Program-made: the position numbers and the translations under genes
The notes under the pieces: generated by a model
What the model was told of the DNA's origin: nothing
The model's input: only the letters and a program-made list of their open reading frames with translations
Database searches by the model: none
Shown: piece after piece, positions 1 through 64,000 of the stretch
How the letters are laid out: every line of letters begins with the position of its first letter
Position numbering within the stretch: position 1 is the stretch's first letter
From: Bradymonas sediminis
GTDB lineage: Bacteria > Myxococcota_A > Bradymonadia > Bradymonadales > Bradymonadaceae
DNA length: 64,000 nt
Assembly (NCBI RefSeq): GCF_003258315.1
Contig: NZ_CP030032.1
Location: 1,216,001 to 1,280,000, forward strand
Direction: 5' to 3'

Positions 1-1509
1 GATTGATGTGTAAGCGAAAACGCGCATGTAGGAGAGCACTCTGACGCTATAGTCCAGGCGGCTCAGGAACGAGAGATCACTCAGGTTTCCCAGCGTCGAG
101 AAGGTAAATGTTGTGTCGTTCCAATCCCCGGGGCTCGGTGCCAGAGCGTAGAACGCCGCATAATGGCGGCCCGAATAAAGCGGGCGAAACGCTCCGTTGA
201 GGATCATCCAGGGGTAGAGATCGGCGTCGGAATAACCGGCGCCATTGAAAAAATACTCGGCCCCCACATAGATCGTGTCCTCCTCGAGGATAGGAATACC
301 GACTTCGGCGCCGACCAGGGCGCGCGGGATCCAATCGTCGGCGCGCGAGTAGCGCTCCGGTATTTGCAACTCGGCGATATTATCGAGGTCAATCCGCTCG
401 AATTGGGTGAAGTTTGAGTCTCCGCGAAAGAACGGTGTCTCGACATTATGCAATAGGGTCGCGGCGGCGCGCAGGTCGAACCACCCCAGGGCGCTCGAGA
501 TGTCCGCGCCGAGTTGCGTGGGCTTGTCTTTTTGGGCGGCGGCAGACAGCCCCACTTCGGTGGTGCCGAGCAGGAGTTCCGCGCGCCCTGCGGCGCCGAC
601 CGTCTTCGGCGAGTCAGCCCCTCCGAGGTTCGCGATCGCGTAGAAATTCCATCCCTTGGACTCAATCGGAAGATGGAGCTTTAGAAGATCTACGCCGGTG
701 CGCGCGTCGACCAGGGCCAGCGGGTCGCGCCGCTGCTCGAAGAGGAAGTCGTTGGGATACCAGAAGCGCCCGACCCCCCAGCGAAGGTGCTGGCGGCCGG
801 CGGTGACGTAAATAGTGCGGGCGAGGTCGAATTTTATCCATAACTGGTCGAGTTCGGCGCGTAGCGCCTCGGCGCCAGCCCCGAATGGGTTGGTGCTCGG
901 CGCGCCGGTGCCCGTGCCGCCGACGCCTGCCTCGGCCGAGGTCGTCGGTATATAGGTTAGGCGCGCGTCGGCGTAGACGCGCAGTCGGTTGCTTGGACGA
1001 GCGTCCAGGTAGACGTCAAATAAGTTGGGCTGGGTCAGTGGGAATTCGGCCGGGTCGCCGCTGTCGAGCACCGTATAATAGAGCTGGCTAAATAGGCTCC
1101 CGCCGATGTCGAGTGATTGCGCCTCGCGCGCGGCCAGGCGCGCCGAGAGTTCGTCGCCCAACTGACTGCTCGACGGCTCGCTGGCCACCTGGGCCGAGGG
1201 TATTGCGCCGCCTTCATCCCCGCCGAATATGGACGCCTCGCGCTCTTCGATGGGGTCTGAATCATCGGCGCCGAAGATCGCCGCCTCACGCGCGTCGATG
1301 GCGTCCATTTCGAAATCTTCCGCGTTATCGTCCTCTACATCCTCATCCACTTCTTCCTCGGCCTCATCCGCTTCGTCCTCGGGCTCGCCGAACATCGCGG
1401 CTTCGCGCGCCTCGATGCTCGAATCCTGCGCCTGGGCGGGCGTCGCCCAGGGCGTCAGCGCAGCGCAAATGCTGACGAAAAATAGTCTGCTCAGGGCGGG
1501 GCGAGTCAC
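1..1509 (-). CDS. Outer-membrane beta-barrel protein with acidic N-terminal repeats (3' end off window)
   Basis: This minus-strand frame opens with a GTG at 1509 (VTRPALSRLF), followed by a signal peptide ending near AQA, and stays open for 503 codons to the left edge, so the C-terminus is missing. Residues about 30-100 are very acidic and carry three copies of a short motif: EAREAAMFG, DAREAAIFG and EEREASIFG. The rest has alternating hydrophobic/polar strands with many aromatics (for example VTAGRQHLRWGVGRFWYPND), typical of a large outer-membrane barrel of the DUF1302/alginate-porin type. It is the last visible gene of an operon with LolA-like and FtsX-like genes (80 nt gap), so it is probably the outer-membrane end of an export route. 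The barrel call comes from composition and context, not from a catalytic motif. Confidence 0.72.
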   Translation of the reverse strand, partial: MTRPALSRLFFVSICAALTPWATPAQAQDSSIEAREAAMFGEPEDEADEAEEEVDEDVEDDNAEDFEMDAIDAREAAIFGADDSDPIEEREASIFGGDEGGAIPSAQVASEPSSSQLGDELSARLAAREAQSLDIGGSLFSQLYYTVLDSGDPAEFPLTQPNLFDVYLDARPSNRLRVYADARLTYIPTTSAEAGVGGTGTGAPSTNPFGAGAEALRAELDQLWIKFDLARTIYVTAGRQHLRWGVGRFWYPNDFLFEQRRDPLALVDARTGVDLLKLHLPIESKGWNFYAIANLGGADSPKTVGAAGRAELLLGTTEVGLSAAAQKDKPTQLGADISSALGWFDLRAAATLLHNVETPFFRGDSNFTQFERIDLDNIAELQIPERYSRADDWIPRALVGAEVGIPILEEDTIYVGAEYFFNGAGYSDADLYPWMILNGAFRPLYSGRHYAAFYALAPSPGDWNDTTFTFSTLGNLSDLSFLSRLDYSVRVLSYMRVFAYTSI

Positions 1510-1589
1510 GAGGGATACCTATGGGTTGAGGCCGCAAATTGGCAATAATATCAATGGGCTGCGGCTTTATTTAGAGGGTGTCCGGTGGG

Positions 1590-2459
1590 TCAGCGGCTTT
1601 TGCTCTCGAGCCATGCTTTGGTGAAGATATTACCGGGCAGCGGCTTAAGCGCGACGTCGCGGAAGACGATGGTGGTGCGGTTGCCCTTCTCGACCTCATC
1701 GAAGATGCGGATCTCTTTTGGGAAGTAGACCCAGTCCTTCTTCTCTTCGCTCTTGAGGCGGCTCCACTTGGGGTAATAGGTGGTGCGCATCAGGCGTCCA
1801 GACAGCGCGAATTCTTGCTGCTTCAGCACGTTTTTGCTCTTGGTGTCGAGCCATAATTCGATAATCGGGTAGGCGACATCGTTGCGGTCTTTGGCCTTAA
1901 GCTTGAGGTGATGGACCTCAAATTTACCGAGCTTCTCAACGCCCACAAAGCTCGGGACGAACTTTTTGGCGAGCTCCCACTCGTCGAAGTCGCTGCGCTG
2001 TGAGCCGGTGCCGCCGATGCGCTCGCGCTCGGTGCGTCGCTCCCATTTGCCGACATTGGGGTCGTACATAAAGAGGTTTTTGTCGATGCGAAGGTAGCCT
2101 TTGCCGGCCTCGGAGCGCGGCTTCTCGAAGAGGATGATCATCTTATTCTCGGCGTCGCGCCGGTAGATGGTCGCCTCGTAGAGCAGGGCGCTTTTGTCCT
2201 TCTCGCGCTGGTCGATATAGACCTGGGCCTCGTAGTCGCCGGCGCTGTGCTGGCGGCGGTCGAGCTCCTCGAGCAATTCGAGCATCTCCTTATCGGAGAG
2301 TGTTTTGGCCGCGTCCTTGGGCGCGGTCTTCGCGGCGTCGGCTGCGCTAGGCTTCTCAGGCGTCGCCTGGGCGAAGGCCGCCTGGCTCAGCAATAGAATC
2401 GAAAAGAAGACGCCGAGCCGCGAGGCGATCGAGAGGCCAGAATAACGAGCTGCGTTCAT
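1590..2459 (-). CDS. LolA-like outer-membrane lipoprotein-sorting family protein
   Basis: 289 aa with a clear signal peptide (SILLLSQAAFA, cleavage near residue 31). From about residue 75 the chain matches the LolA-like fold seen beside ABC or RND exporters (outer membrane lipoprotein-sorting protein, PF17131 type). Visible traits are the charged strand EKPRSEAGKGYLRIDKN, the sequence MYDPNVGKWERR, and the closing ALKPLPGNIFTKAWL. Such proteins are thought to carry hydrophobic molecules across the periplasm. The gene sits 31 nt downstream of an FtsX-type permease and upstream of the barrel gene, so it is the likely periplasmic shuttle of this operon. The start is supported by AGGA about 8 nt upstream. 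The cargo cannot be told from sequence. Confidence 0.85.
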   Translation of the reverse strand: MNAARYSGLSIASRLGVFFSILLLSQAAFAQATPEKPSAADAAKTAPKDAAKTLSDKEMLELLEELDRRQHSAGDYEAQVYIDQREKDKSALLYEATIYRRDAENKMIILFEKPRSEAGKGYLRIDKNLFMYDPNVGKWERRTERERIGGTGSQRSDFDEWELAKKFVPSFVGVEKLGKFEVHHLKLKAKDRNDVAYPIIELWLDTKSKNVLKQQEFALSGRLMRTTYYPKWSRLKSEEKKDWVYFPKEIRIFDEVEKGNRTTIVFRDVALKPLPGNIFTKAWLESKSR

Positions 2460-2490
2460 TTTGAAATCCTAGTCAGTGGGTGAAGCCGAA

Positions 2491-3840
2491 TTAATCTGCG
2501 TGTCGAATCGCGTCCACGGGTTGCATGCGCGCCGCCTTCAAAGAGGGCCAGAACGCGGCGAAACCGCTGAAGAGCGTGATGGCGATAACCGCCAAGATGG
2601 CCTGGTCGGCGGCCACGCTCATATGCAGGGTGTCGCTGAGCAAGATCGCCTGGACCGCCTCGACGGGGATGTGAATCTGCGCGGCGTCCAGCGCGGTCGC
2701 CGCCGCGGCACCGACGAGCCCGCCGAGGGTCGCCGCCGCGAAGCCCAGGACCATCGCCTCAAGCATAAAGAGAACCAAAATATGACCCCTCGGCATTCCC
2801 ATCGCGCGCAGGGTTCCGATCTCGCCGGTGCGCTCGCGCACCGACATCAGCATCGTGTTGATCATGCCGACGCCGATGATGACCCCGAGCACCACGATCA
2901 AAAAGAACGACACGGTGTTGATGGCGGTGAGGATGAGGTTAAGAAAAGAGATCTGGTCCTGCCAGGTCGTCAGGTCGAGCTTCTGGCCGGTCCAGTCCTC
3001 GCCGCGCACCTGCTGGAATTTGGCGAAGAACGGGCGGTCACTATGGTCCATGACCTCAAATCCGGCCTCCTGCAGCGCGATGCGCGCGGCGCCCAGGGCG
3101 TCGGAGGCGTCGTTTGGGTTCTTCAGATAACCCATCACCATGCCGGTGGTGGTGGCGTTGAATTGGTAGAGGGTGCGCAGGGTTTCTTTGGGCAAGAAGA
3201 GGGCGAAGGTGCTCAACAGGCCGATGTCCTCGGCGATGGCGATGACGGTGACGTCGGCGGTGTTCGCCACGCCCTCGAGCGTCTGCGCGCGCACGGTGAG
3301 CGGGTCGCCCACGCCCACGCCCAGGCTGCGCGCCTGGCTGGCGAAAATCAGCGCGGTATTGGGCTCGCCAAGCTGTGTGATATCGCCCAATATTTCGTCG
3401 GAGCCGCCTTCTTTATAGGCCGACTCCGGGGCCAGGCGCACGACCTCGCGAAACGCGGTCTCCTCGCTAATATCCACGCCCATCAGCAGCGTCTGGATGG
3501 TGTCGGTGGCGCTGATCACCCGCGCGATGCCCTGGGTGCGGTCGACCACGCTGGTCAGGTTGGGGACATTCTCCTCGACGATCTTCTTGATCTCGGGCGC
3601 GTCGAGGACGATGGGCTCCATATCCGACGGCGTCGCCTTATAGAACCCGGCGACGTTGATATGCCCGGACACCAGCACCGTGGCCGAGTGGACGACGCTT
3701 GTGCGAATGCCCTCGGTCAGCGCCATCATCATCACCAGGAGCACGGTGACGCTGGCGATGGCGACCATCAAAAGAAACGTCCGCCGCCCCGCCTTGAGCA
3801 GGTTGCGGAGCGCGATGGTAAAGAGCGTGCGTAAAGGCAT
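2491..3840 (-). CDS. ABC transporter permease, FtsX/MacB (LolCE-like) family
   Basis: 449 aa with the classic four-helix arrangement. One TM helix follows the start (residues about 20-42), then comes a large periplasmic domain (about 45-290), then three C-terminal helices. The segment VRERTGEIGTLRAMGMPRGH, just after the second helix, is the conserved FtsX/MacB cytoplasmic coupling loop (ERTxEIGxLRAxG). The protein ends in the usual LxPxxKAARxxPxDAIRH form. Proteins of this type use a separate ATPase to drive periplasmic or outer-membrane export, often of lipoproteins or lipids. No ATPase gene is present in the window. It is the second such permease of the operon, and the two may pair like LolC/LolE. 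Confidence 0.9.
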   Translation of the reverse strand: MPLRTLFTIALRNLLKAGRRTFLLMVAIASVTVLLVMMMALTEGIRTSVVHSATVLVSGHINVAGFYKATPSDMEPIVLDAPEIKKIVEENVPNLTSVVDRTQGIARVISATDTIQTLLMGVDISEETAFREVVRLAPESAYKEGGSDEILGDITQLGEPNTALIFASQARSLGVGVGDPLTVRAQTLEGVANTADVTVIAIAEDIGLLSTFALFLPKETLRTLYQFNATTTGMVMGYLKNPNDASDALGAARIALQEAGFEVMDHSDRPFFAKFQQVRGEDWTGQKLDLTTWQDQISFLNLILTAINTVSFFLIVVLGVIIGVGMINTMLMSVRERTGEIGTLRAMGMPRGHILVLFMLEAMVLGFAAATLGGLVGAAAATALDAAQIHIPVEAVQAILLSDTLHMSVAADQAILAVIAITLFSGFAAFWPSLKAARMQPVDAIRHAD

Positions 3841-4010
3841 GGTGGTCCGTTTGTCGCAGCGTTTGGGTTGCGGTGATTCTGCAGGAGGCGCATCGCACTC
3901 CTGTTGACGAAGCCTCGCCGACGTTACTCCGCCCGGCAGCCTTCATCAAGTTGGGCGCAGCGCGCGCGAAGGCCAAGGCAGGGAGCGCGAGCGGCGTATC
4001 TGCGCACGCA

Positions 4011-4047
4011 AGAAGGCCCGCGAATCGTCGACGATCGCGGGCCTTCT
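4011..4047. repeat. GC-rich inverted repeat after the triple-DsbA gene
   Basis: AGAAGGCCCGCGA (4011-4023) pairs with TCGCGGGCCTTCT (4035-4047), and the stem continues inward with one bulged base. It lies 34 nt past the stop of the minus-strand gene at 4081 and could slow or end transcription. No T-run follows on either strand, so it is not a typical intrinsic terminator. It may instead separate expression of the upstream and downstream parts of the operon or stabilise a 3' end. Confidence 0.55.
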
Positions 4048-4080
4048 GTGCATCTAAAGCGCTGCTGGGCGTGTGCAGGC

Positions 4081-6066
4081 TTATTTCGCCTCTTCCAATG
4101 CCTTTTCGATCGCGGCCTCGAAATTCTCGACGGGTTGCGCGCCTAAAAAGCGGCGACCGTTGATGAAGAAGGCAGGCGTTCCGCGCACGCCAATATTGGC
4201 GCCCTGAGCCATATCCTTCTCGATGATCGTGTCGTACGCAGGGCTGCTCAAATCCGCCTCGAACTTCTCGAGGTCCAGGCCGAGCTGCTCGGCGTACTCA
4301 CGGTAGATTTCGCTTTGGCGAAGGCTTTGCTGGTCCGAAAAGATCAAGTCGTGCATCTCCCAGAATTTACCCTGTTCGCCGGCGGCCAGCGCGGCCTTGG
4401 CGGCGGCCTTTGCGTTGCGATGGAAGGGGAGCGGGTAGTGCTTAAATGCGACCTTCACCTGTCCGTCATATTTGGCCATGGCCTGGGTGAGGTGGGCGTG
4501 GCCGCGCTTGCAATAGGGGCATTCGAAATCGGAGAACATCACGACGGTGACCGGGGCATCCTCGGGGCCCATCACGGGCGCATCGCCCAGGGCGAGGTCT
4601 TTGAGGTCGATGACGTCCGCGGCGGGGGCTTTGGCGGGCTCGGGCGCAGCGATGTTTTCCTTATTATATTTGACCGCGGCCTCGTAAAGCGCGTCGCCCG
4701 AGAGCTTTTGCTCGGCCTTGATCTTCTGCGCCTGCTCGATCTGCGCGTCCACCGCTATTTTGAACGCGGCGAAGGGCTGAGCGCCGCGAAGATTGACGCC
4801 GTTGATCCAAAAGTAGGGAGTGCCGCGAGAGCCGACCTTAGCGGCGAGTGCGATGTCGCGCTCAATCTGCGCCTCGACGCTCTCGGAGTGATAGGCTTTT
4901 TTGAACTTCGCGACATCCAGGTTCAACTCGTTGGCCAACCCAGTGGCGAACGCCTCGAAGTCGTCGCTATGATCGCGAAACTCTGCCTGTCTCTCGAAGA
5001 GCAGGTCGTGCATCTCCCAGAATTTTCCCTGCGCGTGGGCGGCCAATGCGGCGCGGGCTGCAGGTTTGGCCTCGCGGTGAAAGGCCAGCGGGAGTTGCTT
5101 AAAGACCACGCGAATCTTGTCGCCGTATGCGTCCTCGAGCTGCGCGATGGTGGGCGTGACTTTTTTGCAGAAGGGACATTGGAAGTCCGAGAAGGCCACA
5201 ATCGTGACCAGCGGGTCCTTGGCATTGCCGAGGACCGGGTCGTTGGCGTCGACCGGCACGTATGCCACTGACGCGGCCTTGGGCGCGCGGGCTGTGGGCT
5301 TGGGCTCCGGGGGCATATGATTGAGGGCGACGGCCTCTCGATAGATATCCTGGCGATTCGTTCCCTCTTCGATGAGTGCCCTGGCGATGGCCAGTTGCTC
5401 GTCGATCACCTGCTCGAATTTAACGATCGGCTGCGCCCCCGAAATTCGCTCGCCGTTGACGAAGAAATGAGGTGTTCCGCGTACGCCGAGGTCCTTGGCG
5501 GTCAACACGTCGCCTTCGACGGCCAGGGCGGTGTTGACGTCGTCCAGGGACGCCTGAAACTTGACGCGATCCAGGCCGATGCTCTCGGCCAGTTGGGTGG
5601 TCCACCGACGCATATCACCGGCGTGTGAGCGCATTTCGCGTTGGTTTTCGAAGAGCAGATCGTGCATCTCCCAGGCCTTGCCCTGCTCGGCGGCGGCGAC
5701 CACCGCGTAGGCCGCTTCGCGCGCCTGCGCGTGCATCGGCAGGGGCATATGCTTGAGCACCACCCGCACATCGGCCGGGTATTTCTCGAGCAATTGGGTC
5801 ATCGTGTCGGCGCCGCGCTTGCAGAAGGGGCATTGCAAGTCGGTGAACACGACGACCGTCACCAGCGCGGTGTCCGGCCCGAGGGTCGGGCTTGTACCGA
5901 TGGGGATAATATCGCTGTCGGTGAAGGGCGCCGGCGCCGGCGCTTCGGTCAGCGGACCGTTGGTCTCGATGGTGGTCTCTGGCGGCGTTGAACAGCCCGA
6001 GAGCATAAAGATGAGCAACACGATCAGCAGACAAAAACGATGGGCCATCATCGTAGTTTCAATCAT
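4081..6066 (-). CDS. Lipoprotein with three tandem DsbA-like thioredoxin domains
   Basis: 661 aa starting at an ATG with AAGGAA 4 nt upstream (6071-6076); longer upstream starts lack this site. The signal peptide ends in a lipobox (LSGC), so the protein should be an envelope-anchored lipoprotein. Three homologous thioredoxin-fold domains follow, each with a CXXC: LQCPFCKRG (about residue 77), FQCPFCKKV (about 290) and FECPYCKRG (about 510). Each has a cis-proline loop: RGTPHFFVNG, RGTPYFWING and RGTPAFFING. Each domain also carries K..PL.(F/M)H and WEMHDL motifs of the bacterial DsbA/DSBA-like family. Known single-domain relatives form or isomerise disulfides. Three intact active sites in one lipoprotein is unusual. 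It lies between the two permease genes, suggesting a role in folding the exported cargo or the barrel. Confidence 0.9.
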   Translation of the reverse strand: MIETTMMAHRFCLLIVLLIFMLSGCSTPPETTIETNGPLTEAPAPAPFTDSDIIPIGTSPTLGPDTALVTVVVFTDLQCPFCKRGADTMTQLLEKYPADVRVVLKHMPLPMHAQAREAAYAVVAAAEQGKAWEMHDLLFENQREMRSHAGDMRRWTTQLAESIGLDRVKFQASLDDVNTALAVEGDVLTAKDLGVRGTPHFFVNGERISGAQPIVKFEQVIDEQLAIARALIEEGTNRQDIYREAVALNHMPPEPKPTARAPKAASVAYVPVDANDPVLGNAKDPLVTIVAFSDFQCPFCKKVTPTIAQLEDAYGDKIRVVFKQLPLAFHREAKPAARAALAAHAQGKFWEMHDLLFERQAEFRDHSDDFEAFATGLANELNLDVAKFKKAYHSESVEAQIERDIALAAKVGSRGTPYFWINGVNLRGAQPFAAFKIAVDAQIEQAQKIKAEQKLSGDALYEAAVKYNKENIAAPEPAKAPAADVIDLKDLALGDAPVMGPEDAPVTVVMFSDFECPYCKRGHAHLTQAMAKYDGQVKVAFKHYPLPFHRNAKAAAKAALAAGEQGKFWEMHDLIFSDQQSLRQSEIYREYAEQLGLDLEKFEADLSSPAYDTIIEKDMAQGANIGVRGTPAFFINGRRFLGAQPVENFEAAIEKALEEAK

Positions 6067-6196
6067 TGGATTCCTTATTGTTGACAATTTCTTTGCACGA
6101 ATTCGCGCCGACACTAGTGCCGAGTGTCGGCGCAGGCAAGCGTCAATGCGCGGGTGATTTGGGGCTCCGAGTCGATGTTTGGCGCGCCCCATTGGC

Positions 6197-8380
6197 CTAT
6201 TGGCGCATCGCGACGATGGGCTGAATCCGGGTGGCCATGCGCGCCGGGTAGAGCGTCGACAGCAGGCTGACGAGCAAGATGGCGAAGAGGGCCCAGAACA
6301 TATTACCCGCGCTCAGGGTCGGGTAAAGGCGGTCGCCGGCGAAGAGAAAGCGCAGGAAGTCGGTCGTCGCCGGGATGCCAATCGTGTTGAATAAGAGAAT
6401 GGTCCCGGCCCCGAGCGCGCAGCCGATGAGGCCCGAGATCAGCCCGAGGATGAGCGTCTCGAGCAAGAAGAGCGCCATGACATACCAGCGCTGGGCGCCG
6501 ATGGCGCGCATGGTGCCGATCTCACTGGTGCGCTCGACGGTGGCCATGACCATCGAGTTATTGATGATGACCAGGGCGACCAAAAAGATGATGCCGATGG
6601 CGACATAGAGGACCAGGCGAATCACGATGACAAATTGCCCGACGATGCCCGCGGCTTCCTGCCAGTCGAGCACGTTGAGGCCGAGGCCTTGCTCGCGATT
6701 GAGCTCCTGGATCGCTGCGCGCGACTCTTCGAGGAGCATCGGATTCTTCAGGATAATCGCGGCGTTACGGGCGAGGCCTCCCGAGAGTTGGGCCGGGTCA
6801 TAGGTGTTATTGTCGGCCAATTCAATCGGCTCATCTGCGCTCGGCGCGTCGACCTGCGGCGGGTCCGCGGCGGGGGTGTTTTCGGCGGGCAACTCACCGG
6901 GCGGGGTCTGCGCTGGGACCTCTTCGTCGGCCTCGGCGAAGGGCTCGGCGTCGTCGAACCCGAAGTCATCCATCACCGAGTCATCGCCGCCAAAGAGCGC
7001 GCCTTCCGCGTCGTCGCGGCGGATATCCGCCACGCCAACCTCGGCGCGGATGGCCTCTAATTCTGCGCGCGCTTCGGGGGTCATCACGCCGTAGAGCCGG
7101 CGAAAGGTCGGCAGGTCGATGATGTTGACCGAGCCTGCCATATCCGAATCTTCGAGCCCCTTAAACTCAAAGGTTCCCCATACCTTCACGTTGGCCGACT
7201 GCGGAAAGCCCTGCGCGGTAAACGCCTGCAGGGTGATCAACTCGCCGACCTTAAACTCATAGAGGCGCATCAGCGGCGCAATTTCGGCGTAGAAGAAGGC
7301 GTAGCGGGCGTCGAAGTTATCGTCGGTGACCTCCAAAAAACTTGTGATCAATGCTTCGTTATCGTCGGTGTCCGACTTCATAAAGCGCTGGATGCGCTGG
7401 GTGATGCGCGCGACGTCTTCGGGCGGCAACCCGAAGATCACCTGGCGCCACTGGCGGGTGAGGCGTTTGACCGCGCTCTGCAAGACGGTGTCGGTGGCGA
7501 GGGTGCGCTCGTTATAGTTGAGCTCGTGCTCGAGGCGGTCCATGCGGCGCGCGACCGGGTTTTTAAGCCAGCGGTCATAGGCCTGCTCGCTGACCAATAC
7601 GCCATGCTGGCCCTCTGGAATCATCTCGCCGCGGACGATGCGGAAACGATCGAAATAGGTGGCGAATTTTTGTGGGTCGGTGCCCATCACGCGCATAAAG
7701 ACGAGGTTGCCGTCATTGGCCAGCGGGGCCATTTCGGTGTCGAGGTATAGGAGTGCTTCGCGGGGTTCGGCGCGCATTTCTCGCTGCCAGAAGTCATCGG
7801 AGAGCACGCGGTCCAGGGCGTCGATATGCGCCTGATAGACCGTCGGGTCCGAGGCGATGTCGAGGCGGGCCACATTCTCGGCCTTGAGGTCTTCGGCCAT
7901 CCCGCGCACCTGGTCCGCCAGCGCGTCGACCTCGCTCCAATCATCGCTTTGGCCCGCCTGGTCAACCGCGTCGCGCAGCTCCGAGATGACCGCGTCGATG
8001 CGGTTACCCATCACGAAGCGCGCCTGGGTCATGCCCATCGGCACCACGGCCTTCACATTGTCGAGCCCCTCAATCGCCTCGCGCACCTTGGCGAAGTCCT
8101 CGATTTCGCCGATATCATCGCCGCCAAAAAAGACGTCGCCGAAGAGCGCGAGTTGGTTCTCGGCCTCGGAGGAATAGACCTGCAGGTGGCCGGCGAGGCT
8201 CTCGGTAACGGTCTTTTGCATCGAGTGCTCGACGCTGTCCAAGAGGGATGTGCCGAGCACCAAGAGCGCCGTGCCGAACATCAGGATAAAGCCGACGATC
8301 AGGCTCTTCATTCGGTGGCTAAACACGCTGCGCGCGGCGCTCAAGATCAACAGGCGAGTGGTGGCGATGAAATTGTTCAT
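6197..8380 (-). CDS. ABC transporter permease, FtsX/MacB family, with enlarged periplasmic domain
   Basis: 727 aa, about 300 longer than a typical LolC/E-type permease. There is one N-terminal helix (about residues 28-50) and a very large periplasmic part up to about 590. Three C-terminal helices follow, with the coupling loop ATVERTSEIGTMRAIGAQRW. The periplasmic part includes a Pro/Asp/Glu-rich disordered stretch (about 470-540) containing EGALFGGDDS. That element resembles the FG-acidic repeats of the barrel protein encoded at 1-1509. It appears to be the first gene of the operon (8380 to below 1) and ends 131 nt before the triple-DsbA lipoprotein. It probably forms a heteromer with the permease at 2491 and needs an ATPase encoded elsewhere. 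Confidence 0.88.
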   Translation of the reverse strand: MNNFIATTRLLILSAARSVFSHRMKSLIVGFILMFGTALLVLGTSLLDSVEHSMQKTVTESLAGHLQVYSSEAENQLALFGDVFFGGDDIGEIEDFAKVREAIEGLDNVKAVVPMGMTQARFVMGNRIDAVISELRDAVDQAGQSDDWSEVDALADQVRGMAEDLKAENVARLDIASDPTVYQAHIDALDRVLSDDFWQREMRAEPREALLYLDTEMAPLANDGNLVFMRVMGTDPQKFATYFDRFRIVRGEMIPEGQHGVLVSEQAYDRWLKNPVARRMDRLEHELNYNERTLATDTVLQSAVKRLTRQWRQVIFGLPPEDVARITQRIQRFMKSDTDDNEALITSFLEVTDDNFDARYAFFYAEIAPLMRLYEFKVGELITLQAFTAQGFPQSANVKVWGTFEFKGLEDSDMAGSVNIIDLPTFRRLYGVMTPEARAELEAIRAEVGVADIRRDDAEGALFGGDDSVMDDFGFDDAEPFAEADEEVPAQTPPGELPAENTPAADPPQVDAPSADEPIELADNNTYDPAQLSGGLARNAAIILKNPMLLEESRAAIQELNREQGLGLNVLDWQEAAGIVGQFVIVIRLVLYVAIGIIFLVALVIINNSMVMATVERTSEIGTMRAIGAQRWYVMALFLLETLILGLISGLIGCALGAGTILLFNTIGIPATTDFLRFLFAGDRLYPTLSAGNMFWALFAILLVSLLSTLYPARMATRIQPIVAMRQ

Positions 8381-8618
8381 GCGTTTCTAGATCCTGAAGA
8401 AAATCGAAGCGTCCCGCGCTCCCATGATGCATCGTTCTTCGCCGGGCGTGCTGGCGCCAGCGCCCGTTCAACCTATGCGTGTCGCCCCTAAGGTTCAACT
8501 CTGCGCTTCGCCCGGCAAGATATTTGGGGGATTTGTCACGAACAAGAAACGTTTTGGGAATCGGTGCATCTAAAGGAGTGGTTGGGGGGAGTTCATTATA
8601 TTTTATTCAGGAGGTTTT

Positions 8619-9302
8619 ATGAAAGTTGAGATCTGGTCCGACGTGGTATGCCCGTGGTGTTATATCGGAAAACGCCGGTTCGAGAGCGCGCTAGAGAAGT
8701 TTGATGAAGATATTGACGTCATCTATCGCAGCTTCGAATTGTCGCCCGACGCCCCGCGCCGAGTGCCCGGGTCGATGGAAGATATGTTGGCCGCGAAATA
8801 TGGGATGAGCGCGGAGCGTGCAAAACAGATGCTCGCTCAGGTTACCCAGGCTGCGGCTGCCGAAGGATTGGATTTCGACTTCTCGAGCGCCAAGACCGGC
8901 AACACCTTTGACGCCCATCGCGTCCTGCATTTCGCGCTGGCCGAGGGCGTCCAGAATGACGTGAAAGAACGCCTGATGCGGGCGTATTTTGTGGAAGGGC
9001 GCGCGGTCGCCGAGCGCGACGAGTTGCTCAAAATCGCGGGTGAGGCCGGGTTGGACACCGCCAAGCTGGCCGAAGTGCTCGACAGTGACACCTACGCCGA
9101 AGACGTGCGCGCCGATATTGAGCGCGCCCGACGCATCGGGGTCAAGGGCGTGCCATTTATCTTGATCGACGGCGAGGTTGGCATCTCGGGCGCTCAGCCG
9201 CCGGAGACTTTCTTGGAGGCGCTCAAGGGCGTTCAGTTGCGCCGCGAGCAAATGCGCGCGGACGCGTGTAACGAGGGGATGTGCGTGTCGCCCGACGAGT
9301 GA
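8619..9302 (+). CDS. DsbA family oxidoreductase, FrnE-like
   Basis: 227 aa with no signal peptide, preceded by AGGAGG 6 nt before the ATG. The N-terminus IWSDVVCPWCYIGKRRFE has the CPWC active site and WCYxGK signature of the cytoplasmic FrnE/2-hydroxychromene-2-carboxylate isomerase-like DsbA branch. The helical insert follows, and the cis-Pro loop is GVKGVPFILIDGEVGISGAQ (about residues 176-195). Family members act as thiol oxidoreductases or chaperones under oxidative stress. A short C-terminal tail ends with an extra Cys pair (DACNEGMCV). It is a single gene, divergent from the export operon and convergent with the response regulator at 9345. Confidence 0.9.
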   Translation: MKVEIWSDVVCPWCYIGKRRFESALEKFDEDIDVIYRSFELSPDAPRRVPGSMEDMLAAKYGMSAERAKQMLAQVTQAAAAEGLDFDFSSAKTGNTFDAHRVLHFALAEGVQNDVKERLMRAYFVEGRAVAERDELLKIAGEAGLDTAKLAEVLDSDTYAEDVRADIERARRIGVKGVPFILIDGEVGISGAQPPETFLEALKGVQLRREQMRADACNEGMCVSPDE

Positions 9303-9344
9303 TCGCTGCATTTCACGGAAGAGGGCGCGGATATGGTGCGCGCT

Positions 9345-10061
9345 TTATTCGCTCACCTCGGCGCCTTCTTCCAATGCCTCAATGATCAGGGCGTAGCCGA
9401 CGCCCCGCACGGTGCGCAGCGGGTCGATATCATAATCGGCGAAGTTTGAGCGCAGCCGGCGAATATGGCTGTCGATTGTCTTTCGACTCACACGGGTGCC
9501 GTCATAGGCACCCTTCATGAGTTCTTGGCGCGTAAAAACCTTGCCGGGCTGCTCCATAAAGGTCTGGAGCAGGCGGAATTCGGTCTTGGTCAGCGAGAGC
9601 TCTTCGCCCGCGAAGTCGACGGTCATCTCGACCGGGTCCAAGCTCAGGGTGCCCACCTTAATCACACCTTCGCGGGGGGCCGCGCTGCTTTGGCTCTCGA
9701 CCGACGTGCGCCGAAGGAGCGCGTGTACGCGCGCAGCTAACTCCTTGGGGTGAAAGGGCTTATTAATATAATCATCGGCGCCAAGCTCAAGGCCCACCAC
9801 GCGATCAACCGGGTCGTTGGCCGAGGAGACGAAGATAATCGGCACGTCAGAGTTGCCGCGGATTTCGCCGCAGAGCTGGGTGCCTTTTTTATGTGGCATG
9901 CGCACATCCAAAAGGATAAGCGCCGGGGGATTCGAGAGGGCTTCGACGACGCCATTGGGGCCGTCGAATTCGCGGGTCTCAAACCCTTCCTGGGTCAGAA
10001 TTTCGCGGATAATCTGTCGTTGAACCAGGTCGTCATCCACAATCCAAATTAATTTATTCAT
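9345..10061 (-). CDS. OmpR/PhoB-family response regulator (orphan)
   Basis: 238 aa. The receiver domain (about residues 1-118) has the acidic pair DDD near residue 10, phospho-acceptor Asp in ILLDVRMPHKKG, Ser in FVSSAND (switch position) and Lys in YINKPFHP. The C-terminal winged helix (about 135-230) has LTKTEFRLLQTF, a recognition helix RKTIDSHIRRLRSNF and a wing TVRGVGYAL. All receiver residues needed for phosphorylation are present. No histidine kinase gene is adjacent, so its partner is unknown. The hybrid kinase at 17063 has its own receiver and phosphotransfer domains and is a possible donor, which is only a guess. Confidence 0.92.
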   Translation of the reverse strand: MNKLIWIVDDDLVQRQIIREILTQEGFETREFDGPNGVVEALSNPPALILLDVRMPHKKGTQLCGEIRGNSDVPIIFVSSANDPVDRVVGLELGADDYINKPFHPKELAARVHALLRRTSVESQSSAAPREGVIKVGTLSLDPVEMTVDFAGEELSLTKTEFRLLQTFMEQPGKVFTRQELMKGAYDGTRVSRKTIDSHIRRLRSNFADYDIDPLRTVRGVGYALIIEALEEGAEVSE

Positions 10062-10304
10062 GAGGTAGTTGAACCGGTTAGCTAAGAGGTGAACAAGACG
10101 TTCGTGTAGTGGGGTGATCTAAATTTAGTGGTTCGAGCGCGAAGGCTCATCAAAACACAGGTTGCCATATTTCATCCGAAATTGCATCAAGTTGGGGCAG
10201 CGTATATACGGTGTTTTGCGTATGATGCCTTTATAATTTGTTGGGAGCCCGATGTCCTTCTCGTTAATGATTGATGGCGAAGAGATTAGGCGCACCAAAA
10301 GAGA

Positions 10305-11906
10305 GTGTTTGTTGTGATAGATAGTAAAGGATTGACTTCGGTTTTGTCGCGCGCAGTCGTGGCGACCCTTTTGGTTGGGGCGCCGGCGACGGCCTTGGCC
10401 CAGGCGCCAGCGCCGGCCTCGGAGACCTTCGAGCCACAGGCGGTCGAGGCGACCGCGATTTGGTCGACCGCGACCAGCGATATCGCGCCTCATTTGAGCC
10501 CGAACCTCAGCGTCGTCGGGCATTATGCGCGCAATCCGGTACAGCTTCAGGACCGCGACAGCGGTGAGGTAGCCGCGCGGCTTCTTAAAGATCAACTTAA
10601 ATTGGACGTCGGCCTCGGGCTCGGTCTTTTCGAACGCGTCGAGTTGGGCTTTGTCTTGCCGATCGTGCTCTATCAAAACGGCGAGGAGTTCGCGGGCTTT
10701 GAGACGCCCAATACGGTGGACCTGGCGGACGCGCGTGCGTCGGTGCGCGCTCAGATCTATCAGGCCGACGGGTTTGGACTCGCCGCCCAGGTGACCGGTT
10801 ATCTGCCGACCTCGGACCAGGCGTATTATCAATCTGGGCCGGACCCGGCCGCGCTGGCCGCGGTGATCGTGGATTATCAGGGCGGCGGGGCGTACCCGTG
10901 GCGAATCGCCGGCAATATCGGTTGGGCGTTTGAGGCCGAGCGCCGAAGCGCCGAGCTTGCGACCGATGACCGGTTGGATTTCCGGGGCGCCGCTCAGGTC
11001 CAGGTGATTCGGGATGTGCTGGAGCTGCGGGCGAGCGCCTTCGGCCGCTGGGAGGCCCTGGCCGAGGCCGAGAGGTCGGTGAGCGCCGGATATCTTGGCG
11101 GCGCCCTGGTTCATTGGGGCGACACGGGTTTGAGCAGTAGCTTTGGCTTGGGCGGGGCGATTGCCGGGGGCTACGGCCAGCCGAATTTCCGGGCGCTGGC
11201 GTCCTTAAGCTATGCGCCGCAGCCCGAGTTTATTGAGGCCCCGGTGTCCGAGCCGCTTGTCACGCAGCGATGCTCTGATGAGACCGCCGCCGAGGGTTGC
11301 GTCGACTCCTTCGCCCAGGACGGCGCGGCCGATGGCCCGGGTTCCGCCGACGCGAAGACCGACATCGTGCTCGATGGCGGTGGTGCGGTCGACGAGGCGC
11401 TGATTGACTCGGACGGCGACGGGATTCCGGACGTGCTCGACGCCTGCCCCGACGACCCTGAGACCTTTAACGGCGTCGATGATGAGGACGGCTGCCCCGA
11501 TGAGGACGAGAGTTCGGTGCGCCTGGTCGGAGACCGCATTGAGATTCTGGAGCGGGTGCATTTCGACACCGCGCGCGCGACGATTAAAGCCCAGAGTCAC
11601 TCGGTGCTCAATCAGGTCGCGGCCGTGGTGAAGTCGAACCCCGACATCGTGATGCTGCGCATTCTGGGGCATACCGACTCCCGCGGCGACGAAGATAAGA
11701 ACCTCGAGTTGTCTCAGCAGCGCGCGGTCTCAGTGAAAGAATATCTTATCAAGCGCGGCATCGAAGCGCGTCGCTTGTCGGCGCGTGGCTACGGCGAGTC
11801 GCACCCCATCGCCGACAACGAGACCGAGCAGGGACGCAGCGATAACCGCCGCGTCGAGTTCCACATCATCGAGCGCGGCGACAGCGAAGATAAGGTGGAT
11901 AAATGA
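10305..11906 (+). CDS. OmpA-family outer-membrane protein with thrombospondin type 3 repeat
   Basis: 533 aa. A GTG start is assumed at 10305; another GTG at 10314 is possible. A signal peptide ends near ALAQA. Residues about 45-310 have the beta-strand pattern of a barrel. About residues 365-400 form one calcium-binding type 3 element (DSDGDGIPDVLDACPDDP and NGVDDEDGCPDED). The C-terminal OmpA peptidoglycan-binding domain (about 415-525) shows HFDTARATI, ILGHTDSRGD, LSQQRAVSVKEYL, ARGYGES and RSDNRRVEF. It therefore links the outer membrane to peptidoglycan. It overlaps the cyclase gene by 4 nt (ATGA) and is the first gene of a four-gene operon. Confidence 0.93.
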   Translation: MFVVIDSKGLTSVLSRAVVATLLVGAPATALAQAPAPASETFEPQAVEATAIWSTATSDIAPHLSPNLSVVGHYARNPVQLQDRDSGEVAARLLKDQLKLDVGLGLGLFERVELGFVLPIVLYQNGEEFAGFETPNTVDLADARASVRAQIYQADGFGLAAQVTGYLPTSDQAYYQSGPDPAALAAVIVDYQGGGAYPWRIAGNIGWAFEAERRSAELATDDRLDFRGAAQVQVIRDVLELRASAFGRWEALAEAERSVSAGYLGGALVHWGDTGLSSSFGLGGAIAGGYGQPNFRALASLSYAPQPEFIEAPVSEPLVTQRCSDETAAEGCVDSFAQDGAADGPGSADAKTDIVLDGGGAVDEALIDSDGDGIPDVLDACPDDPETFNGVDDEDGCPDEDESSVRLVGDRIEILERVHFDTARATIKAQSHSVLNQVAAVVKSNPDIVMLRILGHTDSRGDEDKNLELSQQRAVSVKEYLIKRGIEARRLSARGYGESHPIADNETEQGRSDNRRVEFHIIERGDSEDKVDK

Positions 11907-13642
11907 GCGCAACGCGCCCAACGATTCGCTTTTCACTGCGTCTTAAACTCCTGTTATTTGGCGGCTTTTTGGCCATCGTCCCGGCGATCGCGGTCGGCTT
12001 TGGCCTGATGGAGGTCAACGCCTCGACGCTGGAGACCCAGAACCGCGAGATGCGCCTGTCGATCGCCGACGATATCGCGGCGACCATCGAGTCATCGCTG
12101 GCCGACGCGCATACCGCGCTGCTCAGCATTCAGCAGATCTTGACCAACCCCGACATCGCCGAGGGCAACCGCATCGAGATCGCGGTGGCGCTCGTGGAGG
12201 CCAACCCGCTGGTGGAGACCGTCGCGATTTATTCGCAGGGCGGTGATTATATCACCCAGATCAACAAGGGTGATGAGGGCTTTGCCGCCGAGGCCATCGA
12301 CGCCGCGATCGCTAAAAAGGCCGGCAATGAGACGCTGGTCGTCGATAGCTTGCGCTTCGAATCCGACGGGCGCTCCAGCGTGGAGATGACCATCGCGCTG
12401 CGCCCGGAGGCCGGCAAGATTACCGGTTTTTTGCGCGCCCGTATCTCGCTGGCCCAGGCGCAAAAGCGCACCGATTGGATCGGCGACCACCAGCTCTCGG
12501 TGCGCTCGCGCGTGGACGTGCTGGACACCGATCGCCGGGTGATTCTCTCCAGTGAAGAAGAGGAGATCGGCCAGGTGATGCCGGCCGAAGGCGTGCTGGC
12601 GTCGATCGCCACGATGATCGACAAGGGCGTGGCTCAGTCCGGCGAGCACCCGCAGCGCCCGGTCCTCGAGTCGGCGCGCCCGCTGGGCTCGCTGCCCTGG
12701 TTGGCGCGCGTCGAGGTGCCCATCGACGAGGCCTATGCCTCGCTGATTCGGATGCGCTGGATCGTGGGCATTGGCACCGGCGTGGCGGCGCTCCTGGCGT
12801 TTTTGATGGCGCTTATCTTCGCGTCGCGCATCACCCGCCCGCTCAAAGCGGTCGTCGCGTTCACCCAGCGACTCGGCGCGCGCGCCTTCGATGAGCGGGT
12901 TGAGGTCAGCACCAACGATGAGATTGGACTGGTCGCCCGGACGCTCAACGCCGCGGCGGTCGAGCTCAAGGCGGGCGAGGAGAAGGTCGCTCGAGAGATC
13001 GAAATTCGCGCGGACCTCGGGCGCTATCTGCCCGAAGACCTGGTCGAGAACGTCGTGCGCCGCGAGCAACCGATGAGCCTGGGCGGCACGCGCCAACCGA
13101 TCACGGTGCTCTTCGCCGACGTCGTGCGCTTCACGCCGCTGTGCGAGAACCACTCGCCGGAGGTCGTGGTGACGGTGCTCAACGAGCTCTTTACGATCAT
13201 CACCACCATCATCTTCGAGCATGGCGGTACGGTCGATAAATTCATCGGCGACTGCGTCATGGCGTTTTGGGGCGCGCCGCGCGAGGACGCCGACCAGGCG
13301 CTGCACGCTCTGGAGGCCGCCGAGCAGATCTCGCGGCTCATCGAATTTGCCAACCGCCGCTGGATGCGCGAGTTCGGCATCGAGATCAAATTGGCCATGG
13401 GCCTGCACAGCGGCGAGGCCATCGTGGGCAACGTCGGCTCGGCGACGCGCATGGAATATACCGCGATCGGCAAGGCCGTGAACCGCGCCGCGCGCCTGGA
13501 GGCCCTGGCTCATGAGAATCAGGTCCTGGTCAGCTCGCAGCTGGCGGCCGCGGTCGGAGAGCGCTTCGAATTTCGTCGGGCTTCCACCGAATTACTCAGC
13601 GTCGGCGGAGAAGAAGTCATTCTCTATGAGGTGATGTTTTGA
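11903..13642 (+). CDS. Membrane sensor adenylate/guanylate cyclase (sensor-HAMP-class III cyclase)
   Basis: 579 aa. An N-terminal helix (about 16-37), a periplasmic sensor of about 240 residues, a second helix (about 288-308), a HAMP segment (SRITRPLKAVVAFTQRLG onward) and a class III cyclase domain (about 395-560) follow in order. Metal-binding Asp residues are in LFADVVRFT and FIGDCVMAFWG, and the substrate Lys is in VDKFIGD. The transition-state Asn is in AVNRAARLE. Where most homologues have YTxIGDxVN, this protein has YTAIGKAVN, so the usual purine-selecting Asp is replaced by Lys and nucleotide preference is uncertain. It overlaps the OmpA gene by 4 nt and the kinase gene by 4 nt, indicating coupled translation. 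Confidence 0.92.
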   Translation: MSATRPTIRFSLRLKLLLFGGFLAIVPAIAVGFGLMEVNASTLETQNREMRLSIADDIAATIESSLADAHTALLSIQQILTNPDIAEGNRIEIAVALVEANPLVETVAIYSQGGDYITQINKGDEGFAAEAIDAAIAKKAGNETLVVDSLRFESDGRSSVEMTIALRPEAGKITGFLRARISLAQAQKRTDWIGDHQLSVRSRVDVLDTDRRVILSSEEEEIGQVMPAEGVLASIATMIDKGVAQSGEHPQRPVLESARPLGSLPWLARVEVPIDEAYASLIRMRWIVGIGTGVAALLAFLMALIFASRITRPLKAVVAFTQRLGARAFDERVEVSTNDEIGLVARTLNAAAVELKAGEEKVAREIEIRADLGRYLPEDLVENVVRREQPMSLGGTRQPITVLFADVVRFTPLCENHSPEVVVTVLNELFTIITTIIFEHGGTVDKFIGDCVMAFWGAPREDADQALHALEAAEQISRLIEFANRRWMREFGIEIKLAMGLHSGEAIVGNVGSATRMEYTAIGKAVNRAARLEALAHENQVLVSSQLAAAVGERFEFRRASTELLSVGGEEVILYEVMF

Positions 13643-14952
13643 GCAAGCCATTATTACAACCCGGCGAGTTGCTCGACGGCAAATATGAGATCGTCGGTCA
13701 GATCGGCGAAGGCGGCATGGGCGTGGTCTTTGAGGCCCACCATAAGGGGCTGGACCGGCGGGTCGCGGTCAAGGTGCTGCGCTCGGCCGATCTCGGCGAG
13801 GACTCCGAGTTCCGGGTGCGCTTTACCCGCGAAGCCCGCGTCATGTCGCGGCTCGACCACCCCAACGCGGTGACGGTCTATGACCACGGCGAGCACAACG
13901 GCGCGCTCTATATCGCGATGGAGTTTTTGGAGGGGCACCCGCTCGACGATGAGCTTGGCGACGGCGCGCTGGAGATGCGCCGCGCCCTCATCATCGCCGA
14001 GCAAATATGCGATGTGCTCACGGTGACCCATGAGATGGGGCTGGTGCATCGGGATATCAAGCCCGAGAACATCTTTATCACCGAGACCGAAGAGGGCCCG
14101 CTGGCGACGCTGGTCGACTTCGGCCTGGCGTTTATCGCCTCGGACGAAGACCTGAGTCGCATGACCCGGGACGGAACCCTGGCAGGCACCCCGCTGTATC
14201 TGTCGCCGGAGCAGGCGAGCGCGTCGCGCAGCCTCGGCCCGCCCAGTGATATCTATTCGATGGGCTGCGTGCTCTACGAGTTATTATGCGGCGAGCCGGT
14301 GGTGGAGGGCGATACGGTGTTGGCGCTGCTCAACGCGCATGTCTTCGTGCCGGCGCAGAGCATTCGGGTGAAGGCGCCCGACTCGGCGGTGCCGGCGACC
14401 CTCGATAATTTTGTGTTATCGATGCTATCGAAGTCGCCCGACGCGCGCCCCAGCGCGTTTGAGGCCGCGACCTTTTTGCGCAAGATGCTCGCCAGTGAGT
14501 CGATGCGCGGGCGCGGGCGCCCGATGCGCTTGTTGCAACCACGCGCCCAACGCGCGGTGACCGCGGCCGCCGGCGAGGCCGCCATCGCGGGCGCGGACAC
14601 CCTGGTCGGTGCCGCCACCGGAGTGGCCAAGCAGGCCACCCGCGTGCTCGGTGTGATCGGCTCGATCTCCGATGAGCTGCGCGTGGCCGCGCATATGAGC
14701 GGTTGGGAGCCCAGAGAATGGGTCGCCGGCCAGCCCTATCATGTGGTCCTGGCGCTCGCCCCCGAGGCGGTCACCCGTGAGATTGCTCAGAAATATACAA
14801 CGATGAGCGTGGCCGACCCGAACTCGATTGAGGGGGCGGTGCGCCTGTTGAAGCTTGGCGTGCAGGATTTAGCGGTACGCGGCGAAATTGATGAAATGAT
14901 GCGCAAGGCGGATCGCCTTGATAATTCGCGACGAAGACGAGGATTAAAATGA
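13639..14952 (+). CDS. Serine/threonine protein kinase (PknB/Hanks type), soluble
   Basis: 437 aa from a TTG overlapping the cyclase stop. The kinase domain is complete (about residues 13-285). It has the glycine loop GEGGMGVVFEA, catalytic Lys in VAVKVLR, HRDIKPENIF, DFGLA and an activation segment ending GTPLYLSPEQA. The C-terminal 150 residues have no membrane helix and no recognised sensor domain. In context it probably phosphorylates envelope or signalling proteins encoded nearby. A direct link with the adjacent cyclase is likely from gene order but is inference. Confidence 0.93.
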   Translation: MSKPLLQPGELLDGKYEIVGQIGEGGMGVVFEAHHKGLDRRVAVKVLRSADLGEDSEFRVRFTREARVMSRLDHPNAVTVYDHGEHNGALYIAMEFLEGHPLDDELGDGALEMRRALIIAEQICDVLTVTHEMGLVHRDIKPENIFITETEEGPLATLVDFGLAFIASDEDLSRMTRDGTLAGTPLYLSPEQASASRSLGPPSDIYSMGCVLYELLCGEPVVEGDTVLALLNAHVFVPAQSIRVKAPDSAVPATLDNFVLSMLSKSPDARPSAFEAATFLRKMLASESMRGRGRPMRLLQPRAQRAVTAAAGEAAIAGADTLVGAATGVAKQATRVLGVIGSISDELRVAAHMSGWEPREWVAGQPYHVVLALAPEAVTREIAQKYTTMSVADPNSIEGAVRLLKLGVQDLAVRGEIDEMMRKADRLDNSRRRRGLK

Positions 14953-16952
14953 AGTATTGGATAAATAGTGCGTTGATTTGCCTGGCTTTGGGCACGGCGG
15001 CGCCGGCTTTCGCGCAGGAATCCTTTGTCTCTTATACCGTGGCCCCCGGGGATACTTGCACGTCGATCGCGGCGAAGTTCTACGGGGACGCGCGCGCCTA
15101 TAATCATATCCACGACTATAACGACCTGAGCAAAGACGGCTACGCCTGTCGGCCGGGGATGAAGCTGCGCCTGCCGGTGTTGCCCGACCAGCCCGAGGCC
15201 CAGCTCATGGCGCGCACCGGCGAGGTTCGCGCGAAGCCGCCCAAGGCTGAGTGGGACCCGGTGGACGTCGGCGCGGGCCTCTTTGAGGCGTGGCGCGTCA
15301 ACACGCTTTCGCGCGCCCGCGCGGAGCTTGGTTTTCGTGACGAGTCCGAAATTCAGATGCAGGAAAACACCCTGGTCGTCATTTACGGGCCGTCCAAGGA
15401 CAAGGCGGAGCGCCGGATTGGGCGCCGCGCGCATGTCGATAAAGGACGGCTAAAGACCGCGCTTTCGGGGCTTTCGGGCGCGCCGATGGACGTCAGCACG
15501 CCGGACGCGAAGGCCGAATTTAAGTCCGGCAAAGCCCAGGTCACCGTCGAAGACGGCGAGTCGCGCATTGCCAATCACTCCGGTTCGGCGGCGCGCGTGA
15601 CCGCGCCCGACGGCAGCGGGGCGGTGTCGGTGAAGGCCGGGCATGGGACGCGCGTCAAGCGCGGAAAGCGCCCCGAGAAGCCGCGCCCGTTGCCCGCGAC
15701 GCCGACCTGGGGCGACACCTTCTCGCCCAGCGCGCTGACCTTCACCGGCGGCAGCGCCACGGTCAACGCGACCTGGAATCCGGTCAAGAACGCCGAGGCG
15801 TTCTATGTCGAGATTTCGCGCGGCCGTCGCCAACTCGACGTGCTCTTCTCCAAACGCGTGCCCGCCACCACCCAGGCCCTGCAGATGCAGGAGCTTCCGC
15901 CGGGGCGCTATTATGTGTCGATCGTGGCGATTGATAAGTCCGAATTCGAGAGCATCCCGTCGGAGCTTCGCCGACTTCGGGTCTATCAGATGGGCGTAAA
16001 CCCCAGCCAGATCATCGACGCGAAGGCCCGGACATTTTTGCTCGGCGCGTCCTTTAAAGCGCCGCGCGGGATGACCTGTCAGGTCGGTGACGGCGCGTTC
16101 GAGGAGCTTGTTAGCCTGCGAAAAATTGGGGAGAATAAGATCAACTGTAAGGACGAGGAAGCGCAGGTTGAGATGACCGTTCAAGCGGTTGAGCCCGAGG
16201 TTGATATCTTGGACGCGTCGAGCTTCGACGTCGCGGTGCGCCGCGGCGACGCGAAGGCCGTCGACCTGCAGTTTAGCCCGCGCTTGCCGTCGAGCGTGCG
16301 CCTTGAGGGCAGCGAAGGTGTGGCGCTTAAGGCCGAGAAGCTCAACGAGACCACGATGCGCTTGACCATCTCGCCGCGCGAAGACGCCGAGTTGGGCGCC
16401 TCGAAGATCGGTGTCTTCTACGAGGATACCCGCCTGTCGGCGCTCGACCTCGAGGTTGAGCCGGCCGACGCAGCCGCGCCCACGCCAACCCCGGTGGCGC
16501 CGCAGGTTAAGCCCGCCGAGTATTTGATCAGCGCGATGCTGGGCTACGACGTGGTCGGCTTTGACCCCTATTGGGGCGACGACTTCCCGGTCCCTGGCGC
16601 ATCCCTTGAGGTCGGCTTCGGCCTGGTCCCGACGCGTTATTTTGCGGCCGAAGCCCGCGTGGGCATGTCGCTCCATTCTGACGCGACGACCGAGCTTGGC
16701 TTTAGCGCCCGCGCCCAGGGCATGGCGGGGATCTTTGAGAACGTCGCCTCGCCGTATATCGGCATCGGCGCGGGCTGGAAGCATTGGCTCGACAACGGCT
16801 CGCGATTCGAGCTGCGCCCGAGCATCGGCGTGATGCCGAAGGTCGGCGAGTCGATGCGCCTTCGCGCCGAGGTCGGCGCGGACCTGACGCCGGTGAGCTC
16901 CGAGCTGCGCATCCTCCCCGAGCTGCGCGTCGGCGCGTCCTGGAGCTTCTAA
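14949..16952 (+). CDS. LysM-FecR-type envelope protein with C-terminal beta-barrel
   Basis: 667 aa with a signal peptide (ALGTAAPAFAQ). Residues about 27-80 form a LysM domain (YTVAPGDTCTSIAAKFYGD, ending LRLPVLP) that should bind peptidoglycan. Residues about 110-240 resemble a FecR-type domain (RAELGFRDESEIQMQENTLV, then AKAEFKSGKAQVTVEDG). A fibronectin-like segment (about 255-345) follows, then an unassigned middle region. The last 140 residues form amphipathic strands resembling an eight-stranded outer-membrane barrel, ending in an aromatic residue (GASWSF). It overlaps the kinase stop by 4 nt and is the last gene of the operon. Confidence 0.88.
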   Translation: MKYWINSALICLALGTAAPAFAQESFVSYTVAPGDTCTSIAAKFYGDARAYNHIHDYNDLSKDGYACRPGMKLRLPVLPDQPEAQLMARTGEVRAKPPKAEWDPVDVGAGLFEAWRVNTLSRARAELGFRDESEIQMQENTLVVIYGPSKDKAERRIGRRAHVDKGRLKTALSGLSGAPMDVSTPDAKAEFKSGKAQVTVEDGESRIANHSGSAARVTAPDGSGAVSVKAGHGTRVKRGKRPEKPRPLPATPTWGDTFSPSALTFTGGSATVNATWNPVKNAEAFYVEISRGRRQLDVLFSKRVPATTQALQMQELPPGRYYVSIVAIDKSEFESIPSELRRLRVYQMGVNPSQIIDAKARTFLLGASFKAPRGMTCQVGDGAFEELVSLRKIGENKINCKDEEAQVEMTVQAVEPEVDILDASSFDVAVRRGDAKAVDLQFSPRLPSSVRLEGSEGVALKAEKLNETTMRLTISPREDAELGASKIGVFYEDTRLSALDLEVEPADAAAPTPTPVAPQVKPAEYLISAMLGYDVVGFDPYWGDDFPVPGASLEVGFGLVPTRYFAAEARVGMSLHSDATTELGFSARAQGMAGIFENVASPYIGIGAGWKHWLDNGSRFELRPSIGVMPKVGESMRLRAEVGADLTPVSSELRILPELRVGASWSF

Positions 16953-16969
16953 AACACAGTGCTTGTGGC

Positions 16970-17016
16970 ATCAAAAAAGCGCGGCCCACGATTGTCGTGG
17001 GCCGCGCTTTTTTGAT
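16970..17016. terminator. Perfect bidirectional intrinsic terminator
   Basis: ATCAAAAAAGCGCGGCCCACGA pairs perfectly with its complement over 22 bp around a 3-nt loop (TTG). The A-run on one arm and the T-run on the other let it work in both directions. It lies 18 nt after the LysM/FecR gene (plus) and 46 nt after the hybrid kinase gene (minus), so it ends both convergent units. Confidence 0.95.
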
Positions 17017-17062
17017 CGAAGTTCTGGGCGGCGATGAACCGATGCCGAAAACACAACTTCTC

Positions 17063-19117
<2,055 letters not shown>

Positions 19118-19260
19118 GCTGAGGTCCTTCGAGACTGATTCGGGCGACAAATGCCGTCTCATAAATTGGGTGGAGGCCGCATCTACTTTTGACACGTCCG
19201 CCGCCCTCGGGCAACTCTCAGCGCTAAATTTGGCAAGGGAGCTCGGCTCATCTATGCCGA

Positions 19261-20412
19261 TTAGTTGGCGTCATGGATCGTCACTTTCAGCTTGCTGATC
19301 TCCAGCGTGTTCGCGGCTTTACCGGCGGGATTTGGCTTACGATAGGGGCCGTAAACTTTAAAATCGAACACAAGGATTTTATTTCCTTTAATCGGCGCGT
19401 TTGCTCGCACCGAGGTCGTGCCGAGGTGCTCACTTCCAGACAACCAGGCATCAAAGGTGGGCGCCGCTACCCACTCATATGCGGTGATCTCAAATTTCTT
19501 GAGGTTCGCAACTCTCACTACTTCATCAAATGCTTTAAGGCCTTTGGTGGGCAGCTGTTTTTTCATTTCGGGGCTGAAGAGGGCGGACGCGCCTTTATGG
19601 TCGCCGCGATATAGCGCCTTGAGCCATTTTTTTGCGATGAGCTCCGTGCCTTTTTCATAGCCGCTTGGGAACGAGTATCTGGCCCAGCCGTCCTGCGTGA
19701 GCTCCCGCATCGCTCCGCCGAAAGCCAGTACTTCCTTGGTAGGTTTGTCGCCCCATGACTTTCGGAACTTGACGGTCTTGCGGGCGCAATTGTCGCTGAC
19801 GAAGAGGAAGTCTTCGCTGGCTGGGGGCCCATGCTTGTCGCCGATAATTTTGGAGTCCTGGACCCAAACTGTGCACTCATAGACCCTGCGCTCCTTGCCG
19901 CTTCGGTACTCATAGACGAATTTCTGGGTACCAATAAAGCTGCCGTTCTTGCCACGAAGCAGGTCGGTTCCCTGGTCGATGAGGTAGCGCTTTTTGTGTT
20001 TTCCGACCTGTTGAAGCTCGTCTCTCCTGGCCTTGATGCTAGAATGGTCGCCGAGAACTTCGCGCAGCCCGGGAGAGGCGAGCTTCCATATCTCCTCCGG
20101 CGCTCCTTTTTCGTAATTATCCAGGACTCTTTCGGCGGCCTTTTTTGCCTTCTTCGCGCGGGGTTTTGTGGGTGCATCCAAGATCGTGGTCGTCCCCATC
20201 TTATCCATATTGGAGGCGGCATTTATGGTTAAGGCGGCCGACGCGATGATGATGACCAACGCCCCAATCACGATGCTTAATAGCACGCAGCCACACCCGC
20301 CGAGCGCGTAAAGAAGCCCGCGCTTCTTTGGCTTTGGCGGCCGCAAAGGTGCTTGACCAGAGGACGATACCGCCGACGAGATCGGTGCGCGCATAAATTC
20401 CCTCGGATTCAT
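19261..20412 (-). CDS. Membrane-anchored hypothetical protein with two related extracytoplasmic domains
   Basis: 383 aa. A Pro/Lys-rich cytoplasmic start is followed by one long helix (about 33-65, starting LYALGGCGCVLL) and then an outside region. Two similar segments are visible. The first starts AERVLDNYEKGAPEEIWKLA and the second starts KWLKALYRGDHKGASALF. Each begins with a helix pair followed by strands, like NTF2-type or DUF3887-like folds. I do not recognise a named family and assign no function. It is a single gene divergent from the DUF4349 lipoprotein and 143 nt from the hybrid kinase start, with no clear operon partner. Confidence 0.7.
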   Translation of the reverse strand: MNPREFMRAPISSAVSSSGQAPLRPPKPKKRGLLYALGGCGCVLLSIVIGALVIIIASAALTINAASNMDKMGTTTILDAPTKPRAKKAKKAAERVLDNYEKGAPEEIWKLASPGLREVLGDHSSIKARRDELQQVGKHKKRYLIDQGTDLLRGKNGSFIGTQKFVYEYRSGKERRVYECTVWVQDSKIIGDKHGPPASEDFLFVSDNCARKTVKFRKSWGDKPTKEVLAFGGAMRELTQDGWARYSFPSGYEKGTELIAKKWLKALYRGDHKGASALFSPEMKKQLPTKGLKAFDEVVRVANLKKFEITAYEWVAAPTFDAWLSGSEHLGTTSVRANAPIKGNKILVFDFKVYGPYRKPNPAGKAANTLEISKLKVTIHDAN

Positions 20413-20627
20413 TAAGTTTTACTGCGTGTGGGGCCGATTCTTCCAGATATCCAGGGTGAGGTCAACGCTGCGGCCCCGGCCAACTCGGAGCCATTTAGAT
20501 CCTTTTGCAGAAGCCTGCGTTGATAGAGAAGTCGCTGCATCTTTGCCTATTTTGGCGAGCGGGCGGGGTGGTGTAGTATTTGGTTGATAGTCGATTGGTA
20601 GAAATGTGTTTCTTGACGAGGTGAGCT

Positions 20628-21563
20628 GTGATGAATCGATGGCGCGTGTGTCTATGCGCAGGGGCTTTATTATGGGTTGGGGCGGGGTGCAGTGCATCCT
20701 CGCAACAAAGGCCGAACAATTCGTATGCGAACTCCTATGATTCCTATGATATCGGGGGCCGAAGCGAGGAGTCCTATGACTATGCCGAAGCGGAGTCTAT
20801 GAATTATGACGTGCAGCCCGCGTCGGCGCCTGCCCCGTCGCGGCGCTCCGCGTCTAGCTCAGGCGTAGCGCGTCGCTCGGCGCCGACTCCGCGCCCCGCG
20901 CCTAAGGCGGCGGCGCCCGGCACTCCGGTGCGCGGCGGCGGCGCGCCCGATACCAGCGCGAATGGTGGACAGGCGGCGACCTCAGGCGCTGCGCCGAAGG
21001 GCGAAGAGTCCGCCAAGACCGCGCCTCTGCTCATCTATAACGGGACCGTCCTGCTCGCCCTTTATGATGTCGCCGACACTCAGGAGAAGATTATCGAGCT
21101 GGTGGAATCTGAGGGCGGCTGGGTGTCGACCCGCAGCACCAATCGGGTCATCCTGCGTGTCCCGGCGCCCAAATTCCGCGTGATGCTCGACCGAATCGCC
21201 GGGATGGGCGACTTGCTCGACCTGCAGTGGCAGGCCGAGGACGTCACCGCCGTGGTGCGCGACACCCGCATTCGCCTGGACAGCGCGCTCGCGATGCGCG
21301 CGCGCCTTCAGGAGCTCCTGGCCAAGGCCTCAGACGTCAAAGACGCGCTGGCCATCGAGCAGCAGCTCGGGCGGGTCATCCTGGAGATCGAGCAATTGCA
21401 GGCGGCGCTGCGCGGCTATAAGGACCGCATCGCCTACTCGACCATCACCGTCGAGTTCCGCCCCAAGGCGAACCAGACGCTGCCCAATACCGAATATACG
21501 CTGCCGTTTTCGTGGATCGACGGCCTCGGCGTTCAACGTCTTCTGCAAATTCCGAGGATGTGA
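20628..21563 (+). CDS. DUF4349-domain lipoprotein
   Basis: 311 aa; the start is GTG with an ATG directly after, behind GAGGTGAG. The lipobox is GAGC near residue 20. A low-complexity Ser/Ala/Pro-rich linker (about 60-130) leads to the DUF4349 domain (about 138-285). That domain has IELVESEGGWVSTRSTN, ILRVPAPKF and a coiled coil (LQELLAKASDVKDALAIEQQ), closing with YSTITVEFRP. Most DUF4349 proteins have a C-terminal membrane helix, but this one stops soon after the domain and relies on its lipid anchor. It is followed 2 nt later by another lipoprotein gene. Confidence 0.88.
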   Translation: MMNRWRVCLCAGALLWVGAGCSASSQQRPNNSYANSYDSYDIGGRSEESYDYAEAESMNYDVQPASAPAPSRRSASSSGVARRSAPTPRPAPKAAAPGTPVRGGGAPDTSANGGQAATSGAAPKGEESAKTAPLLIYNGTVLLALYDVADTQEKIIELVESEGGWVSTRSTNRVILRVPAPKFRVMLDRIAGMGDLLDLQWQAEDVTAVVRDTRIRLDSALAMRARLQELLAKASDVKDALAIEQQLGRVILEIEQLQAALRGYKDRIAYSTITVEFRPKANQTLPNTEYTLPFSWIDGLGVQRLLQIPRM

Positions 21564-21565
21564 TT

Positions 21566-22102
21566 ATGTCTAAATATACCGCTTTGAAATCGCCGGCGAC
21601 GACCGGCAAGACCATCGCGCGCCTTGTGAGTATGGCGCTGCTGCTGGGCCTGCTCCTGGGGCTGAGCGCCTGCGCGAGCTTCGCGATCACGACGCCGCCC
21701 GAGATGGTCGAAGTGACCACAGAATATGACAAGTTATTCGACTACCGCGCGACCACCATCGATGGCGTCGCGCTGGGGGTGCGGGTGCTCGACGAGCCGG
21801 CCGGCCCCGAGGCCAAATCACCCGGCGAGGACTTCTGGGTCGAGGCGATCAAGCGGCGCATGCGCCTGCAAAAGGGCTACGCGCTGCTCGGCGAGGAGAA
21901 GACCACCTCGGCCAACGGCCACAAGGGCACCTTGCTTAAATTCGGTCGCGACCAGCACGACGTGACCTTTATCTATTGGCTCACCATTTATCGCACCGAC
22001 GACAATCTTCATCTGGTCGACGCCGGCGGGCGAAAGGACCATTTTGAGAAGGCATTGCCGACCATTCAAAAGGCGCTCTCCAGCTACGAGGTCAATCCTT
22101 GA
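21566..22102 (+). CDS. Small lipoprotein, hypothetical
   Basis: 178 aa from the ATG at 21566, with GAGG 10 nt upstream. An N-terminal stretch LLLGLLLGLSACASFA contains a lipobox (LSAC near residue 38). The mature part of about 140 residues has mixed helices and strands (ATTIDGVALGVRVLDEP, DFWVEAIKRRMRLQKGYALL) and no motif I recognise. It is translationally close to both the DUF4349 gene (2 nt gap) and the MOSC gene (4 nt overlap), so the three probably form one operon. Confidence 0.8.
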   Translation: MSKYTALKSPATTGKTIARLVSMALLLGLLLGLSACASFAITTPPEMVEVTTEYDKLFDYRATTIDGVALGVRVLDEPAGPEAKSPGEDFWVEAIKRRMRLQKGYALLGEEKTTSANGHKGTLLKFGRDQHDVTFIYWLTIYRTDDNLHLVDAGGRKDHFEKALPTIQKALSSYEVNP

Positions 22103-22824
22103 GCGGGTCTTCGCGAGCGCCGACGCTCATGTCATTGCGCGTCGGTCTTCCCAGAGAATATGGGACGCCGGGAGCCAAAGAGCCGATGCACCGCCCCTGG
22201 CGCACCGGGTTTTTCAAAGACGCGGTGCGCGGCTCCATCTTCCTCGGGCGTACGAATCTCGACGGCGACGGGCAAGCGGATCTGCGCGTGCATGGCGGCC
22301 CGGATAAGGCGGTCTGCGTCTACCCCGCGGCGCGTTATCCCTATTGGCGCGAGCGCCTCGGGCTTGAGCTTCCCTACGGATCTTTTGGCGAGAATTTTAC
22401 GGTCGCCGGTCTCGACGAGGACAGCGTTTGCATCGGGGATATTTTCGAAGTTGGCGAGGCATTGGTCGAGGTCTCGCAGCCCCGCTCTCCCTGCTGGAAG
22501 TTGGCGCGCCGATGGGGCGAAAAGAAGCTCGCCCTGTGGGTTCAGCAAACCGGATTCACGGGGTGGTATTTTCGCGTCCTGGAAGAGGGCGAGGTCGCCT
22601 GCGGTCAGGCGCTTCGACTGCGCGAGCGTCCTCATCCCGAGTGGACGGTGATGCGGGCGAACGCGGTGCGCTATGACCCGGCGCGCGCGCTTGAAGACGC
22701 CGCAGCCCTGGCGAATCTGCCCGCGCTCGGCGAGAGTTGGCGCACCAAGCTCGCGCTGGCGGCCAAACGTCAATTGAGCCGCGATGAGTCTCGGCGGCTT
22801 ATTGGTGAGAATCGGGAGGATTGA
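22099..22824 (+). CDS. MOSC-domain protein, YiiM-like
   Basis: 241 aa from a TTG overlapping the preceding stop. The MOSC core shows DLRVHGGPDKAVCVYPAARYPYW, YGSFGENFTVAGLDEDSVCIGD, and the Cys-containing VSQPRSPCWKLARRWG, which is the conserved pattern of YiiM proteins. YiiM-type enzymes bind molybdenum cofactor and reduce N-hydroxylated compounds. The C-terminal helical tail (after about 185) fits this subfamily. It is the last gene of the small operon starting at 20628. Confidence 0.9.
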   Translation: MSGSSRAPTLMSLRVGLPREYGTPGAKEPMHRPWRTGFFKDAVRGSIFLGRTNLDGDGQADLRVHGGPDKAVCVYPAARYPYWRERLGLELPYGSFGENFTVAGLDEDSVCIGDIFEVGEALVEVSQPRSPCWKLARRWGEKKLALWVQQTGFTGWYFRVLEEGEVACGQALRLRERPHPEWTVMRANAVRYDPARALEDAAALANLPALGESWRTKLALAAKRQLSRDESRRLIGENRED

Positions 22825-22852
22825 GCCGGGTGTCTTGTTATTTTTGCGGCGC

Positions 22853-22925
22853 GTTGCTGGTACGCCGCACCCCTTCTGTCGCTTCGCGACATCTTCCCCA
22901 ACGGGGAAGAGCTACTGTTGCGCTG
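22853..22925. repeat. Intergenic palindromic element with nested hairpins
   Basis: This gene-free stretch holds GTCGCTTCGCGAC (22878-22890) as a short palindrome and CTTCCCC-AAC-GGGGAAG (22892-22908) as a stem-loop. The layout (cgcaccccttctgtcgcttc, then palindromes) resembles the short dispersed palindromic repeats seen between genes in many GC-rich genomes. Whether other copies exist cannot be seen here. Confidence 0.5.
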
Positions 22926-22959
22926 GTGGGGCGTTAGGGGTGGGCGAGGCCGCATAACC

Positions 22960-23001
22960 AAATACCCGGCCCCTTCGCGAAGAAGGGGGCGGGTATTTTT
23001 T
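22960..23001 (+). terminator. Intrinsic terminator between MOSC and YsnF genes
   Basis: AAATACCCGGCCCCTTC (22960-22976) pairs with GAAGGGGGCGGGTATTT (22982-22998) with one mismatch and loop GCGAA, followed by a T-run. It can end plus-strand transcription from the MOSC operon. The opposite A-run gives some activity for the minus-strand gene that stops at 23032. Confidence 0.8.
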
Positions 23002-23031
23002 GGCCCGCTGCGAAACGCGGCGGGCGACGCT

Positions 23032-24225
23032 TTAGCGGCGTCGGGTCGAGTCGAAGCCGTAGCGCGCGGCGTCGCGGTAGCGGTCAAAGGTGCCGCTGCC
23101 GTATTGCGCCTCGTAGGAGTGGCGCAGCGCCGGCTCGACCTCGTCGTAGCTGAAGTTGGCGTATTGCTCACTCGCCCCGAACGCGTGGCCGTAGCGGTAG
23201 GCCGGGCTATACTCGTCATAATGACCGAGTTCGGCGAAGTTGCCGGTATAGTGGTTGCGAAAATGCGGCTCGTGGCTGTCGTAGGAGTCCTCGGGCCTCA
23301 TCTCGCGGGTGAGGGGCTCAATATTCACGACCGCCCGTCGCACGGTGTCGTGGACCGTCTCCTTATGCTCCTCGACATTGTGTTTGGCGACATACTCATC
23401 GTCGAGGCGCACGACCTTCTCGACGACGGGCTCTTCGGCGTATTCGGTGAACTCGATAGTCTCCTCGCGGAAGATATCGTCGGCGTCGTCGATTTTCTCG
23501 GAGGGATCGATGGGGCGGCGCTCGATCTCAACGGTCTCCGAGCGCAGCTTGATGTCTTCCTCGACCTCCTCTTCTTTCACCTGCTTATGCACGCGCACCG
23601 TGCCGACCGCGACCTTCTTTTTGCTGACGCGAAGCTCCTCATGAGCCTCTTGCAGGCCGGCGTCGTCGTGGGTCGCCGGTTTGTGCAGGCGGGCGGTGGA
23701 GGCGACGTCGCGACTCGCGCCTGCGTAGCGGTCGTGGGTATCCTGGGCCAGCGTGCCATTGGAGCTCATATCGGTGGAGGGTCCGCCGGCGCGCAACACC
23801 GTATTTTCATGGTGGTCTTCGGGGAATGATTCGTCACGCATATGCGCTTTGTCGCGCCACATCGCGCGGCGGTCGTCGAGGTCGATCGCCTCGTTTTGCT
23901 CCATTAACTTCTCAATCTCGTCGATCTTATCGGTGTCTTGGGAGCGCACCAACACGATATTTCCGCCCTCGCGCACCGCCTTGGCGAAGTCCCATGAGTC
24001 GTCTTCTGGGATTCCCCAATTTCGCAAATGTGCGGCCAGGTTGGTCGCAATATCTGAGTCGCTGCGCCCCCCGGGGTTAATATTCCACGGGTCGTCGCCT
24101 TCGCTAAGCCTCCTCCATGAAAGGGCTTCTGTGTCGCGCTCGTGTATGCCTCGGTTTTGGATTTCTTGGTGGAGGAATTTTGCCGATTCTTCCTCGTCGA
24201 ATAATCCAACGATGGTGGTCCTCAT
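23032..24225 (-). CDS. YsnF/AvaK (DUF2382) stress-response domain protein
   Basis: 397 aa without signal peptide. The N-terminal 70 residues resemble the general-stress alpha/beta domain that often precedes DUF2382 (TIVGLFDEEESAKFL). The DUF2382 region (about 200-315) has the typical repeated charged strands SKKKVAVGTVRVHKQV, EEDIKLRSETVEIERRP and EEPVVEKVVRLDDEYVAKH. The last 80 residues carry a tandem-like tyrosine-rich tail (PAYRYGHAFGASEQY, FDRYRDAARYGFDSTRR) common in these proteins. Its composition is strongly acidic and hydrophilic. It is a single gene; family members are induced by desiccation or envelope stress, but the molecular role is not known. Confidence 0.88.
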   Translation of the reverse strand: MRTTIVGLFDEEESAKFLHQEIQNRGIHERDTEALSWRRLSEGDDPWNINPGGRSDSDIATNLAAHLRNWGIPEDDSWDFAKAVREGGNIVLVRSQDTDKIDEIEKLMEQNEAIDLDDRRAMWRDKAHMRDESFPEDHHENTVLRAGGPSTDMSSNGTLAQDTHDRYAGASRDVASTARLHKPATHDDAGLQEAHEELRVSKKKVAVGTVRVHKQVKEEEVEEDIKLRSETVEIERRPIDPSEKIDDADDIFREETIEFTEYAEEPVVEKVVRLDDEYVAKHNVEEHKETVHDTVRRAVVNIEPLTREMRPEDSYDSHEPHFRNHYTGNFAELGHYDEYSPAYRYGHAFGASEQYANFSYDEVEPALRHSYEAQYGSGTFDRYRDAARYGFDSTRRR

Positions 24226-24485
24226 GGCTCTCCTCTGATCTGTATAGGATAACCGCCCGGTAGGCCGGGGCGGATGGAACAGAATAGGCGCGCCGACTCG
24301 CGCGTGTTGCTACGCGGTGCCTTCGAAGCGGGAGGCTTCGGGCGCGGCGAGTCCGCGTCACTTAGGGGGAAAACCTAGGGCAGAATACCCGATGGTCAAC
24401 TTGAGGTGGGGTCGTGGGGTGGGGTAGCTCGGGTCGAAGATGGCGCTCCGGCCCGAGCAAGTCTGGGCGACTATCGGGTCACGGG

Positions 24486-25250
24486 TCAGCCGGCGAGGAC
24501 CCCGCCGTCGACCGGAATGGCGCTGCCGGTGACAAAAGACGCCTTGTCTGAGCATAGCCAGATGACCGCATCGGCGATCTCTTCGGGCCGGCCCATGCGC
24601 CCGACCGGCTCCATCGCGGCGTATTGGGCCATGATTTCGGGGTCGCCGCCGGTCATTCGCTCCACCATCGGCGTGGCGACGCCGCCCGGGCAAATGGCGT
24701 TGATGCGCACACCGATGCCCGCGTATTCAAGCGCGGCCGTCTTGGTCAGCCCGACCACGGCGTGTTTGCTTGCCACATAAGCCGGCATATTGGCCAAGCC
24801 CTTGAGCCCGGCGATCGACGACATATTGACGATGACGCCGCTTTTGGCCGGGGCCATCAATTCGAGCTCGCGACGCATGCAATAAAACACCCCGTTGAGG
24901 TTGATGCCGATGGTGCGGTCCCAATTCTCGAGGGTGCAGTCGGCGGTGGGGACGTGTGCGCCCTCGATGCCGGCGTTATTGCAGGCGAAGTCCAGGCGCC
25001 CGTAGGTCTTCTTAAGCGTGTCGAAGAGCGCGTCGACCTGCTCAAGCGAGGATACATCAGCGTGCGCATAAATGCCCTCGCCGCCCAGCTCACGGATCAT
25101 CGCGAGCGTCTCCTCGCCGCCGGCGTCGTCGACGTCCGACACGACCACTTTGGCGCCCTCTTTGGCGAAGCCCAGGGCGGTCGCGCGGCCGATCCCTGCA
25201 GCTGCACCGGTGACCAGGGCGACTTTGTCTTGGAAGCTTTTCTCACTCAT
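24486..25250 (-). CDS. Short-chain dehydrogenase/reductase (SDR)
   Basis: 254 aa, the classic SDR length. The cofactor-binding TGAAAGIGRA is at about residues 15-24, and Asp in VVVSDVDD at the end of strand 2 suggests NAD(H) preference. It has CNNAG (about 90), the catalytic Ser in VNMSSIAG, and YVASK with Tyr and Lys. The C-terminus has the usual WLCSDKASFVTGSAIPVDGG. The substrate cannot be predicted. It is a lone gene between the YsnF gene and the NtrC-type regulator. Confidence 0.93.
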   Translation of the reverse strand: MSEKSFQDKVALVTGAAAGIGRATALGFAKEGAKVVVSDVDDAGGEETLAMIRELGGEGIYAHADVSSLEQVDALFDTLKKTYGRLDFACNNAGIEGAHVPTADCTLENWDRTIGINLNGVFYCMRRELELMAPAKSGVIVNMSSIAGLKGLANMPAYVASKHAVVGLTKTAALEYAGIGVRINAICPGGVATPMVERMTGGDPEIMAQYAAMEPVGRMGRPEEIADAVIWLCSDKASFVTGSAIPVDGGVLAG

Positions 25251-25398
25251 TGATGATCCCCTTTCGCTAGTGATTAACCAGTTAATTTTATTGAGCTCGC
25301 GTTGCGCTGAGACTCTCGACCGAAACCCGCCGAGGCGTCAATGTGCATGGGTATGTCCTAGATCATATTGGACGGGATTGGAAACGCCGCCGCGCTGC

Positions 25399-26778
25399 TC
25401 ATTTCGGCGCGTCCGGTTCATCGTCGTCAACCTCGTATTTCTCCAGGCGGTAGAGCAGCACGTGGCGCGGGATATTAAGGTAGCGCGCCGTCGCCGACTG
25501 GTTGCCATCCATCTTCGCCAGGGCCGCCAGGATGATCGTTTTTTCGAGCGCCATCAGGTCCAGGCCGCCCTCGGGGAGTTGAAAGGGCAGGGCGCCCGAG
25601 TCGACGTCGAAGCCCGCGTCAGGTCGCAATATATCCGGCACATCGGCCAGCGTGAGCCGGGCGCCGTCGCGCAATAGAATCATGCGCTCCACGATATTTT
25701 GGAGCTCACGCACGTTGCCCGGCCAATCGTATTTGAGCAGGGCGTCGTCGACCGCGCGGTCGACCTCAATGCCCTCGCCCTCGGCGTGGTGGCGCAAAAA
25801 GAAGCGAAAGAGCACGGGGATATCCTCGCGGCGCTCTCTCAGCGGCGGGATGCGAAGCGGAATGACGTTGAGGCGAAAGAAGAGGTCCTGGCGAAACTCG
25901 CCCCGATCGACGCGCTCTTTTAGGTTCTGATGGGTGGCCGCCAGCACGCGCACGTCCACGGACACCGGCTGGTTCGCGCCGATGACTTCGATCTCACCTT
26001 CCTGGAGCACGCGAAGCAGCTTGGACTGGAGCTTGGCCGACATCTCGGCGATTTCGTCCAAAAAGAGCGTGCCGCCATGAGCCGCCGCGAACTTCCCCTC
26101 GCTGGCGCTATGCGCGCCGGTGAACGCGCCTTTCTCGTGGCCAAAGAGGATGCTCTCGAGGAGTTCCGAGGGAATCGCGGCGCAATTGATGGCGACAAAA
26201 CGCGCGTCGGCGCGCTCGGAGCGCTCGTGGATGGCGCGGGCGATCAGCTCTTTGCCGGTGCCCGACTCCCCCTGAATGAGGATGGTCGCGTCGCTCGGCG
26301 CGACCTTATCGACCAGCCGAAGCACCTCATTCATCGCCGGGCTCGACGCGATAAGCGCCGGACGCTCGCCGCGCTGAACCCGTTGTTTTAACGCAGTATT
26401 TTCGCGCCGACTGCGGCGATAATCGACCGCCTTGTTGATGACTGTTTGCAGGGCGAGGTTGTTGACGGGTTTTTCGACATAGTGAAAAGCGCCGCGGCGC
26501 ATCGCCTCCAGCGCGCGCTCCGTGTTGCCGTAGGCGGTGACCACCACCACCACCGCGGCAGGGTCGCGCTCCAGCAATTCCGACAGCAGCTCCATGCCGT
26601 TCATCTCGGGCATGCGAAGGTCGGTGATGACCGTCTCGTGGCGGGTCGGGTCGAATTTCTCTAGCGCCTGGCGGCCGTTCTCGGCGGTGTCCACCGAAAA
26701 GCCCGCGTCCTCGAGGTTAAAGGCCAGGATTTCGCGAAGACTATCGTCATCTTCAACCAGCAAAATACGTCCGTTCAT
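25399..26778 (-). CDS. Sigma-54-dependent response regulator (NtrC family)
   Basis: 459 aa. The receiver domain has phospho-Asp in VITDLRMPEMNG (about 52), Thr in VVTAYGN and Lys in VEKPVNN. The AAA+ domain (about 140-375) has Walker A GESGTGKELIA, the sigma-54 contact loop GAFTGA, Walker B GGTLFLDEIAEM and the arginine-finger region. A Fis-type DNA-binding end (about 405-450) has MDGNQSATARYLNIPRHVLLYRL. All parts needed to activate RNA polymerase with sigma-54 are present. It overlaps the kinase gene by 4 nt and is surely its partner. Confidence 0.95.
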   Translation of the reverse strand: MNGRILLVEDDDSLREILAFNLEDAGFSVDTAENGRQALEKFDPTRHETVITDLRMPEMNGMELLSELLERDPAAVVVVVTAYGNTERALEAMRRGAFHYVEKPVNNLALQTVINKAVDYRRSRRENTALKQRVQRGERPALIASSPAMNEVLRLVDKVAPSDATILIQGESGTGKELIARAIHERSERADARFVAINCAAIPSELLESILFGHEKGAFTGAHSASEGKFAAAHGGTLFLDEIAEMSAKLQSKLLRVLQEGEIEVIGANQPVSVDVRVLAATHQNLKERVDRGEFRQDLFFRLNVIPLRIPPLRERREDIPVLFRFFLRHHAEGEGIEVDRAVDDALLKYDWPGNVRELQNIVERMILLRDGARLTLADVPDILRPDAGFDVDSGALPFQLPEGGLDLMALEKTIILAALAKMDGNQSATARYLNIPRHVLLYRLEKYEVDDDEPDAPK

Positions 26779-27917
26779 TCACTAATCTCCGGAAGGCAGA
26801 GCCAAAATATTGCGCCCGGCGAGGCGTCGGTGACGTCGACGAAACCGCCATGGGTCTCGGCGATGCGCGCCGACACGCTCAGCCCGAGGCCGCTGCCTTC
26901 GAGCCGGGTCGTGAAATAGGGGTCGAAGATCTTTTCGCGAATATCGCCGGGCACCCCGGGTCCGTTGTCGCGAAGGCCCAGGCAAAAATAGCTGCGCGCG
27001 CCGACCTTTCGCTGCTCGCTGAGCAGCTCGATTTCGGGGGAGAAATCGTCGGTCGACGCACGTTCTTCGAGGGCCTGATAGGCATTGAGAAAAAAGTTGA
27101 GCAGCACCTGGCGCACCTGGTCGGGGTCGGCCAGAAGCCTGGGCGGAACCTCAGCGTGGGAGATATCCACCGCGATATCAAGCTCACGGGCGCGGGCTGC
27201 GGTCAGCTCGAAGACCTCTTTTGCCAGCGCCACCGGGTTGACCTCCATTTGCTGAGGCTCGCCGGGGCGCGCGAATTCCAAGAAGTCGCTGACCACCCGG
27301 TTAAGGCGGTCGATCTCCTGCAACAAAAGCTGGCCCATGCGGTATTTGCGATGGCTCGGGTCGAACTCAGCCACCAGGGTCTCGGCGCTCCCCAAAATCG
27401 CCGCCAGCGGGTTTCGAATCTCGTGCGCAAGCCCAGAGGTGAGCTGTCCGAGGGCGCTGAGTTTCCCCGCGCGCACCAGGCTTTCTTCGAGCATATCGCG
27501 CTCGGCCAGCGAGCGCTCAAGCGCGCGCCGAATCTCATTCTGGCGGCTGACCAACCAGCCGGTCAGCCCGCCAATGCCCACGTAGAGAACCATTTCGAGC
27601 ACCTTATCGATGGCGGGCGACGGGTCGGCGTGGGTCATAAAGAAGGCGTGCGGGATATAGAAGACCGACGAGATCACGGCCGCGCCGACCCCACCTTTGA
27701 CGCCCCAGGAAAACGCAGCGAGCACAATCGGGATATAATAGAGCCGGCGGTAGACATTATGAAACGCGACCGCGTGACTGTCGGTGATATAGTGAACCAC
27801 CGTCAGCCCAACGATGAGGATGGCCGCAATCCAAAGTCGAAGCGTTTGATCGCGGTCGTTTAGCTCAAAGGAGAGCGGCGCATCGTGGCGGGCTTGTCGA
27901 TGGGTGGGAAAGGGCAT
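26775..27917 (-). CDS. Membrane sensor histidine kinase, partner of the NtrC-type regulator
   Basis: 380 aa from the chosen ATG (MPFPTHRQ). A longer TTG start 57 nt upstream is possible, and neither has a strong ribosome site. Four to five helices (about residues 25-140) form the sensor with almost no periplasmic loop. HisKA has LTSGLAHEIRNPLAAILGSA. The ATPase domain has NFFLNAYQALEE, DNGPGVPGDIREKIF and GSGLGLSVSARIAETHGG. This is the NtrB/ZraS-like architecture seen with sigma-54 activators. The signal may be membrane-borne or a small permeant molecule. The stop overlaps the regulator start (ATGA). Confidence 0.92.
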   Translation of the reverse strand: MPFPTHRQARHDAPLSFELNDRDQTLRLWIAAILIVGLTVVHYITDSHAVAFHNVYRRLYYIPIVLAAFSWGVKGGVGAAVISSVFYIPHAFFMTHADPSPAIDKVLEMVLYVGIGGLTGWLVSRQNEIRRALERSLAERDMLEESLVRAGKLSALGQLTSGLAHEIRNPLAAILGSAETLVAEFDPSHRKYRMGQLLLQEIDRLNRVVSDFLEFARPGEPQQMEVNPVALAKEVFELTAARARELDIAVDISHAEVPPRLLADPDQVRQVLLNFFLNAYQALEERASTDDFSPEIELLSEQRKVGARSYFCLGLRDNGPGVPGDIREKIFDPYFTTRLEGSGLGLSVSARIAETHGGFVDVTDASPGAIFWLCLPEISE

Positions 27918-28044
27918 GGGTGACTCATTTTGGCGAGGGCAGCGCAGTGTTGCGAGACGCATTGTATAAGCCAACTTGCAAATTGTGTACCACGCTCAAT
28001 TGGTTCGACGGTTCGTTCCCGGGACGATCGGGGTTCACACCGGT

Positions 28045-28152
28045 GTAGAGGTGACCACCTGCCCGCACGGCCTTGGGTTGGCTATCCCGCTGGTCGTCGC
28101 CGTGTCCACGTCGCTGGCCGCCCAAAACGGTCTGCTGATCCGAAACCGTTAA
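28045..28152 (+). pseudogene. Fragment of CPH-type (CopB-like) P1B ATPase
   Basis: In one plus frame the DNA reads [19 protein letters not shown], then [16 protein letters not shown], then a stop. This is the transmembrane metal-site segment of CopB-type P1B ATPases, whose usual form is [19 protein letters not shown] and AAxxGLLIRxR. Upstream and downstream frames do not continue the match; the expected DKTGT region is absent. It is therefore a remnant of about 35 codons. It is opposite in strand to the intact CPC-type ATPase gene next to it, and its CPH motif shows it is not a copy of that gene. Confidence 0.8.
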
Positions 28153-28268
28153 TGCGCGGATGCTCAAGCTGCAGCGGTAGGAGGCTAAACGTATCGTGCA
28201 GTCGGGCGGGGGATGAGGCAATGGAGCCAGATCATCCTGACCTGCTAAAATAGAACCTCTGTCCCAGA

Positions 28269-28303
28269 AGCCCCGGGCTCCTTTGAGGAACCCGGGGCTT
28301 TTT
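28269..28303 (+). terminator. Intrinsic terminator, plus direction
   Basis: AGCCCCGGGCTCC (28269-28281) pairs with GGAACCCGGGGCT (28287-28299) with one mismatch, followed by TTTTT. It points in the plus direction, where no intact gene now lies upstream. It may be a leftover of the gene whose fragment lies at 28045, or it may protect the copper ATPase 3' end. Confidence 0.75.
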
Positions 28304-28340
28304 AATTGGCAGGACGCGATGCGGCGAGCAGCGAATCCAA

Positions 28341-30656
28341 TTACACCGCCTTCGCGCCGCTGGCCGGTATTGCTTCCACCGGTGATTGAAATCCACGCAA
28401 ACGCAGCGCATTGCCGAGCACAAAGATGCTGGACAACGCCATCGCGCCGGCCGCAAAGATCGGCGACAACAGGATTTCCCAGGTCGGATAGAGCACGCCC
28501 GCGGCGACCGGAATCAGCGCCGCGTTATAGGCGAAGGCCCAGAAGAGGTTCTGGTGGATATTGCCGATCGTCGCGCGTGACAGCGCGATGGCGGTGGGCA
28601 CGCCCATCAGGCTGCCCGACATCAAGACCACGTCGGCCGCCTCGATGGCGATATCGGTGCCCGTGCCGACCGCCAGGCCGACATCCGCCTCGGCCAGCGC
28701 GGGCGCGTCGTTGATGCCGTCGCCGACAAAGGCGAGCTGGCCGTGCTCGGCTTTTAATTTGCGGACTGCGTCGACCTTGTCGGCGGGCAGAACCTCGGCG
28801 ATGACTTCGTCAATATCGAGCTGGCGCGCGATGGCCTCGGCGGTGCGCTGGTTGTCGCCCGTGATCATCACGACTTTTAAGCCAAGTTTGTGAAGCGCTG
28901 CGATTGCAGTCGGTGTGCTCTCTTTTATCGGGTCGGCCACGGCGATAATCGCCGCCAATTTGCCACCAATGGCAGCATAGAGGGGCGTTTTCCCTTCGTT
29001 GCCCAGACGCTCAGCGTTGTCGGCGAAGACCGCCACGTCCAGCCCAAGCTTGCGCATATAGCGGTCCGCGCCGATCTCAACCAGCTCTCCGTTTACCTTC
29101 GCCTTAACGCCAAAGCCGGTGATTGAATCGAAGTCGGTGATGTCCGGAACCGCAATCCCCTCGCTTTCGGCGGCATCGACGATGGCGCGCGCGATGGGGT
29201 GCTCGGACTGTGCTTCGACCGCAGCGATGAGCGCCAAAACGTTGGTGCGCTCGAAGCCTTCGCTGATCACCAGGTCGGTCAGCGTCGGGTGCCCCTCGGT
29301 CAGCGTCCCGGTCTTATCGACCGCCACAACCTTCGCGTCCTTAAGTGACTGCAGCGCCTCACCTTTTCGGAAGAGCACGCCAAGCTCTGCACCGCGCCCC
29401 GTTCCGACCATGATCGAGGTCGGCGTCGCCAGGCCCATCGCACACGGGCAGGCGATAATCAAAACGGCCACGGCATTCACCAGCGCAAATGTCAGCACCG
29501 GATCTGGACCCACTGCCAGCCAGACGAGGAAGGTCACTACGGCCACGGCCATCACAATCGGCACAAAGCGCATGGTTACCTTGTCGACTAGCGCCTGGAT
29601 CGGCAATTTCGAGCCCTGCGCCTGCTCGACCATGCGGATGATCTGCGAGAGCACGGTCTCACCGCCCACCGCCGTTGCGCGGAAAGTGAGCGCTCCTTTT
29701 TGATTCACGGTGCCGCCGACCAATCCTGCGTCCACCGTCTTGAGCACCGGGACCGGCTCGCCGGTAATCATCGATTCATCGACGTAGCTCTGCCCGCTGA
29801 TGACTTCGCCGTCCACCGGAATGCGCTCGCCCGGTCGAACCAGGATGATATCGCCGGCGATAACCTCGGCGATTGGGATTTCGCGCTCGGCTCCGTCTCG
29901 TCGCACCCGCGCAGTCTTTGGCTGCAGCCCGACCAGCCGCTGAATCGCCTCGGAGGTGCGGCCCTTGGCGCGCGCTTCCAAAAAGCGCCCCAGCAGGATC
30001 AGGGTGACGATTACGGCGGCCGCCTCATAGTAGACGTTGACCGTATTGGGCGGCAGCAAACTCGGCACGAAGGTCGCCACCAGCGAGTAGAGGTAGGCGG
30101 CGAGCGTGCCAACGGCGACCAGCGAGTTCATATCGGGGGTGAGGCGAAAGACCGCGGGAATGCCCAGGCGGTAAAACCGAAGTCCCGGCATCGCCAGCAC
30201 CAGGGTCGTCAGCGCGAATTGGATATACCAATTCCATTGCATGCCGATCGTGCGCACGATCAGCGCCTCCATGCCGGGGATGAGGTGTGAGCCCATTTCG
30301 AGCGCGAAGACCGGCAGCGTAAGAATGGCCGCGAGCGTCAGGTCGCGCTTGAGTTGGGTGCGCTCGGCGTCTTTGCGCTCCTGGGCGGCGTCATCGCCGG
30401 CGGCCGCGCCCATATCGATGGGGCGCGCGGTATATCCGGCCTTGGCGACCGCCGCGACGAGCGCGTCAGAGTCGGCGCTCCCGCGGATATGCGCGCGCTC
30501 GGTGGCGAGGTTTACGGAGACCTCACGCACCCCGGGAATGTCCATCAATGCGCGCTCGACTCGGCCAACGCACGATGCACACGTCATGCCTTCGATCGGC
30601 AGCGTGGTCTGGGTTGTCGAGGTGTTCGCATCGCTGCTGGTTGACTGGGGCATCAT
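28341..30656 (-). CDS. copA: Copper-exporting P1B-type ATPase (CPC type)
   Basis: 771 aa from an ATG with GGAG 7 nt upstream (a second ATG follows directly). One N-terminal heavy-metal domain has GMTCASC (about residue 25). Eight helices are expected, with the metal-site motif [13 protein letters not shown] at about 400. Phosphorylation site DKTGTLTEG is at about 444, HPIARA in the nucleotide domain, and [16 protein letters not shown] at about 640. CPC together with the single HMA domain points to Cu(I)/Ag(I) export from the cytoplasm. The gene stands alone behind a 366-bp upstream region holding a GTAGA-N4-TCTAC palindrome. Confidence 0.96.
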
Positions 30657-30882
30657 ATGGCGTCTCCAAAATTCAATGGGTGAGGGGGATGATTCAACCG
30701 ACGCGGTTGGCGCGTCGAGGCTGATAAGCAGGCCAACCAAGCCCTCGAAAGCGAAGCGTCTTTTCGCGAGCGATGTTGTGGTGTCGGTCGCGAACGCCCA
30801 ACCACCCGGCTGAGCTAGCAGCGATCATGCCAACTTGGAATGCTCGCCTGCCGCCCCCAACAGCTCGCGCGGGCGGCGAGCC

Positions 30883-30898
30883 TGTAGAGTATTCTACG
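30883..30898. promoter_or_regulatory. Candidate operator GTAGA-N4-TCTAC upstream of copA
   Basis: GTAGA (30884-30888) and TCTAC (30893-30897) form a perfect dyad with spacer GTAT, about 228 nt before the ATPase start. The same dyad with the same spacing, in a longer form, lies 236 nt before the first gene of the second Cus operon (46515-46532). Sharing between two copper loci suggests a common copper-responsive regulator. The regulator is not identified. Confidence 0.5.
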
Positions 30899-30949
30899 GT
30901 GGGTTGTCGAGTATTGCGCAGCGGGCGACCTGGAGCGGTCGCAGATCAT

Positions 30950-31000
30950 AAAAAGCTGCGCTGCGGATAGGCCTGTGGGGACCCATCTGCAGCGCAGCTT
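30950..31000 (-). terminator. Intrinsic terminator after the His/Met-rich lipoprotein gene
   Basis: On the minus strand AAGCTGCGCTGCAGAT pairs with ATCCGCAGCGCAGCTT (one mismatch) and is followed by TTTTT. It lies 22 nt past the stop at 31023 and ends the minus-strand Cus operon. Confidence 0.85.
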
Positions 31001-31022
31001 GTTCGGGGCGATGCCGCAACCT

Positions 31023-31682
31023 TTAGTTTTGCGGTTGCTCCTGCATCTGCGCGCCGGCGCCCATCATCTTCATGGGGCACTGTCCGTGCTCGCCCATCGC
31101 CTCGGAGCGCTTCTGCATCATTCCGTAGAGGGCGTCGACCTGCGCGGCGTCCGCCGGCGTGAGCTTCAGGCGCATGCCCGAGTCGAGTTCCTCGGTGGAG
31201 ACGGTGACGTCAGACATCATCTGCTTCATCTGCTCCCGCATTTCACGCTGCTCTTCGGTCATCTCACCGTGCTTCATCTCACCGTGCTTCATCTCGCCGT
31301 GCATCTTTCCGTGGTGCATATCGCCACCTTCGCCGTGCATTTTGCCGTGCATCTGCGACATCTTTTCGACGCGCGCGCGAAGCTCGTCGACATCACCGGT
31401 GGTCGTGAAATCCATGGCGACCGCGTCGTCGAGTTTGCTCAACTCTCGCGTGGTGCCCTCAACCTGCATCGGGCAGATCTCCTTCATCTTGGCGTGCTTA
31501 TCGCCGGCCTTCATCTCATGAGCCGCTTCGGCCTGGTCGTCTTTGGGGGCCATCTCTAAGTCCTGAGACTGCTGAGCGACCTCGGGCGCTGCGTCGGTTT
31601 GGGCGCTCTCGGTCGTGCTGCAGGCGCTCGCGCCCAGTAGGAGAGTCATCGACATCAATGCCAGCAAATTGCGCAATTTCAT
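31023..31682 (-). CDS. His/Met-rich lipoprotein, probable copper-binding
   Basis: 219 aa. The chosen ATG (MKLRNLLALM) has AGG 6 nt upstream; two ATGs directly before it and one 12 nt upstream are alternatives. The signal peptide ends in a lipobox (GASAC). The middle carries a dense His/Met block (about residues 110-150): MHGKMHGEGGDMHHGK followed by MHGEMKHGEMKHGEM. Two CPM sites are seen, ICPMQVEG and GQCPMKMMG near the end. His-Met repeats and Cys-Met pairs are typical ligands for Cu(I)/Ag(I). I do not recognise a named family. It is the last gene of the minus-strand Cus operon, suggesting a periplasmic copper store or donor. Confidence 0.82.
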   Translation of the reverse strand: MKLRNLLALMSMTLLLGASACSTTESAQTDAAPEVAQQSQDLEMAPKDDQAEAAHEMKAGDKHAKMKEICPMQVEGTTRELSKLDDAVAMDFTTTGDVDELRARVEKMSQMHGKMHGEGGDMHHGKMHGEMKHGEMKHGEMTEEQREMREQMKQMMSDVTVSTEELDSGMRLKLTPADAAQVDALYGMMQKRSEAMGEHGQCPMKMMGAGAQMQEQPQN

Positions 31683-31834
31683 CATCATCCTCATCGTGTT
31701 TTCGGAACCCGGGGCTGCCGGGGTAATAGAAACAGCGTGTCGAGACAGTCGGTGGTCTTGGGTATATCGACATAGATAAGCCTGTTCGCCATCGACCGTC
31801 AAGGTCTCCTCCCAGAGCGCCACCTCATGTGGTT

Positions 31835-32305
31835 TCAGTGGGCGTGGCCGTGCTCATCGTCGTGGGCGTGGCCGTGCTCATCGTCGTGGGCGTGGCCGTG
31901 AGGTTCGACGGCTTGCTTTTTCTGAGCGGCGAGCGCGTCGGGGTCGTATTGTTTGAGCTTCATATTGCATTCGGGACAACGGCCGTCCTTGGGGTTTTCC
32001 AGGCTCGCCCAGTGGACGGTTCCCATATCGCAATACCAGGCGCCAGCGGGCAATTGCTCGACTTTGATCGGCGGGTCGAATTTGGTACCGGTTGCCGTGA
32101 GTTCGACTTTTGCGAGTTTCTCGGGGGCTTTCTCGGCGGGCGCTTCAGCCTTTTCGGCCCCCTGTGCTTCGGGTTTAGCCTCGTCGACATTTTCGACCGC
32201 TGCCTCGGTTGTTGCGGGCTCTTCGGCCTCTTTTTTATCGCAGCCGAAGGTGACGAGGCTCAGGGACAGGCTCAGGAAAAGAATAGCACGGGTGCAGAAC
32301 TTCAT
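31835..32305 (-). CDS. Lipoprotein with CDMGT/CNMKLK heavy-metal-binding module and His tail
   Basis: 156 aa from an ATG behind AAAGGAG. The signal peptide has lipobox TFGC, then an Ala/Glu/Lys-rich linker. The C-terminal module reads KFDPPIKVEQLPAGAWYCDM, then GTVHWAS, and closes CPECNMKLKQ. This is a variant of the small heavy-metal-binding domain (CPMH...CPxCxM) found in CusB proteins. The extreme C-terminus is HGHAHDDEHGHAHDDEHGHAH-like, encoded by a 24-nt tandem repeat. It lies 47 nt after the RND permease. A CusF-like periplasmic copper carrier role is my inference. A close paralogue is at 58208. Confidence 0.88.
   Translation of the reverse strand: MKFCTRAILFLSLSLSLVTFGCDKKEAEEPATTEAAVENVDEAKPEAQGAEKAEAPAEKAPEKLAKVELTATGTKFDPPIKVEQLPAGAWYCDMGTVHWASLENPKDGRCPECNMKLKQYDPDALAAQKKQAVEPHGHAHDDEHGHAHDDEHGHAH
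31838..31900. repeat. 24-nt tandem repeat encoding a His-rich tail
   Basis: GTGGGCGTGGCCGTGCTCAT plus CGTC (24 nt) is present twice perfectly (31838-31861, 31862-31885) with a further 15 nt of a third copy. On the minus strand it encodes HGHAHDDE repeats at the C-terminus of the lipoprotein. Perfect identity suggests recent slippage and possible copy-number variation of the metal-binding tail. Confidence 0.9.
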
Positions 32306-32352
32306 GGTGAACTCCTTTGTGTTTTGTTGTTGATGAAAGATGAATTCGAAAA

Positions 32353-35300
32353 TCACGATTTTGCAGCGGTGATCTCGCCAAAGCGAAGATATAACGCCGG
32401 CACGACGATCATATTGAGCGCGGTCGCCGAGATGAGTCCAAATAATAGGACAATCGCCATCGGGGCCTGGATCTCACTGCCGGGTTCGCCGGCTTGCAGG
32501 GCCAGCGGGACGAGCCCGAGGCCGCTGGCAAGCGCGGTCATGAGGATCGGGGCGAGCCGTTCCATGGCGCCCTGTTTGACGGCTTGCCATCGGTCGCTGA
32601 CGCCTTCCTCGTAGTGGAGGTGGCGAATATGCGAGACCATCAGTAGGCCATTTCGGGTGGCGATGCCAAAGAGCGTGATAAAACCGATGAGTGAGGCCAC
32701 CGATAAGATGCCGTCGAGGACGTAGACGCCGACCACCCCGCCGATCAGCGCATGCGGCAGGTTCGCCATGACCAGGAGCGCGTCGCGCCCCGACCCCAGC
32801 GAGACAAATAGTAGCAAGAAGATTCCGATAATGACGACGCCGGTCAGCAGGGTCAGCGTTTGGGAGGCCTGGGTGGCGCTCTCGAATTGCCCGCCGTATT
32901 CGACGTGATAGCCCGTGGGCATCACAACCTGCTCGCCGACACGCGAGCGGATCTTCTCGACCACGCCCACCAGGTCGCCTCCCGCTACGTTGCAGGATAC
33001 GACGATATTGCGCTGCACACTTTCGCGGCTGATGCGATTGGGGCGGCGGTCTCGACGCACATCGGCCAGGGCATGAAGGGGCACCTGGGCGCCGGTGGGC
33101 GTCTTGATAAGTGTTTGGCGAATGGACTCCAGGTTGGCCTTCGCGTCTTCGGGATAGCGCACGAGCAGGTCGAAGCCGCGCTGCTCCTCGATGATGCGCG
33201 AGACGTCGTGGCCGACAAACGCGGTCTCGATCACCTCGGCGACCTCGCGCACCCGGAGCCCGTGGCGCGCAATGGCGTCTCGGTCAAAGTCGATGAGCAA
33301 GAAGGGGATATCCATCTGCTGCTCGACGTTGAGGTCGACCACGCCTTCGACATTCTCCATCGCCTCGCTGACCTCCTGGCCCAACCTGCGAAGCTCGTAG
33401 AGATCCGAGCCAAAGATTTTGACCGCAATATTGGCCCGCGTCCCCGAGAGCATATGGTCGATGCGGTGGCTGATGGGCTGGCCGATGGTAATATTCATCC
33501 CGGGCAACTGCGCCAGGTCCTGTCGCAACGCGGCCAGGAACTCATCCTGACTGCGCTCGTGCATCTTGAGGTCGACGTCGATCTCGGCGGCGTTGACGCC
33601 CTGGGCGTGCTCGTCGAGCTCGGCGCGGCCGGTTCTTCGGGAGGTCGAGACGACTTCGGGATGGGCGAGCATTATCTCTTCGATACGCTTGCCGAGCTTG
33701 CCGGAGGTTTCGAGGGAAGTGCCGGGTAGGGTGACCGCGCTGACCGTGAGCGTGCCCTCGTTGAACTCGGGCAAGAATGCCTGACCCGCGTTCAGCAGGC
33801 CCCAGCCGGCGATGCCGAGCGCGGTGAGCGAGGCTGCGGTGATCAGCTTCCAATGAGGGAGGGTTTTGTCGAGCACCGGCTCATAGCCGCGCTTGAGCCA
33901 ACGCATCGCCCAGCTCTCCTCGTTATGCATGATCGCTTTGGTGCCGGGCAGCAGGAAATAACACATCGCCGGGGTCACGGTGAGCGCCACCACCAGCGAC
34001 GCCGACAGCGAAACGACGTAGGCGATACCGAGCGGTTGGAGCAGGCGTCCCTCGACGCCGCTGAGGAAAAAGAGCGGCAAAAACACCAGGATAATGATCA
34101 ACGTGGCGAATACGATCGACGAGCGAACCTCCTTGGAGGCCTCGAAGATGACCTGGATGGTGGGCTGGCGCAGCTCGGGCGGTTTTTGGGCGTCGAGCCT
34201 CAGCCGTCGCACGACATTTTCGACGTCGACGATCGCGTCGTCGACCAGCGCACCGACCGCAATCGCCATGCCGCCGAGCGTCATCGTGTTGATCGAGCCG
34301 CCGAAGAAATCGAGCACCACTACGGCGACCAGAAGTGACAGGGGAATGGCGGTCGCCGTGATCACGGTCGCGCGAATATTAGCCAGAAACAGTAGGAGAA
34401 TGAGCACGACGAGAATCGCGCCGTCACGAAGCGCCGTCATCACATTATCGATGGAGATTTCGATGAAATTGGACTGGCGAAAGATATTTCGTTGTAGTTC
34501 CATGCCTTCGGGGAGTGATGCCTCGATGCCGTCGAGCGCCTCGTCGAGGCGCTCGGTCAGCGCCAGGGTATTGGCGTCGGGCTGTTTTTGAATCCCGATG
34601 ATGACGGCGTCTTTGCCATTAAATGAGCCGTCGCCGCGCTTGAGCGCCGGGGCGATTTTAACCTCACCAAGGTCAGCTACGGTGAGCGGCTGTCCGTTGC
34701 GCACTGCCAGAACGGTGTTGCCGATATCCGAGATTCTTTCGATGCGGCCGAGCCCGTAGATAAGATATTCGCGCCCGTTTTCGCGATAGAACCCGGCCGA
34801 CACGTTCTCATTGGTCTCTGTGAGCGCATCGGTGACCTCATTGAGACCGAGATTATAGGCCGCGAGTTTCGCCGGATTGACGTGGACCTGGTATTGCTTC
34901 ACGCCGCCGCCGATGGGCATCACCTGGGAGACGCCGGCCACCGCGAGCAGGCGTCGTCGCAGCACCCAATCCGCCTCGCTGCGCACCTCAATCGGGGTAT
35001 GCTTTTCAGAGGTCAGGGCGACAAACATGATCTCACCCATGACCGAAGAGATCGGCCCCATCACCGGTGGGTCGACGTCGGCCGGAAGTTGGGAGCGCAC
35101 GAGCTGCAACTTCTCCCCGACGATCTGGCGCGCTCGATAGACATCGGTGCCCCAGTCGAATTCCACCCAGATCACCGCGTTACCGATGCCCGAGGTCGAG
35201 CGAACCCGGCGCACGCCGGTGGCGCCGTTGAGCGCGGTCTCGATGGGGTAGGTGATCTGACTTTCGACTTCCTCAGGCGCCTTGCCGTGTGCTTCGACCA

Positions 35301-35448
35301 CCACCGTTACGCTGGGGGCGGTCAGGTTGGGGAACACGTCGACCGGCATATGAACCGCCTGCCAGGTCCCCCAGATGAAGAGCGCCGCAGCGGCCAGAAC
35401 CACAAAAAAGCGGTTCTCGAGTGACCATTTGATAATGCCGTCAATCAT
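32353..35448 (-). CDS. cusA: Heavy-metal efflux RND permease (CusA/CzcA family), system 1
   Basis: 1031 aa, normal for HME-RND pumps. N-terminal helix follows MIDGIIKWSLENRF, with VDVFPNLTAPSVTV. Two large periplasmic loops lie between TM1-2 and TM7-8. TM4 carries VGALVDDAIVDVENVVRRLR, with the acidic residues used for proton transfer. The C-terminal half has SLIGFITLFGIATRNGLLMV and a final membrane block ending LYLRFGE. VDDAIVDVEN differs from the form in the second system's pump, so the two may move different ions. The gene is third in the TolC-CusB-CusA order and precedes the metal-binding lipoproteins. Confidence 0.95.
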   Translation of the reverse strand: MIDGIIKWSLENRFFVVLAAAALFIWGTWQAVHMPVDVFPNLTAPSVTVVVEAHGKAPEEVESQITYPIETALNGATGVRRVRSTSGIGNAVIWVEFDWGTDVYRARQIVGEKLQLVRSQLPADVDPPVMGPISSVMGEIMFVALTSEKHTPIEVRSEADWVLRRRLLAVAGVSQVMPIGGGVKQYQVHVNPAKLAAYNLGLNEVTDALTETNENVSAGFYRENGREYLIYGLGRIERISDIGNTVLAVRNGQPLTVADLGEVKIAPALKRGDGSFNGKDAVIIGIQKQPDANTLALTERLDEALDGIEASLPEGMELQRNIFRQSNFIEISIDNVMTALRDGAILVVLILLLFLANIRATVITATAIPLSLLVAVVVLDFFGGSINTMTLGGMAIAVGALVDDAIVDVENVVRRLRLDAQKPPELRQPTIQVIFEASKEVRSSIVFATLIIILVFLPLFFLSGVEGRLLQPLGIAYVVSLSASLVVALTVTPAMCYFLLPGTKAIMHNEESWAMRWLKRGYEPVLDKTLPHWKLITAASLTALGIAGWGLLNAGQAFLPEFNEGTLTVSAVTLPGTSLETSGKLGKRIEEIMLAHPEVVSTSRRTGRAELDEHAQGVNAAEIDVDLKMHERSQDEFLAALRQDLAQLPGMNITIGQPISHRIDHMLSGTRANIAVKIFGSDLYELRRLGQEVSEAMENVEGVVDLNVEQQMDIPFLLIDFDRDAIARHGLRVREVAEVIETAFVGHDVSRIIEEQRGFDLLVRYPEDAKANLESIRQTLIKTPTGAQVPLHALADVRRDRRPNRISRESVQRNIVVSCNVAGGDLVGVVEKIRSRVGEQVVMPTGYHVEYGGQFESATQASQTLTLLTGVVIIGIFLLLFVSLGSGRDALLVMANLPHALIGGVVGVYVLDGILSVASLIGFITLFGIATRNGLLMVSHIRHLHYEEGVSDRWQAVKQGAMERLAPILMTALASGLGLVPLALQAGEPGSEIQAPMAIVLLFGLISATALNMIVVPALYLRFGEITAAKS

Positions 35449-35514
35449 TGAAATACCTTATTTTGAATCGCTACCAGCTAAAGTCGATGTCGGATGAGCT
35501 CAAATCAGCTCAGA

Positions 35515-37140
35515 TTAATGCGCGTGGCCGTGGCCAACTGAGCCGGTCGACATGCTCGCGAGCTTCACATAATAGACGCCCTCGCTGACCACATGCTCGC
35601 CGGGTTGAAGCCCGTCGAGGACCTCGACGTGGTCGCGGTCGCGCATCCCCAGGCGCACGATGCGCCGCTCAAATGACTCGCCATTTTTCATCACGAAGAC
35701 GACGTCGAGGCCCTTCTCGTCGAGCACCGCCGAGGCCGGAATACTCAGGGCTTCTCTGGGCTCAGCGCTGTAGATATGAGCCCTGACGAAGCTGCCGATC
35801 CGCAAGTGTTTTTGTGCATCGTTTTCACCCAGCGCAAAGATCAGCGGCGCGGTACGCGTGGTCGGGTCGATCACGTCGCCAAAACTGAGCAATTCGCCCC
35901 CTGTGTTGACGTCGATCTCAACGGGCGGAAGTTTCCCACCCGGCTCAAACCACAGGCCGGTCGGCTGGCCGATGCGCGGTAAATCGGCCTCGGGCACATG
36001 GGCCTCGAGCCATAGTTTTGAGCGGTCGACGATGCGAAAGAGCGAATCGCTGCGGGACACAAATCCGCCGTCCACGACCGTTCGTTCGGCGATCATCCCA
36101 TCGATAGGGCTTCGGATCGCCACGCGTCCGTTGGCCGCGGCGCCGCGCGATTCGAGGTTGCGAAATTGCCCGATTCGTTGCTGGGCCTGGTCGACGTCGG
36201 CCTGGGCGATGTCGCGGGTGCTCTGGGCATCCTGGAGCCGCTTTTCGGCGATCGCGCCGCTTGTCACGAGTCCCTGCACGCGCTCGAAATCGCGCTCGGC
36301 GCGACTCAGTTCAACCTTGGCTTTACGAAGCTCAGCCCGAAGTTGGGTGATCTCACCGGCGTCCAGGCTTGGGAGAATATAGGCGAGTATCTGGCCGGCC
36401 TCGACCCGTTGGCCGACCTGTGCGACCCCGTCCTTTGGGGCCGAGATGCGCCCGTCAAAGGGAGTCGTCACCCGCGACTCGCCGCCCGCGGCCGGCCGAA
36501 GATTTGCGTTCACTATCACCGACGGGCGCATCGAGCGCGTCACAGCTTTCGCCATATCGAAGTCGACCATCCACTGCTGTTCTTTGAGGAAAGAAACGCC
36601 GCCTTCGGGCACTTCGACTTCGATTTTGCGCGCCGCCTCGATATTCTCGAAGACCTCAAACTCACCGAGATTGAATGTCTCGCTAAACGCCTCTGTTTTG
36701 AGCATCAGGATAAGCTGGCGCTTGCCCGGGTATTTCGGAATCGCGATGGGCGTAAAAATGCCAGGCCGCGCGGGCGCGCCGGCCGCCCAATTCTCGCCGG
36801 GCGACTCCTGGCTCGTCAGAACGAGCGAAAGCGTGCCGTTTCGCACCGGCTGGTAGCCGTCGAGCGTGGTAAAATGGGCCGCGAATTTTGACTCCAGCCC
36901 AGCGACGAGCGCCGGAAACTCGACGAAGATTTCGGTATGCTCACCAAAGACGGTGATCACATGGGTCGGGCGCTCGCTGTCGCCATGAGCGTGATCTCCG
37001 TGGTCCTGCTGGCCGTCTCCATGAGTATGATCGCCGTGATCATGATGATCGCAGCCGACCAGCGCCAGCGAGAGGACGAGCAAGATGAGGAGCACCCTAT
37101 TTGGTGCGCGAAATATGACTTCGATTGGCTTTATTCGCAT
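35515..37140 (-). CDS. cusB: RND periplasmic adaptor (CusB family) with His-rich ends, system 1
   Basis: 541 aa lipoprotein (lipobox LVGC). Directly after the Cys comes a His/Asp block (DHHDHGDHTHGDGQQDHGDH), and the protein ends in VGHGHAH, so both ends can bind metal. The core has the membrane-fusion-protein layout: a barrel-sandwich half FDGRISAPKDGVAQVGQRVE, a coiled-coil hairpin (about 255-315) and the second half AIRSPIDGMIAERTVVDGG. A beta-barrel and a membrane-proximal domain with LSIPASAVLDEKG follow. It starts 4 nt after the TolC gene stop, so the two are translated together. Confidence 0.93.
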   Translation of the reverse strand: MRIKPIEVIFRAPNRVLLILLVLSLALVGCDHHDHGDHTHGDGQQDHGDHAHGDSERPTHVITVFGEHTEIFVEFPALVAGLESKFAAHFTTLDGYQPVRNGTLSLVLTSQESPGENWAAGAPARPGIFTPIAIPKYPGKRQLILMLKTEAFSETFNLGEFEVFENIEAARKIEVEVPEGGVSFLKEQQWMVDFDMAKAVTRSMRPSVIVNANLRPAAGGESRVTTPFDGRISAPKDGVAQVGQRVEAGQILAYILPSLDAGEITQLRAELRKAKVELSRAERDFERVQGLVTSGAIAEKRLQDAQSTRDIAQADVDQAQQRIGQFRNLESRGAAANGRVAIRSPIDGMIAERTVVDGGFVSRSDSLFRIVDRSKLWLEAHVPEADLPRIGQPTGLWFEPGGKLPPVEIDVNTGGELLSFGDVIDPTTRTAPLIFALGENDAQKHLRIGSFVRAHIYSAEPREALSIPASAVLDEKGLDVVFVMKNGESFERRIVRLGMRDRDHVEVLDGLQPGEHVVSEGVYYVKLASMSTGSVGHGHAH

Positions 37141-37144
37141 TATA

Positions 37145-38476
37145 TTATTCGCCCTCGTGCTGAGATATTTTGTCGTTTAGTAATTCGAAATTTTGCTCTA
37201 ATTCGATCTGGTGATGACGCGCCTCGGCGGCCATCTCCTGGAGGCGCAGGCGTGAGCCGACGACCCCGTGATATGCGTCGATAAGTTCGAGGATGCCGAC
37301 TTCGCCTGCGTCGTAGCTCTGCTGCGCTAATGTCGCGTTTTTCTGGGCGCGCTCGACGCCTGCTGTGCGGTAGGTGTCGGCGGCCGCGGAGAGCATGCGA
37401 ACCTTTGAGGAAGCCTCCGACGCATCGGCTTGTATTTGTTGCTTCAGCAACGCGCGGCGACTCTTTGCGCTAACCAGCGCCGCCTCGGCCTCCATGCGCT
37501 CGCCCGCGGCCCGGTCGAATAATGGGATATCGAGGGCGACGCCGGCGACGAATCCATGAAAGCGCTGCGTACCAACGTCGACGCTTTTATAGCCGCCTCT
37601 GAGGATCAGCTCGGGGATCCACCAGCGGGAGGCTGCGTCGATACTCAACTGCGCCGCGGCGCCTCGCTCACTCGCAGCGGCGAGCTCGGGTCGGCCCGCG
37701 ACCGCCCGGCGAAGCGCCTCATCATCGGGTAATTTCGCGGGCAATAACTCGCCCTCGACGCGCAATGTATTTTGCGCTGAATCGATGCCCACCAACCCGG
37801 CGAGTTGAGCCCGCGCGCCGGCGAGTTCTGCGCGCTCGGAGGCGGCGTCCGCTCGGACATCCGCAATCTCGCGTCGCAGCCGCTCCACATCATAGGGTGC
37901 GCTCTCACCCGCCTGGGCTCGCTGAACCAACTTCTGCTCAACCTCTCTCATCTGTTCGATCCAGGCCGAGCGCATTTCGACACGCTGCTGAAGCGCGAGG
38001 ACGCGATAGAAGAGGTGGCGAACACGAGTCGCGATCTTTCTTGCGTCGGCGTGCGTCTCGAGCTGAGTGGCCCGGGCGCGTGTTCTGGCGGCCTCGGCCC
38101 GAAGCCCGCGATTGCCGGAAATAGGCAGCGCTTGCTCAAGAATCAGATAGTCTTCGGCCAGAGTCTCGGGTTCTTCGAAAGCCTGCTCCCGGCTGTATTC
38201 GAATATTGGATTCGACCGCGCCTGCGCCCGAAGTGCCGCCGCTTCGTCCGACTTTATTTGGGCAGCCCAGAGGTCATTGAGTGCCGGGCGCTCTAGCGCC
38301 CGACGCACGGCTTCTTGCTCGCTAAGGACCTGTTCGGAATCGGTCGATATTTGCGCGTTCAAAGGCGACGCAACACAGAGCCCCACGATAAAGAAAGACA
38401 GCGCCACAAAAAACCTATGGCCAATCGGTTTTATCGCGAAATAAAGGCAAGTTCTTTTCATATAATATATGCTCAT
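37145..38476 (-). CDS. cusC: TolC-family outer-membrane efflux protein (CusC-like), system 1
   Basis: 443 aa with a signal sequence (FIVGLCVASPLNAQ). The sequence is mainly long amphipathic helices in two related halves, as in TolC channels. Visible features are LSEQEAVRRALERP at the start, SNPIFEYSREQAFEEPET, a coiled region from about 125 to 220 and a second helical half with DRAAGERMEAEAALVSA and VERAQKNATLAQQSYDAGEV. It lacks a lipobox Cys. It is 21 nt downstream of the M56 gene, so regulator and pump genes are likely co-transcribed. The ATG at 38476 has no strong ribosome site; the Met at residue 6 is an alternative. Confidence 0.9.
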   Translation of the reverse strand: MSIYYMKRTCLYFAIKPIGHRFFVALSFFIVGLCVASPLNAQISTDSEQVLSEQEAVRRALERPALNDLWAAQIKSDEAAALRAQARSNPIFEYSREQAFEEPETLAEDYLILEQALPISGNRGLRAEAARTRARATQLETHADARKIATRVRHLFYRVLALQQRVEMRSAWIEQMREVEQKLVQRAQAGESAPYDVERLRREIADVRADAASERAELAGARAQLAGLVGIDSAQNTLRVEGELLPAKLPDDEALRRAVAGRPELAAASERGAAAQLSIDAASRWWIPELILRGGYKSVDVGTQRFHGFVAGVALDIPLFDRAAGERMEAEAALVSAKSRRALLKQQIQADASEASSKVRMLSAAADTYRTAGVERAQKNATLAQQSYDAGEVGILELIDAYHGVVGSRLRLQEMAAEARHHQIELEQNFELLNDKISQHEGE

Positions 38477-38497
38477 GCCAGTCAGGAAATATTTGGT

Positions 38498-39481
38498 TTA
38501 AAAGGCGAGGAAGGTCAGGGTTTCAAAGGCGTGGTGGAGCGCATCGTGAAAGAGAATCAGCGCGCATGCAGCCACACCACAGGTCGCCAGAATGGGCAGC
38601 CAATTGGGGCGCCGCCAATTCCCGTCGAGCATGCCTCGAACGCGTTCTTCCAGCGAGTGGATCCCAAAGCCGAGCGCCAGAGCAGGGGAGGGCTCAGCGT
38701 CACAGGCGCGCTTCATGGCCACAATCGCCTCGGCGACTGTGAGTCGATCGCCGATGGCATCGGCCGCGGCTTCGTCACAGGCTTGCTCACAAGCGAGGTC
38801 GATATGTCCGAGGAGTTGCGTGCGTATCGGGGAGAAATGGAATTTCGCCCCCAGGCGGATTCCCAATTTAACCAACGCATCATAGCGACGGATATGCGCC
38901 TTCTCGTGGGCAATCACGGCCTCGAGTTGCCGGGCCGACAGGAGTTCGCGAAGCCGCCGCGAGATGCAGAATTTCGGCCGAATCAACCCGATCGCCACCG
39001 CGATCGGCCGCTCGCTTGCGATCATCCAACCGTCGATTTCGGCGTCATAATGCCCGAGCCGTTTGAGTTGCTTATTCCAGGCGCCCGCTCGCCGAACACC
39101 CGCAAATTCGCTCTTCCAACCGGCAAATATCCAGACAATAAAAGCCGCACAACCCGTTAATATTAAAGGTGAAATGGGCGGCGGAGTGCCGTGAATAAAG
39201 CAAAGATGGAAAGTGTGGTGCGAATGATAAGAGCAATGGTCAGCGGCAAGTCCAAGGGCATCCAGAACGGAGGGCAAAAATGAGACCATCACGACGATGC
39301 TACCCAGTGCGGCTGGCAATAACGCAAGCGCGCTCAACATCATAAAACGCGCCCGGGGCGTGACGAGGTTGAGGCGCTCGACCCAGCTCGACACCCCGAT
39401 GGCCACGAGTCCTGCTCCCACGACGGCGCCCGCCGCGAAGAGAATAATGACCACTTGTAACCAGCTCAATAGCACCATCAT
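38498..39481 (-). CDS. M56-family (BlaR1-like) membrane metallopeptidase
   Basis: 327 aa with helices near residues 5-30, 40-70, 100-125 and about 300-320. The zinc site is AVIAHEKAHIRRYDALVK (HExxH variant HEKAH with the downstream Asp). Further supporting motifs are RPIAVAIGLIRPKFCISRRL and EQACDEAAADAIGDR, which are standard for M56/BlaR1 proteins. It overlaps the BlaI-type repressor gene by 4 nt. In beta-lactamase systems the pair senses drug and destroys the repressor. Here no penicillin-binding sensor domain follows, and the next genes form a metal pump. It is therefore probably a metal-stress-triggered protease for the repressor. Confidence 0.92.
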   Translation of the reverse strand: MMVLLSWLQVVIILFAAGAVVGAGLVAIGVSSWVERLNLVTPRARFMMLSALALLPAALGSIVVMVSFLPSVLDALGLAADHCSYHSHHTFHLCFIHGTPPPISPLILTGCAAFIVWIFAGWKSEFAGVRRAGAWNKQLKRLGHYDAEIDGWMIASERPIAVAIGLIRPKFCISRRLRELLSARQLEAVIAHEKAHIRRYDALVKLGIRLGAKFHFSPIRTQLLGHIDLACEQACDEAAADAIGDRLTVAEAIVAMKRACDAEPSPALALGFGIHSLEERVRGMLDGNWRRPNWLPILATCGVAACALILFHDALHHAFETLTFLAF

Positions 39482-39867
39482 TGCGACTCATCCGACGCCT
39501 GGCGCTTGGCGGCGATCAACGCCTCAAGCGCGTCCAGCGTGCCCGCTCCGGCTCGATCGGCGAGGTTGACGAAGGCCTCAAGCGCCACGTGCATGTCGGT
39601 CTCTGCGACCAATTCGCCGACCAATAATTCAGTCAACTCACGGCGGTCGACGCGCTGTGAATAGATATAGGCGTGACCCTTTTTATGGCGTGATAATAAC
39701 TTCTTCGTCCACAAACGCTTAAACGTCGATTGAACCGTATTATGAGTAATACCTCGCTCCTCGCCAAACGCCCGGTGGGCCGATTTGACGTCGCTCTCAC
39801 CGTGCTCCCAGACATATTCGAGCACCGTCATTTCTAGCTCTCCCAAATGGGACACATCTGCATTCAT
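39478..39867 (-). CDS. BlaI/MecI/CopY-family repressor
   Basis: 129 aa. The winged-helix domain (about residues 1-75) shows LGELEMTVLEYVWEHGESDV, a recognition region GITHNTVQSTFKRLWTKKLL and wing SRHKKGHAYIYS, all standard for this family. The C-terminal dimer part (about 80-129) lacks the CxCx4-5CxC copper cluster of Enterococcus CopY. It is therefore probably not a direct copper sensor and more likely depends on the M56 protease encoded next to it. It heads the minus-strand Cus operon and lies beside two ACCGA-N7-TCGGT sites. Confidence 0.93.
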   Translation of the reverse strand: MNADVSHLGELEMTVLEYVWEHGESDVKSAHRAFGEERGITHNTVQSTFKRLWTKKLLSRHKKGHAYIYSQRVDRRELTELLVGELVAETDMHVALEAFVNLADRAGAGTLDALEALIAAKRQASDESQ

Positions 39868-39898
39868 CGACTTTCCAGGTTAAAGGATTCACAAGCGG

Positions 39899-39915
39899 AC
39901 CGATTGCCTGTCGGT
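39899..39915. promoter_or_regulatory. Candidate BlaI-type operator 1 (ACCGA-N7-TCGGT)
   Basis: ACCGATTGCCTGTCGGT is centred 40 nt before the repressor start codon. Its half-sites are identical to those of site 2 (39979-39995), and the centres are 80 bp apart. The position fits autorepression of the repressor/M56/Cus operon. Confidence 0.6.
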
Positions 39916-39970
39916 TTTATCACATGACAACGCAAATAACGATCCATCGAGACACTCAAAAGCTATAGAA

Positions 39971-40003
39971 GCCATTAAACCGATTGTCAATCGGTTTAAT
40001 GGC
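39971..40003. promoter_or_regulatory. 33-bp perfect palindrome, candidate BlaI-type operator 2
   Basis: GCCATTAAACCGATTG (39971-39986), a central T, and the exact complement (39988-40003) form a perfect 16+1+16 palindrome with core ACCGATTGTCAATCGGT. It is centred 73 nt before the MFS gene on the plus strand and 120 nt before the repressor gene on the minus strand. It could control both directions. An operator is more likely than a terminator because it lies between divergent starts and its stem is AT-containing without a T-run. Confidence 0.7.
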
Positions 40004-40059
40004 GTGATACTTCTTTGGCGTGATGTGGTGGTGGTTCTTTCTGGATAGCAGGCTCATTT

Positions 40060-41292
40060 ATGGTGACATATAGCACCCTGGGCGATCTCGAAAAAATCGA
40101 ACGCAACGCGCGGTTATACCCATGGTATATAGCGGTATTCAACGCGTTCTTCTGGATGCCGGTCTTTTTTCTATATTTCGGTGAGAACCTGGGGCTTGCG
40201 CGCGTTTTGCAACTCGAGGGCATTTATTATGCGGCGGTGGTCGTTTTAGAGGTGCCTTCAGGGTATATTTCCGACCGATTTGGCCGAAAAACAACGCTTC
40301 TGGGCGCCTCGCTGATGCTTGTTGTGGCGTATCTTATCTTCTTTTTCGCCTCGAGTTTCTCAGCCTTTGCCGCCGCTCAGGTCGTACTCGCCGCCGGCAT
40401 TGCGTTGAATAGCGGCACCGACACTTCCTTTCATTACGACTCACTGACCGCGCTCGGTCGCGAGGTTGAATACGCCCAGCGTGAGGCCGTGGCGGCTCGA
40501 AGCGCGATGCTGGCGACCAGCCTGAGCGCGCTTATTGGCGGTGGGGTGGCGGCGATCGACCTCCGCTACGCTTACGGTCTCTCGGTTATTGCAGCCGTTG
40601 CGGGGCTCATCACCGTACTGAGCTTCACGGAACCACAAAGCAAAACAGCCGCGCAGGCCGCGCCTTTTTTCTCGCAGCTTCATGACTGTTTTAGGCACCT
40701 GAGGCAGCCGCGCCTTGCATGGTTATTCGGGTTTGTGGTGCTCATCACCATCCTCGAACATATCCCTTATGAGTTTTACCAGCCCTATCTCGATCTCTTA
40801 GGTGCGCAGCTTGATTTCAGCCCCAAAACGGCGCTGATTGCCGGCGTTCATATGGCCATCGCGACCCTTATCGGTGCATTGTTCGCGCACAACAGTGCGC
40901 GCATCGCGGGTCGGCTCGGCATCGCCAAAACCCTGCTGCTGGCCGCATTGCTTCAATTGATCATTATTTCGGTCATGGGGTTGTTCCTAAATGAGGTTAT
41001 CGTTGCGCTCATCCTCTTGCGCGAGATCGCGGGCGGCATGACCCGCGCGCCAATTAACGCCGCGATCACCCCGTATATCCCGCAGAAGCAGCGTGCCACC
41101 TTCCTGTCCATCCAGAGTCTGGCGGGTCGCGTCGGGTTTTCTGCGCTGTTGGTCGGCCTGTCCTTCTCAACCGGCAATATCGACACGCATACCTGGTCGG
41201 CGCTTTCTCATCTATTGCTCATCTGCGCCGGACTAGGTGCGCGGGGGCTTGGCGTGCTTGCAATAAGTCTGTGGTGGGTGGATGTGGAGTAA
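40060..41292 (+). CDS. Major facilitator superfamily transporter
   Basis: 410 aa with about 12 helices. The loop 2-3 signature DRFGRKTTLLGASLML follows EVPSGYIS, as in MFS drug and metabolite transporters. A second-half counterpart is near GRLGIAKTLLLAALLQ, and REIAGGMTRAPINAAITPYI resembles motif C of the MFS_1 group. The substrate is unknown. The gene is divergent from the BlaI-type repressor with a perfect palindrome between them, so it is probably controlled by that repressor. A role in metal or metallophore transport is possible but not shown. Confidence 0.9.
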   Translation: MVTYSTLGDLEKIERNARLYPWYIAVFNAFFWMPVFFLYFGENLGLARVLQLEGIYYAAVVVLEVPSGYISDRFGRKTTLLGASLMLVVAYLIFFFASSFSAFAAAQVVLAAGIALNSGTDTSFHYDSLTALGREVEYAQREAVAARSAMLATSLSALIGGGVAAIDLRYAYGLSVIAAVAGLITVLSFTEPQSKTAAQAAPFFSQLHDCFRHLRQPRLAWLFGFVVLITILEHIPYEFYQPYLDLLGAQLDFSPKTALIAGVHMAIATLIGALFAHNSARIAGRLGIAKTLLLAALLQLIIISVMGLFLNEVIVALILLREIAGGMTRAPINAAITPYIPQKQRATFLSIQSLAGRVGFSALLVGLSFSTGNIDTHTWSALSHLLLICAGLGARGLGVLAISLWWVDVE

Positions 41293-41376
41293 CCGCGAAG
41301 TCTATTGGATCAGTCAATATGTATTGGTTCGTCGTTTAGCGCTGGAATTCAACTCAAATCAACACAATTGCGAAGC

Positions 41377-42303
41377 TCAGTAAATCGCAAACCGAACCCC
41401 GCCCAACACAAAGAATCGACTGTTATCTTCGCCCGCCGCCGCGGCCATATCTCCGGTGCCGAAGACAAGTGCCTCGAAACGTGCGCCCAGGTAGGGTGCG
41501 AATTCGCGCCAGAGGGCGTAGCGAAGCCGCAGGTCCACGACCACGCTATTCATGCCGGCGCCGATGCCGCGCGCGTCGCTGTCTCGGGCCGAGAATCGCA
41601 ACTCGGTGCGCGGCTGCAGCACCAATCGCTGGGTGATGCGGACGTCATATTCCGCCTCAAAGGTGGCGAGGAGGTTGAGTTTTTCGGTGACGTAGATGGA
41701 GGCGTCGACCTCGAACATACCCGGGGCGAGTCCCTGGATGGCGAGCGCGGCGGCCCAGAAATCCCTATAATTTTCTCCGCCCCAGACGTTCGCATATTGT
41801 ACGCCGGCCTGCGCGGTCCAGAAGGGCGCGATAAGTCGGCCATAGAGCAGGTCGACGTCTGACTCCCCCTCGAAATCCTCGCCTTGCCAACTCGCTTCGC
41901 CCTCACCCTTGAGCCATAGGCGGTTGAAGTCGCCGCCAAACCAGGCCGAAAACTCGGTGCCAACCGCGTCGGGTTCGCCCTGTAAATCGTAGCGATACTC
42001 GAGCTGATCGACGATAAAGAACGCGCGAAGGTGGTCGTCCGGAATGGCGTCCGGGTAGTCATCGGGCGGCGGCTCTTCCGCGCGCGCCAAGACCTCATCG
42101 AGGGTCATGCCGGCGGGTAATTCCGCCTCCGGGAGGCGGCTCTGTGACTCGACCTCCGGCGTCTCGGGCGACTCCTCGGCGTGCTCCGAGTCACCGTGCT
42201 GGTGGGGCGAATCCTGGGCCCAGGCGTTCGGGCCGCCGGCGAGTAAAACGCATAATGAGACGAGGATCCGCGTGACATCGCGTCGCTTAGGATTTGGCAT
42301 CAA
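41377..42303 (-). CDS. pcoB: Copper resistance protein B (outer membrane, PcoB/CopB)
   Basis: 308 aa with a signal peptide (LLAGGPNAWAQ) and a short His-containing start (SPHQHGDSEHAEES). The barrel shows the family pattern: DQLEYRYDLQGEPDAVGTEF, WFGGDFNRLWLKGEGEAS, the segment AGVQYANVW, and the close FVLGGVRFAIY. Family members are outer-membrane proteins working with the CopA/PcoA oxidase in copper sequestration. The gene overlaps the oxidase gene by 17 nt, and the two form the usual pair. It is convergent with the MFS gene. Confidence 0.95.
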   Translation of the reverse strand: MMPNPKRRDVTRILVSLCVLLAGGPNAWAQDSPHQHGDSEHAEESPETPEVESQSRLPEAELPAGMTLDEVLARAEEPPPDDYPDAIPDDHLRAFFIVDQLEYRYDLQGEPDAVGTEFSAWFGGDFNRLWLKGEGEASWQGEDFEGESDVDLLYGRLIAPFWTAQAGVQYANVWGGENYRDFWAAALAIQGLAPGMFEVDASIYVTEKLNLLATFEAEYDVRITQRLVLQPRTELRFSARDSDARGIGAGMNSVVVDLRLRYALWREFAPYLGARFEALVFGTGDMAAAAGEDNSRFFVLGGVRFAIY

Positions 42304-44200
42304 TTGGCTCCCCGCTGAGGTCGCGAACCACCGCGACGGTGCGAAACATACCCGCCTCCATATGGTATAAAAGATGGCAATGAAACGCCCACTGACCCGG
42401 CGCGTCCGCGCTGATGTCGACGGTCAGCAGCTCGGCCGGGTTCACGTTGACGGTGTGTTTTCGTGGGTTCTTCGCGTAGTCGTGGCCGACATATAAATCC
42501 ATCCACATTCCGTGCAGATGAATCGGATGGCTCATCATCGTATCGTTGATAAAATTGATGCGCAGGCGCTCGCCAAATTTAAAGCGAATCATCTTCGACT
42601 CGGACCATTTTTTGCCGTTAAATCCCCAGATATATTTATGCATATTGCCCGTGAGATGCAGGTTGATCTCGCGGGTCGGTGGCCGACGGTCGGGCGGTGT
42701 TTGCAGCGCTTTGAGTTGGCCATAGGTCAGCACGCGTCGGCCGTCTTTTCCCAGGCCAATGCCCGGCTCATCAAAGCGCCGATAGGCGTGCATGGCCATC
42801 GCGATGCTCGCCGCGCCGTGCTCATCTGGGCCGTGTTGGACCATCTCCGGGAGGTTCTGGATAGGCAGAGGTTTTCGCTCTTTGATCGGGGCGACCCGGC
42901 GCTCGTCGTGGGGCGGGTAGGTCACGGACGTCGACGGTTTATCGTCCATTTTATGCTCGCCGTTCATCGCGTGTGCGCCGTGCGAGCTCTCCATATCCTT
43001 CGTTTCGTCGCCTTCATCCATGCCCTCCATCGCGCCGTGCATCATCCCCATATCGGCCATGGTGAGCATCGGCCGGTGCCGACGCGCCGGGATGGCGGCC
43101 GACATTCCCGGTCTAGGGGCGAGCGTCCCGCGCGCGAAACCGCTGCGATCCATCGTCTCGGCAAAGATCGTGTACGCCTTTTCGTCGGGCATCGTCACCA
43201 GCACGTCGTAGGTCTCGGCGACCGCCACGCGCAGCTCATCGACCTCGACCGGCTCCACGTTTTGCCCATCCGCCTGGACCACCGTCAGCGGCAAACCCTC
43301 CACCCGGAAATCATAATAGGTCATCGTCGAGGCGTTGGTGATGCGAAAGCGCACCTTTTGGCCGGGCCGGGCGAAAAAGGTCGGGTTCTGGGCGGCGCTT
43401 CGGCCATTGAGCAAATAGGTGAAGGTCGCGCCGGTGATATCTGCGATATCGGTCGGATCCATGCGCATCCAATTCCATTGCAACCGTTTGCTTATGACCT
43501 CGCCGAGGCTCTCGCCGGTGGCCTCGACCTGGGCGCTGAGGTTGGCCAGAGTAGGGCGCTGAAAATTATAATAGCCCTCGATTGTCTTGAGCTTCTTCAT
43601 CGCCGTATGAGGATCTTCGAAGGTCCAATCCGAGAGGACGATTGTGTGCTCGACGTCGTACGCAACCGGGTCGGGCTGCGCGGGCTCGATGATAAGCTGG
43701 CCGTAGTGGCCGAGTTGCTCCTGCATGCCGGTATGGCTGTGGTACCAATAGGTCCCGTTCTGGCGCACCTTAAAGCGATAGGTGAAGGTCTCACCCGGCG
43801 CGATGCCCCGAAAACTGATGCCCGGCACCCCGTCCATCGTGAATGGAAGGAGTATGCCGTGCCAATGAATCGAGGTCGATTCGTGCATTCGATTATGCAC
43901 TCGAATCAGGGCGTCATCTCCCTCTTTCATGCGGATGACCGGCCCGGGAAATCCACCGTTGATGGTGATCGCCTGGCCGATCTTTTCGTCGACGCGTACC
44001 TCTTGCTTCTCGATATAAAGATCGATGCCGCCGGGCGTGCTGGCATCGAGGGCGCCGAACTTGCCGGCACGCAGCTCGGGGTTGGTGCGGGCCCACAGCG
44101 GTCCCGCGATCTTCAGGCTGGCCAGACCTGCCGCGGCGCCTGCCACAAAGCCACGTCGCGAGATTGAATTTTCGCGTTGCGAATCAGGACCATTCATCAT
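42287..44200 (-). CDS. pcoA: Copper-resistance multicopper oxidase (CopA/PcoA)
   Basis: 637 aa from an ATG behind GGAG (a second ATG follows). A twin-arginine signal SRRGFVAGAAAGLASL exports it folded. All copper ligands are visible: HWHG (about 113), YWYHSHTG, HPIHLHG near 545 and HCHLLYHMEAGMF near 610. A Met/His-rich insert (about 385-430; MADMGMMHGAMEGMDEG and SSHGAHAMNGEHKM) is typical of CopA/CueO-type cuprous oxidases and binds extra copper. It oxidises Cu(I) in the periplasm. The symbol pcoA is used only to separate it from the ATPase. It is followed directly by the pcoB gene. Confidence 0.96.
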   Translation of the reverse strand: MMNGPDSQRENSISRRGFVAGAAAGLASLKIAGPLWARTNPELRAGKFGALDASTPGGIDLYIEKQEVRVDEKIGQAITINGGFPGPVIRMKEGDDALIRVHNRMHESTSIHWHGILLPFTMDGVPGISFRGIAPGETFTYRFKVRQNGTYWYHSHTGMQEQLGHYGQLIIEPAQPDPVAYDVEHTIVLSDWTFEDPHTAMKKLKTIEGYYNFQRPTLANLSAQVEATGESLGEVISKRLQWNWMRMDPTDIADITGATFTYLLNGRSAAQNPTFFARPGQKVRFRITNASTMTYYDFRVEGLPLTVVQADGQNVEPVEVDELRVAVAETYDVLVTMPDEKAYTIFAETMDRSGFARGTLAPRPGMSAAIPARRHRPMLTMADMGMMHGAMEGMDEGDETKDMESSHGAHAMNGEHKMDDKPSTSVTYPPHDERRVAPIKERKPLPIQNLPEMVQHGPDEHGAASIAMAMHAYRRFDEPGIGLGKDGRRVLTYGQLKALQTPPDRRPPTREINLHLTGNMHKYIWGFNGKKWSESKMIRFKFGERLRINFINDTMMSHPIHLHGMWMDLYVGHDYAKNPRKHTVNVNPAELLTVDISADAPGQWAFHCHLLYHMEAGMFRTVAVVRDLSGEPIDAKS

Positions 44201-44262
44201 CAGCGTTCTCCTTTGTGTTTGTGGCGCACACAACGATACCGCGATGCCATGTCTATGATCAC

Positions 44263-44288
44263 AAAAGCCCCTTCCGAGAGGGGCTTTG
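44263..44288 (-). terminator. Intrinsic terminator after the second multicopper oxidase gene
   Basis: AAAGCCCCT (44264-44272) pairs with AGGGGCTTT (44279-44287), with A/T runs on both sides. It lies about 120 nt past the minus-strand stop at 44404 and just upstream of the pcoA start, separating the two oxidase genes. Confidence 0.75.
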
Positions 44289-44403
44289 TTGCTACAAATA
44301 ACTCGGTTCTATGAAGCTAAAACGCATCCGCGATTAGTCTAGTGATTTTCTGGAATTGTATTTTTTGCTTGAAAACAGGCCGAGTTAGTTGCTGACACGC
44401 CCG

Positions 44404-45846
44404 TCACTTCTCCACATGAATCTCCGTCATCATCCCCGCCTCGGCGTGCTCCAAAATGTGGCAATGCATCATCCAATAGCCCCAGTCGAGCGGGACCATG
44501 CCGACGTCGATGACTTCCTTGCGCTCCAGGAGCACCGTGTCGCGCAGGAACGGCTCGTCGACCGGGACGCCGTTGCGGGCGAGCACCTTGAAGAATTGCC
44601 CGTGGATATGCATGGGGTGCAGGCGAAATGAGTCGTTCTGGAAGCGAATGCGCTTCCAGCGGCCTTCTTTGAGGACCGTGGGCTCGTGGGTGCCCCAGAC
44701 CTCGCCGTTGATCGTCCACTCGATGCCGTGGGGGCCGCCGCGGCGCGCGTCGAGGACGTAAGTCTGGTCGATATCGCGCTCCAGGGCGCCCTCCCATTTC
44801 GGGAGGTTCGGGTTAAATGGCGGCTCAAAGGTCGGGGTTTCGACCGGCTCGCCGGCGACCTTTAGCGTCGCGAGGACCGTGGGTTGACGGCCGAAATCGT
44901 TCATCAAAGCGAAGCTCTTGCCGGCCGCATCTTTGGGGATGGTGATGTCGACATCGAGCCGGTTTCCGGGGGCCGTCTTCTGGCCGAGCAGCGTGACCGG
45001 CTTGCCCGTATACATGCCGTCGGTGGCGATGACCTTCGCGTCCAGACCGTCGAAGCGAAGTTGATAAACGCGCCCGTTCGACGCGTCCAAAAGGCGCAGC
45101 CGCAGCCGCTCACCCGGGCGAACCTCCATCACCTTGTGGGACTCACCGTTGACCGTGATATCGCGCCCCCAACGGCCGTCATGGGAGAGGTCGTGGCGGG
45201 TCACAAAACGCGGGTCAATCTGGCCGTCGCGCCCGAGCTTCCAATCGTCGAGCACCCACATTTCGTCGCGGGTATATCCCAGCGGCTCGGCGTCTTCGAC
45301 CACGAGAACCCCGTAGAGCCCGCGCCCAACCTGCTCGGGCGTCTGGTGATGCGGGTGAAACCAGAAGGTCCCCGCGTCCTTGGGGACGAAGCGATATTCG
45401 AAACTCTCGCCGGGTTCAATCGCGTCCTGCGTGACGCCCGGCACGCCGTCCATCGCGTTCGGCACGCGCACGCCGTGCCAATGAATCGTGGTCGCCTGGG
45501 GCAAGTCGTTCTTAAAGCGGACCAGCACCTCCTCACCCAACTTCACCCGCAACACCGGCCCGGGAACCTGGCCATTATAGGCCCACACGTCGAGGTCGCG
45601 CCCGTCGATTTGCTTGACTGTGGTGGGCGCCGCGCGAAGTTCGAATTCGCGGGTCTTCGTGGGCTTGGGCGCGTCGGCCGGATAGGCCCGGGCGAGCTCT
45701 GCTTCGAATCTGGCGAGCTGGGCGTCGGGTGACTTCTCATGCTGCGCCGAAGTTGTACCGGGGCCCGTGACCTTCGTGTCGCAGGCGACCAGGTACGAGA
45801 GCGTGCCGCAGAGAAGGGCGATGAGGAGAGCGCGAAAAGCGGACAT
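44404..45846 (-). CDS. Second multicopper oxidase, lipoprotein
   Basis: 480 aa with lipobox LVAC, so it is probably membrane-anchored rather than Tat-exported. Three cupredoxin domains and all four copper motifs are visible: HWHGVRVPNAMDGVPG, FWFHPHHQTPEQVGRGLYG, HPMHIHGQFFKVL and HCHILEHAEAGMMTEI. It lacks the Met-rich insert of the Tat oxidase upstream and is closer to SufI/laccase-like oxidases. It lies in the same strand block as pcoA but is cut off from it by a terminator. Cuprous oxidase or laccase activity is possible. The Tat oxidase is the better candidate for the main detoxifying enzyme. Confidence 0.93.
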   Translation of the reverse strand: MSAFRALLIALLCGTLSYLVACDTKVTGPGTTSAQHEKSPDAQLARFEAELARAYPADAPKPTKTREFELRAAPTTVKQIDGRDLDVWAYNGQVPGPVLRVKLGEEVLVRFKNDLPQATTIHWHGVRVPNAMDGVPGVTQDAIEPGESFEYRFVPKDAGTFWFHPHHQTPEQVGRGLYGVLVVEDAEPLGYTRDEMWVLDDWKLGRDGQIDPRFVTRHDLSHDGRWGRDITVNGESHKVMEVRPGERLRLRLLDASNGRVYQLRFDGLDAKVIATDGMYTGKPVTLLGQKTAPGNRLDVDITIPKDAAGKSFALMNDFGRQPTVLATLKVAGEPVETPTFEPPFNPNLPKWEGALERDIDQTYVLDARRGGPHGIEWTINGEVWGTHEPTVLKEGRWKRIRFQNDSFRLHPMHIHGQFFKVLARNGVPVDEPFLRDTVLLERKEVIDVGMVPLDWGYWMMHCHILEHAEAGMMTEIHVEK

Positions 45847-46077
45847 ATAACACTCTAGAATCGGGGAGTTTTACGCGCCCTAACTCACTGACTGAGCGGG
45901 GGCGCAGAGGGCTAAACAAACACAAAAGATTGATGCAACATTCGTGCCCGCTGCTCTGGCTCATCGCTCGGCTCAGAGAGCGCGGCGCAAGCGCATTTTC
46001 GTGAAACCTTATGACTCCGCCCCGCATCGTACGGACGAGCCTGTCTACTGAGCTGACCCACCACAAAGGAGCTTCAA

Positions 46078-46488
46078 ATGACCTATTTTAACAAACCCGA
46101 TTATGGCATGAGCACAACCCTGAAGGGCGTAAGCCACGAAGACGCGATTGAGCGTACCAAGGCGGCGCTTAAGGAAGAGGGCTTCGGCGTGCTCACGACC
46201 ATTGATATTAAGGCGACGCTGAAAAAGAAGTTGGACGTCGACCATCGCCCCTATGTGATTTTGGGCGCGTGTAACCCCGGGCTGGCCCACCAGGCGCTGA
46301 GCGCCGAGGCGCCCATTGGACTTTTGCTTCCCTGCAATGTCGTGGTCACCCAGGACGATAATGGCGACGCCGTGGTCGCGGCGATTAACGGCGAGAAGAT
46401 GTTCAGCGTGGTGAATCGCGATGACCTCGGCCCCATCGCCAAAAAGGTCACCGCGAGTCTCGGGCGAATGATCGACAGCTTGAAATAA
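46078..46488 (+). CDS. DUF302 domain protein
   Basis: 136 aa, ATG preceded by AAAGGAG. The whole chain is one DUF302 domain: GMSTTLKGVSHEDAIERTKA, EEGFGVLTTIDIKATLKKKL, YVILGACNPGLAHQAL, IGLLLPCNVVV. No signal peptide is visible, so it is probably cytoplasmic. DUF302 proteins are common in metal and sulfur stress loci but have no settled biochemical role. The conserved GACNP and LPCNV Cys residues are both present. It is divergent from the second multicopper oxidase. Confidence 0.93.
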   Translation: MTYFNKPDYGMSTTLKGVSHEDAIERTKAALKEEGFGVLTTIDIKATLKKKLDVDHRPYVILGACNPGLAHQALSAEAPIGLLLPCNVVVTQDDNGDAVVAAINGEKMFSVVNRDDLGPIAKKVTASLGRMIDSLK

Positions 46489-46514
46489 GGCTGGCGGCGC
46501 CGCTGTGAGCATAG

Positions 46515-46532
46515 GTGTAGAATTGTCTACAC
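46515..46532. promoter_or_regulatory. Candidate operator GTGTAGA-N4-TCTACAC before the second Cus operon
   Basis: Perfect 7-bp arms around ATTG. A possible promoter overlaps it (-35 TTGTCT at 46523-46528, 16 nt, -10 TATGGT at 46545-46550). It lies 236 nt before the small Cys-rich gene and matches the dyad found 228 nt before the copper ATPase gene (30883-30898). A hairpin ending the DUF302 gene is an alternative reading, but no T-run follows. Confidence 0.55.
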
Positions 46533-46750
46533 TTGCGCGCCGAATATGGTTAATTTTCTACAGCGATGGCCTTCAAAAGCCGCGTTGATGGGTTATGTGA
46601 CAGTGGCACACACTTTGCAGTGACTCAGCGCGCGGCTTATTCACACTCGACCGTTCTGTCGAAAACCGGCCCGCTTGATAGACGAATGCGCGCATTCGTT
46701 ATAAGTAGTCTGTGGCTATTTCGCCGCTCACCAACTGGATTTTTCTCGTT

Positions 46751-47230
46751 ATGCCGAATTGGTTTGCATATTTTCTGACCCTGCTCATGACGGCGGCGCT
46801 CATCATGGGCGGCAGCCTTTGCGGCTGCTCGCATGTGCATGCGATGGGCTCAGTTGAGCAAACCGATTCGAAAGCGACGACCCACTCTGAAACGAAAACC
46901 CAGGCCGAGCCGACAGGCTGCGGTTGCGCGCCCAGCGAGGACTCCGGTGACGATGGGTCCGGCTGCGAATGTGGTTGCGATGGTTTCGCCGCGCACGACG
47001 GGCAGGGCGGAGACTTGGTCGAAGTGGCGGTCGCGTCGAAGAATCCACTTGAGGACTTCAAACCCCCGGTGTTGCAGCCGCGTTTTCAGGCGCTGCTGGC
47101 GGTGTGGTTTGCGGACTTTATCGCGCCTATTCTGGCCAGTGAGTCCGAAGCAATTGCAGCATTTATCGACCCGGGTCCTCCGGGTGTCGATCTCCCTATT
47201 TATCTACGTGTTCAGAACCTGAGGCTTTGA
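46751..47230 (+). CDS. Small Cys/His-rich exported protein heading the second Cus operon
   Basis: 159 aa from the ATG (MPNWFAYFLTLLM); a GTG 39 nt upstream is also possible, and neither has a strong ribosome site. A signal or anchor helix leads to LCGCSHVHAMG. A Cys-rich block TGCGCAPSED and GSGCECGCDG lies near residues 57-83. The C-terminal part has one hydrophobic segment (FQALLAVWFADFIAPI) and ends PPGVDLPIYLRVQNLRL, a tail style seen in small orphan proteins preceding metal RND operons (CzcI-like position). Six Cys in a short stretch suggest metal binding. It is 77 nt before the TolC gene. No named family is assigned. Confidence 0.65.
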   Translation: MPNWFAYFLTLLMTAALIMGGSLCGCSHVHAMGSVEQTDSKATTHSETKTQAEPTGCGCAPSEDSGDDGSGCECGCDGFAAHDGQGGDLVEVAVASKNPLEDFKPPVLQPRFQALLAVWFADFIAPILASESEAIAAFIDPGPPGVDLPIYLRVQNLRL

Positions 47231-47307
47231 AAAGGTGCGCTTTTAGGAGCGCGAGGCGTTATGATGTGTCAACGCTGACCTTTTGAAGAGCATTTGGGAG
47301 CTGAATT

Positions 47308-48621
47308 ATGAAACGCAAGAACGCTTTCACGCGTGTTCGGCGTGTGCTGGCTGGGCTGTGTGTCGCCGCGGTTTCGACCGTGTGTGCGGTGCCGATGGTC
47401 TGGGCGGACGACGGTGATTTTGAGCCGAAAACGCTGGCAGATTACGAGCATCAGGCCCTTAAAAATCACCCTCGCTTGGAGGCTGAGCAGCAAAAACTGC
47501 GCGCCATTCAAGCCGAGCGGGAGGGCAAACTCGCCAGTTATCCGCAGCCGATGATCAGCTACGGGGCCGAGATCGGCACGCCTTGGACCTCGATGCCGGG
47601 GGTTGGGCATACGGTGATGGTCTCGCAGCAACTTCTGTTGCCCGGGCGGCGAGCTCTGTGGGCCCAACCCGCCGAATTGCGCGGATCTGGGGTGGAAGCG
47701 CAGATCGAGGCGTCGAGCAATCAGATCGTCTTTGAGGTGCGTCAGGCGCTGATCGAGATCGCTCGCCTGGACCATCATCTGCTGATCTTCAACAAACAAA
47801 AAGAAGTCTACGCCGAGGCCGTGAGCATGGTTGAGGCGCTGATGTCGACCGGGCGCACCAGCTATGCGGACGTGTTGAGGCTATCGGTGACCAGCGAGAT
47901 GCTCATCGACCAGATCGACCGCGTCCAGCGCGAGCGCGATGAGGTCGTGGCGGGCTTGCGCGTTGAGTTGGGGCTGGCGCCCGATGCTCAAATTCCTTTC
48001 GAATTTAGTGGGGAAAATAGCCCGATTGAGGTGTCCGATGACGCGCTCGAGCTTCCGAAATTATTAGAGGCGATGAACGCGCAGAACCCACAGTTGCGCG
48101 CGTTGGAGTTTGAGGCGCAGGCGGAGCTTGCTCAGAGCGAGGTCGTTCAAAAGGACGCCTGGCAGGGGCCGACCGTGGGGGTGGGCTATATGAATATGCC
48201 CTCGATGACGATGGACGGTGAGCGAGATGACGCGCTGATGCTGTCGGTGGCGATGCCGTTTCCGATCTTTGGGCGCCAGATCGCGCTGAACTCGGAGCGC
48301 TCCGAGGCGACGGGTTTGAGCGCGCGCGCGCAGCGGGCCGCCTTGCAGCGCACGTTGTCGACGCAGATCGAGGCCAGTGTTCTTAAGATTCGCGAGCGGC
48401 AGCGGCGACTCCTTCGCTACGAGAAGGAATTGATCCCGATGCTGGGTGACGTCAGCGAGCGTTTGCTGGCCGATGTCGAGGTCGGCCGCGGCCAGGTGAC
48501 CGACTTTCAGTTGGTTTTTCAGCAGCAGCTCGACCTCGAGATGATGCTCGTGGACCTGCGGGCCGACATCGCGATTGAGCAAGCGCGGCTCAAGATGTTG
48601 ACCGGCCGAGGGGCCGAATAA
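47308..48621 (+). CDS. cusC: TolC-family outer-membrane efflux protein (CusC-like), system 2
   Basis: 437 aa with a signal peptide (AAVSTVCAVPMVWAD). Two helical-hairpin halves: ALKNHPRLEAEQQKLRAIQ, then MVSQQLLLPGRRALWAQPAE in the first half, and NPQLRALEFEAQAELAQSEV with VAMPFPIFGRQIALNSERSE in the second. This layout is standard for CusC/CzcC channels, and the lack of a lipobox is as in system 1. The gene order TolC-CusB-CusA follows on the plus strand with gaps of 67 and -11 nt. Sequence resemblance to the system 1 channel is limited, so this is not a recent duplication. Confidence 0.92.
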   Translation: MKRKNAFTRVRRVLAGLCVAAVSTVCAVPMVWADDGDFEPKTLADYEHQALKNHPRLEAEQQKLRAIQAEREGKLASYPQPMISYGAEIGTPWTSMPGVGHTVMVSQQLLLPGRRALWAQPAELRGSGVEAQIEASSNQIVFEVRQALIEIARLDHHLLIFNKQKEVYAEAVSMVEALMSTGRTSYADVLRLSVTSEMLIDQIDRVQRERDEVVAGLRVELGLAPDAQIPFEFSGENSPIEVSDDALELPKLLEAMNAQNPQLRALEFEAQAELAQSEVVQKDAWQGPTVGVGYMNMPSMTMDGERDDALMLSVAMPFPIFGRQIALNSERSEATGLSARAQRAALQRTLSTQIEASVLKIRERQRRLLRYEKELIPMLGDVSERLLADVEVGRGQVTDFQLVFQQQLDLEMMLVDLRADIAIEQARLKMLTGRGAE

Positions 48622-48688
48622 AGGGGCTCTTTGCGGCGGCAAAGCTGGGCGTCAATTGCGTTCTGAATTTGAGTTTAAAGGAAAGAAA

Positions 48689-50320
48689 ATGAGTGAAGAT
48701 AAAGAGCAGGTCGAAGTGGAATCGGGCGTCGATGAGAAGCCCAAGGGCACTTCCTGGACGGGATATCTGGCGCGCATCGAGCGACGCCAGGGGCTTTGGG
48801 TTGGTGTGGTTGCGGTCGTCATCGCGGCCTTCTTGTTGGGGCGCGCGTGTGCCACGGGCACGGCGGCGGTTGACGAGCACGCCGGCCATGAGCACGCAGA
48901 GGAAGGTGCTGCTTCGGAATATGTGTGCCCGATGCACCCGCAGGTTCGCCAGAGCGAGCCGGGGACCTGTCCGATCTGCTTTATGGACCTGGTGCCCGTG
49001 GAGTCGGGGACGGCCGGCGGAGATGTTCCGGGGGTGTCTTTGACCCCGGGCGCCAAGGCCCTGGCGCGCGTGCAGACGGCGAAGGCCGAGGAGGTGGAGT
49101 TGGCGCGCTCCGTGCTGGTGTACGGGCGCGTGGAGGTGAACGAAACGGCGGAAGTTGACCTGACGGCGTGGGCGGGCGGGCGAATCGAAAGACTCTATGT
49201 CCAGGCCGTCGGCGAGAAGGTCAAGAAGGGGCAGCGCCTGGCGCGGATCTATAGCCCGGACTTATTGGCGGCCCAGCAGACGCTCGTACAGGCTGCGCGA
49301 AACCTCGAGTCCGCCCAGGAGAGCGGCAGTGAGATGCGCGCGAGTGCGGCCCAGGCCGCGCTTGATGCCGCGCGCACGGAGCTGCGCCTGCTGGGGATGA
49401 GTCGCAATCAAATCGCAGCGGTGCTGAAAAAGCGCAAAGCCCAGGAGTTTGTGGACATCTTTGCCTCCTCGGCGGGCACCGTGCGCGAGCGGGTGGTTTC
49501 GCAGGGAGATTGGGTGCAGCCCGGCGGCCGCGTGTTGTCACTGATGGCGCTCGATACGGTGTGGGTGCAATTGGATGTCTATGAGCGCGATTTGCATTAT
49601 GTGCAGGTTGGGCAGACGGTGCGCCTGAGCATTCCGGCGCTATCCGAGGAGGCGGCGGAGGGGGAGATTGCGTTTATCGACCCGGTGATTGACGCCCAAA
49701 AACGAGTGGCGCGCGCACGCGTCGTATTGAAGAACGCGGACGCCCAATTGCGCCCCGGGATGTTCGTGACCGGAAGCGTTGAGGCGCCGGTGTTGGAGGA
49801 TGCCCACGTGCCCCTGAGCGTGCCGGCGACGTCGGTATTGTGGACCGGAACACGCTCGCTTGTGTACCGGGTCGAGGATCACAATGGGGAGCCGGTTTAT
49901 GTGCCGGCGCCGGTGGTTCTGGGCGCGCGGGTCGGCGAGCGATTCGTGATTAAGGAGGGCTTGTCGGCCGGCGATGAGGTTGTGACGAATGGGGCGTTTC
50001 GAGTGGACGCATCGCTTCAGATCCGCGGCGGCCCCACGATGATGAGCACCGAGATGGCCGACCCTTCGGGGCATGCTGGTCATGCGCATGGCGAGCCATT
50101 GCCCAAAGTAGAAGTCAGCGCCGAGGGGACCGAATTTGACCCGCCGGTGCAGGCCGAGCAATTGCCCGACGACGTTTGGTATTGCGATATGGGAACGGTG
50201 CATTATGCGCGCGGCGAGGAGGGCGACGGGACCTGTCCGCTCTGCAATATGAAGCTAAAGCACAAGCCTGCGGGGGCTGACGACGACAGCGAGAGCGACG
50301 GAGGTGGTCATGCGCACTAA
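48689..50320 (+). CDS. cusB: CusB-family adaptor with two heavy-metal-binding modules, system 2
   Basis: 543 aa from an ATG behind AAAGGAAAG. One N-terminal helix (about 29-50) anchors it. A first metal module YVCPMHPQVRQSEPGTCPIC then FMDLVPV (about 72-100) has Phe where relatives have Gly. The adaptor core (about 110-450) has RIERLYVQAVGEKVKKGQRL, a helical hairpin and the barrel. The C-terminus adds a second module (about 475-530): FDPPVQAEQLPDDVWYCDMG, then CPLCNMKLKHK, followed by a GGGHAH end. The second module matches the free lipoproteins at 31835 and 58208, which is unusual for a CusB. Two metal domains at opposite ends may hand copper to the pump. Confidence 0.94.
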   Translation: MSEDKEQVEVESGVDEKPKGTSWTGYLARIERRQGLWVGVVAVVIAAFLLGRACATGTAAVDEHAGHEHAEEGAASEYVCPMHPQVRQSEPGTCPICFMDLVPVESGTAGGDVPGVSLTPGAKALARVQTAKAEEVELARSVLVYGRVEVNETAEVDLTAWAGGRIERLYVQAVGEKVKKGQRLARIYSPDLLAAQQTLVQAARNLESAQESGSEMRASAAQAALDAARTELRLLGMSRNQIAAVLKKRKAQEFVDIFASSAGTVRERVVSQGDWVQPGGRVLSLMALDTVWVQLDVYERDLHYVQVGQTVRLSIPALSEEAAEGEIAFIDPVIDAQKRVARARVVLKNADAQLRPGMFVTGSVEAPVLEDAHVPLSVPATSVLWTGTRSLVYRVEDHNGEPVYVPAPVVLGARVGERFVIKEGLSAGDEVVTNGAFRVDASLQIRGGPTMMSTEMADPSGHAGHAHGEPLPKVEVSAEGTEFDPPVQAEQLPDDVWYCDMGTVHYARGEEGDGTCPLCNMKLKHKPAGADDDSESDGGGHAH

Positions 50321-53300
50321 TCATGAACCGAAGTCGGGCTGGGAGTGGTTGCTCGACGGTCTATTAAGGCAAAAGCTTGTCATTTTCATCGGCCTGGTGC
50401 TCGTCGTGGTGTGGGGCTCGGTGGTCTCACCCTTTGACCTGGGGCTCGGATTTGAGCGCGACCCGGTGCCGGTGGATGCCATCCCGGACATCGGCGAGAA
50501 CCAGCAAATTGTTTTCGTCGAGTGGGCGGGGCGCTCGCCGCAGGATATGCAGGACCAGGTGACCTATCCGCTGACGGTCGCCCTCCAGGGAATTCCGGAG
50601 GTCAAGACCATCCGCAGCTTCTCGATGGCGGGCTTCACCAGCATCTATATCATCTTCAATGAGGGGGCGGATTTCTATTGGACGCGAGCGAGGATCGTCG
50701 AGAAATTGGCGAGCCTGCCGCCGAATACGCTGCCGCCCGGGGTGGCGCCGCAGTTGGGGCCGGATGCGACCGCCCTGGGACAGATCTATTGGTACACGCT
50801 TGAGGGGCGCGACCCCGACGGCAACCCGGTCGGTGGCTGGGATTTGAACGAGCTGCGGACCTTGCAGGATTTTCATGTCCGCTTTGGCCTGGCGAGCGCG
50901 CAGGGCGTGGCCGAGGTGGCCTCGATCGGCGGCTTTGTGCAGGAATATCAGATCGACGTGGACCCCGCGGCGATGCGCTCTTTCAATGTCACCCTTGAAG
51001 ATATCGCCGCCGCGGTTGGCGAGTCGAACGCCGAGGTGGGCGCGCAGACCACCGAGATCAACGGCGTCGACTATATGGTGCGCGGCATCGGCTTTGTGCG
51101 CAGTGTCGACGATATCGCCGAGTCGGTGGTCAAGGTTGTGGACCATGCGCCGGTGCGCATCCGCGACGTCGCGAAGGTCGGCCTGGGGCCGGCGGAGCGC
51201 GACGGGGCGCTGACCAAAGGAGGCGTTGAGGCGGTCGGTGGCGTGGTCACCGCGCGCTATGGCTCAAACCCTCGGGCGGTGATCGACAATGTGAAGGAGG
51301 CTTTGGCCGAGGTTCAGCAGAGCTTGCCCTCGCGGGTGCTCGAGGATGGCACGGTTTCGCAGGTGACCATCGTGCCGTTTTATGACCGCACGGAGTTGAT
51401 CGAGCGCACCCTGGGCACGCTGAGCACGGCGCTGTACCAGCAGGTGATGATCACGATTTTGGTGGTGCTGGTGATGCTGCTGCATATCCGCAGCTCGCTA
51501 TTGATCACCATCCTCTTGCCGTTTGCGGTGCTGCTGACATTCATCGCGATGAAATATACGGGCGTGGACGCCAACGTGGTGGCGCTGGGCGGCATCGCGA
51601 TCGCGATCGGGACGGTGGTCGATATGGGGATCATCATGACCGAGAATATCGTGCAACACCTGGAGATGGAGCGCGATGAGCCGCCGCTTGTGTCGATTCG
51701 ACGCGGGGCGGCCGAGGTTGCGCCGGCGGTGTTAACCGCGATCGCGACCACGGTCATCAGCTTTTTGCCCGTCTTCATGCTCACCGGCCAGGCCGGCAAG
51801 CTCTTCGGCCCACTCGCCTACACCAAGACCTACGCGCTGCTGGCGAGTTTGGTGGTGGCGATCGTGGTGATTCCGCCGCTTGCTTATCTGTTGATGGGGC
51901 TGCGCTTTAAGTGGTTTCAGCGGCTCAAAGAGGGCAAGCATGCCAGGCAGATGGCGCGTGTGGGACAGCCGGTTTTCAAGTTGAGCTATGTGGTGATCGT
52001 GCTCTTCGTCGCGACGCTGCTGGCCCTGTCCTGGATGCCGTTGGGAGCAGGGCAGGGGGAGTTTACCAACGTCCTCTTCGTATGCGGACTCATCGGCGGA
52101 TTGCTCGGGAGCTTCTGGCTTTTTCGACTCGCCTACGTGCCGATTTTGCGCTGGGTGTTGGCGCATAAGCTTGTGTTTTTGAGCGTTCCGGTGGCGATCG
52201 TGTTCTTCGGGACGAGCGCATGGCTTGGCTTTGGGACGCTCTATAGCTGGCTGCCCGAGCCGATTCACAAGTCGGCGGTGGGGCAGTGGTTGCACCACGA
52301 ATTGCCGGGGCTGGACCGCGAGTTTATGCCCGCGCTCGACGAGGGGATGTTCTTGTATATGCCCTCGACGATGCCTCATTCGTCGATCGGCGAGGCCGTG
52401 GATATGGTCGCGCAGCTCGACCTATTATTTGAGACGGTGCCCGAGGTTGAGTACGCGGTCGGAAAGATCGGCCGCTCGGCGAGCCCGTTGGACCCGGCGC
52501 CGATTACGATGGTGGAGACGATCATCGCCTATCAGCCCGAGTACCGCGTGGACGCGGCGGGCAAACGCTTGCTCTTTAGGGTGGGCGACGACGGCGAGTT
52601 TGTGCGCGACGCCGACGGTGAGTTGATCGAGGACGCCGGCGGCAAGGCCTATCGAAATTGGCGCCCCGAGATCAACCGCCCGGAGGATATCTGGGACGCC
52701 CTGGTCGCGGTCGGCTCGAAGCTGCCGGGGATGACATCGGCCCCGATGTTGCAACCGATAAGTACGCGTATTGTGATGCTATCCAGCGGCATCAACGCGC
52801 CCATCGCGGTGCGCCTGCGCGGGCCGAATCTGGAAGTGCTCGGTGACGCGGCGCTGAAAGTTCAGGAGCTTCTGCGCGAACATCCCATGGTCAACACACA
52901 GGCGGTGAACGCGGACCGGCCGGTGGGCAAACCCTATATCGAGATTCGACCCGATCGCGCAAAATTGGCCCGCTATGGGGTGACGATGGCGAGCTTCCAG
53001 AACACGGTGGACACCGCGATTGGAGGCCGAACGATTTCTCAGAGCGTCGAGGGGCGCGAGCGTTTTAGTATCCGGCTGCGTTATCCGCGCGAGATGCGCG
53101 ATGTCCCGGAGAGTATGGAGCGGGTCTTTGTGACCGCCAAAGACGGCGTGCAAATTCCCATCGGTGACCTGGCCCAGATTGACTATGTGCGCGGCCCGGA
53201 GATGGTCCGCAGCGAGGACACCTATCTGGTCAGCTACGTGATGTTCGACGGAAAGGGCGACGCCGGCGAAGTCGACGTGGTCGAGTCGGTGCGCGCCTCG

Positions 53301-53978
53301 ATGGAGGCAGCGATCGCCAGCGGCGAGCTCGAGCTGGCCGAGGGGGTGAGCTATAGCTTCGCCGGCAGCTACGAGAACTCGGTGAAGACCGAGAAAAAGC
53401 TGACGCTCTTAATCCCCATCGTCTTACTCGTCATCTTCATGCTGATTTATATGCAGTTCCGCTCGGTTCTCACCGGCTTGATGATCTTCTCGGGGATCTT
53501 CGTGGCCTTCGGCGGCGGGTTTATCCTGCTGTGGCTGTATGGGCAGCCGTGGTTTTTGGACTTCGCGGTCTTGGGGACCAGCATGCGCGATATCTTCCAG
53601 ATCGTTCCGGTCAAGGCGAGCATCGCGGTGTGGGTCGGGTTTATCGCGCTCTTTGGCATCGCGTCGGACGACGGGGTGGTGATGGCGACCTATCTAAAGC
53701 AGCACTTCGAGGAGGGCGAAGTCACGAGCGTGGCCGAGATTCGTGACCGGGTCGTGGAAGCCGGCGAGCGCCGAATTCGGCCGTGTTTGATGACCTCGGC
53801 GACCACGATTTTGGCCCTCTTGCCGGTGTTGACCAGCTACGGGGCGGGCGCCGACGTGATGATCCCGATGGCGCTGCCTGCGGTGGGCGGGATGTCGGTG
53901 GCGCTGGTGACGCTCTTCGTGGTGCCGGTGCTGTATTCGGCGATGGAGGAGTTTAAGCTGCGCTTTGGTGGCAGGTGA
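50310..53978 (+). CDS. cusA: Long heavy-metal efflux RND permease (CusA family), system 2
   Basis: 1222 aa from an ATG behind GGAGG, overlapping the adaptor gene by 11 nt. It is about 180 residues longer than typical CusA. TM4 has GGIAIAIGTVVDMGIIMTEN, the CusA-type relay form. The extra length sits in the middle (about residues 540-690): after LLMGLRFKWFQRL it has added hydrophobic segments (YVVIVLFVATLLALSW, VLFVCGLIGGLLGSFWLF) before the second periplasmic loop opens. Further features are LDREFMPALDEGMFLYMPST and SDDGVVMATYLKQHFEEGE near the C-terminus. Cu(I)/Ag(I) is the likely substrate given the copper setting. Confidence 0.95.
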   Translation: MRTNHEPKSGWEWLLDGLLRQKLVIFIGLVLVVVWGSVVSPFDLGLGFERDPVPVDAIPDIGENQQIVFVEWAGRSPQDMQDQVTYPLTVALQGIPEVKTIRSFSMAGFTSIYIIFNEGADFYWTRARIVEKLASLPPNTLPPGVAPQLGPDATALGQIYWYTLEGRDPDGNPVGGWDLNELRTLQDFHVRFGLASAQGVAEVASIGGFVQEYQIDVDPAAMRSFNVTLEDIAAAVGESNAEVGAQTTEINGVDYMVRGIGFVRSVDDIAESVVKVVDHAPVRIRDVAKVGLGPAERDGALTKGGVEAVGGVVTARYGSNPRAVIDNVKEALAEVQQSLPSRVLEDGTVSQVTIVPFYDRTELIERTLGTLSTALYQQVMITILVVLVMLLHIRSSLLITILLPFAVLLTFIAMKYTGVDANVVALGGIAIAIGTVVDMGIIMTENIVQHLEMERDEPPLVSIRRGAAEVAPAVLTAIATTVISFLPVFMLTGQAGKLFGPLAYTKTYALLASLVVAIVVIPPLAYLLMGLRFKWFQRLKEGKHARQMARVGQPVFKLSYVVIVLFVATLLALSWMPLGAGQGEFTNVLFVCGLIGGLLGSFWLFRLAYVPILRWVLAHKLVFLSVPVAIVFFGTSAWLGFGTLYSWLPEPIHKSAVGQWLHHELPGLDREFMPALDEGMFLYMPSTMPHSSIGEAVDMVAQLDLLFETVPEVEYAVGKIGRSASPLDPAPITMVETIIAYQPEYRVDAAGKRLLFRVGDDGEFVRDADGELIEDAGGKAYRNWRPEINRPEDIWDALVAVGSKLPGMTSAPMLQPISTRIVMLSSGINAPIAVRLRGPNLEVLGDAALKVQELLREHPMVNTQAVNADRPVGKPYIEIRPDRAKLARYGVTMASFQNTVDTAIGGRTISQSVEGRERFSIRLRYPREMRDVPESMERVFVTAKDGVQIPIGDLAQIDYVRGPEMVRSEDTYLVSYVMFDGKGDAGEVDVVESVRASMEAAIASGELELAEGVSYSFAGSYENSVKTEKKLTLLIPIVLLVIFMLIYMQFRSVLTGLMIFSGIFVAFGGGFILLWLYGQPWFLDFAVLGTSMRDIFQIVPVKASIAVWVGFIALFGIASDDGVVMATYLKQHFEEGEVTSVAEIRDRVVEAGERRIRPCLMTSATTILALLPVLTSYGAGADVMIPMALPAVGGMSVALVTLFVVPVLYSAMEEFKLRFGGR

Positions 53979-54049
53979 TGAACTCGTCAGACTCCGGGCG
54001 AAGGCCGATGATGCCGTCAACCCTCGCCGGTTCAGCATAATAGGGCATC

Positions 54050-54100
54050 AAAAAAAGGGCCCCATCCACACCGTTATCGGGTGTGCATGGGGCCCTTCTC
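54050..54100. terminator. Terminator ending the second Cus operon
   Basis: AAGGGCCCCAT-CCACACC pairs with GGTGTG-CATGGGGCCCTT across a 7-nt loop, with an A-run on one side. It lies about 75 nt after the permease stop and 20 nt after the stop of the minus-strand gene at 54120, so it can serve both. Only a short T-run (TTCTCTT) follows on the plus strand; the A-run gives the better T-tract for the minus direction. Confidence 0.75.
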
Positions 54101-54119
54101 TTAGGAGCGCATGGCGCAA

Positions 54120-54644
54120 TTACCAACTATCGGTCGGCTTGATTTCCTCGCCCTCTGCAGTCGCGCCCGGAGATTTCTCGCTGCTCTGACTCACCTCAAA
54201 TTGCTCCTCAATGCGGCGCGCCTGGGGGCGGGTGAGCAGGAGCATCAGGATGCCGGCGGGGGCGAAGGCCATATAATAGTCGAGATTATGGCTCAGAAAG
54301 CTCAGGACAAATCCGAAGAGCGCGATGGCCTCGGCCAGCGCCCAGCTAATGATCGAGACCGTGAGATAAGCTCCGCGCAGCTTTGTGAGGCTATCAAATT
54401 TGCCGTCGGCGAGGGGTTTGTGGAGCATGACCTGGCGAGCGATGAAGGTCATCGCGACCAATCCGAAGCCAAGGCCCGCCAAGATATAACTAAGCTGGAC
54501 GGCGATGTCCGGGTCGGGAGCGATGGCGTCCGGGTTGCCGGTCACCATGGTCAAGACGACCGAGTAGATCACGATCGAGAAGAGCATTGCGCCCCAGATT
54601 AGCCATAGGAGCATCGAGGGGGAGCGCTGCGTTTGTGTATTCAT
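54120..54644 (-). CDS. Four-helix membrane protein, hypothetical
   Basis: 174 aa with four hydrophobic segments: LLWLIWGAMLFSIVIYSVVL (about 12-31), VQLSYILAGLGFGLVAMTFI (about 49-68), YLTVSIISWALAEAIALFGF (about 93-112) and YYMAFAPAGILMLLLT. The third helix includes SWALAEAIALFGFV, with a Glu in a membrane setting that recalls c-subunit-like or DUF-type small membrane proteins. The C-terminal tail is acidic and Ser-rich. I do not recognise a family. It is a single gene between the Cus terminator and the phosphorylase. Confidence 0.75.
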   Translation of the reverse strand: MNTQTQRSPSMLLWLIWGAMLFSIVIYSVVLTMVTGNPDAIAPDPDIAVQLSYILAGLGFGLVAMTFIARQVMLHKPLADGKFDSLTKLRGAYLTVSIISWALAEAIALFGFVLSFLSHNLDYYMAFAPAGILMLLLTRPQARRIEEQFEVSQSSEKSPGATAEGEEIKPTDSW

Positions 54645-54756
54645 CGAGTGTTGCTCGGAGCGGAGTTCGTTGGATTTGTGGCGATTTTGTTACGTTAGGC
54701 AAAGTGCGGGGTTCTTGCAACGTTATCGCCGAAAAATCACCGCGAGGCAAAACGGG

Positions 54757-56055
54757 TTAGGCCCGTCCCAGAGCGACAATATCCGGGCGTTTTTCGGCGT
54801 ATTCGAGCGCGGTTTGCAGCGCGTCGGGAGACTCGGCGTGGACGATAAAGAGCGGTTGCCCCTTTTCGACCGCGGTGCCGATAGGCGCGAGGAATTCCAA
54901 TCCCGCCGCGGACGTCTGCGGGGCGCCGGCGAGCTTGGCGACGGTGGCGAGCTTGCGGTTCTGGATGCTCTCGACGACGCCGGCGCGGGTGGCGAGGAAG
55001 TCGCGCTGGAAGGTCGCGGTGGGCGGGCGACGAAGGCCGCCCTGAGCCTCGCAAATCGCCTCAAATTTGCTCCACGCCCGACCGCCTTCGATGACCGCGT
55101 CGGCCATCTTCATGCCCTCGCCGGGGCTGGCCACGCCGCCAATCTCGAGAAGATGCCCGGCGAGCATCGCGGAGCGGCGGCGCAGGTCCTGCGGGGCGTC
55201 CGGGTCGTTTTGCAGGACGGCCAGGATATCCCTGGCCTCCAGCGCGGCGCCGATGCCCCGGCCGACCGGCTGGCGCCCGTCGCTCTGGATGATCTTCAGG
55301 TTGAGGCCGAGCGGTTTGGCGACCGCCTGCATTAATAGGGTGAGCGCGTCGGCGGCCTTCGCCGTCTTGAACTTCACGCTGGGGCCCACCGGGATATCGA
55401 TCAAAATATGCGAGGAGCCCGCCGCCGCCTTTTTGGATAAAATCGACGCGACCAATTGGTTGACGTTGTTGAGCTTGAGCGAGCGCTCCACGCCGATGAG
55501 AATATCGTCGGCCGGGCTCAGTCGCATCGAGCCGCCCCAGGCGATGCAGCCGCCTTCGGCGTCGACCACGTTGCGAATCTCGTCCAGGCTCAGGTTCACC
55601 GTGGTCAAGGTCTCCATCGTGTCGGCGGTGCCGGCGGCCGAGGTGATCGCCCGCGACGAAGTCTTGGGCATATAGAGCCCGCAGGCCGCGACAGTCGCCA
55701 CGACAATCGGGGTCGTGCGATTGCCCGGCAACCCGCCGACGCAATGCTTATCGACCATCGGCGCGTGCTCCCAATGAAGCTGGTCGCCCACCGAGACCAT
55801 CGCGCGCGTCAGCGCGATGGTCTCGGCGACCGACATCTTGCCGCCCGCGCAAGCCGACAAGAACGACGCCACATGCACCTCGCCGTAGCGCCCCGAGACC
55901 ACATCCTCCATCACCGCCAGCAGCGCGGCGTCGTCGAATGGCTCGCCGTTGATCTTCGCGCGCACATGCCGAAATGAGTCCGCAATCCGCGCCGGCATCT
56001 CGGTCGCCAGGCCCAACCCGGGCGCCTGCTCCATGATATAATCGTCTGTGCTCAT
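54757..56055 (-). CDS. deoA: Thymidine phosphorylase family protein
   Basis: 432 aa. The helical and alpha/beta domains of pyrimidine-nucleoside phosphorylases are visible: YGEVHVASFLSACAGGKMS, the phosphate/substrate motif VDKHCVGGLPGNRTTPIV (about 118-135), SSRAITSAAGTADTMETLT, and GGCIAWGGSMRLSPADD. The CVGGLPGNRT form belongs to the branch that also includes archaeal AMP phosphorylases and proteobacterial thymidine phosphorylase family proteins. A C-terminal domain follows from about 350. It likely catalyses phosphorolysis of a pyrimidine nucleoside or nucleotide. AAGGA precedes the ATG. No salvage genes are adjacent. Confidence 0.92.
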   Translation of the reverse strand: MSTDDYIMEQAPGLGLATEMPARIADSFRHVRAKINGEPFDDAALLAVMEDVVSGRYGEVHVASFLSACAGGKMSVAETIALTRAMVSVGDQLHWEHAPMVDKHCVGGLPGNRTTPIVVATVAACGLYMPKTSSRAITSAAGTADTMETLTTVNLSLDEIRNVVDAEGGCIAWGGSMRLSPADDILIGVERSLKLNNVNQLVASILSKKAAAGSSHILIDIPVGPSVKFKTAKAADALTLLMQAVAKPLGLNLKIIQSDGRQPVGRGIGAALEARDILAVLQNDPDAPQDLRRRSAMLAGHLLEIGGVASPGEGMKMADAVIEGGRAWSKFEAICEAQGGLRRPPTATFQRDFLATRAGVVESIQNRKLATVAKLAGAPQTSAAGLEFLAPIGTAVEKGQPLFIVHAESPDALQTALEYAEKRPDIVALGRA

Positions 56056-56305
56056 CAGCGATATCCTTCGTGTTTTCGCGGGCCTCTCGGCCCTAAGTCC
56101 CGAAAGACCCTATATTTTTTTGGGGCAGATATGAATCGTCTTTTTAAGATGCCACGGGGTCTCCGCCGATAGTGTTAAATCGGGGAGATTTAATATTTGG
56201 TCGCGGGCCCTTGTTGCTTGAGATGTCTCTTTCAGTGTGCGAGCATTCACTACACTATTTTTTCGCCGTCGGTATTACCTAATCCAATGCCATAGAAGGG
56301 GCTTT

Positions 56306-58021
56306 ATGCGTACGAGAACCATCGGCTGTCTATTTCTATTAATCGCGCTCACGGGCTGCGACGATGACAAACGCGAGAGCGTCTCGGGCGACACAAGCAT
56401 CGCCGACGCAAACACTGCGGTCGATGGCGACGCCAAAGCGGATACCACTGACACATCGGGCCGGGACGTGAAAGGTGAAGCCGACGCAGATGCCGCCGAC
56501 ACGTTGGGCGGGGATGTAAAAGGCGAGGGCGACGCGGATAACTCGGCGGATACCGCAGACGCCTCGGCTGAGGACGCGCGCGATGACCGGGTCGTCGTCA
56601 CGCTGGCGGTAAAGAAGGGGTTTCCGGACCTGTGGGGGGAGGGGGCTTCGACGATTGAGGGGGGCGGCGCGAACGGCGTGAAATTTTTCGTGACGTCATT
56701 GGCCGATACTGAGGAGGCGAATTTCATCCCCGCCTCGCCCGGGGTCGAGGCACACTATGAGGGCACCATTCGCGGCGCTCTGAGCTTGGAAGAGCCCAGG
56801 CATATCATCCCCCGGGTATCGGGGGCTGTGGATCTGGGCAGCGGCATCCTCCTTGACGGCTATCAATACAGCCATTTTACCTACCACGGTCATCTCGCCC
56901 CGGAGGGCGGGTTCTCGCTTACGAATAATAATCTGGTGATCCGGAGGAACAGAAATATCGTCGTGCGGTTTCTCCGCGCAAGGTACGGCCGGGCGGCCGG
57001 GTTGGCCGAAGACGACGCGTTGCTGTTTTATCGGGCCCACACATTCGCGGTGGACCACTCATCGCTTGCCTGGGCGGGGGATGAGACGTTCTCGATCGGC
57101 ACCACGCGCAACACTCCATACCCGGCGATTATCGGGCAGAATAACATCGTGGGCCAAACGCGAGAGGGCCACAATACCGGCTCGCTGATCGGCTATACCA
57201 GCTCCGCCGGCGGCGCGCAGGGGGTCGTCTCCTGGCATAATAACGTCTACGTGGGTGTCAGCCACCGTACACCCAACTTCGCCGGGGACTCCGAGATGTT
57301 CGGGCGTATTTTTAATAATATCACCTATGATTGGCAGTCCCGACTGACCAACCTGGTAGGGGCGCCGACCGTCGACGTGGCGTATAACTATTATAAGAAA
57401 GGCCCTACGCGCTCCGATATGCCGAGCAATCGCTATAACAAATATCAGGACCTGCGCGAGAGCCGCCCGTACCCGCCGTCCATCTACACCGCCGGCAATA
57501 TCATGCCCGGCGTCCTTGAGGATCCCGGCGCGGACAATCAGCAGTTGTGGACCCTCTTCCAAAGCGTAGACCCAGTGCCGGTCGAACTCTTCCGCACGAC
57601 CCCGCTGCCGGTGGACAGCGAAGTTGGCTATCAGCCCAGCACCGCCGAGCAGGCCTACGCGCGAAATGTGCTCGCCAAAGAAGCCGGCGCGAACCGCACG
57701 ACCGACAGCGCCGGCAATCCGGTCATCGGGTTGGACAGCGTCGACGACCACTACCTGGAAGCGATCGCCAACGGGACCGACCCACGCACCCCCGAGGCGA
57801 ATTGGGTCCACCCGCCCGTCCCCAGCAATACGCCTTTCCCGGACGCCAATAAGAACGGGATCGCCGACGCGTTCGAGGCCGCCCATGGCATCACTTCGGC
57901 CGATGAGGTCATCGTCGACTGGGACTTCGGCGAGTATCTGGTGGCCAATGAGGCGGGATATACCGCGTTTGAGATGTACAGCGCGTGGGTCGCGGGGGAC
58001 TTCGAGCGACTGGCGCAGTAG
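56306..58021 (+). CDS. Pectate lyase-like (PL1-type) lipoprotein
   Basis: 571 aa from an ATG behind AAGGGG. Lipobox LTGC is followed by an Asp/Ala/Thr-rich linker (about residues 20-95) with repeated DVKGE(A/G)DAD units. The catalytic region (about 97-400) is a right-handed beta-helix with the PL1 layout: FVTSLADT, IVVRFLRARYG, DDALLFYRAHTFAVDHSSLA and WHNNVYVGVSHRTP. The C-terminus ends with the PDxNxNGxxDxFE-like segment DANKNGIADAFEAAHG and a final strand often seen on secreted PL1 proteins. It probably cleaves pectin-like or other uronate polymers at the cell surface. Catalytic Arg assignment is not certain. Confidence 0.85.
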   Translation: MRTRTIGCLFLLIALTGCDDDKRESVSGDTSIADANTAVDGDAKADTTDTSGRDVKGEADADAADTLGGDVKGEGDADNSADTADASAEDARDDRVVVTLAVKKGFPDLWGEGASTIEGGGANGVKFFVTSLADTEEANFIPASPGVEAHYEGTIRGALSLEEPRHIIPRVSGAVDLGSGILLDGYQYSHFTYHGHLAPEGGFSLTNNNLVIRRNRNIVVRFLRARYGRAAGLAEDDALLFYRAHTFAVDHSSLAWAGDETFSIGTTRNTPYPAIIGQNNIVGQTREGHNTGSLIGYTSSAGGAQGVVSWHNNVYVGVSHRTPNFAGDSEMFGRIFNNITYDWQSRLTNLVGAPTVDVAYNYYKKGPTRSDMPSNRYNKYQDLRESRPYPPSIYTAGNIMPGVLEDPGADNQQLWTLFQSVDPVPVELFRTTPLPVDSEVGYQPSTAEQAYARNVLAKEAGANRTTDSAGNPVIGLDSVDDHYLEAIANGTDPRTPEANWVHPPVPSNTPFPDANKNGIADAFEAAHGITSADEVIVDWDFGEYLVANEAGYTAFEMYSAWVAGDFERLAQ

Positions 58022-58207
58022 GCATCGGCGCCGGCGAGGCGGGCGGGGGATTTTCCTTAATTGGCAAATCCACGCCAGATGGCCTATGAATAGTCCTTCG
58101 TTTTCGCCGCTTCCACGCCAGGGAAGGGCGTTAATCGCCGGCACTCCTTGCCGAGACCGTTCAAAAGCGAAGCAATTTTTCAGCCTCAACCTATAATGGA
58201 GTCACCC

Positions 58208-58633
58208 ATGAAGTTCTGCACCCGCGCAATCCTGTTGCTGAGCCTGTCGCTGAGTCTGGTCACCATCGGCTGCGAGAAGAAAGACGCCGAGCAGCCCGCC
58301 GAGGCCGAAGCCGCCGTCGAGAAGACCGACGAAGCCAAGCCCGAAGCGGCCGAGGCCGAAAAGGCTGAAGCACCCGCCGAGAAGGCCGAAAAACTCGAGA
58401 AGGTCGAAGTCCCCGCAAAAGGTAAAAAATTCGACCCGCCCGTCGAACTTGCCCAACTCCCCGAAGGCGCCTGGCATTGCGACATGGGAACCGCCCACTG
58501 GGCCGCCATGGAGAATACCGAAGACGGCCTGTGCCCCGAGTGCAATATGAAGCTCAAGCAGTACAAGTCCGATAAGGCCGAAGGCGCCGCCGATCCTCAG
58601 GGACACGACGATCACGCCGGTCACGACCACTAA
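58208..58633 (+). CDS. Second lipoprotein with CDMGT/CNMKLK metal-binding module
   Basis: 141 aa from an ATG with GGAG 7 nt upstream. The signal peptide MKFCTRAILLLSLSLSLVTI (lipobox TIGC) is almost identical to that of the lipoprotein at 31835. A long Ala/Glu/Lys linker with EKAEAPAEKA repeats follows, then the module KKFDPPVELAQLPEGAWHCD, MGTAHWAAMENTEDG and CPECNMKLKQ. The C-terminus is HDDHAGHDH. It is a clear paralogue placed outside the copper island, as a single gene between the lyase and the tRNA. Role inferred: periplasmic copper binding. Confidence 0.9.
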   Translation: MKFCTRAILLLSLSLSLVTIGCEKKDAEQPAEAEAAVEKTDEAKPEAAEAEKAEAPAEKAEKLEKVEVPAKGKKFDPPVELAQLPEGAWHCDMGTAHWAAMENTEDGLCPECNMKLKQYKSDKAEGAADPQGHDDHAGHDH

Positions 58634-58698
58634 TTCGACCCGTTGGCGTGGGTTTTGCCAAAAAAGATACAAATTGCGGCAAAAAACAAACAAAGTGC

Positions 58699-58727
58699 TT
58701 GACACCAACGCGAGGCGAATCTATAAA
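58699..58727 (+). promoter_or_regulatory. Promoter of tRNA-Pro
   Basis: TTGACA (58699-58704), 17 nt, TATAAA (58722-58727), about 39 nt before the tRNA 5' end. This is a near-consensus housekeeping-sigma promoter. Confidence 0.9.
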
Positions 58728-58765
58728 GCGCCTCCGTTGGACATCACACCAACGGCATCCCAAAT

Positions 58766-58839
58766 CGGGGCGTAGCGCAGCTTGGTAGCGCGCTTGCTTC
58801 GGGAGCAAGAGGTCCTCAGTTCAAATCTGGGCGCCCCGA
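58766..58839 (+). tRNA. tRNA-Pro (anticodon CGG)
   Basis: The acceptor stem CGGGGCG pairs with CGCCCCG, with discriminator A at 58839. The D arm is GCGC-AGCTTGGTA-GCGC. The anticodon arm is CTTGC-TTCGGGA-GCAAG with anticodon CGG. The T arm is CTCAG-TTCAAAT-CTGGG. The CCA end is not encoded. C1-G72 with A73 fits bacterial proline identity. Confidence 0.97.
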
Positions 58840-58845
58840 CTTAAG

Positions 58846-58881
58846 AAACCCGCTGACTCTTTGGAGTTGGCGGGTTTTTTG
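58846..58881 (+). terminator. Terminator of tRNA-Pro
   Basis: AAACCCGCTGACTC pairs with GAGTTGGCGGGTTT (G-T pairs allowed) around TTTG, followed by a T-run, directly after the tRNA. Confidence 0.9.
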
Positions 58882-59026
58882 TTTGGTATAGCGCCACCCC
58901 CACAGAAACGCGAAATATGCACGCGAGCGAGGAGTCTTCCGCGGATTCGGGTGAATCGCATCCATCTCTAATCTGCGAGCCATCGACTCATCTCGAGCGC
59001 TCTACTGGCTGTCGGGCACTTAAGGC

Positions 59027-59056
59027 TTGACACACAAGCGGGAGCGTTCATACTAT
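59027..59056 (+). promoter_or_regulatory. Promoter of the iron transport operon
   Basis: TTGACA (59027-59032), 18 nt, TACTAT (59051-59056). The start point would fall near 59063, placing the Fur-like palindrome at about +17 to +31, a position suited to repression. Confidence 0.65.
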
Positions 59057-59079
59057 CGCCGAGCGAAAAGGTGTGAAAT

Positions 59080-59094
59080 TGAAAGTCGTTATCA
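59080..59094. promoter_or_regulatory. Fur-box-like palindrome
   Basis: TGAAAGTCGTTATCA matches the Fur 7-1-7 consensus TGATAATCATTATCA at 12 of 15 positions, and the dyad extends outward as AATTGA...TCAATT (59077-59097). It lies 17 nt before the ATG of the iron-binding lipoprotein gene, between promoter and ribosome site. Iron-dependent repression is the expected effect. Confidence 0.75.
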
Positions 59095-59111
59095 ATTAGC
59101 AGGTGAGAAAG

Positions 59112-60167
59112 ATGCGCAACGTACTACTTATACTATCGATGCTGGCCCTCGTCCTGTCAGGCTGTGACAAACCCAAAGAGGTCGAGTCGACCACGGGCGA
59201 GGCGGCCGTTGAAAAGGTGGCCGATGCCGAAGAAAAGGTCGGCGAGCTCACGATCTACAGCGGCCGAAACGAGGAAATGTTAAAGCCGCTCATGGCGCAA
59301 TTCAGCGAGGAGTCCGGGATCGAGATCAAGGTTCAATACGGCAAGTCGTCTGAGCTCGCCGCGACGTTGGTCGAAGAGGGCGACGCGTCGCCGGCGGACG
59401 TCTTCTTTGCCCAGGACGTGAGCACGCTCGGGTTCCTGGCGAACGAGGGGAAGCTCGTCGCGAACGAGAAATTCGCCGAGCGCGTCCCCGCGACCTTCCG
59501 CGCCGCCGACAACACCTGGGTTGGCGTGAGCGGGCGCGCCCGTGTCCTCGCGTATAACACCAACACCGTCAAACCCGAGGAGCTCCCGGCCGACGTGGAT
59601 GGGCTGCTCAATGAGCGCTGGAAGGGCAGGATTGGCTGGGCGCCCGAGAACGCGTCGTTTCAGTCCTTCGTGGCGGCGATGATCGCGCAGCGCGGCCAGG
59701 AGGAGACCAAGAAGTGGCTGGAGGGCGTGATGGCCCTTGCGCCCAAGGCGTTCCCCTCAAATACGCCCCTGGTGACCGCCGTGGGGCGCGGCGAGATCGA
59801 GGTCGGGCTGACCAATCACTATTATCTGTTCCGACTCAAAGCTGAGCACGGCGAGGACTTCCCCGTGGCGAACCACTATTTTCGCAGCGGGAAGTCCGGT
59901 TCGCTCGTGAACGCGGCCGGCGTCGCGGTCGTCAAGACCGGCCAGAATCGAGAGGCCGCCGACGCGTTTGTTGAATTCCTGCTGTCGAAGCCTGCGCAGG
60001 AGTATTTCGCGACCAAGACCCATGAGTTTCCGCTCGTCGCCGGCGTTGAGACCGGCGGGAAGATCCCGAAGATCACGGAGCTGAAGACGCCTGCGACCGA
60101 CCTCTCCACGCTAGGGCAGCTCGAGCCGGCGGTGCGCCTGCTGCACGAAATCGGAGCGTTGAAGTAA
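59112..60167 (+). CDS. fbpA: Ferric iron ABC transporter substrate-binding lipoprotein
   Basis: 351 aa from the ATG behind AGGTGAGAAAG (a GTG 9 nt upstream is less likely). Lipobox LSGC. The type II binding-protein fold begins LTIYSGRNEEMLKPLMAQF. It continues with ADVFFAQDVSTLGFL, GRARVLAYNTNTV, WKGRIGWAPENASFQSFVAA and VGLTNHYYLFRLK, with the Tyr pair used by FbpA/FutA proteins for Fe(III). It should capture ferric iron in the periplasm and deliver it to the permease encoded next. The gap to the permease gene is 1 nt. Confidence 0.94.
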   Translation: MRNVLLILSMLALVLSGCDKPKEVESTTGEAAVEKVADAEEKVGELTIYSGRNEEMLKPLMAQFSEESGIEIKVQYGKSSELAATLVEEGDASPADVFFAQDVSTLGFLANEGKLVANEKFAERVPATFRAADNTWVGVSGRARVLAYNTNTVKPEELPADVDGLLNERWKGRIGWAPENASFQSFVAAMIAQRGQEETKKWLEGVMALAPKAFPSNTPLVTAVGRGEIEVGLTNHYYLFRLKAEHGEDFPVANHYFRSGKSGSLVNAAGVAVVKTGQNREAADAFVEFLLSKPAQEYFATKTHEFPLVAGVETGGKIPKITELKTPATDLSTLGQLEPAVRLLHEIGALK

Positions 60168-60168
60168 T

Positions 60169-61719
60169 TTGAGCGACTGGAGCAAATTGGGCGCGCGCGC
60201 GCTGGGGGGACTCCTCGGCGTGGTCGTGGTCGCCCCATTTATATGGCTGGTGCTGCGCGCTTGGGGCGGCGCAGACCAGGCAGGGGCGATTCTGTTCAAC
60301 TCAGCGATGCTCGAAGCGGTCGTGGCTAGCTTGACGCTGGCCGCGGCTGTTTCGATCGTTTGTGTGTTGATCGCATTGCCGCTGGCGTGGTTGACGCACG
60401 CCACGGATATGCCGGCTCGGCGTCACTTGCGCCGGATCATGGTGTTGCCGCTCGCTGTCCCTTCGTATGTCTCCGGGTTTGTCGTCGTCGCGCTATTGGG
60501 GCCGTCGGGGCTCGCCAGTGACCTCGGCCTCCCGTTGCCGGACGTGTACGGGTTCTTCGGCGCGTTTGTCGCGCTCCTCTTTGTCTACCCATATGTGCTT
60601 CTTCCGCTGCAGGCTGCGATGGCGCGGGTTGACCCGCGCACCTGGGAGGCGGCTCGGTCGTTGGGAGCGTCGCCGCTTCGCGCGTTTCGCGAAATTATCT
60701 TGCCGGCGGTGCGCCCCGCGGCCACGCGCGGCGGGTTGCTCGTCGGGCTCTACGTGCTGGGCGACTTCGGGGCGGTCTCGCTGCTGCGATTCCCGTCGCT
60801 CAGCTACCTCATCTATGTGCGGTATAGTTCGCCGTTTATGCGCCACGAGGCGGTCTGGTACGCGTTCGTGTTGATGCTCGTCGCGCTCGCCTTCCTGGCG
60901 GCCGGGGCGTTGATTGAGCGCCGACCGAAACAAGCCCGAAACACCGGGACGATTCGACCGTGGCCGGTCATCGCTTTGGGACCTTATCGGTGGGTGGCGT
61001 TTGCGTTCTGCGTCGTGGTCGCGGGGTTCGGCGCGCTTCTCCCGATCGGCGTTGTGGGTTGGTGGCTGATTCGCGGCATGGCCCAGGGCAATACGCTGAT
61101 CCCGCTCTATACCGAGACGCTCAATTCGCTCGGGTTGGCGGCCGGCGCGGCGGTCCTGATCACATTTGTCGGGCTGATCCCGGCGCTCCTGCATCGATTT
61201 GACTCCGGGAGGTTCTCACGGTTCCTTGACCGCAGCGTACACGTTGGCTACACGCTGCCCGGGATTGTCGTTGCGTTGGCGCTTGTCTATATGGGGACGC
61301 GCGGGTTTCCGTGGCTTTACCATACCGTTTGGATGCTACAACTGGCGTACCTCATCCGCTTTCTGCCGCAGGCGTCGACGACGATGGCCGACGGGCTGTC
61401 CCAGCAAAACCCGAGGCTATATGAGGCGGCGCGCAGCCTGGGGCAGTCCCCCATGGGCGCGATCAGGCGGGTCGTGCTGCCCGTCGCGCTCCCTTCATTG
61501 GCGGCGGCCGGGCTCGCCGTGTTTATCTCAGTGATCAAAGAATTACCGGCGACGATATTGTTGAAACCGCCGGGGTTTTCGACGCTGGCGCAGAGGATCT
61601 GGTCGCTGACCCAGGATGCGTTCTTCACAGCGACAGCGCCGACGGTTTTTGTGCTCCTTAGCTTAGCGCTCGGCGCTCTGTGGTTGCGTCCGGATACGGA
61701 TTTACGAGGTCAAGATTGA
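60169..61719 (+). CDS. fbpB: Ferric iron ABC transporter permease
   Basis: 516 aa from a TTG 1 nt after the preceding stop. It has about 12 helices in two homologous halves. Each half holds an ATPase-contact loop: EAARSLGASPLRAFREIILPA (first, about 160-180) and EAARSLGQSPMGAIRRVVLP (second, about 420-440). This fused two-half form is standard for FbpB/SfuB permeases. The TGATG overlap with the ATPase gene couples translation. Confidence 0.94.
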   Translation: MSDWSKLGARALGGLLGVVVVAPFIWLVLRAWGGADQAGAILFNSAMLEAVVASLTLAAAVSIVCVLIALPLAWLTHATDMPARRHLRRIMVLPLAVPSYVSGFVVVALLGPSGLASDLGLPLPDVYGFFGAFVALLFVYPYVLLPLQAAMARVDPRTWEAARSLGASPLRAFREIILPAVRPAATRGGLLVGLYVLGDFGAVSLLRFPSLSYLIYVRYSSPFMRHEAVWYAFVLMLVALAFLAAGALIERRPKQARNTGTIRPWPVIALGPYRWVAFAFCVVVAGFGALLPIGVVGWWLIRGMAQGNTLIPLYTETLNSLGLAAGAAVLITFVGLIPALLHRFDSGRFSRFLDRSVHVGYTLPGIVVALALVYMGTRGFPWLYHTVWMLQLAYLIRFLPQASTTMADGLSQQNPRLYEAARSLGQSPMGAIRRVVLPVALPSLAAAGLAVFISVIKELPATILLKPPGFSTLAQRIWSLTQDAFFTATAPTVFVLLSLALGALWLRPDTDLRGQD

Positions 61720-62729
61720 TGGCTCAAGTTGAGCTCGAAGATGTCCAGATCGCCTACGAGGACCATATCGCAGTAGATGGGGTTTCGCTGAGCCTTGAGG
61801 TGGGCGAGGTGCACGTTCTGCTCGGACAGTCGGGCTCCGGGAAGTCGACGATATTGCGCGCGCTCGCCGGTTTTGAGCGGGTGCGAAAAGGGGAGTTGCG
61901 CATCGGCGGCAGGACCGTCGACGGCGACGTGTTTGCGGCACCCGAAGACAGGCCTGTGGGGCTGGTCTTCCAGGATTACGCGCTTTTCCCGCATATGTCG
62001 GTGGGGCAGAACGTCGCCTTCGGTGTGGGCCGGGGAGCGCCCATCATCGACGAGCTATTGGAGCTCATCGGGCTCGCGCATCGGCGCGACGCAATGCCCG
62101 GAGAACTCAGCGGTGGAGAACAGCAGCGGGTGGCGTTGGCGCGCGCGTTGGCCAGGGAGCCCGAAGTGCTCCTATTCGACGAGCCGTTTAGCAACCTCGA
62201 CCCGGAGTTGCGAGCCGACCTGCGCCGCCAGACCTTCGAGCTGGTTCGCGACCGCGGGCTCACGACTTTATTGGTGACCCATTCGGCCGAAGAGGCGATG
62301 GACGTGGCTGATCGCATCAGCGTGCTGCGCAGTGGGAAGCTTCTGCAGACCGGGATGGCGCGTACGCTGTATCAGCAGCCTTCGACGATCGAGGTCGCCA
62401 GCGGGCTGGGGCCGGCCAACGTCCTAGAGGCTGAAGTGAGCGCCGGGGTTGTTCGCTGCGCGTTGGGCGAGGTGGAGTTGGGACGGGTTAGCGGCGACCC
62501 TCGAGGCGAAGGGATATTGGTCATTCGGCCCGAAGATATCGTCGTGGCCCGGGGGAGCGGGGCGGTGCGTATCGTTCGGGAGCGGTTTCTTGGGGACCGG
62601 GTTTTTCGCGAGATAGCGGTGGGCGGTCGCGTGTTGATGTCGTCGCGACCGGCGTGGGAGCCGGACGCGCAGGATCGTGCGATTCAAGTGCGCCGCGCGC
62701 ATTGGATTCCGTTAAACCGAGGCGCCTGA
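61719..62729 (+). CDS. fbpC: Ferric iron ABC transporter ATP-binding protein
   Basis: 336 aa from an ATG overlapping the permease stop (TGATG), with GAGG upstream. Walker A GQSGSGKST, Q-loop VFQDYALFPHMSV, signature LSGGEQQRVALARAL, Walker B VLLFDEPFSNLD and switch His in LLVTHSAEEAMDVAD are all present. A C-terminal regulatory domain of about 100 residues (ILVIRPEDIVVARG) is of the TOBE-like type found in FbpC/PotA. It completes the importer started at 59112. Confidence 0.95.
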   Translation: MAQVELEDVQIAYEDHIAVDGVSLSLEVGEVHVLLGQSGSGKSTILRALAGFERVRKGELRIGGRTVDGDVFAAPEDRPVGLVFQDYALFPHMSVGQNVAFGVGRGAPIIDELLELIGLAHRRDAMPGELSGGEQQRVALARALAREPEVLLFDEPFSNLDPELRADLRRQTFELVRDRGLTTLLVTHSAEEAMDVADRISVLRSGKLLQTGMARTLYQQPSTIEVASGLGPANVLEAEVSAGVVRCALGEVELGRVSGDPRGEGILVIRPEDIVVARGSGAVRIVRERFLGDRVFREIAVGGRVLMSSRPAWEPDAQDRAIQVRRAHWIPLNRGA

Positions 62730-62752
62730 GCCACTCTGGATGCCGCATTTTT

Positions 62753-62943
62753 AGGGGTTGTCCGGGTGCCACCCACGCCCTCCGTCTGGGTGCCACCCAC
62801 GCTGACGAAGGGCCGGGTTGTCGGGGTGCCACCCACGCTGACGAAGGGCCGGGTTGTCGGGGTGCCACCCACGCCCTCCGTCGGGGTGCCACCCACGCTG
62901 ACGAAGGGCCGTCCGTCTGGGTGCCACCCACCCTAACAAAGGG
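62753..62943. repeat. REP-type palindromic repeat array, six copies of GGGTGCCACCCA
   Basis: GGGTGCCACCCA starts at 62764, 62788, 62824, 62860, 62884 and 62919. Each core GGGTG-C-CACCC is itself a palindrome. Spacings are 24, 36, 36, 24 and 35 nt, because two linker types alternate (CGCCCTCCGTC and CGCTGACGAAGGGCCGGGTTG). It lies 24 nt after the iron ATPase gene and about 250 nt from a REP-associated transposase gene. The stretch 62944-63194 beyond it holds no gene I can support. Confidence 0.9.
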
Positions 62944-63194
62944 TCATTTACGGGCACGAGAGCGTGTTTTGGCATCTTCGGCTGGTACGGAATCTGCCGC
63001 AGATTCGCCTTCTTATCGAGTCCAGGCGCATCGGGTTTTCGCCGCGGGCAAAAGAGCCCGGATAGGTGTTCTAAGTGGAACAAGGTGAACGGCGCTTATT
63101 GGCGTTGGGCACACCGATTCCGTGGCCGCGACACGCGGGTGCGGGGATCGAATTGGCTGGAACGCAGCAACCCGGTAGGAGCACGTCTATAAGC

Positions 63195-64000
63195 TCAGGC
63201 GGGCCACTCGACTGCGACGAAAGGTGCAGGTCGCGGCGGTCCTCCCACGCAGGCCGTATAGCCCGGCGGGATGGTGCCTACAGGAAAGCTAGGTTTGGAC
63301 CTACCCTTGCGCCATCGGCCCATGGCGACCTTATAGGCGTCGGTGGTCGCCCATACCTGCTCCCGGTGCGCGTGACGAAGCTTTGGGCAGCCGCTGTGGC
63401 ATAGCGGGCGGATCGACTTCTTGGGAGCTTTGGGTCGATTGGACCAGTGTTTGCCCATGGCCTTGGCCGGGCCCGCACACCTGATGCGCCGCCTGGCGCG
63501 CTCCTTTTGAAGCTCGCGGGCACCGTCAGCGATATGCTCGCAGATCTTCGCCCGGGCCAAGACCGCGTCGAGGTCGTCGAACATCGGCGGCGTGGCCAGC
63601 TCGAGCCTGTAGGTTCGGTAGGCGTCTTTTATGCAGGCGCTGGCGTCTTTTCGTCGAAGCCGGCGTAGCTCCCGGCGGTCGAGCCACTCGCCGACCATCG
63701 GCTCCCCGGTCGTGTGGAAGTCCCAGGAACTCACCCCCGGCCAGTCCTCGATGTGGCGCACCAGGTGGTCGTTGCAGGGGTTGTTGAGCGTGTAACTAAG
63801 TCGGTCGAGGAATGCCTCGTCATCGAGGACCTGCTCGGACGAGTAGCGCCGCTCAAAGAAGTCACCCTCACGCCCGTGCAGCCGGTTGAGCTCCCGGGCG
63901 AGCGACGACTGGAAATCGCGCATAAACTCGGGCAGGTTCATAAACGGCGCCTGCACGAGCATATGGAAGTGGTTGCTCATGAACACGAACGCGAACAGAC
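63195..64000 (-). CDS. REP-associated tyrosine transposase (Y1/IS200-like), 5' end off window
   Basis: The frame runs 268 codons to the right edge without a start that must be used; it reads LFAFVFMSNHFHMLVQAP at the edge, so the N-terminus is outside. The metal motif is NHFH of the HUH-type Y1 transposases. Further motifs are FMRDFQSSLARELNRLHGRE, FFERRYSSEQVLDDEAFLDR, LSYTLNNPCNDHLV and WPGVSSWDFH. The Tyr in RLSYTLNNP lies where the catalytic Tyr region is expected. A basic C-terminal part follows with FPVGTIPPG. Such single-copy transposases act on nearby REP palindromes, and an array of them lies next to this gene. Confidence 0.9.
   Translation of the reverse strand, partial: LFAFVFMSNHFHMLVQAPFMNLPEFMRDFQSSLARELNRLHGREGDFFERRYSSEQVLDDEAFLDRLSYTLNNPCNDHLVRHIEDWPGVSSWDFHTTGEPMVGEWLDRRELRRLRRKDASACIKDAYRTYRLELATPPMFDDLDAVLARAKICEHIADGARELQKERARRRIRCAGPAKAMGKHWSNRPKAPKKSIRPLCHSGCPKLRHAHREQVWATTDAYKVAMGRWRKGRSKPSFPVGTIPPGYTACVGGPPRPAPFVAVEWPA

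Follow-up and report, generated by a model that had tools for sequence, protein, structure and literature searches.

Genes at the head of a pump operon

The 64,000-nucleotide stretch of Bradymonas sediminis DNA analysed here (the window) contains, on its minus strand, a gene for a BlaI-family repressor and a gene for an M56 (BlaR1-type) membrane metalloprotease that share an ATGA overlap. Downstream of the protease gene, on the same strand, follow genes for TolC-, CusB- and CusA-like proteins (38476–32353; Table 1). We searched the order and the phylum for proteins similar to the M56 protease and compared the surrounding DNA; the order BlaI–M56–(TolC)–CusB–CusA is kept phylum-wide in most of 40 relatives. 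The M56 gene lies beside a repressor gene in nearly all of the relatives, and homologues of the divergent MFS transporter adjoin the system in some of them; the comparison overall covered about 250 loci. An earlier note on this DNA had proposed a BlaI/BlaR1-type architecture, and the overlapping genes, whose products both score above their Pfam cut-offs (PF03965 and PF05569), uphold it. A pattern search for BlaI proteins in the genome contigs gave 173 matches, none of which was confirmed.

Table 1. Features of the repressor–protease–pump locus, in window coordinates; fractions are counts among 41 aligned M56 homologues.
Feature	Position	Strand	Basis or remark
Heavy-metal RND pump, uncharacterised subclass, TMH4 VGALVDDAIVDVEN	32353..35448	-	TIGR00914, 866.9 bits vs 701.45
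RND periplasmic adaptor, His-rich N-terminus	35515..37140	-	TIGR01730
TolC-family outer-membrane factor	37145..38476	-	PF02321
O2, candidate third site, minus-strand reading ACCGATTGGCCATAGGT, inside 5′ end of tolC	38413..38429		about 1.57 kb from O1
M56 (BlaR1-type) membrane metalloprotease, 327 aa	38498..39481	-	PF05569, 42.5 bits vs cut-off 31
C-terminal HHxxE, residues 316–320	38522..38536	-	H316 40/41, H317 34/41, E320 41/41
E232 (third zinc ligand) to D236	38774..38788	-	E232 40/41, D236 41/41
HEKAH protease motif, residues 192–196	38894..38908	-	H192, E193, H196 invariant, 41/41
Outer loop EL1, residues 81–97 (D81 H82 C83 H86 H92 C94 H97), proposed metal-sensing site	39191..39241	-	D81, C83, C94, H97 invariant, 41/41; H82, H92 40/41; H86 37/41
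BlaI-family repressor gene, 129 aa	39478..39867	-	PF03965, E 2.6e-18, 66.9 bits vs 22.6 cut-off
A98–F99, predicted cleavage position in repressor	39571..39576	-	homologue conservation and S. aureus register
Recognition-helix motif NTVQST (Q46), class marker for ACCGA/TCGGT half-sites	39724..39741	-	
O1b, second ACCGA-N7-TCGGT site, untranslated leader before blaI	39899..39915		
−10-like TATAGC, 17 bp from −35	39962..39967	-	sequence; weak TAnnnT peak at same spacing in relatives
O1, 33-bp perfect palindrome, core ACCGATTGACAATCGGT at 39979–39995	39971..40003		
−35 TTGACA embedded in O1	39985..39990	-	sequence; logo of 24 loci
Divergent MFS transporter	40060..41292	+	PF07690; 57 bp beyond O1

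BlaI and CopY belong to one fold family that Pfam does not separate, and the CopY/TcrY model TIGR02698 matches the window repressor weakly, as might be expected if the repressor were a conventional CopY-like metal sensor to which the M56 protein is an accessory. However, that match reaches 39 bits, far under the cut-off of 121.95, the repressor contains no cysteine at all and so lacks a metal-binding Cys motif of the CopY/TcrY type, and almost every relative has the repressor together with the M56 protein, the loop of which is invariant; we consider a CopY-like sensor very unlikely. The repressor can thus be confirmed as a BlaI-family protein devoid of the copper-cluster cysteines, as the earlier note had described it. 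Its closest relative, at locus L047, is 76–77% identical.

We place the predicted cleavage position of the repressor at A98–F99, which we take to be in register with N101–F102 of S. aureus BlaI. Within an otherwise variable stretch of the protein, A98 is kept in 106 of 111 homologues and F99 in 105 of 111. S. aureus BlaI is cleaved at N101–F102 (PMC9834060).

Operators and the recognition helix

With perfect arms of 16 bp, the O1 palindrome exceeds in length every other perfect palindrome of the window; the runner-up has arms of 11 bp. Exact ACCGA-N7-TCGGT sites lie at the O1 core and at O1b, and with up to three mismatches to AACCGATTGNCAATCGGTT the 5.05-Mb genome contains four places, three of them within this 1.6-kb stretch, against none for a reversed control. 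Both of the operator sites that had been noted before, one of them inside the 33-bp palindrome, are therefore real, but two is an undercount, as the third site inside tolC (O2) had been missed. A search of Rfam over 38200–40300 gave no match.

Relatives carry AAAACCGATTGACNNTCGGTTTT upstream of BlaI, and a second leader site like O1b is not regular among them. In a logo of 24 loci that were not selected for their operator, CCGA...TCGG is invariant, as the search pattern required, and is centred on TTGAC (the −35 hexamer), which the pattern did not require, with a weak TAnnnT peak 17 bp further on. The pattern ACCGATTGACNNTCGGT occurs 23 times in 379 genomes of the phylum and its reverse not once. 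Scanning roughly 85,000 GTDB species genomes for AACCGATTGACNNTCGGTT returned 101 stretches, in 71 of which a BlaI stop codon lies 410–483 bp downstream on the same strand; 28 of the 101 have an operator match with no BlaI nearby, and because a 17-base pattern should match about 30 times by chance in 257 Gb, we do not take these as regulon members. The operator's hosts include Gamma-, Beta-, Alpha- and Zetaproteobacteria, Acidobacteriota, Krumholzibacteriota and Myxococcota.

The half-sites change with the repressor's recognition helix. Among loci found by M56 similarity only, ACCGA/TCGGT lies upstream of repressors with an NT[VI]QS[TA] helix (the Q class) in 20 of 24 cases, TCCGA/TCGGA upstream of those with NTV[GSA]SA (G/S/A) in 8 of 10, and TACTA/TAGTA upstream of the TTVMTT type (YTT class, YTTVMTT) in 15 of 25. 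Of these 59 loci, one matches a different class, and the counts in shuffled sequence are 0 to 0.15; the loci are related in sequence, so that a Fisher value for this association is not readable as a probability. In the BlaI tree the G/S/A helices fall into two distinct clades, both supported (100/100 and 100/97), and TCCGA sites are found in both; one Q-helix locus, L061, has a mixed site. This covariation, taken at the level of sequence, supports the idea that these repressors bind these sites, and it bears out the previous suggestion that the operator is unlike the TACAnnTGTA type. A three-class helix–operator code would also make the targets of such repressors predictable from sequence.

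The third site, O2, recurs in the same class-matched manner. When the 200 bp after the M56 stop codon were scanned with 9 or more matching half-site bases out of 10 required, a class-matched O2 was found in 55 of 86 Q loci, 7 of 10 G/S/A loci and 19 of 24 YTT loci, whereas shuffled sequences gave 0 to 0.2 and the control stretch at +300 to 500 bp gave none; the remaining 31 of the 86 Q loci score below 9/10. O2 usually starts 35–60 bp past the M56 stop codon, about 1.5 kb from O1, and falls either within the first pump gene or immediately ahead of it. In many loci it is part of the reading frame of tolC, and at some, such as L052 (z −6.06), a perfect palindrome there can fold into a hairpin; instead of an operator, it could reflect constraint on the codons of the TolC signal sequence or be the hairpin of an RNA terminator. 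However, the O2 half-sites shift with the repressor class, from ACCGA to TCCGA to TACTA, which neither a coding constraint nor a hairpin explains, and the window's own O2 hairpin is no better than shuffles (z −0.41); we regard these explanations as highly improbable. No −35/−10 pattern is evident around O2, so that a second promoter there seems less likely than a roadblock or a loop to O1.

The M56 protease, its outer loop and the linked pumps

An AF2 model of the M56 protein (pLDDT 91.3) matches BlaR1 (8EXT) with a Z of 13.1 over 223 aligned residues at 15% identity, consistent with the membrane protease fold, and the PF05569 match together with the HExxH...E zinc site places it in the M56 family. 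Comparison of its single sequence with the PDB gives no match at E ≤ 1; BlaR1 was reached by profile and fold comparison only. Domain profiles find no penicillin-binding sensor domain in the protein, and the model chain stops after the last helix, which confirms the earlier description of an M56 protease that lacks this domain and whose gene overlaps that of the repressor. A tblastn search of plasmids with the window M56 protein gave no match.

Alignment of 41 M56 homologues (mean column identity 38%) shows that the key residues of the outer loop EL1 are as conserved as the HExxH motif; the aligned proteins were picked mainly among those with the DHC loop described below, and this invariance therefore describes the DHC kind. 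The conserved loop and C-terminal residues fall in two regions, the outer loop that joins helices 2 and 3, and the tip of the last helix, at which the window protein has HHxxE and BlaR1 bears its penicillin sensor. The topology of BlaR1 leads us to predict that HHxxE faces the periplasm, as EL1 does. In BlaR1, EL1 comprises residues 56–96, and its displacement has been proposed to drive signalling (PMC9834060).

The loop comes in several kinds, which match the pumps beside them. The DHC kind (DHC..HxHLCxxH) accompanies pumps with VDDA..DVEN like that of the window, and other kinds (HWHH...SWHG, AC.xH...LCVWHP and C..DH..C), which also have HHxxE, accompany CzcA-like pumps (TMH4 DFG..DGA). By a permissive Cys/His motif, all 83 M56 proteins with an RND gene downstream have a Cys/His loop, and none of the 21 motif-negative proteins, which are mostly larger or found in pump-less settings, has an RND gene downstream. 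A further 51 motif-positive proteins have no RND gene in the DNA covered, mostly because the 8-kb stretches or the contigs end there. At two loci, L063 (8304–9293) and L068 (about 7991–9000), a DHC-loop M56 protein and a Q-helix BlaI are followed by a TonB-dependent receptor gene and no RND pump, so that the DHC loop is not strictly a mark of efflux; a CobW-family GTPase gene lies near the second of these, and the two loci suggest a possible use of this sensor in metal uptake as well. A separate M56 group of 519–821 aa (L238–L255) has no Cys/His loop and no pump, and is mostly paired with BlaI proteins having TTVLKL or TTIATM helices.

These patterns bear on what the protease might sense. Its family resemblance to BlaR1 and MecR1 could mean that the system responds to beta-lactams as they do, but the M56 protein has no penicillin-binding domain, its loop conservation counts against beta-lactam sensing, and the operon encodes a heavy-metal pump and no beta-lactamase, which makes this barely credible. 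The two invariant cysteines of the periplasmic loop could instead form a Cys83–Cys94 disulfide through which envelope or redox stress, not metal, is sensed. We consider this unlikely, as His and Asp residues beside these cysteines are also invariant, metal pumps also lie beside the HWHH loop kind, in which there is no Cys pair, and all the linked pumps that were tested are heavy-metal RNDs. EL1 could be a structural-metal binder or a thiol/disulfide sensor. The conserved Cys/His loop, found with metal pumps and missing from other M56 proteins, supports the earlier proposal that metal rather than beta-lactam is the signal.

The pump bears on which metal this would be. The earlier note had named it a Cus pump; an RND protein of the CusA/CzcA type (TIGR00914) does lie directly downstream of the protease, but the name is not supported. 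In CusA, M573, M623 and M672 make up the methionine triad, and the window pump has S, A and H in these columns, which gives no support for placing it in the CusA (Cu/Ag) subgroup. All nine further RND proteins that were scanned match TIGR00914 best. RND proteins 31–37% identical to the window pump were considered as multidrug pumps and rejected as such, since the full-length ones outscore the window pump on TIGR00914. Genes for copB, a copA-type multicopper oxidase and a second multicopper oxidase (41377–45846, minus strand) adjoin the system and converge with the MFS gene; no matching operator was found at 41377–45846, and copA/copB neighbours occur beside the system in few relatives. With the Met triad absent and these neighbours so rarely kept, we leave copper as a possible metal. 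Beside the copper genes is a gene for a 136-aa protein (46078–46488, plus strand) that we take to be DUF302-like, and an outer-membrane-factor-like gene at 47308–48621 (plus strand) is possibly part of a second efflux operon.

A proposed switch and its relation to known systems

We propose, with a probability of about 0.7, that the locus switches on a heavy-metal RND pump by proteolytic derepression; we infer DNA binding, cleavage, metal binding and the action of O2 from sequence comparison. A BlaI-type dimer would sit on O1, covering the −35 box and repressing its own operon, and would also bind O2 after the M56 gene, where by a roadblock or by looping to O1 it would hold read-through into the pump genes more tightly than expression of the regulators. 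The M56 protein would directly sense excess periplasmic metal through the EL1 Cys/His cluster, probably together with the C-terminal HHxxE, a role that in BlaR1 falls to acylation of the sensor domain by beta-lactams. The bound metal would then activate the cytoplasmic HEKAH protease, which would cut the repressor near A98–F99 and allow the pump to be expressed.

Proteolytic derepression by BlaI and M56 proteins is classical. The staphylococcal BlaI/BlaR1 and MecI/MecR1 systems share with the window system the repressor family, the M56 HExxH...E site and, as predicted for the window, an autoregulated operon, and a conserved A-F lies at the predicted cleavage register; in contrast to them, the window system has no penicillin sensor but a Cys/His EL1 and an HHxxE tail, half-sites of ACCGA/TCGGT, and a metal pump as its target. 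The position of EL1 between helices 2 and 3 is likewise that of BlaR1 (PMC9834060). CopY/CopR repressors have the same DNA-binding family and control metal export, but the window repressor has no Cys cluster and is predicted to work with a protease, and its predicted operator differs from that of CopY, TACANNTGTA / RNYKACANNTGTMRNY (PMC7253601).

Like CusCBA and CzcCBA, the window pump belongs to the TIGR00914 family and is encoded in a tripartite operon; unlike them, it has the altered triad positions and VDDA...DVEN in TMH4, and the regulators encoded in its operon are BlaI/M56 proteins and not a two-component system. The usual view is that two-component systems or MerR-type sensors govern the metal efflux operons of Gram-negative bacteria. 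The proposed switch would be a third, irreversible route present in many genomes, in which periplasmic metal leads through a protease to destruction of the repressor, and it bears on the workings of M56 receptors that lack a penicillin sensor, many BlaR1 homologues being annotated just as 'M56 family metallopeptidase'.

Metal-triggered proteolysis of a BlaI protein is not a new idea, as the copper-activated case of PetRP in cyanobacteria has already been described (PMC7896320, PMC10141476). In Synechocystis, PetR, a BlaI-family regulator, is reported to be degraded in a copper-dependent manner with PetP, a BlaR1-family protease (PMC7896320, PMC10141476, PMC13421787), and this shows that a mechanism of this kind exists. 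Compared by published description, the two systems are alike in their pairing of a BlaI and an M56 protein. However, PetRP is reported to switch plastocyanin and cytochrome c6 and to act as an activator too, and is not known to control detoxification, whereas pairs of the window type head a metal-pump operon and have an operator code and a second operator. A 2023 paper described what BlaR homologues do in heterotrophic marine bacteria as still to be elucidated (PMC10141476), and in the open-access literature we found no description of the pump-linked class, the EL1 Cys/His sensor, the ACCGA operator or O2. On balance we favour the view that metal-gated BlaR1-like receptors are widespread in Myxococcota, Gamma-, Beta- and Zetaproteobacteria and others, that EL1 and the C-terminal HHxxE form their sensor with interchangeable loop kinds matching the pump subclasses, and that a class-matched second operator, inside or ahead of the first pump gene, keeps the pump under tighter control than the regulators.

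A BlaI–M56–TolC–adaptor–CusA/CzcA module with the AC.xH loop kind is carried by a conjugative Pseudomonas aeruginosa plasmid (L258; CP109756.1, 399631–407313). Its BlaI is identical or near-identical in Dyella, Dechloromonas, Comamonadaceae, Pigmentiphaga and Cupriavidus, which suggests that this module has recently been mobile.
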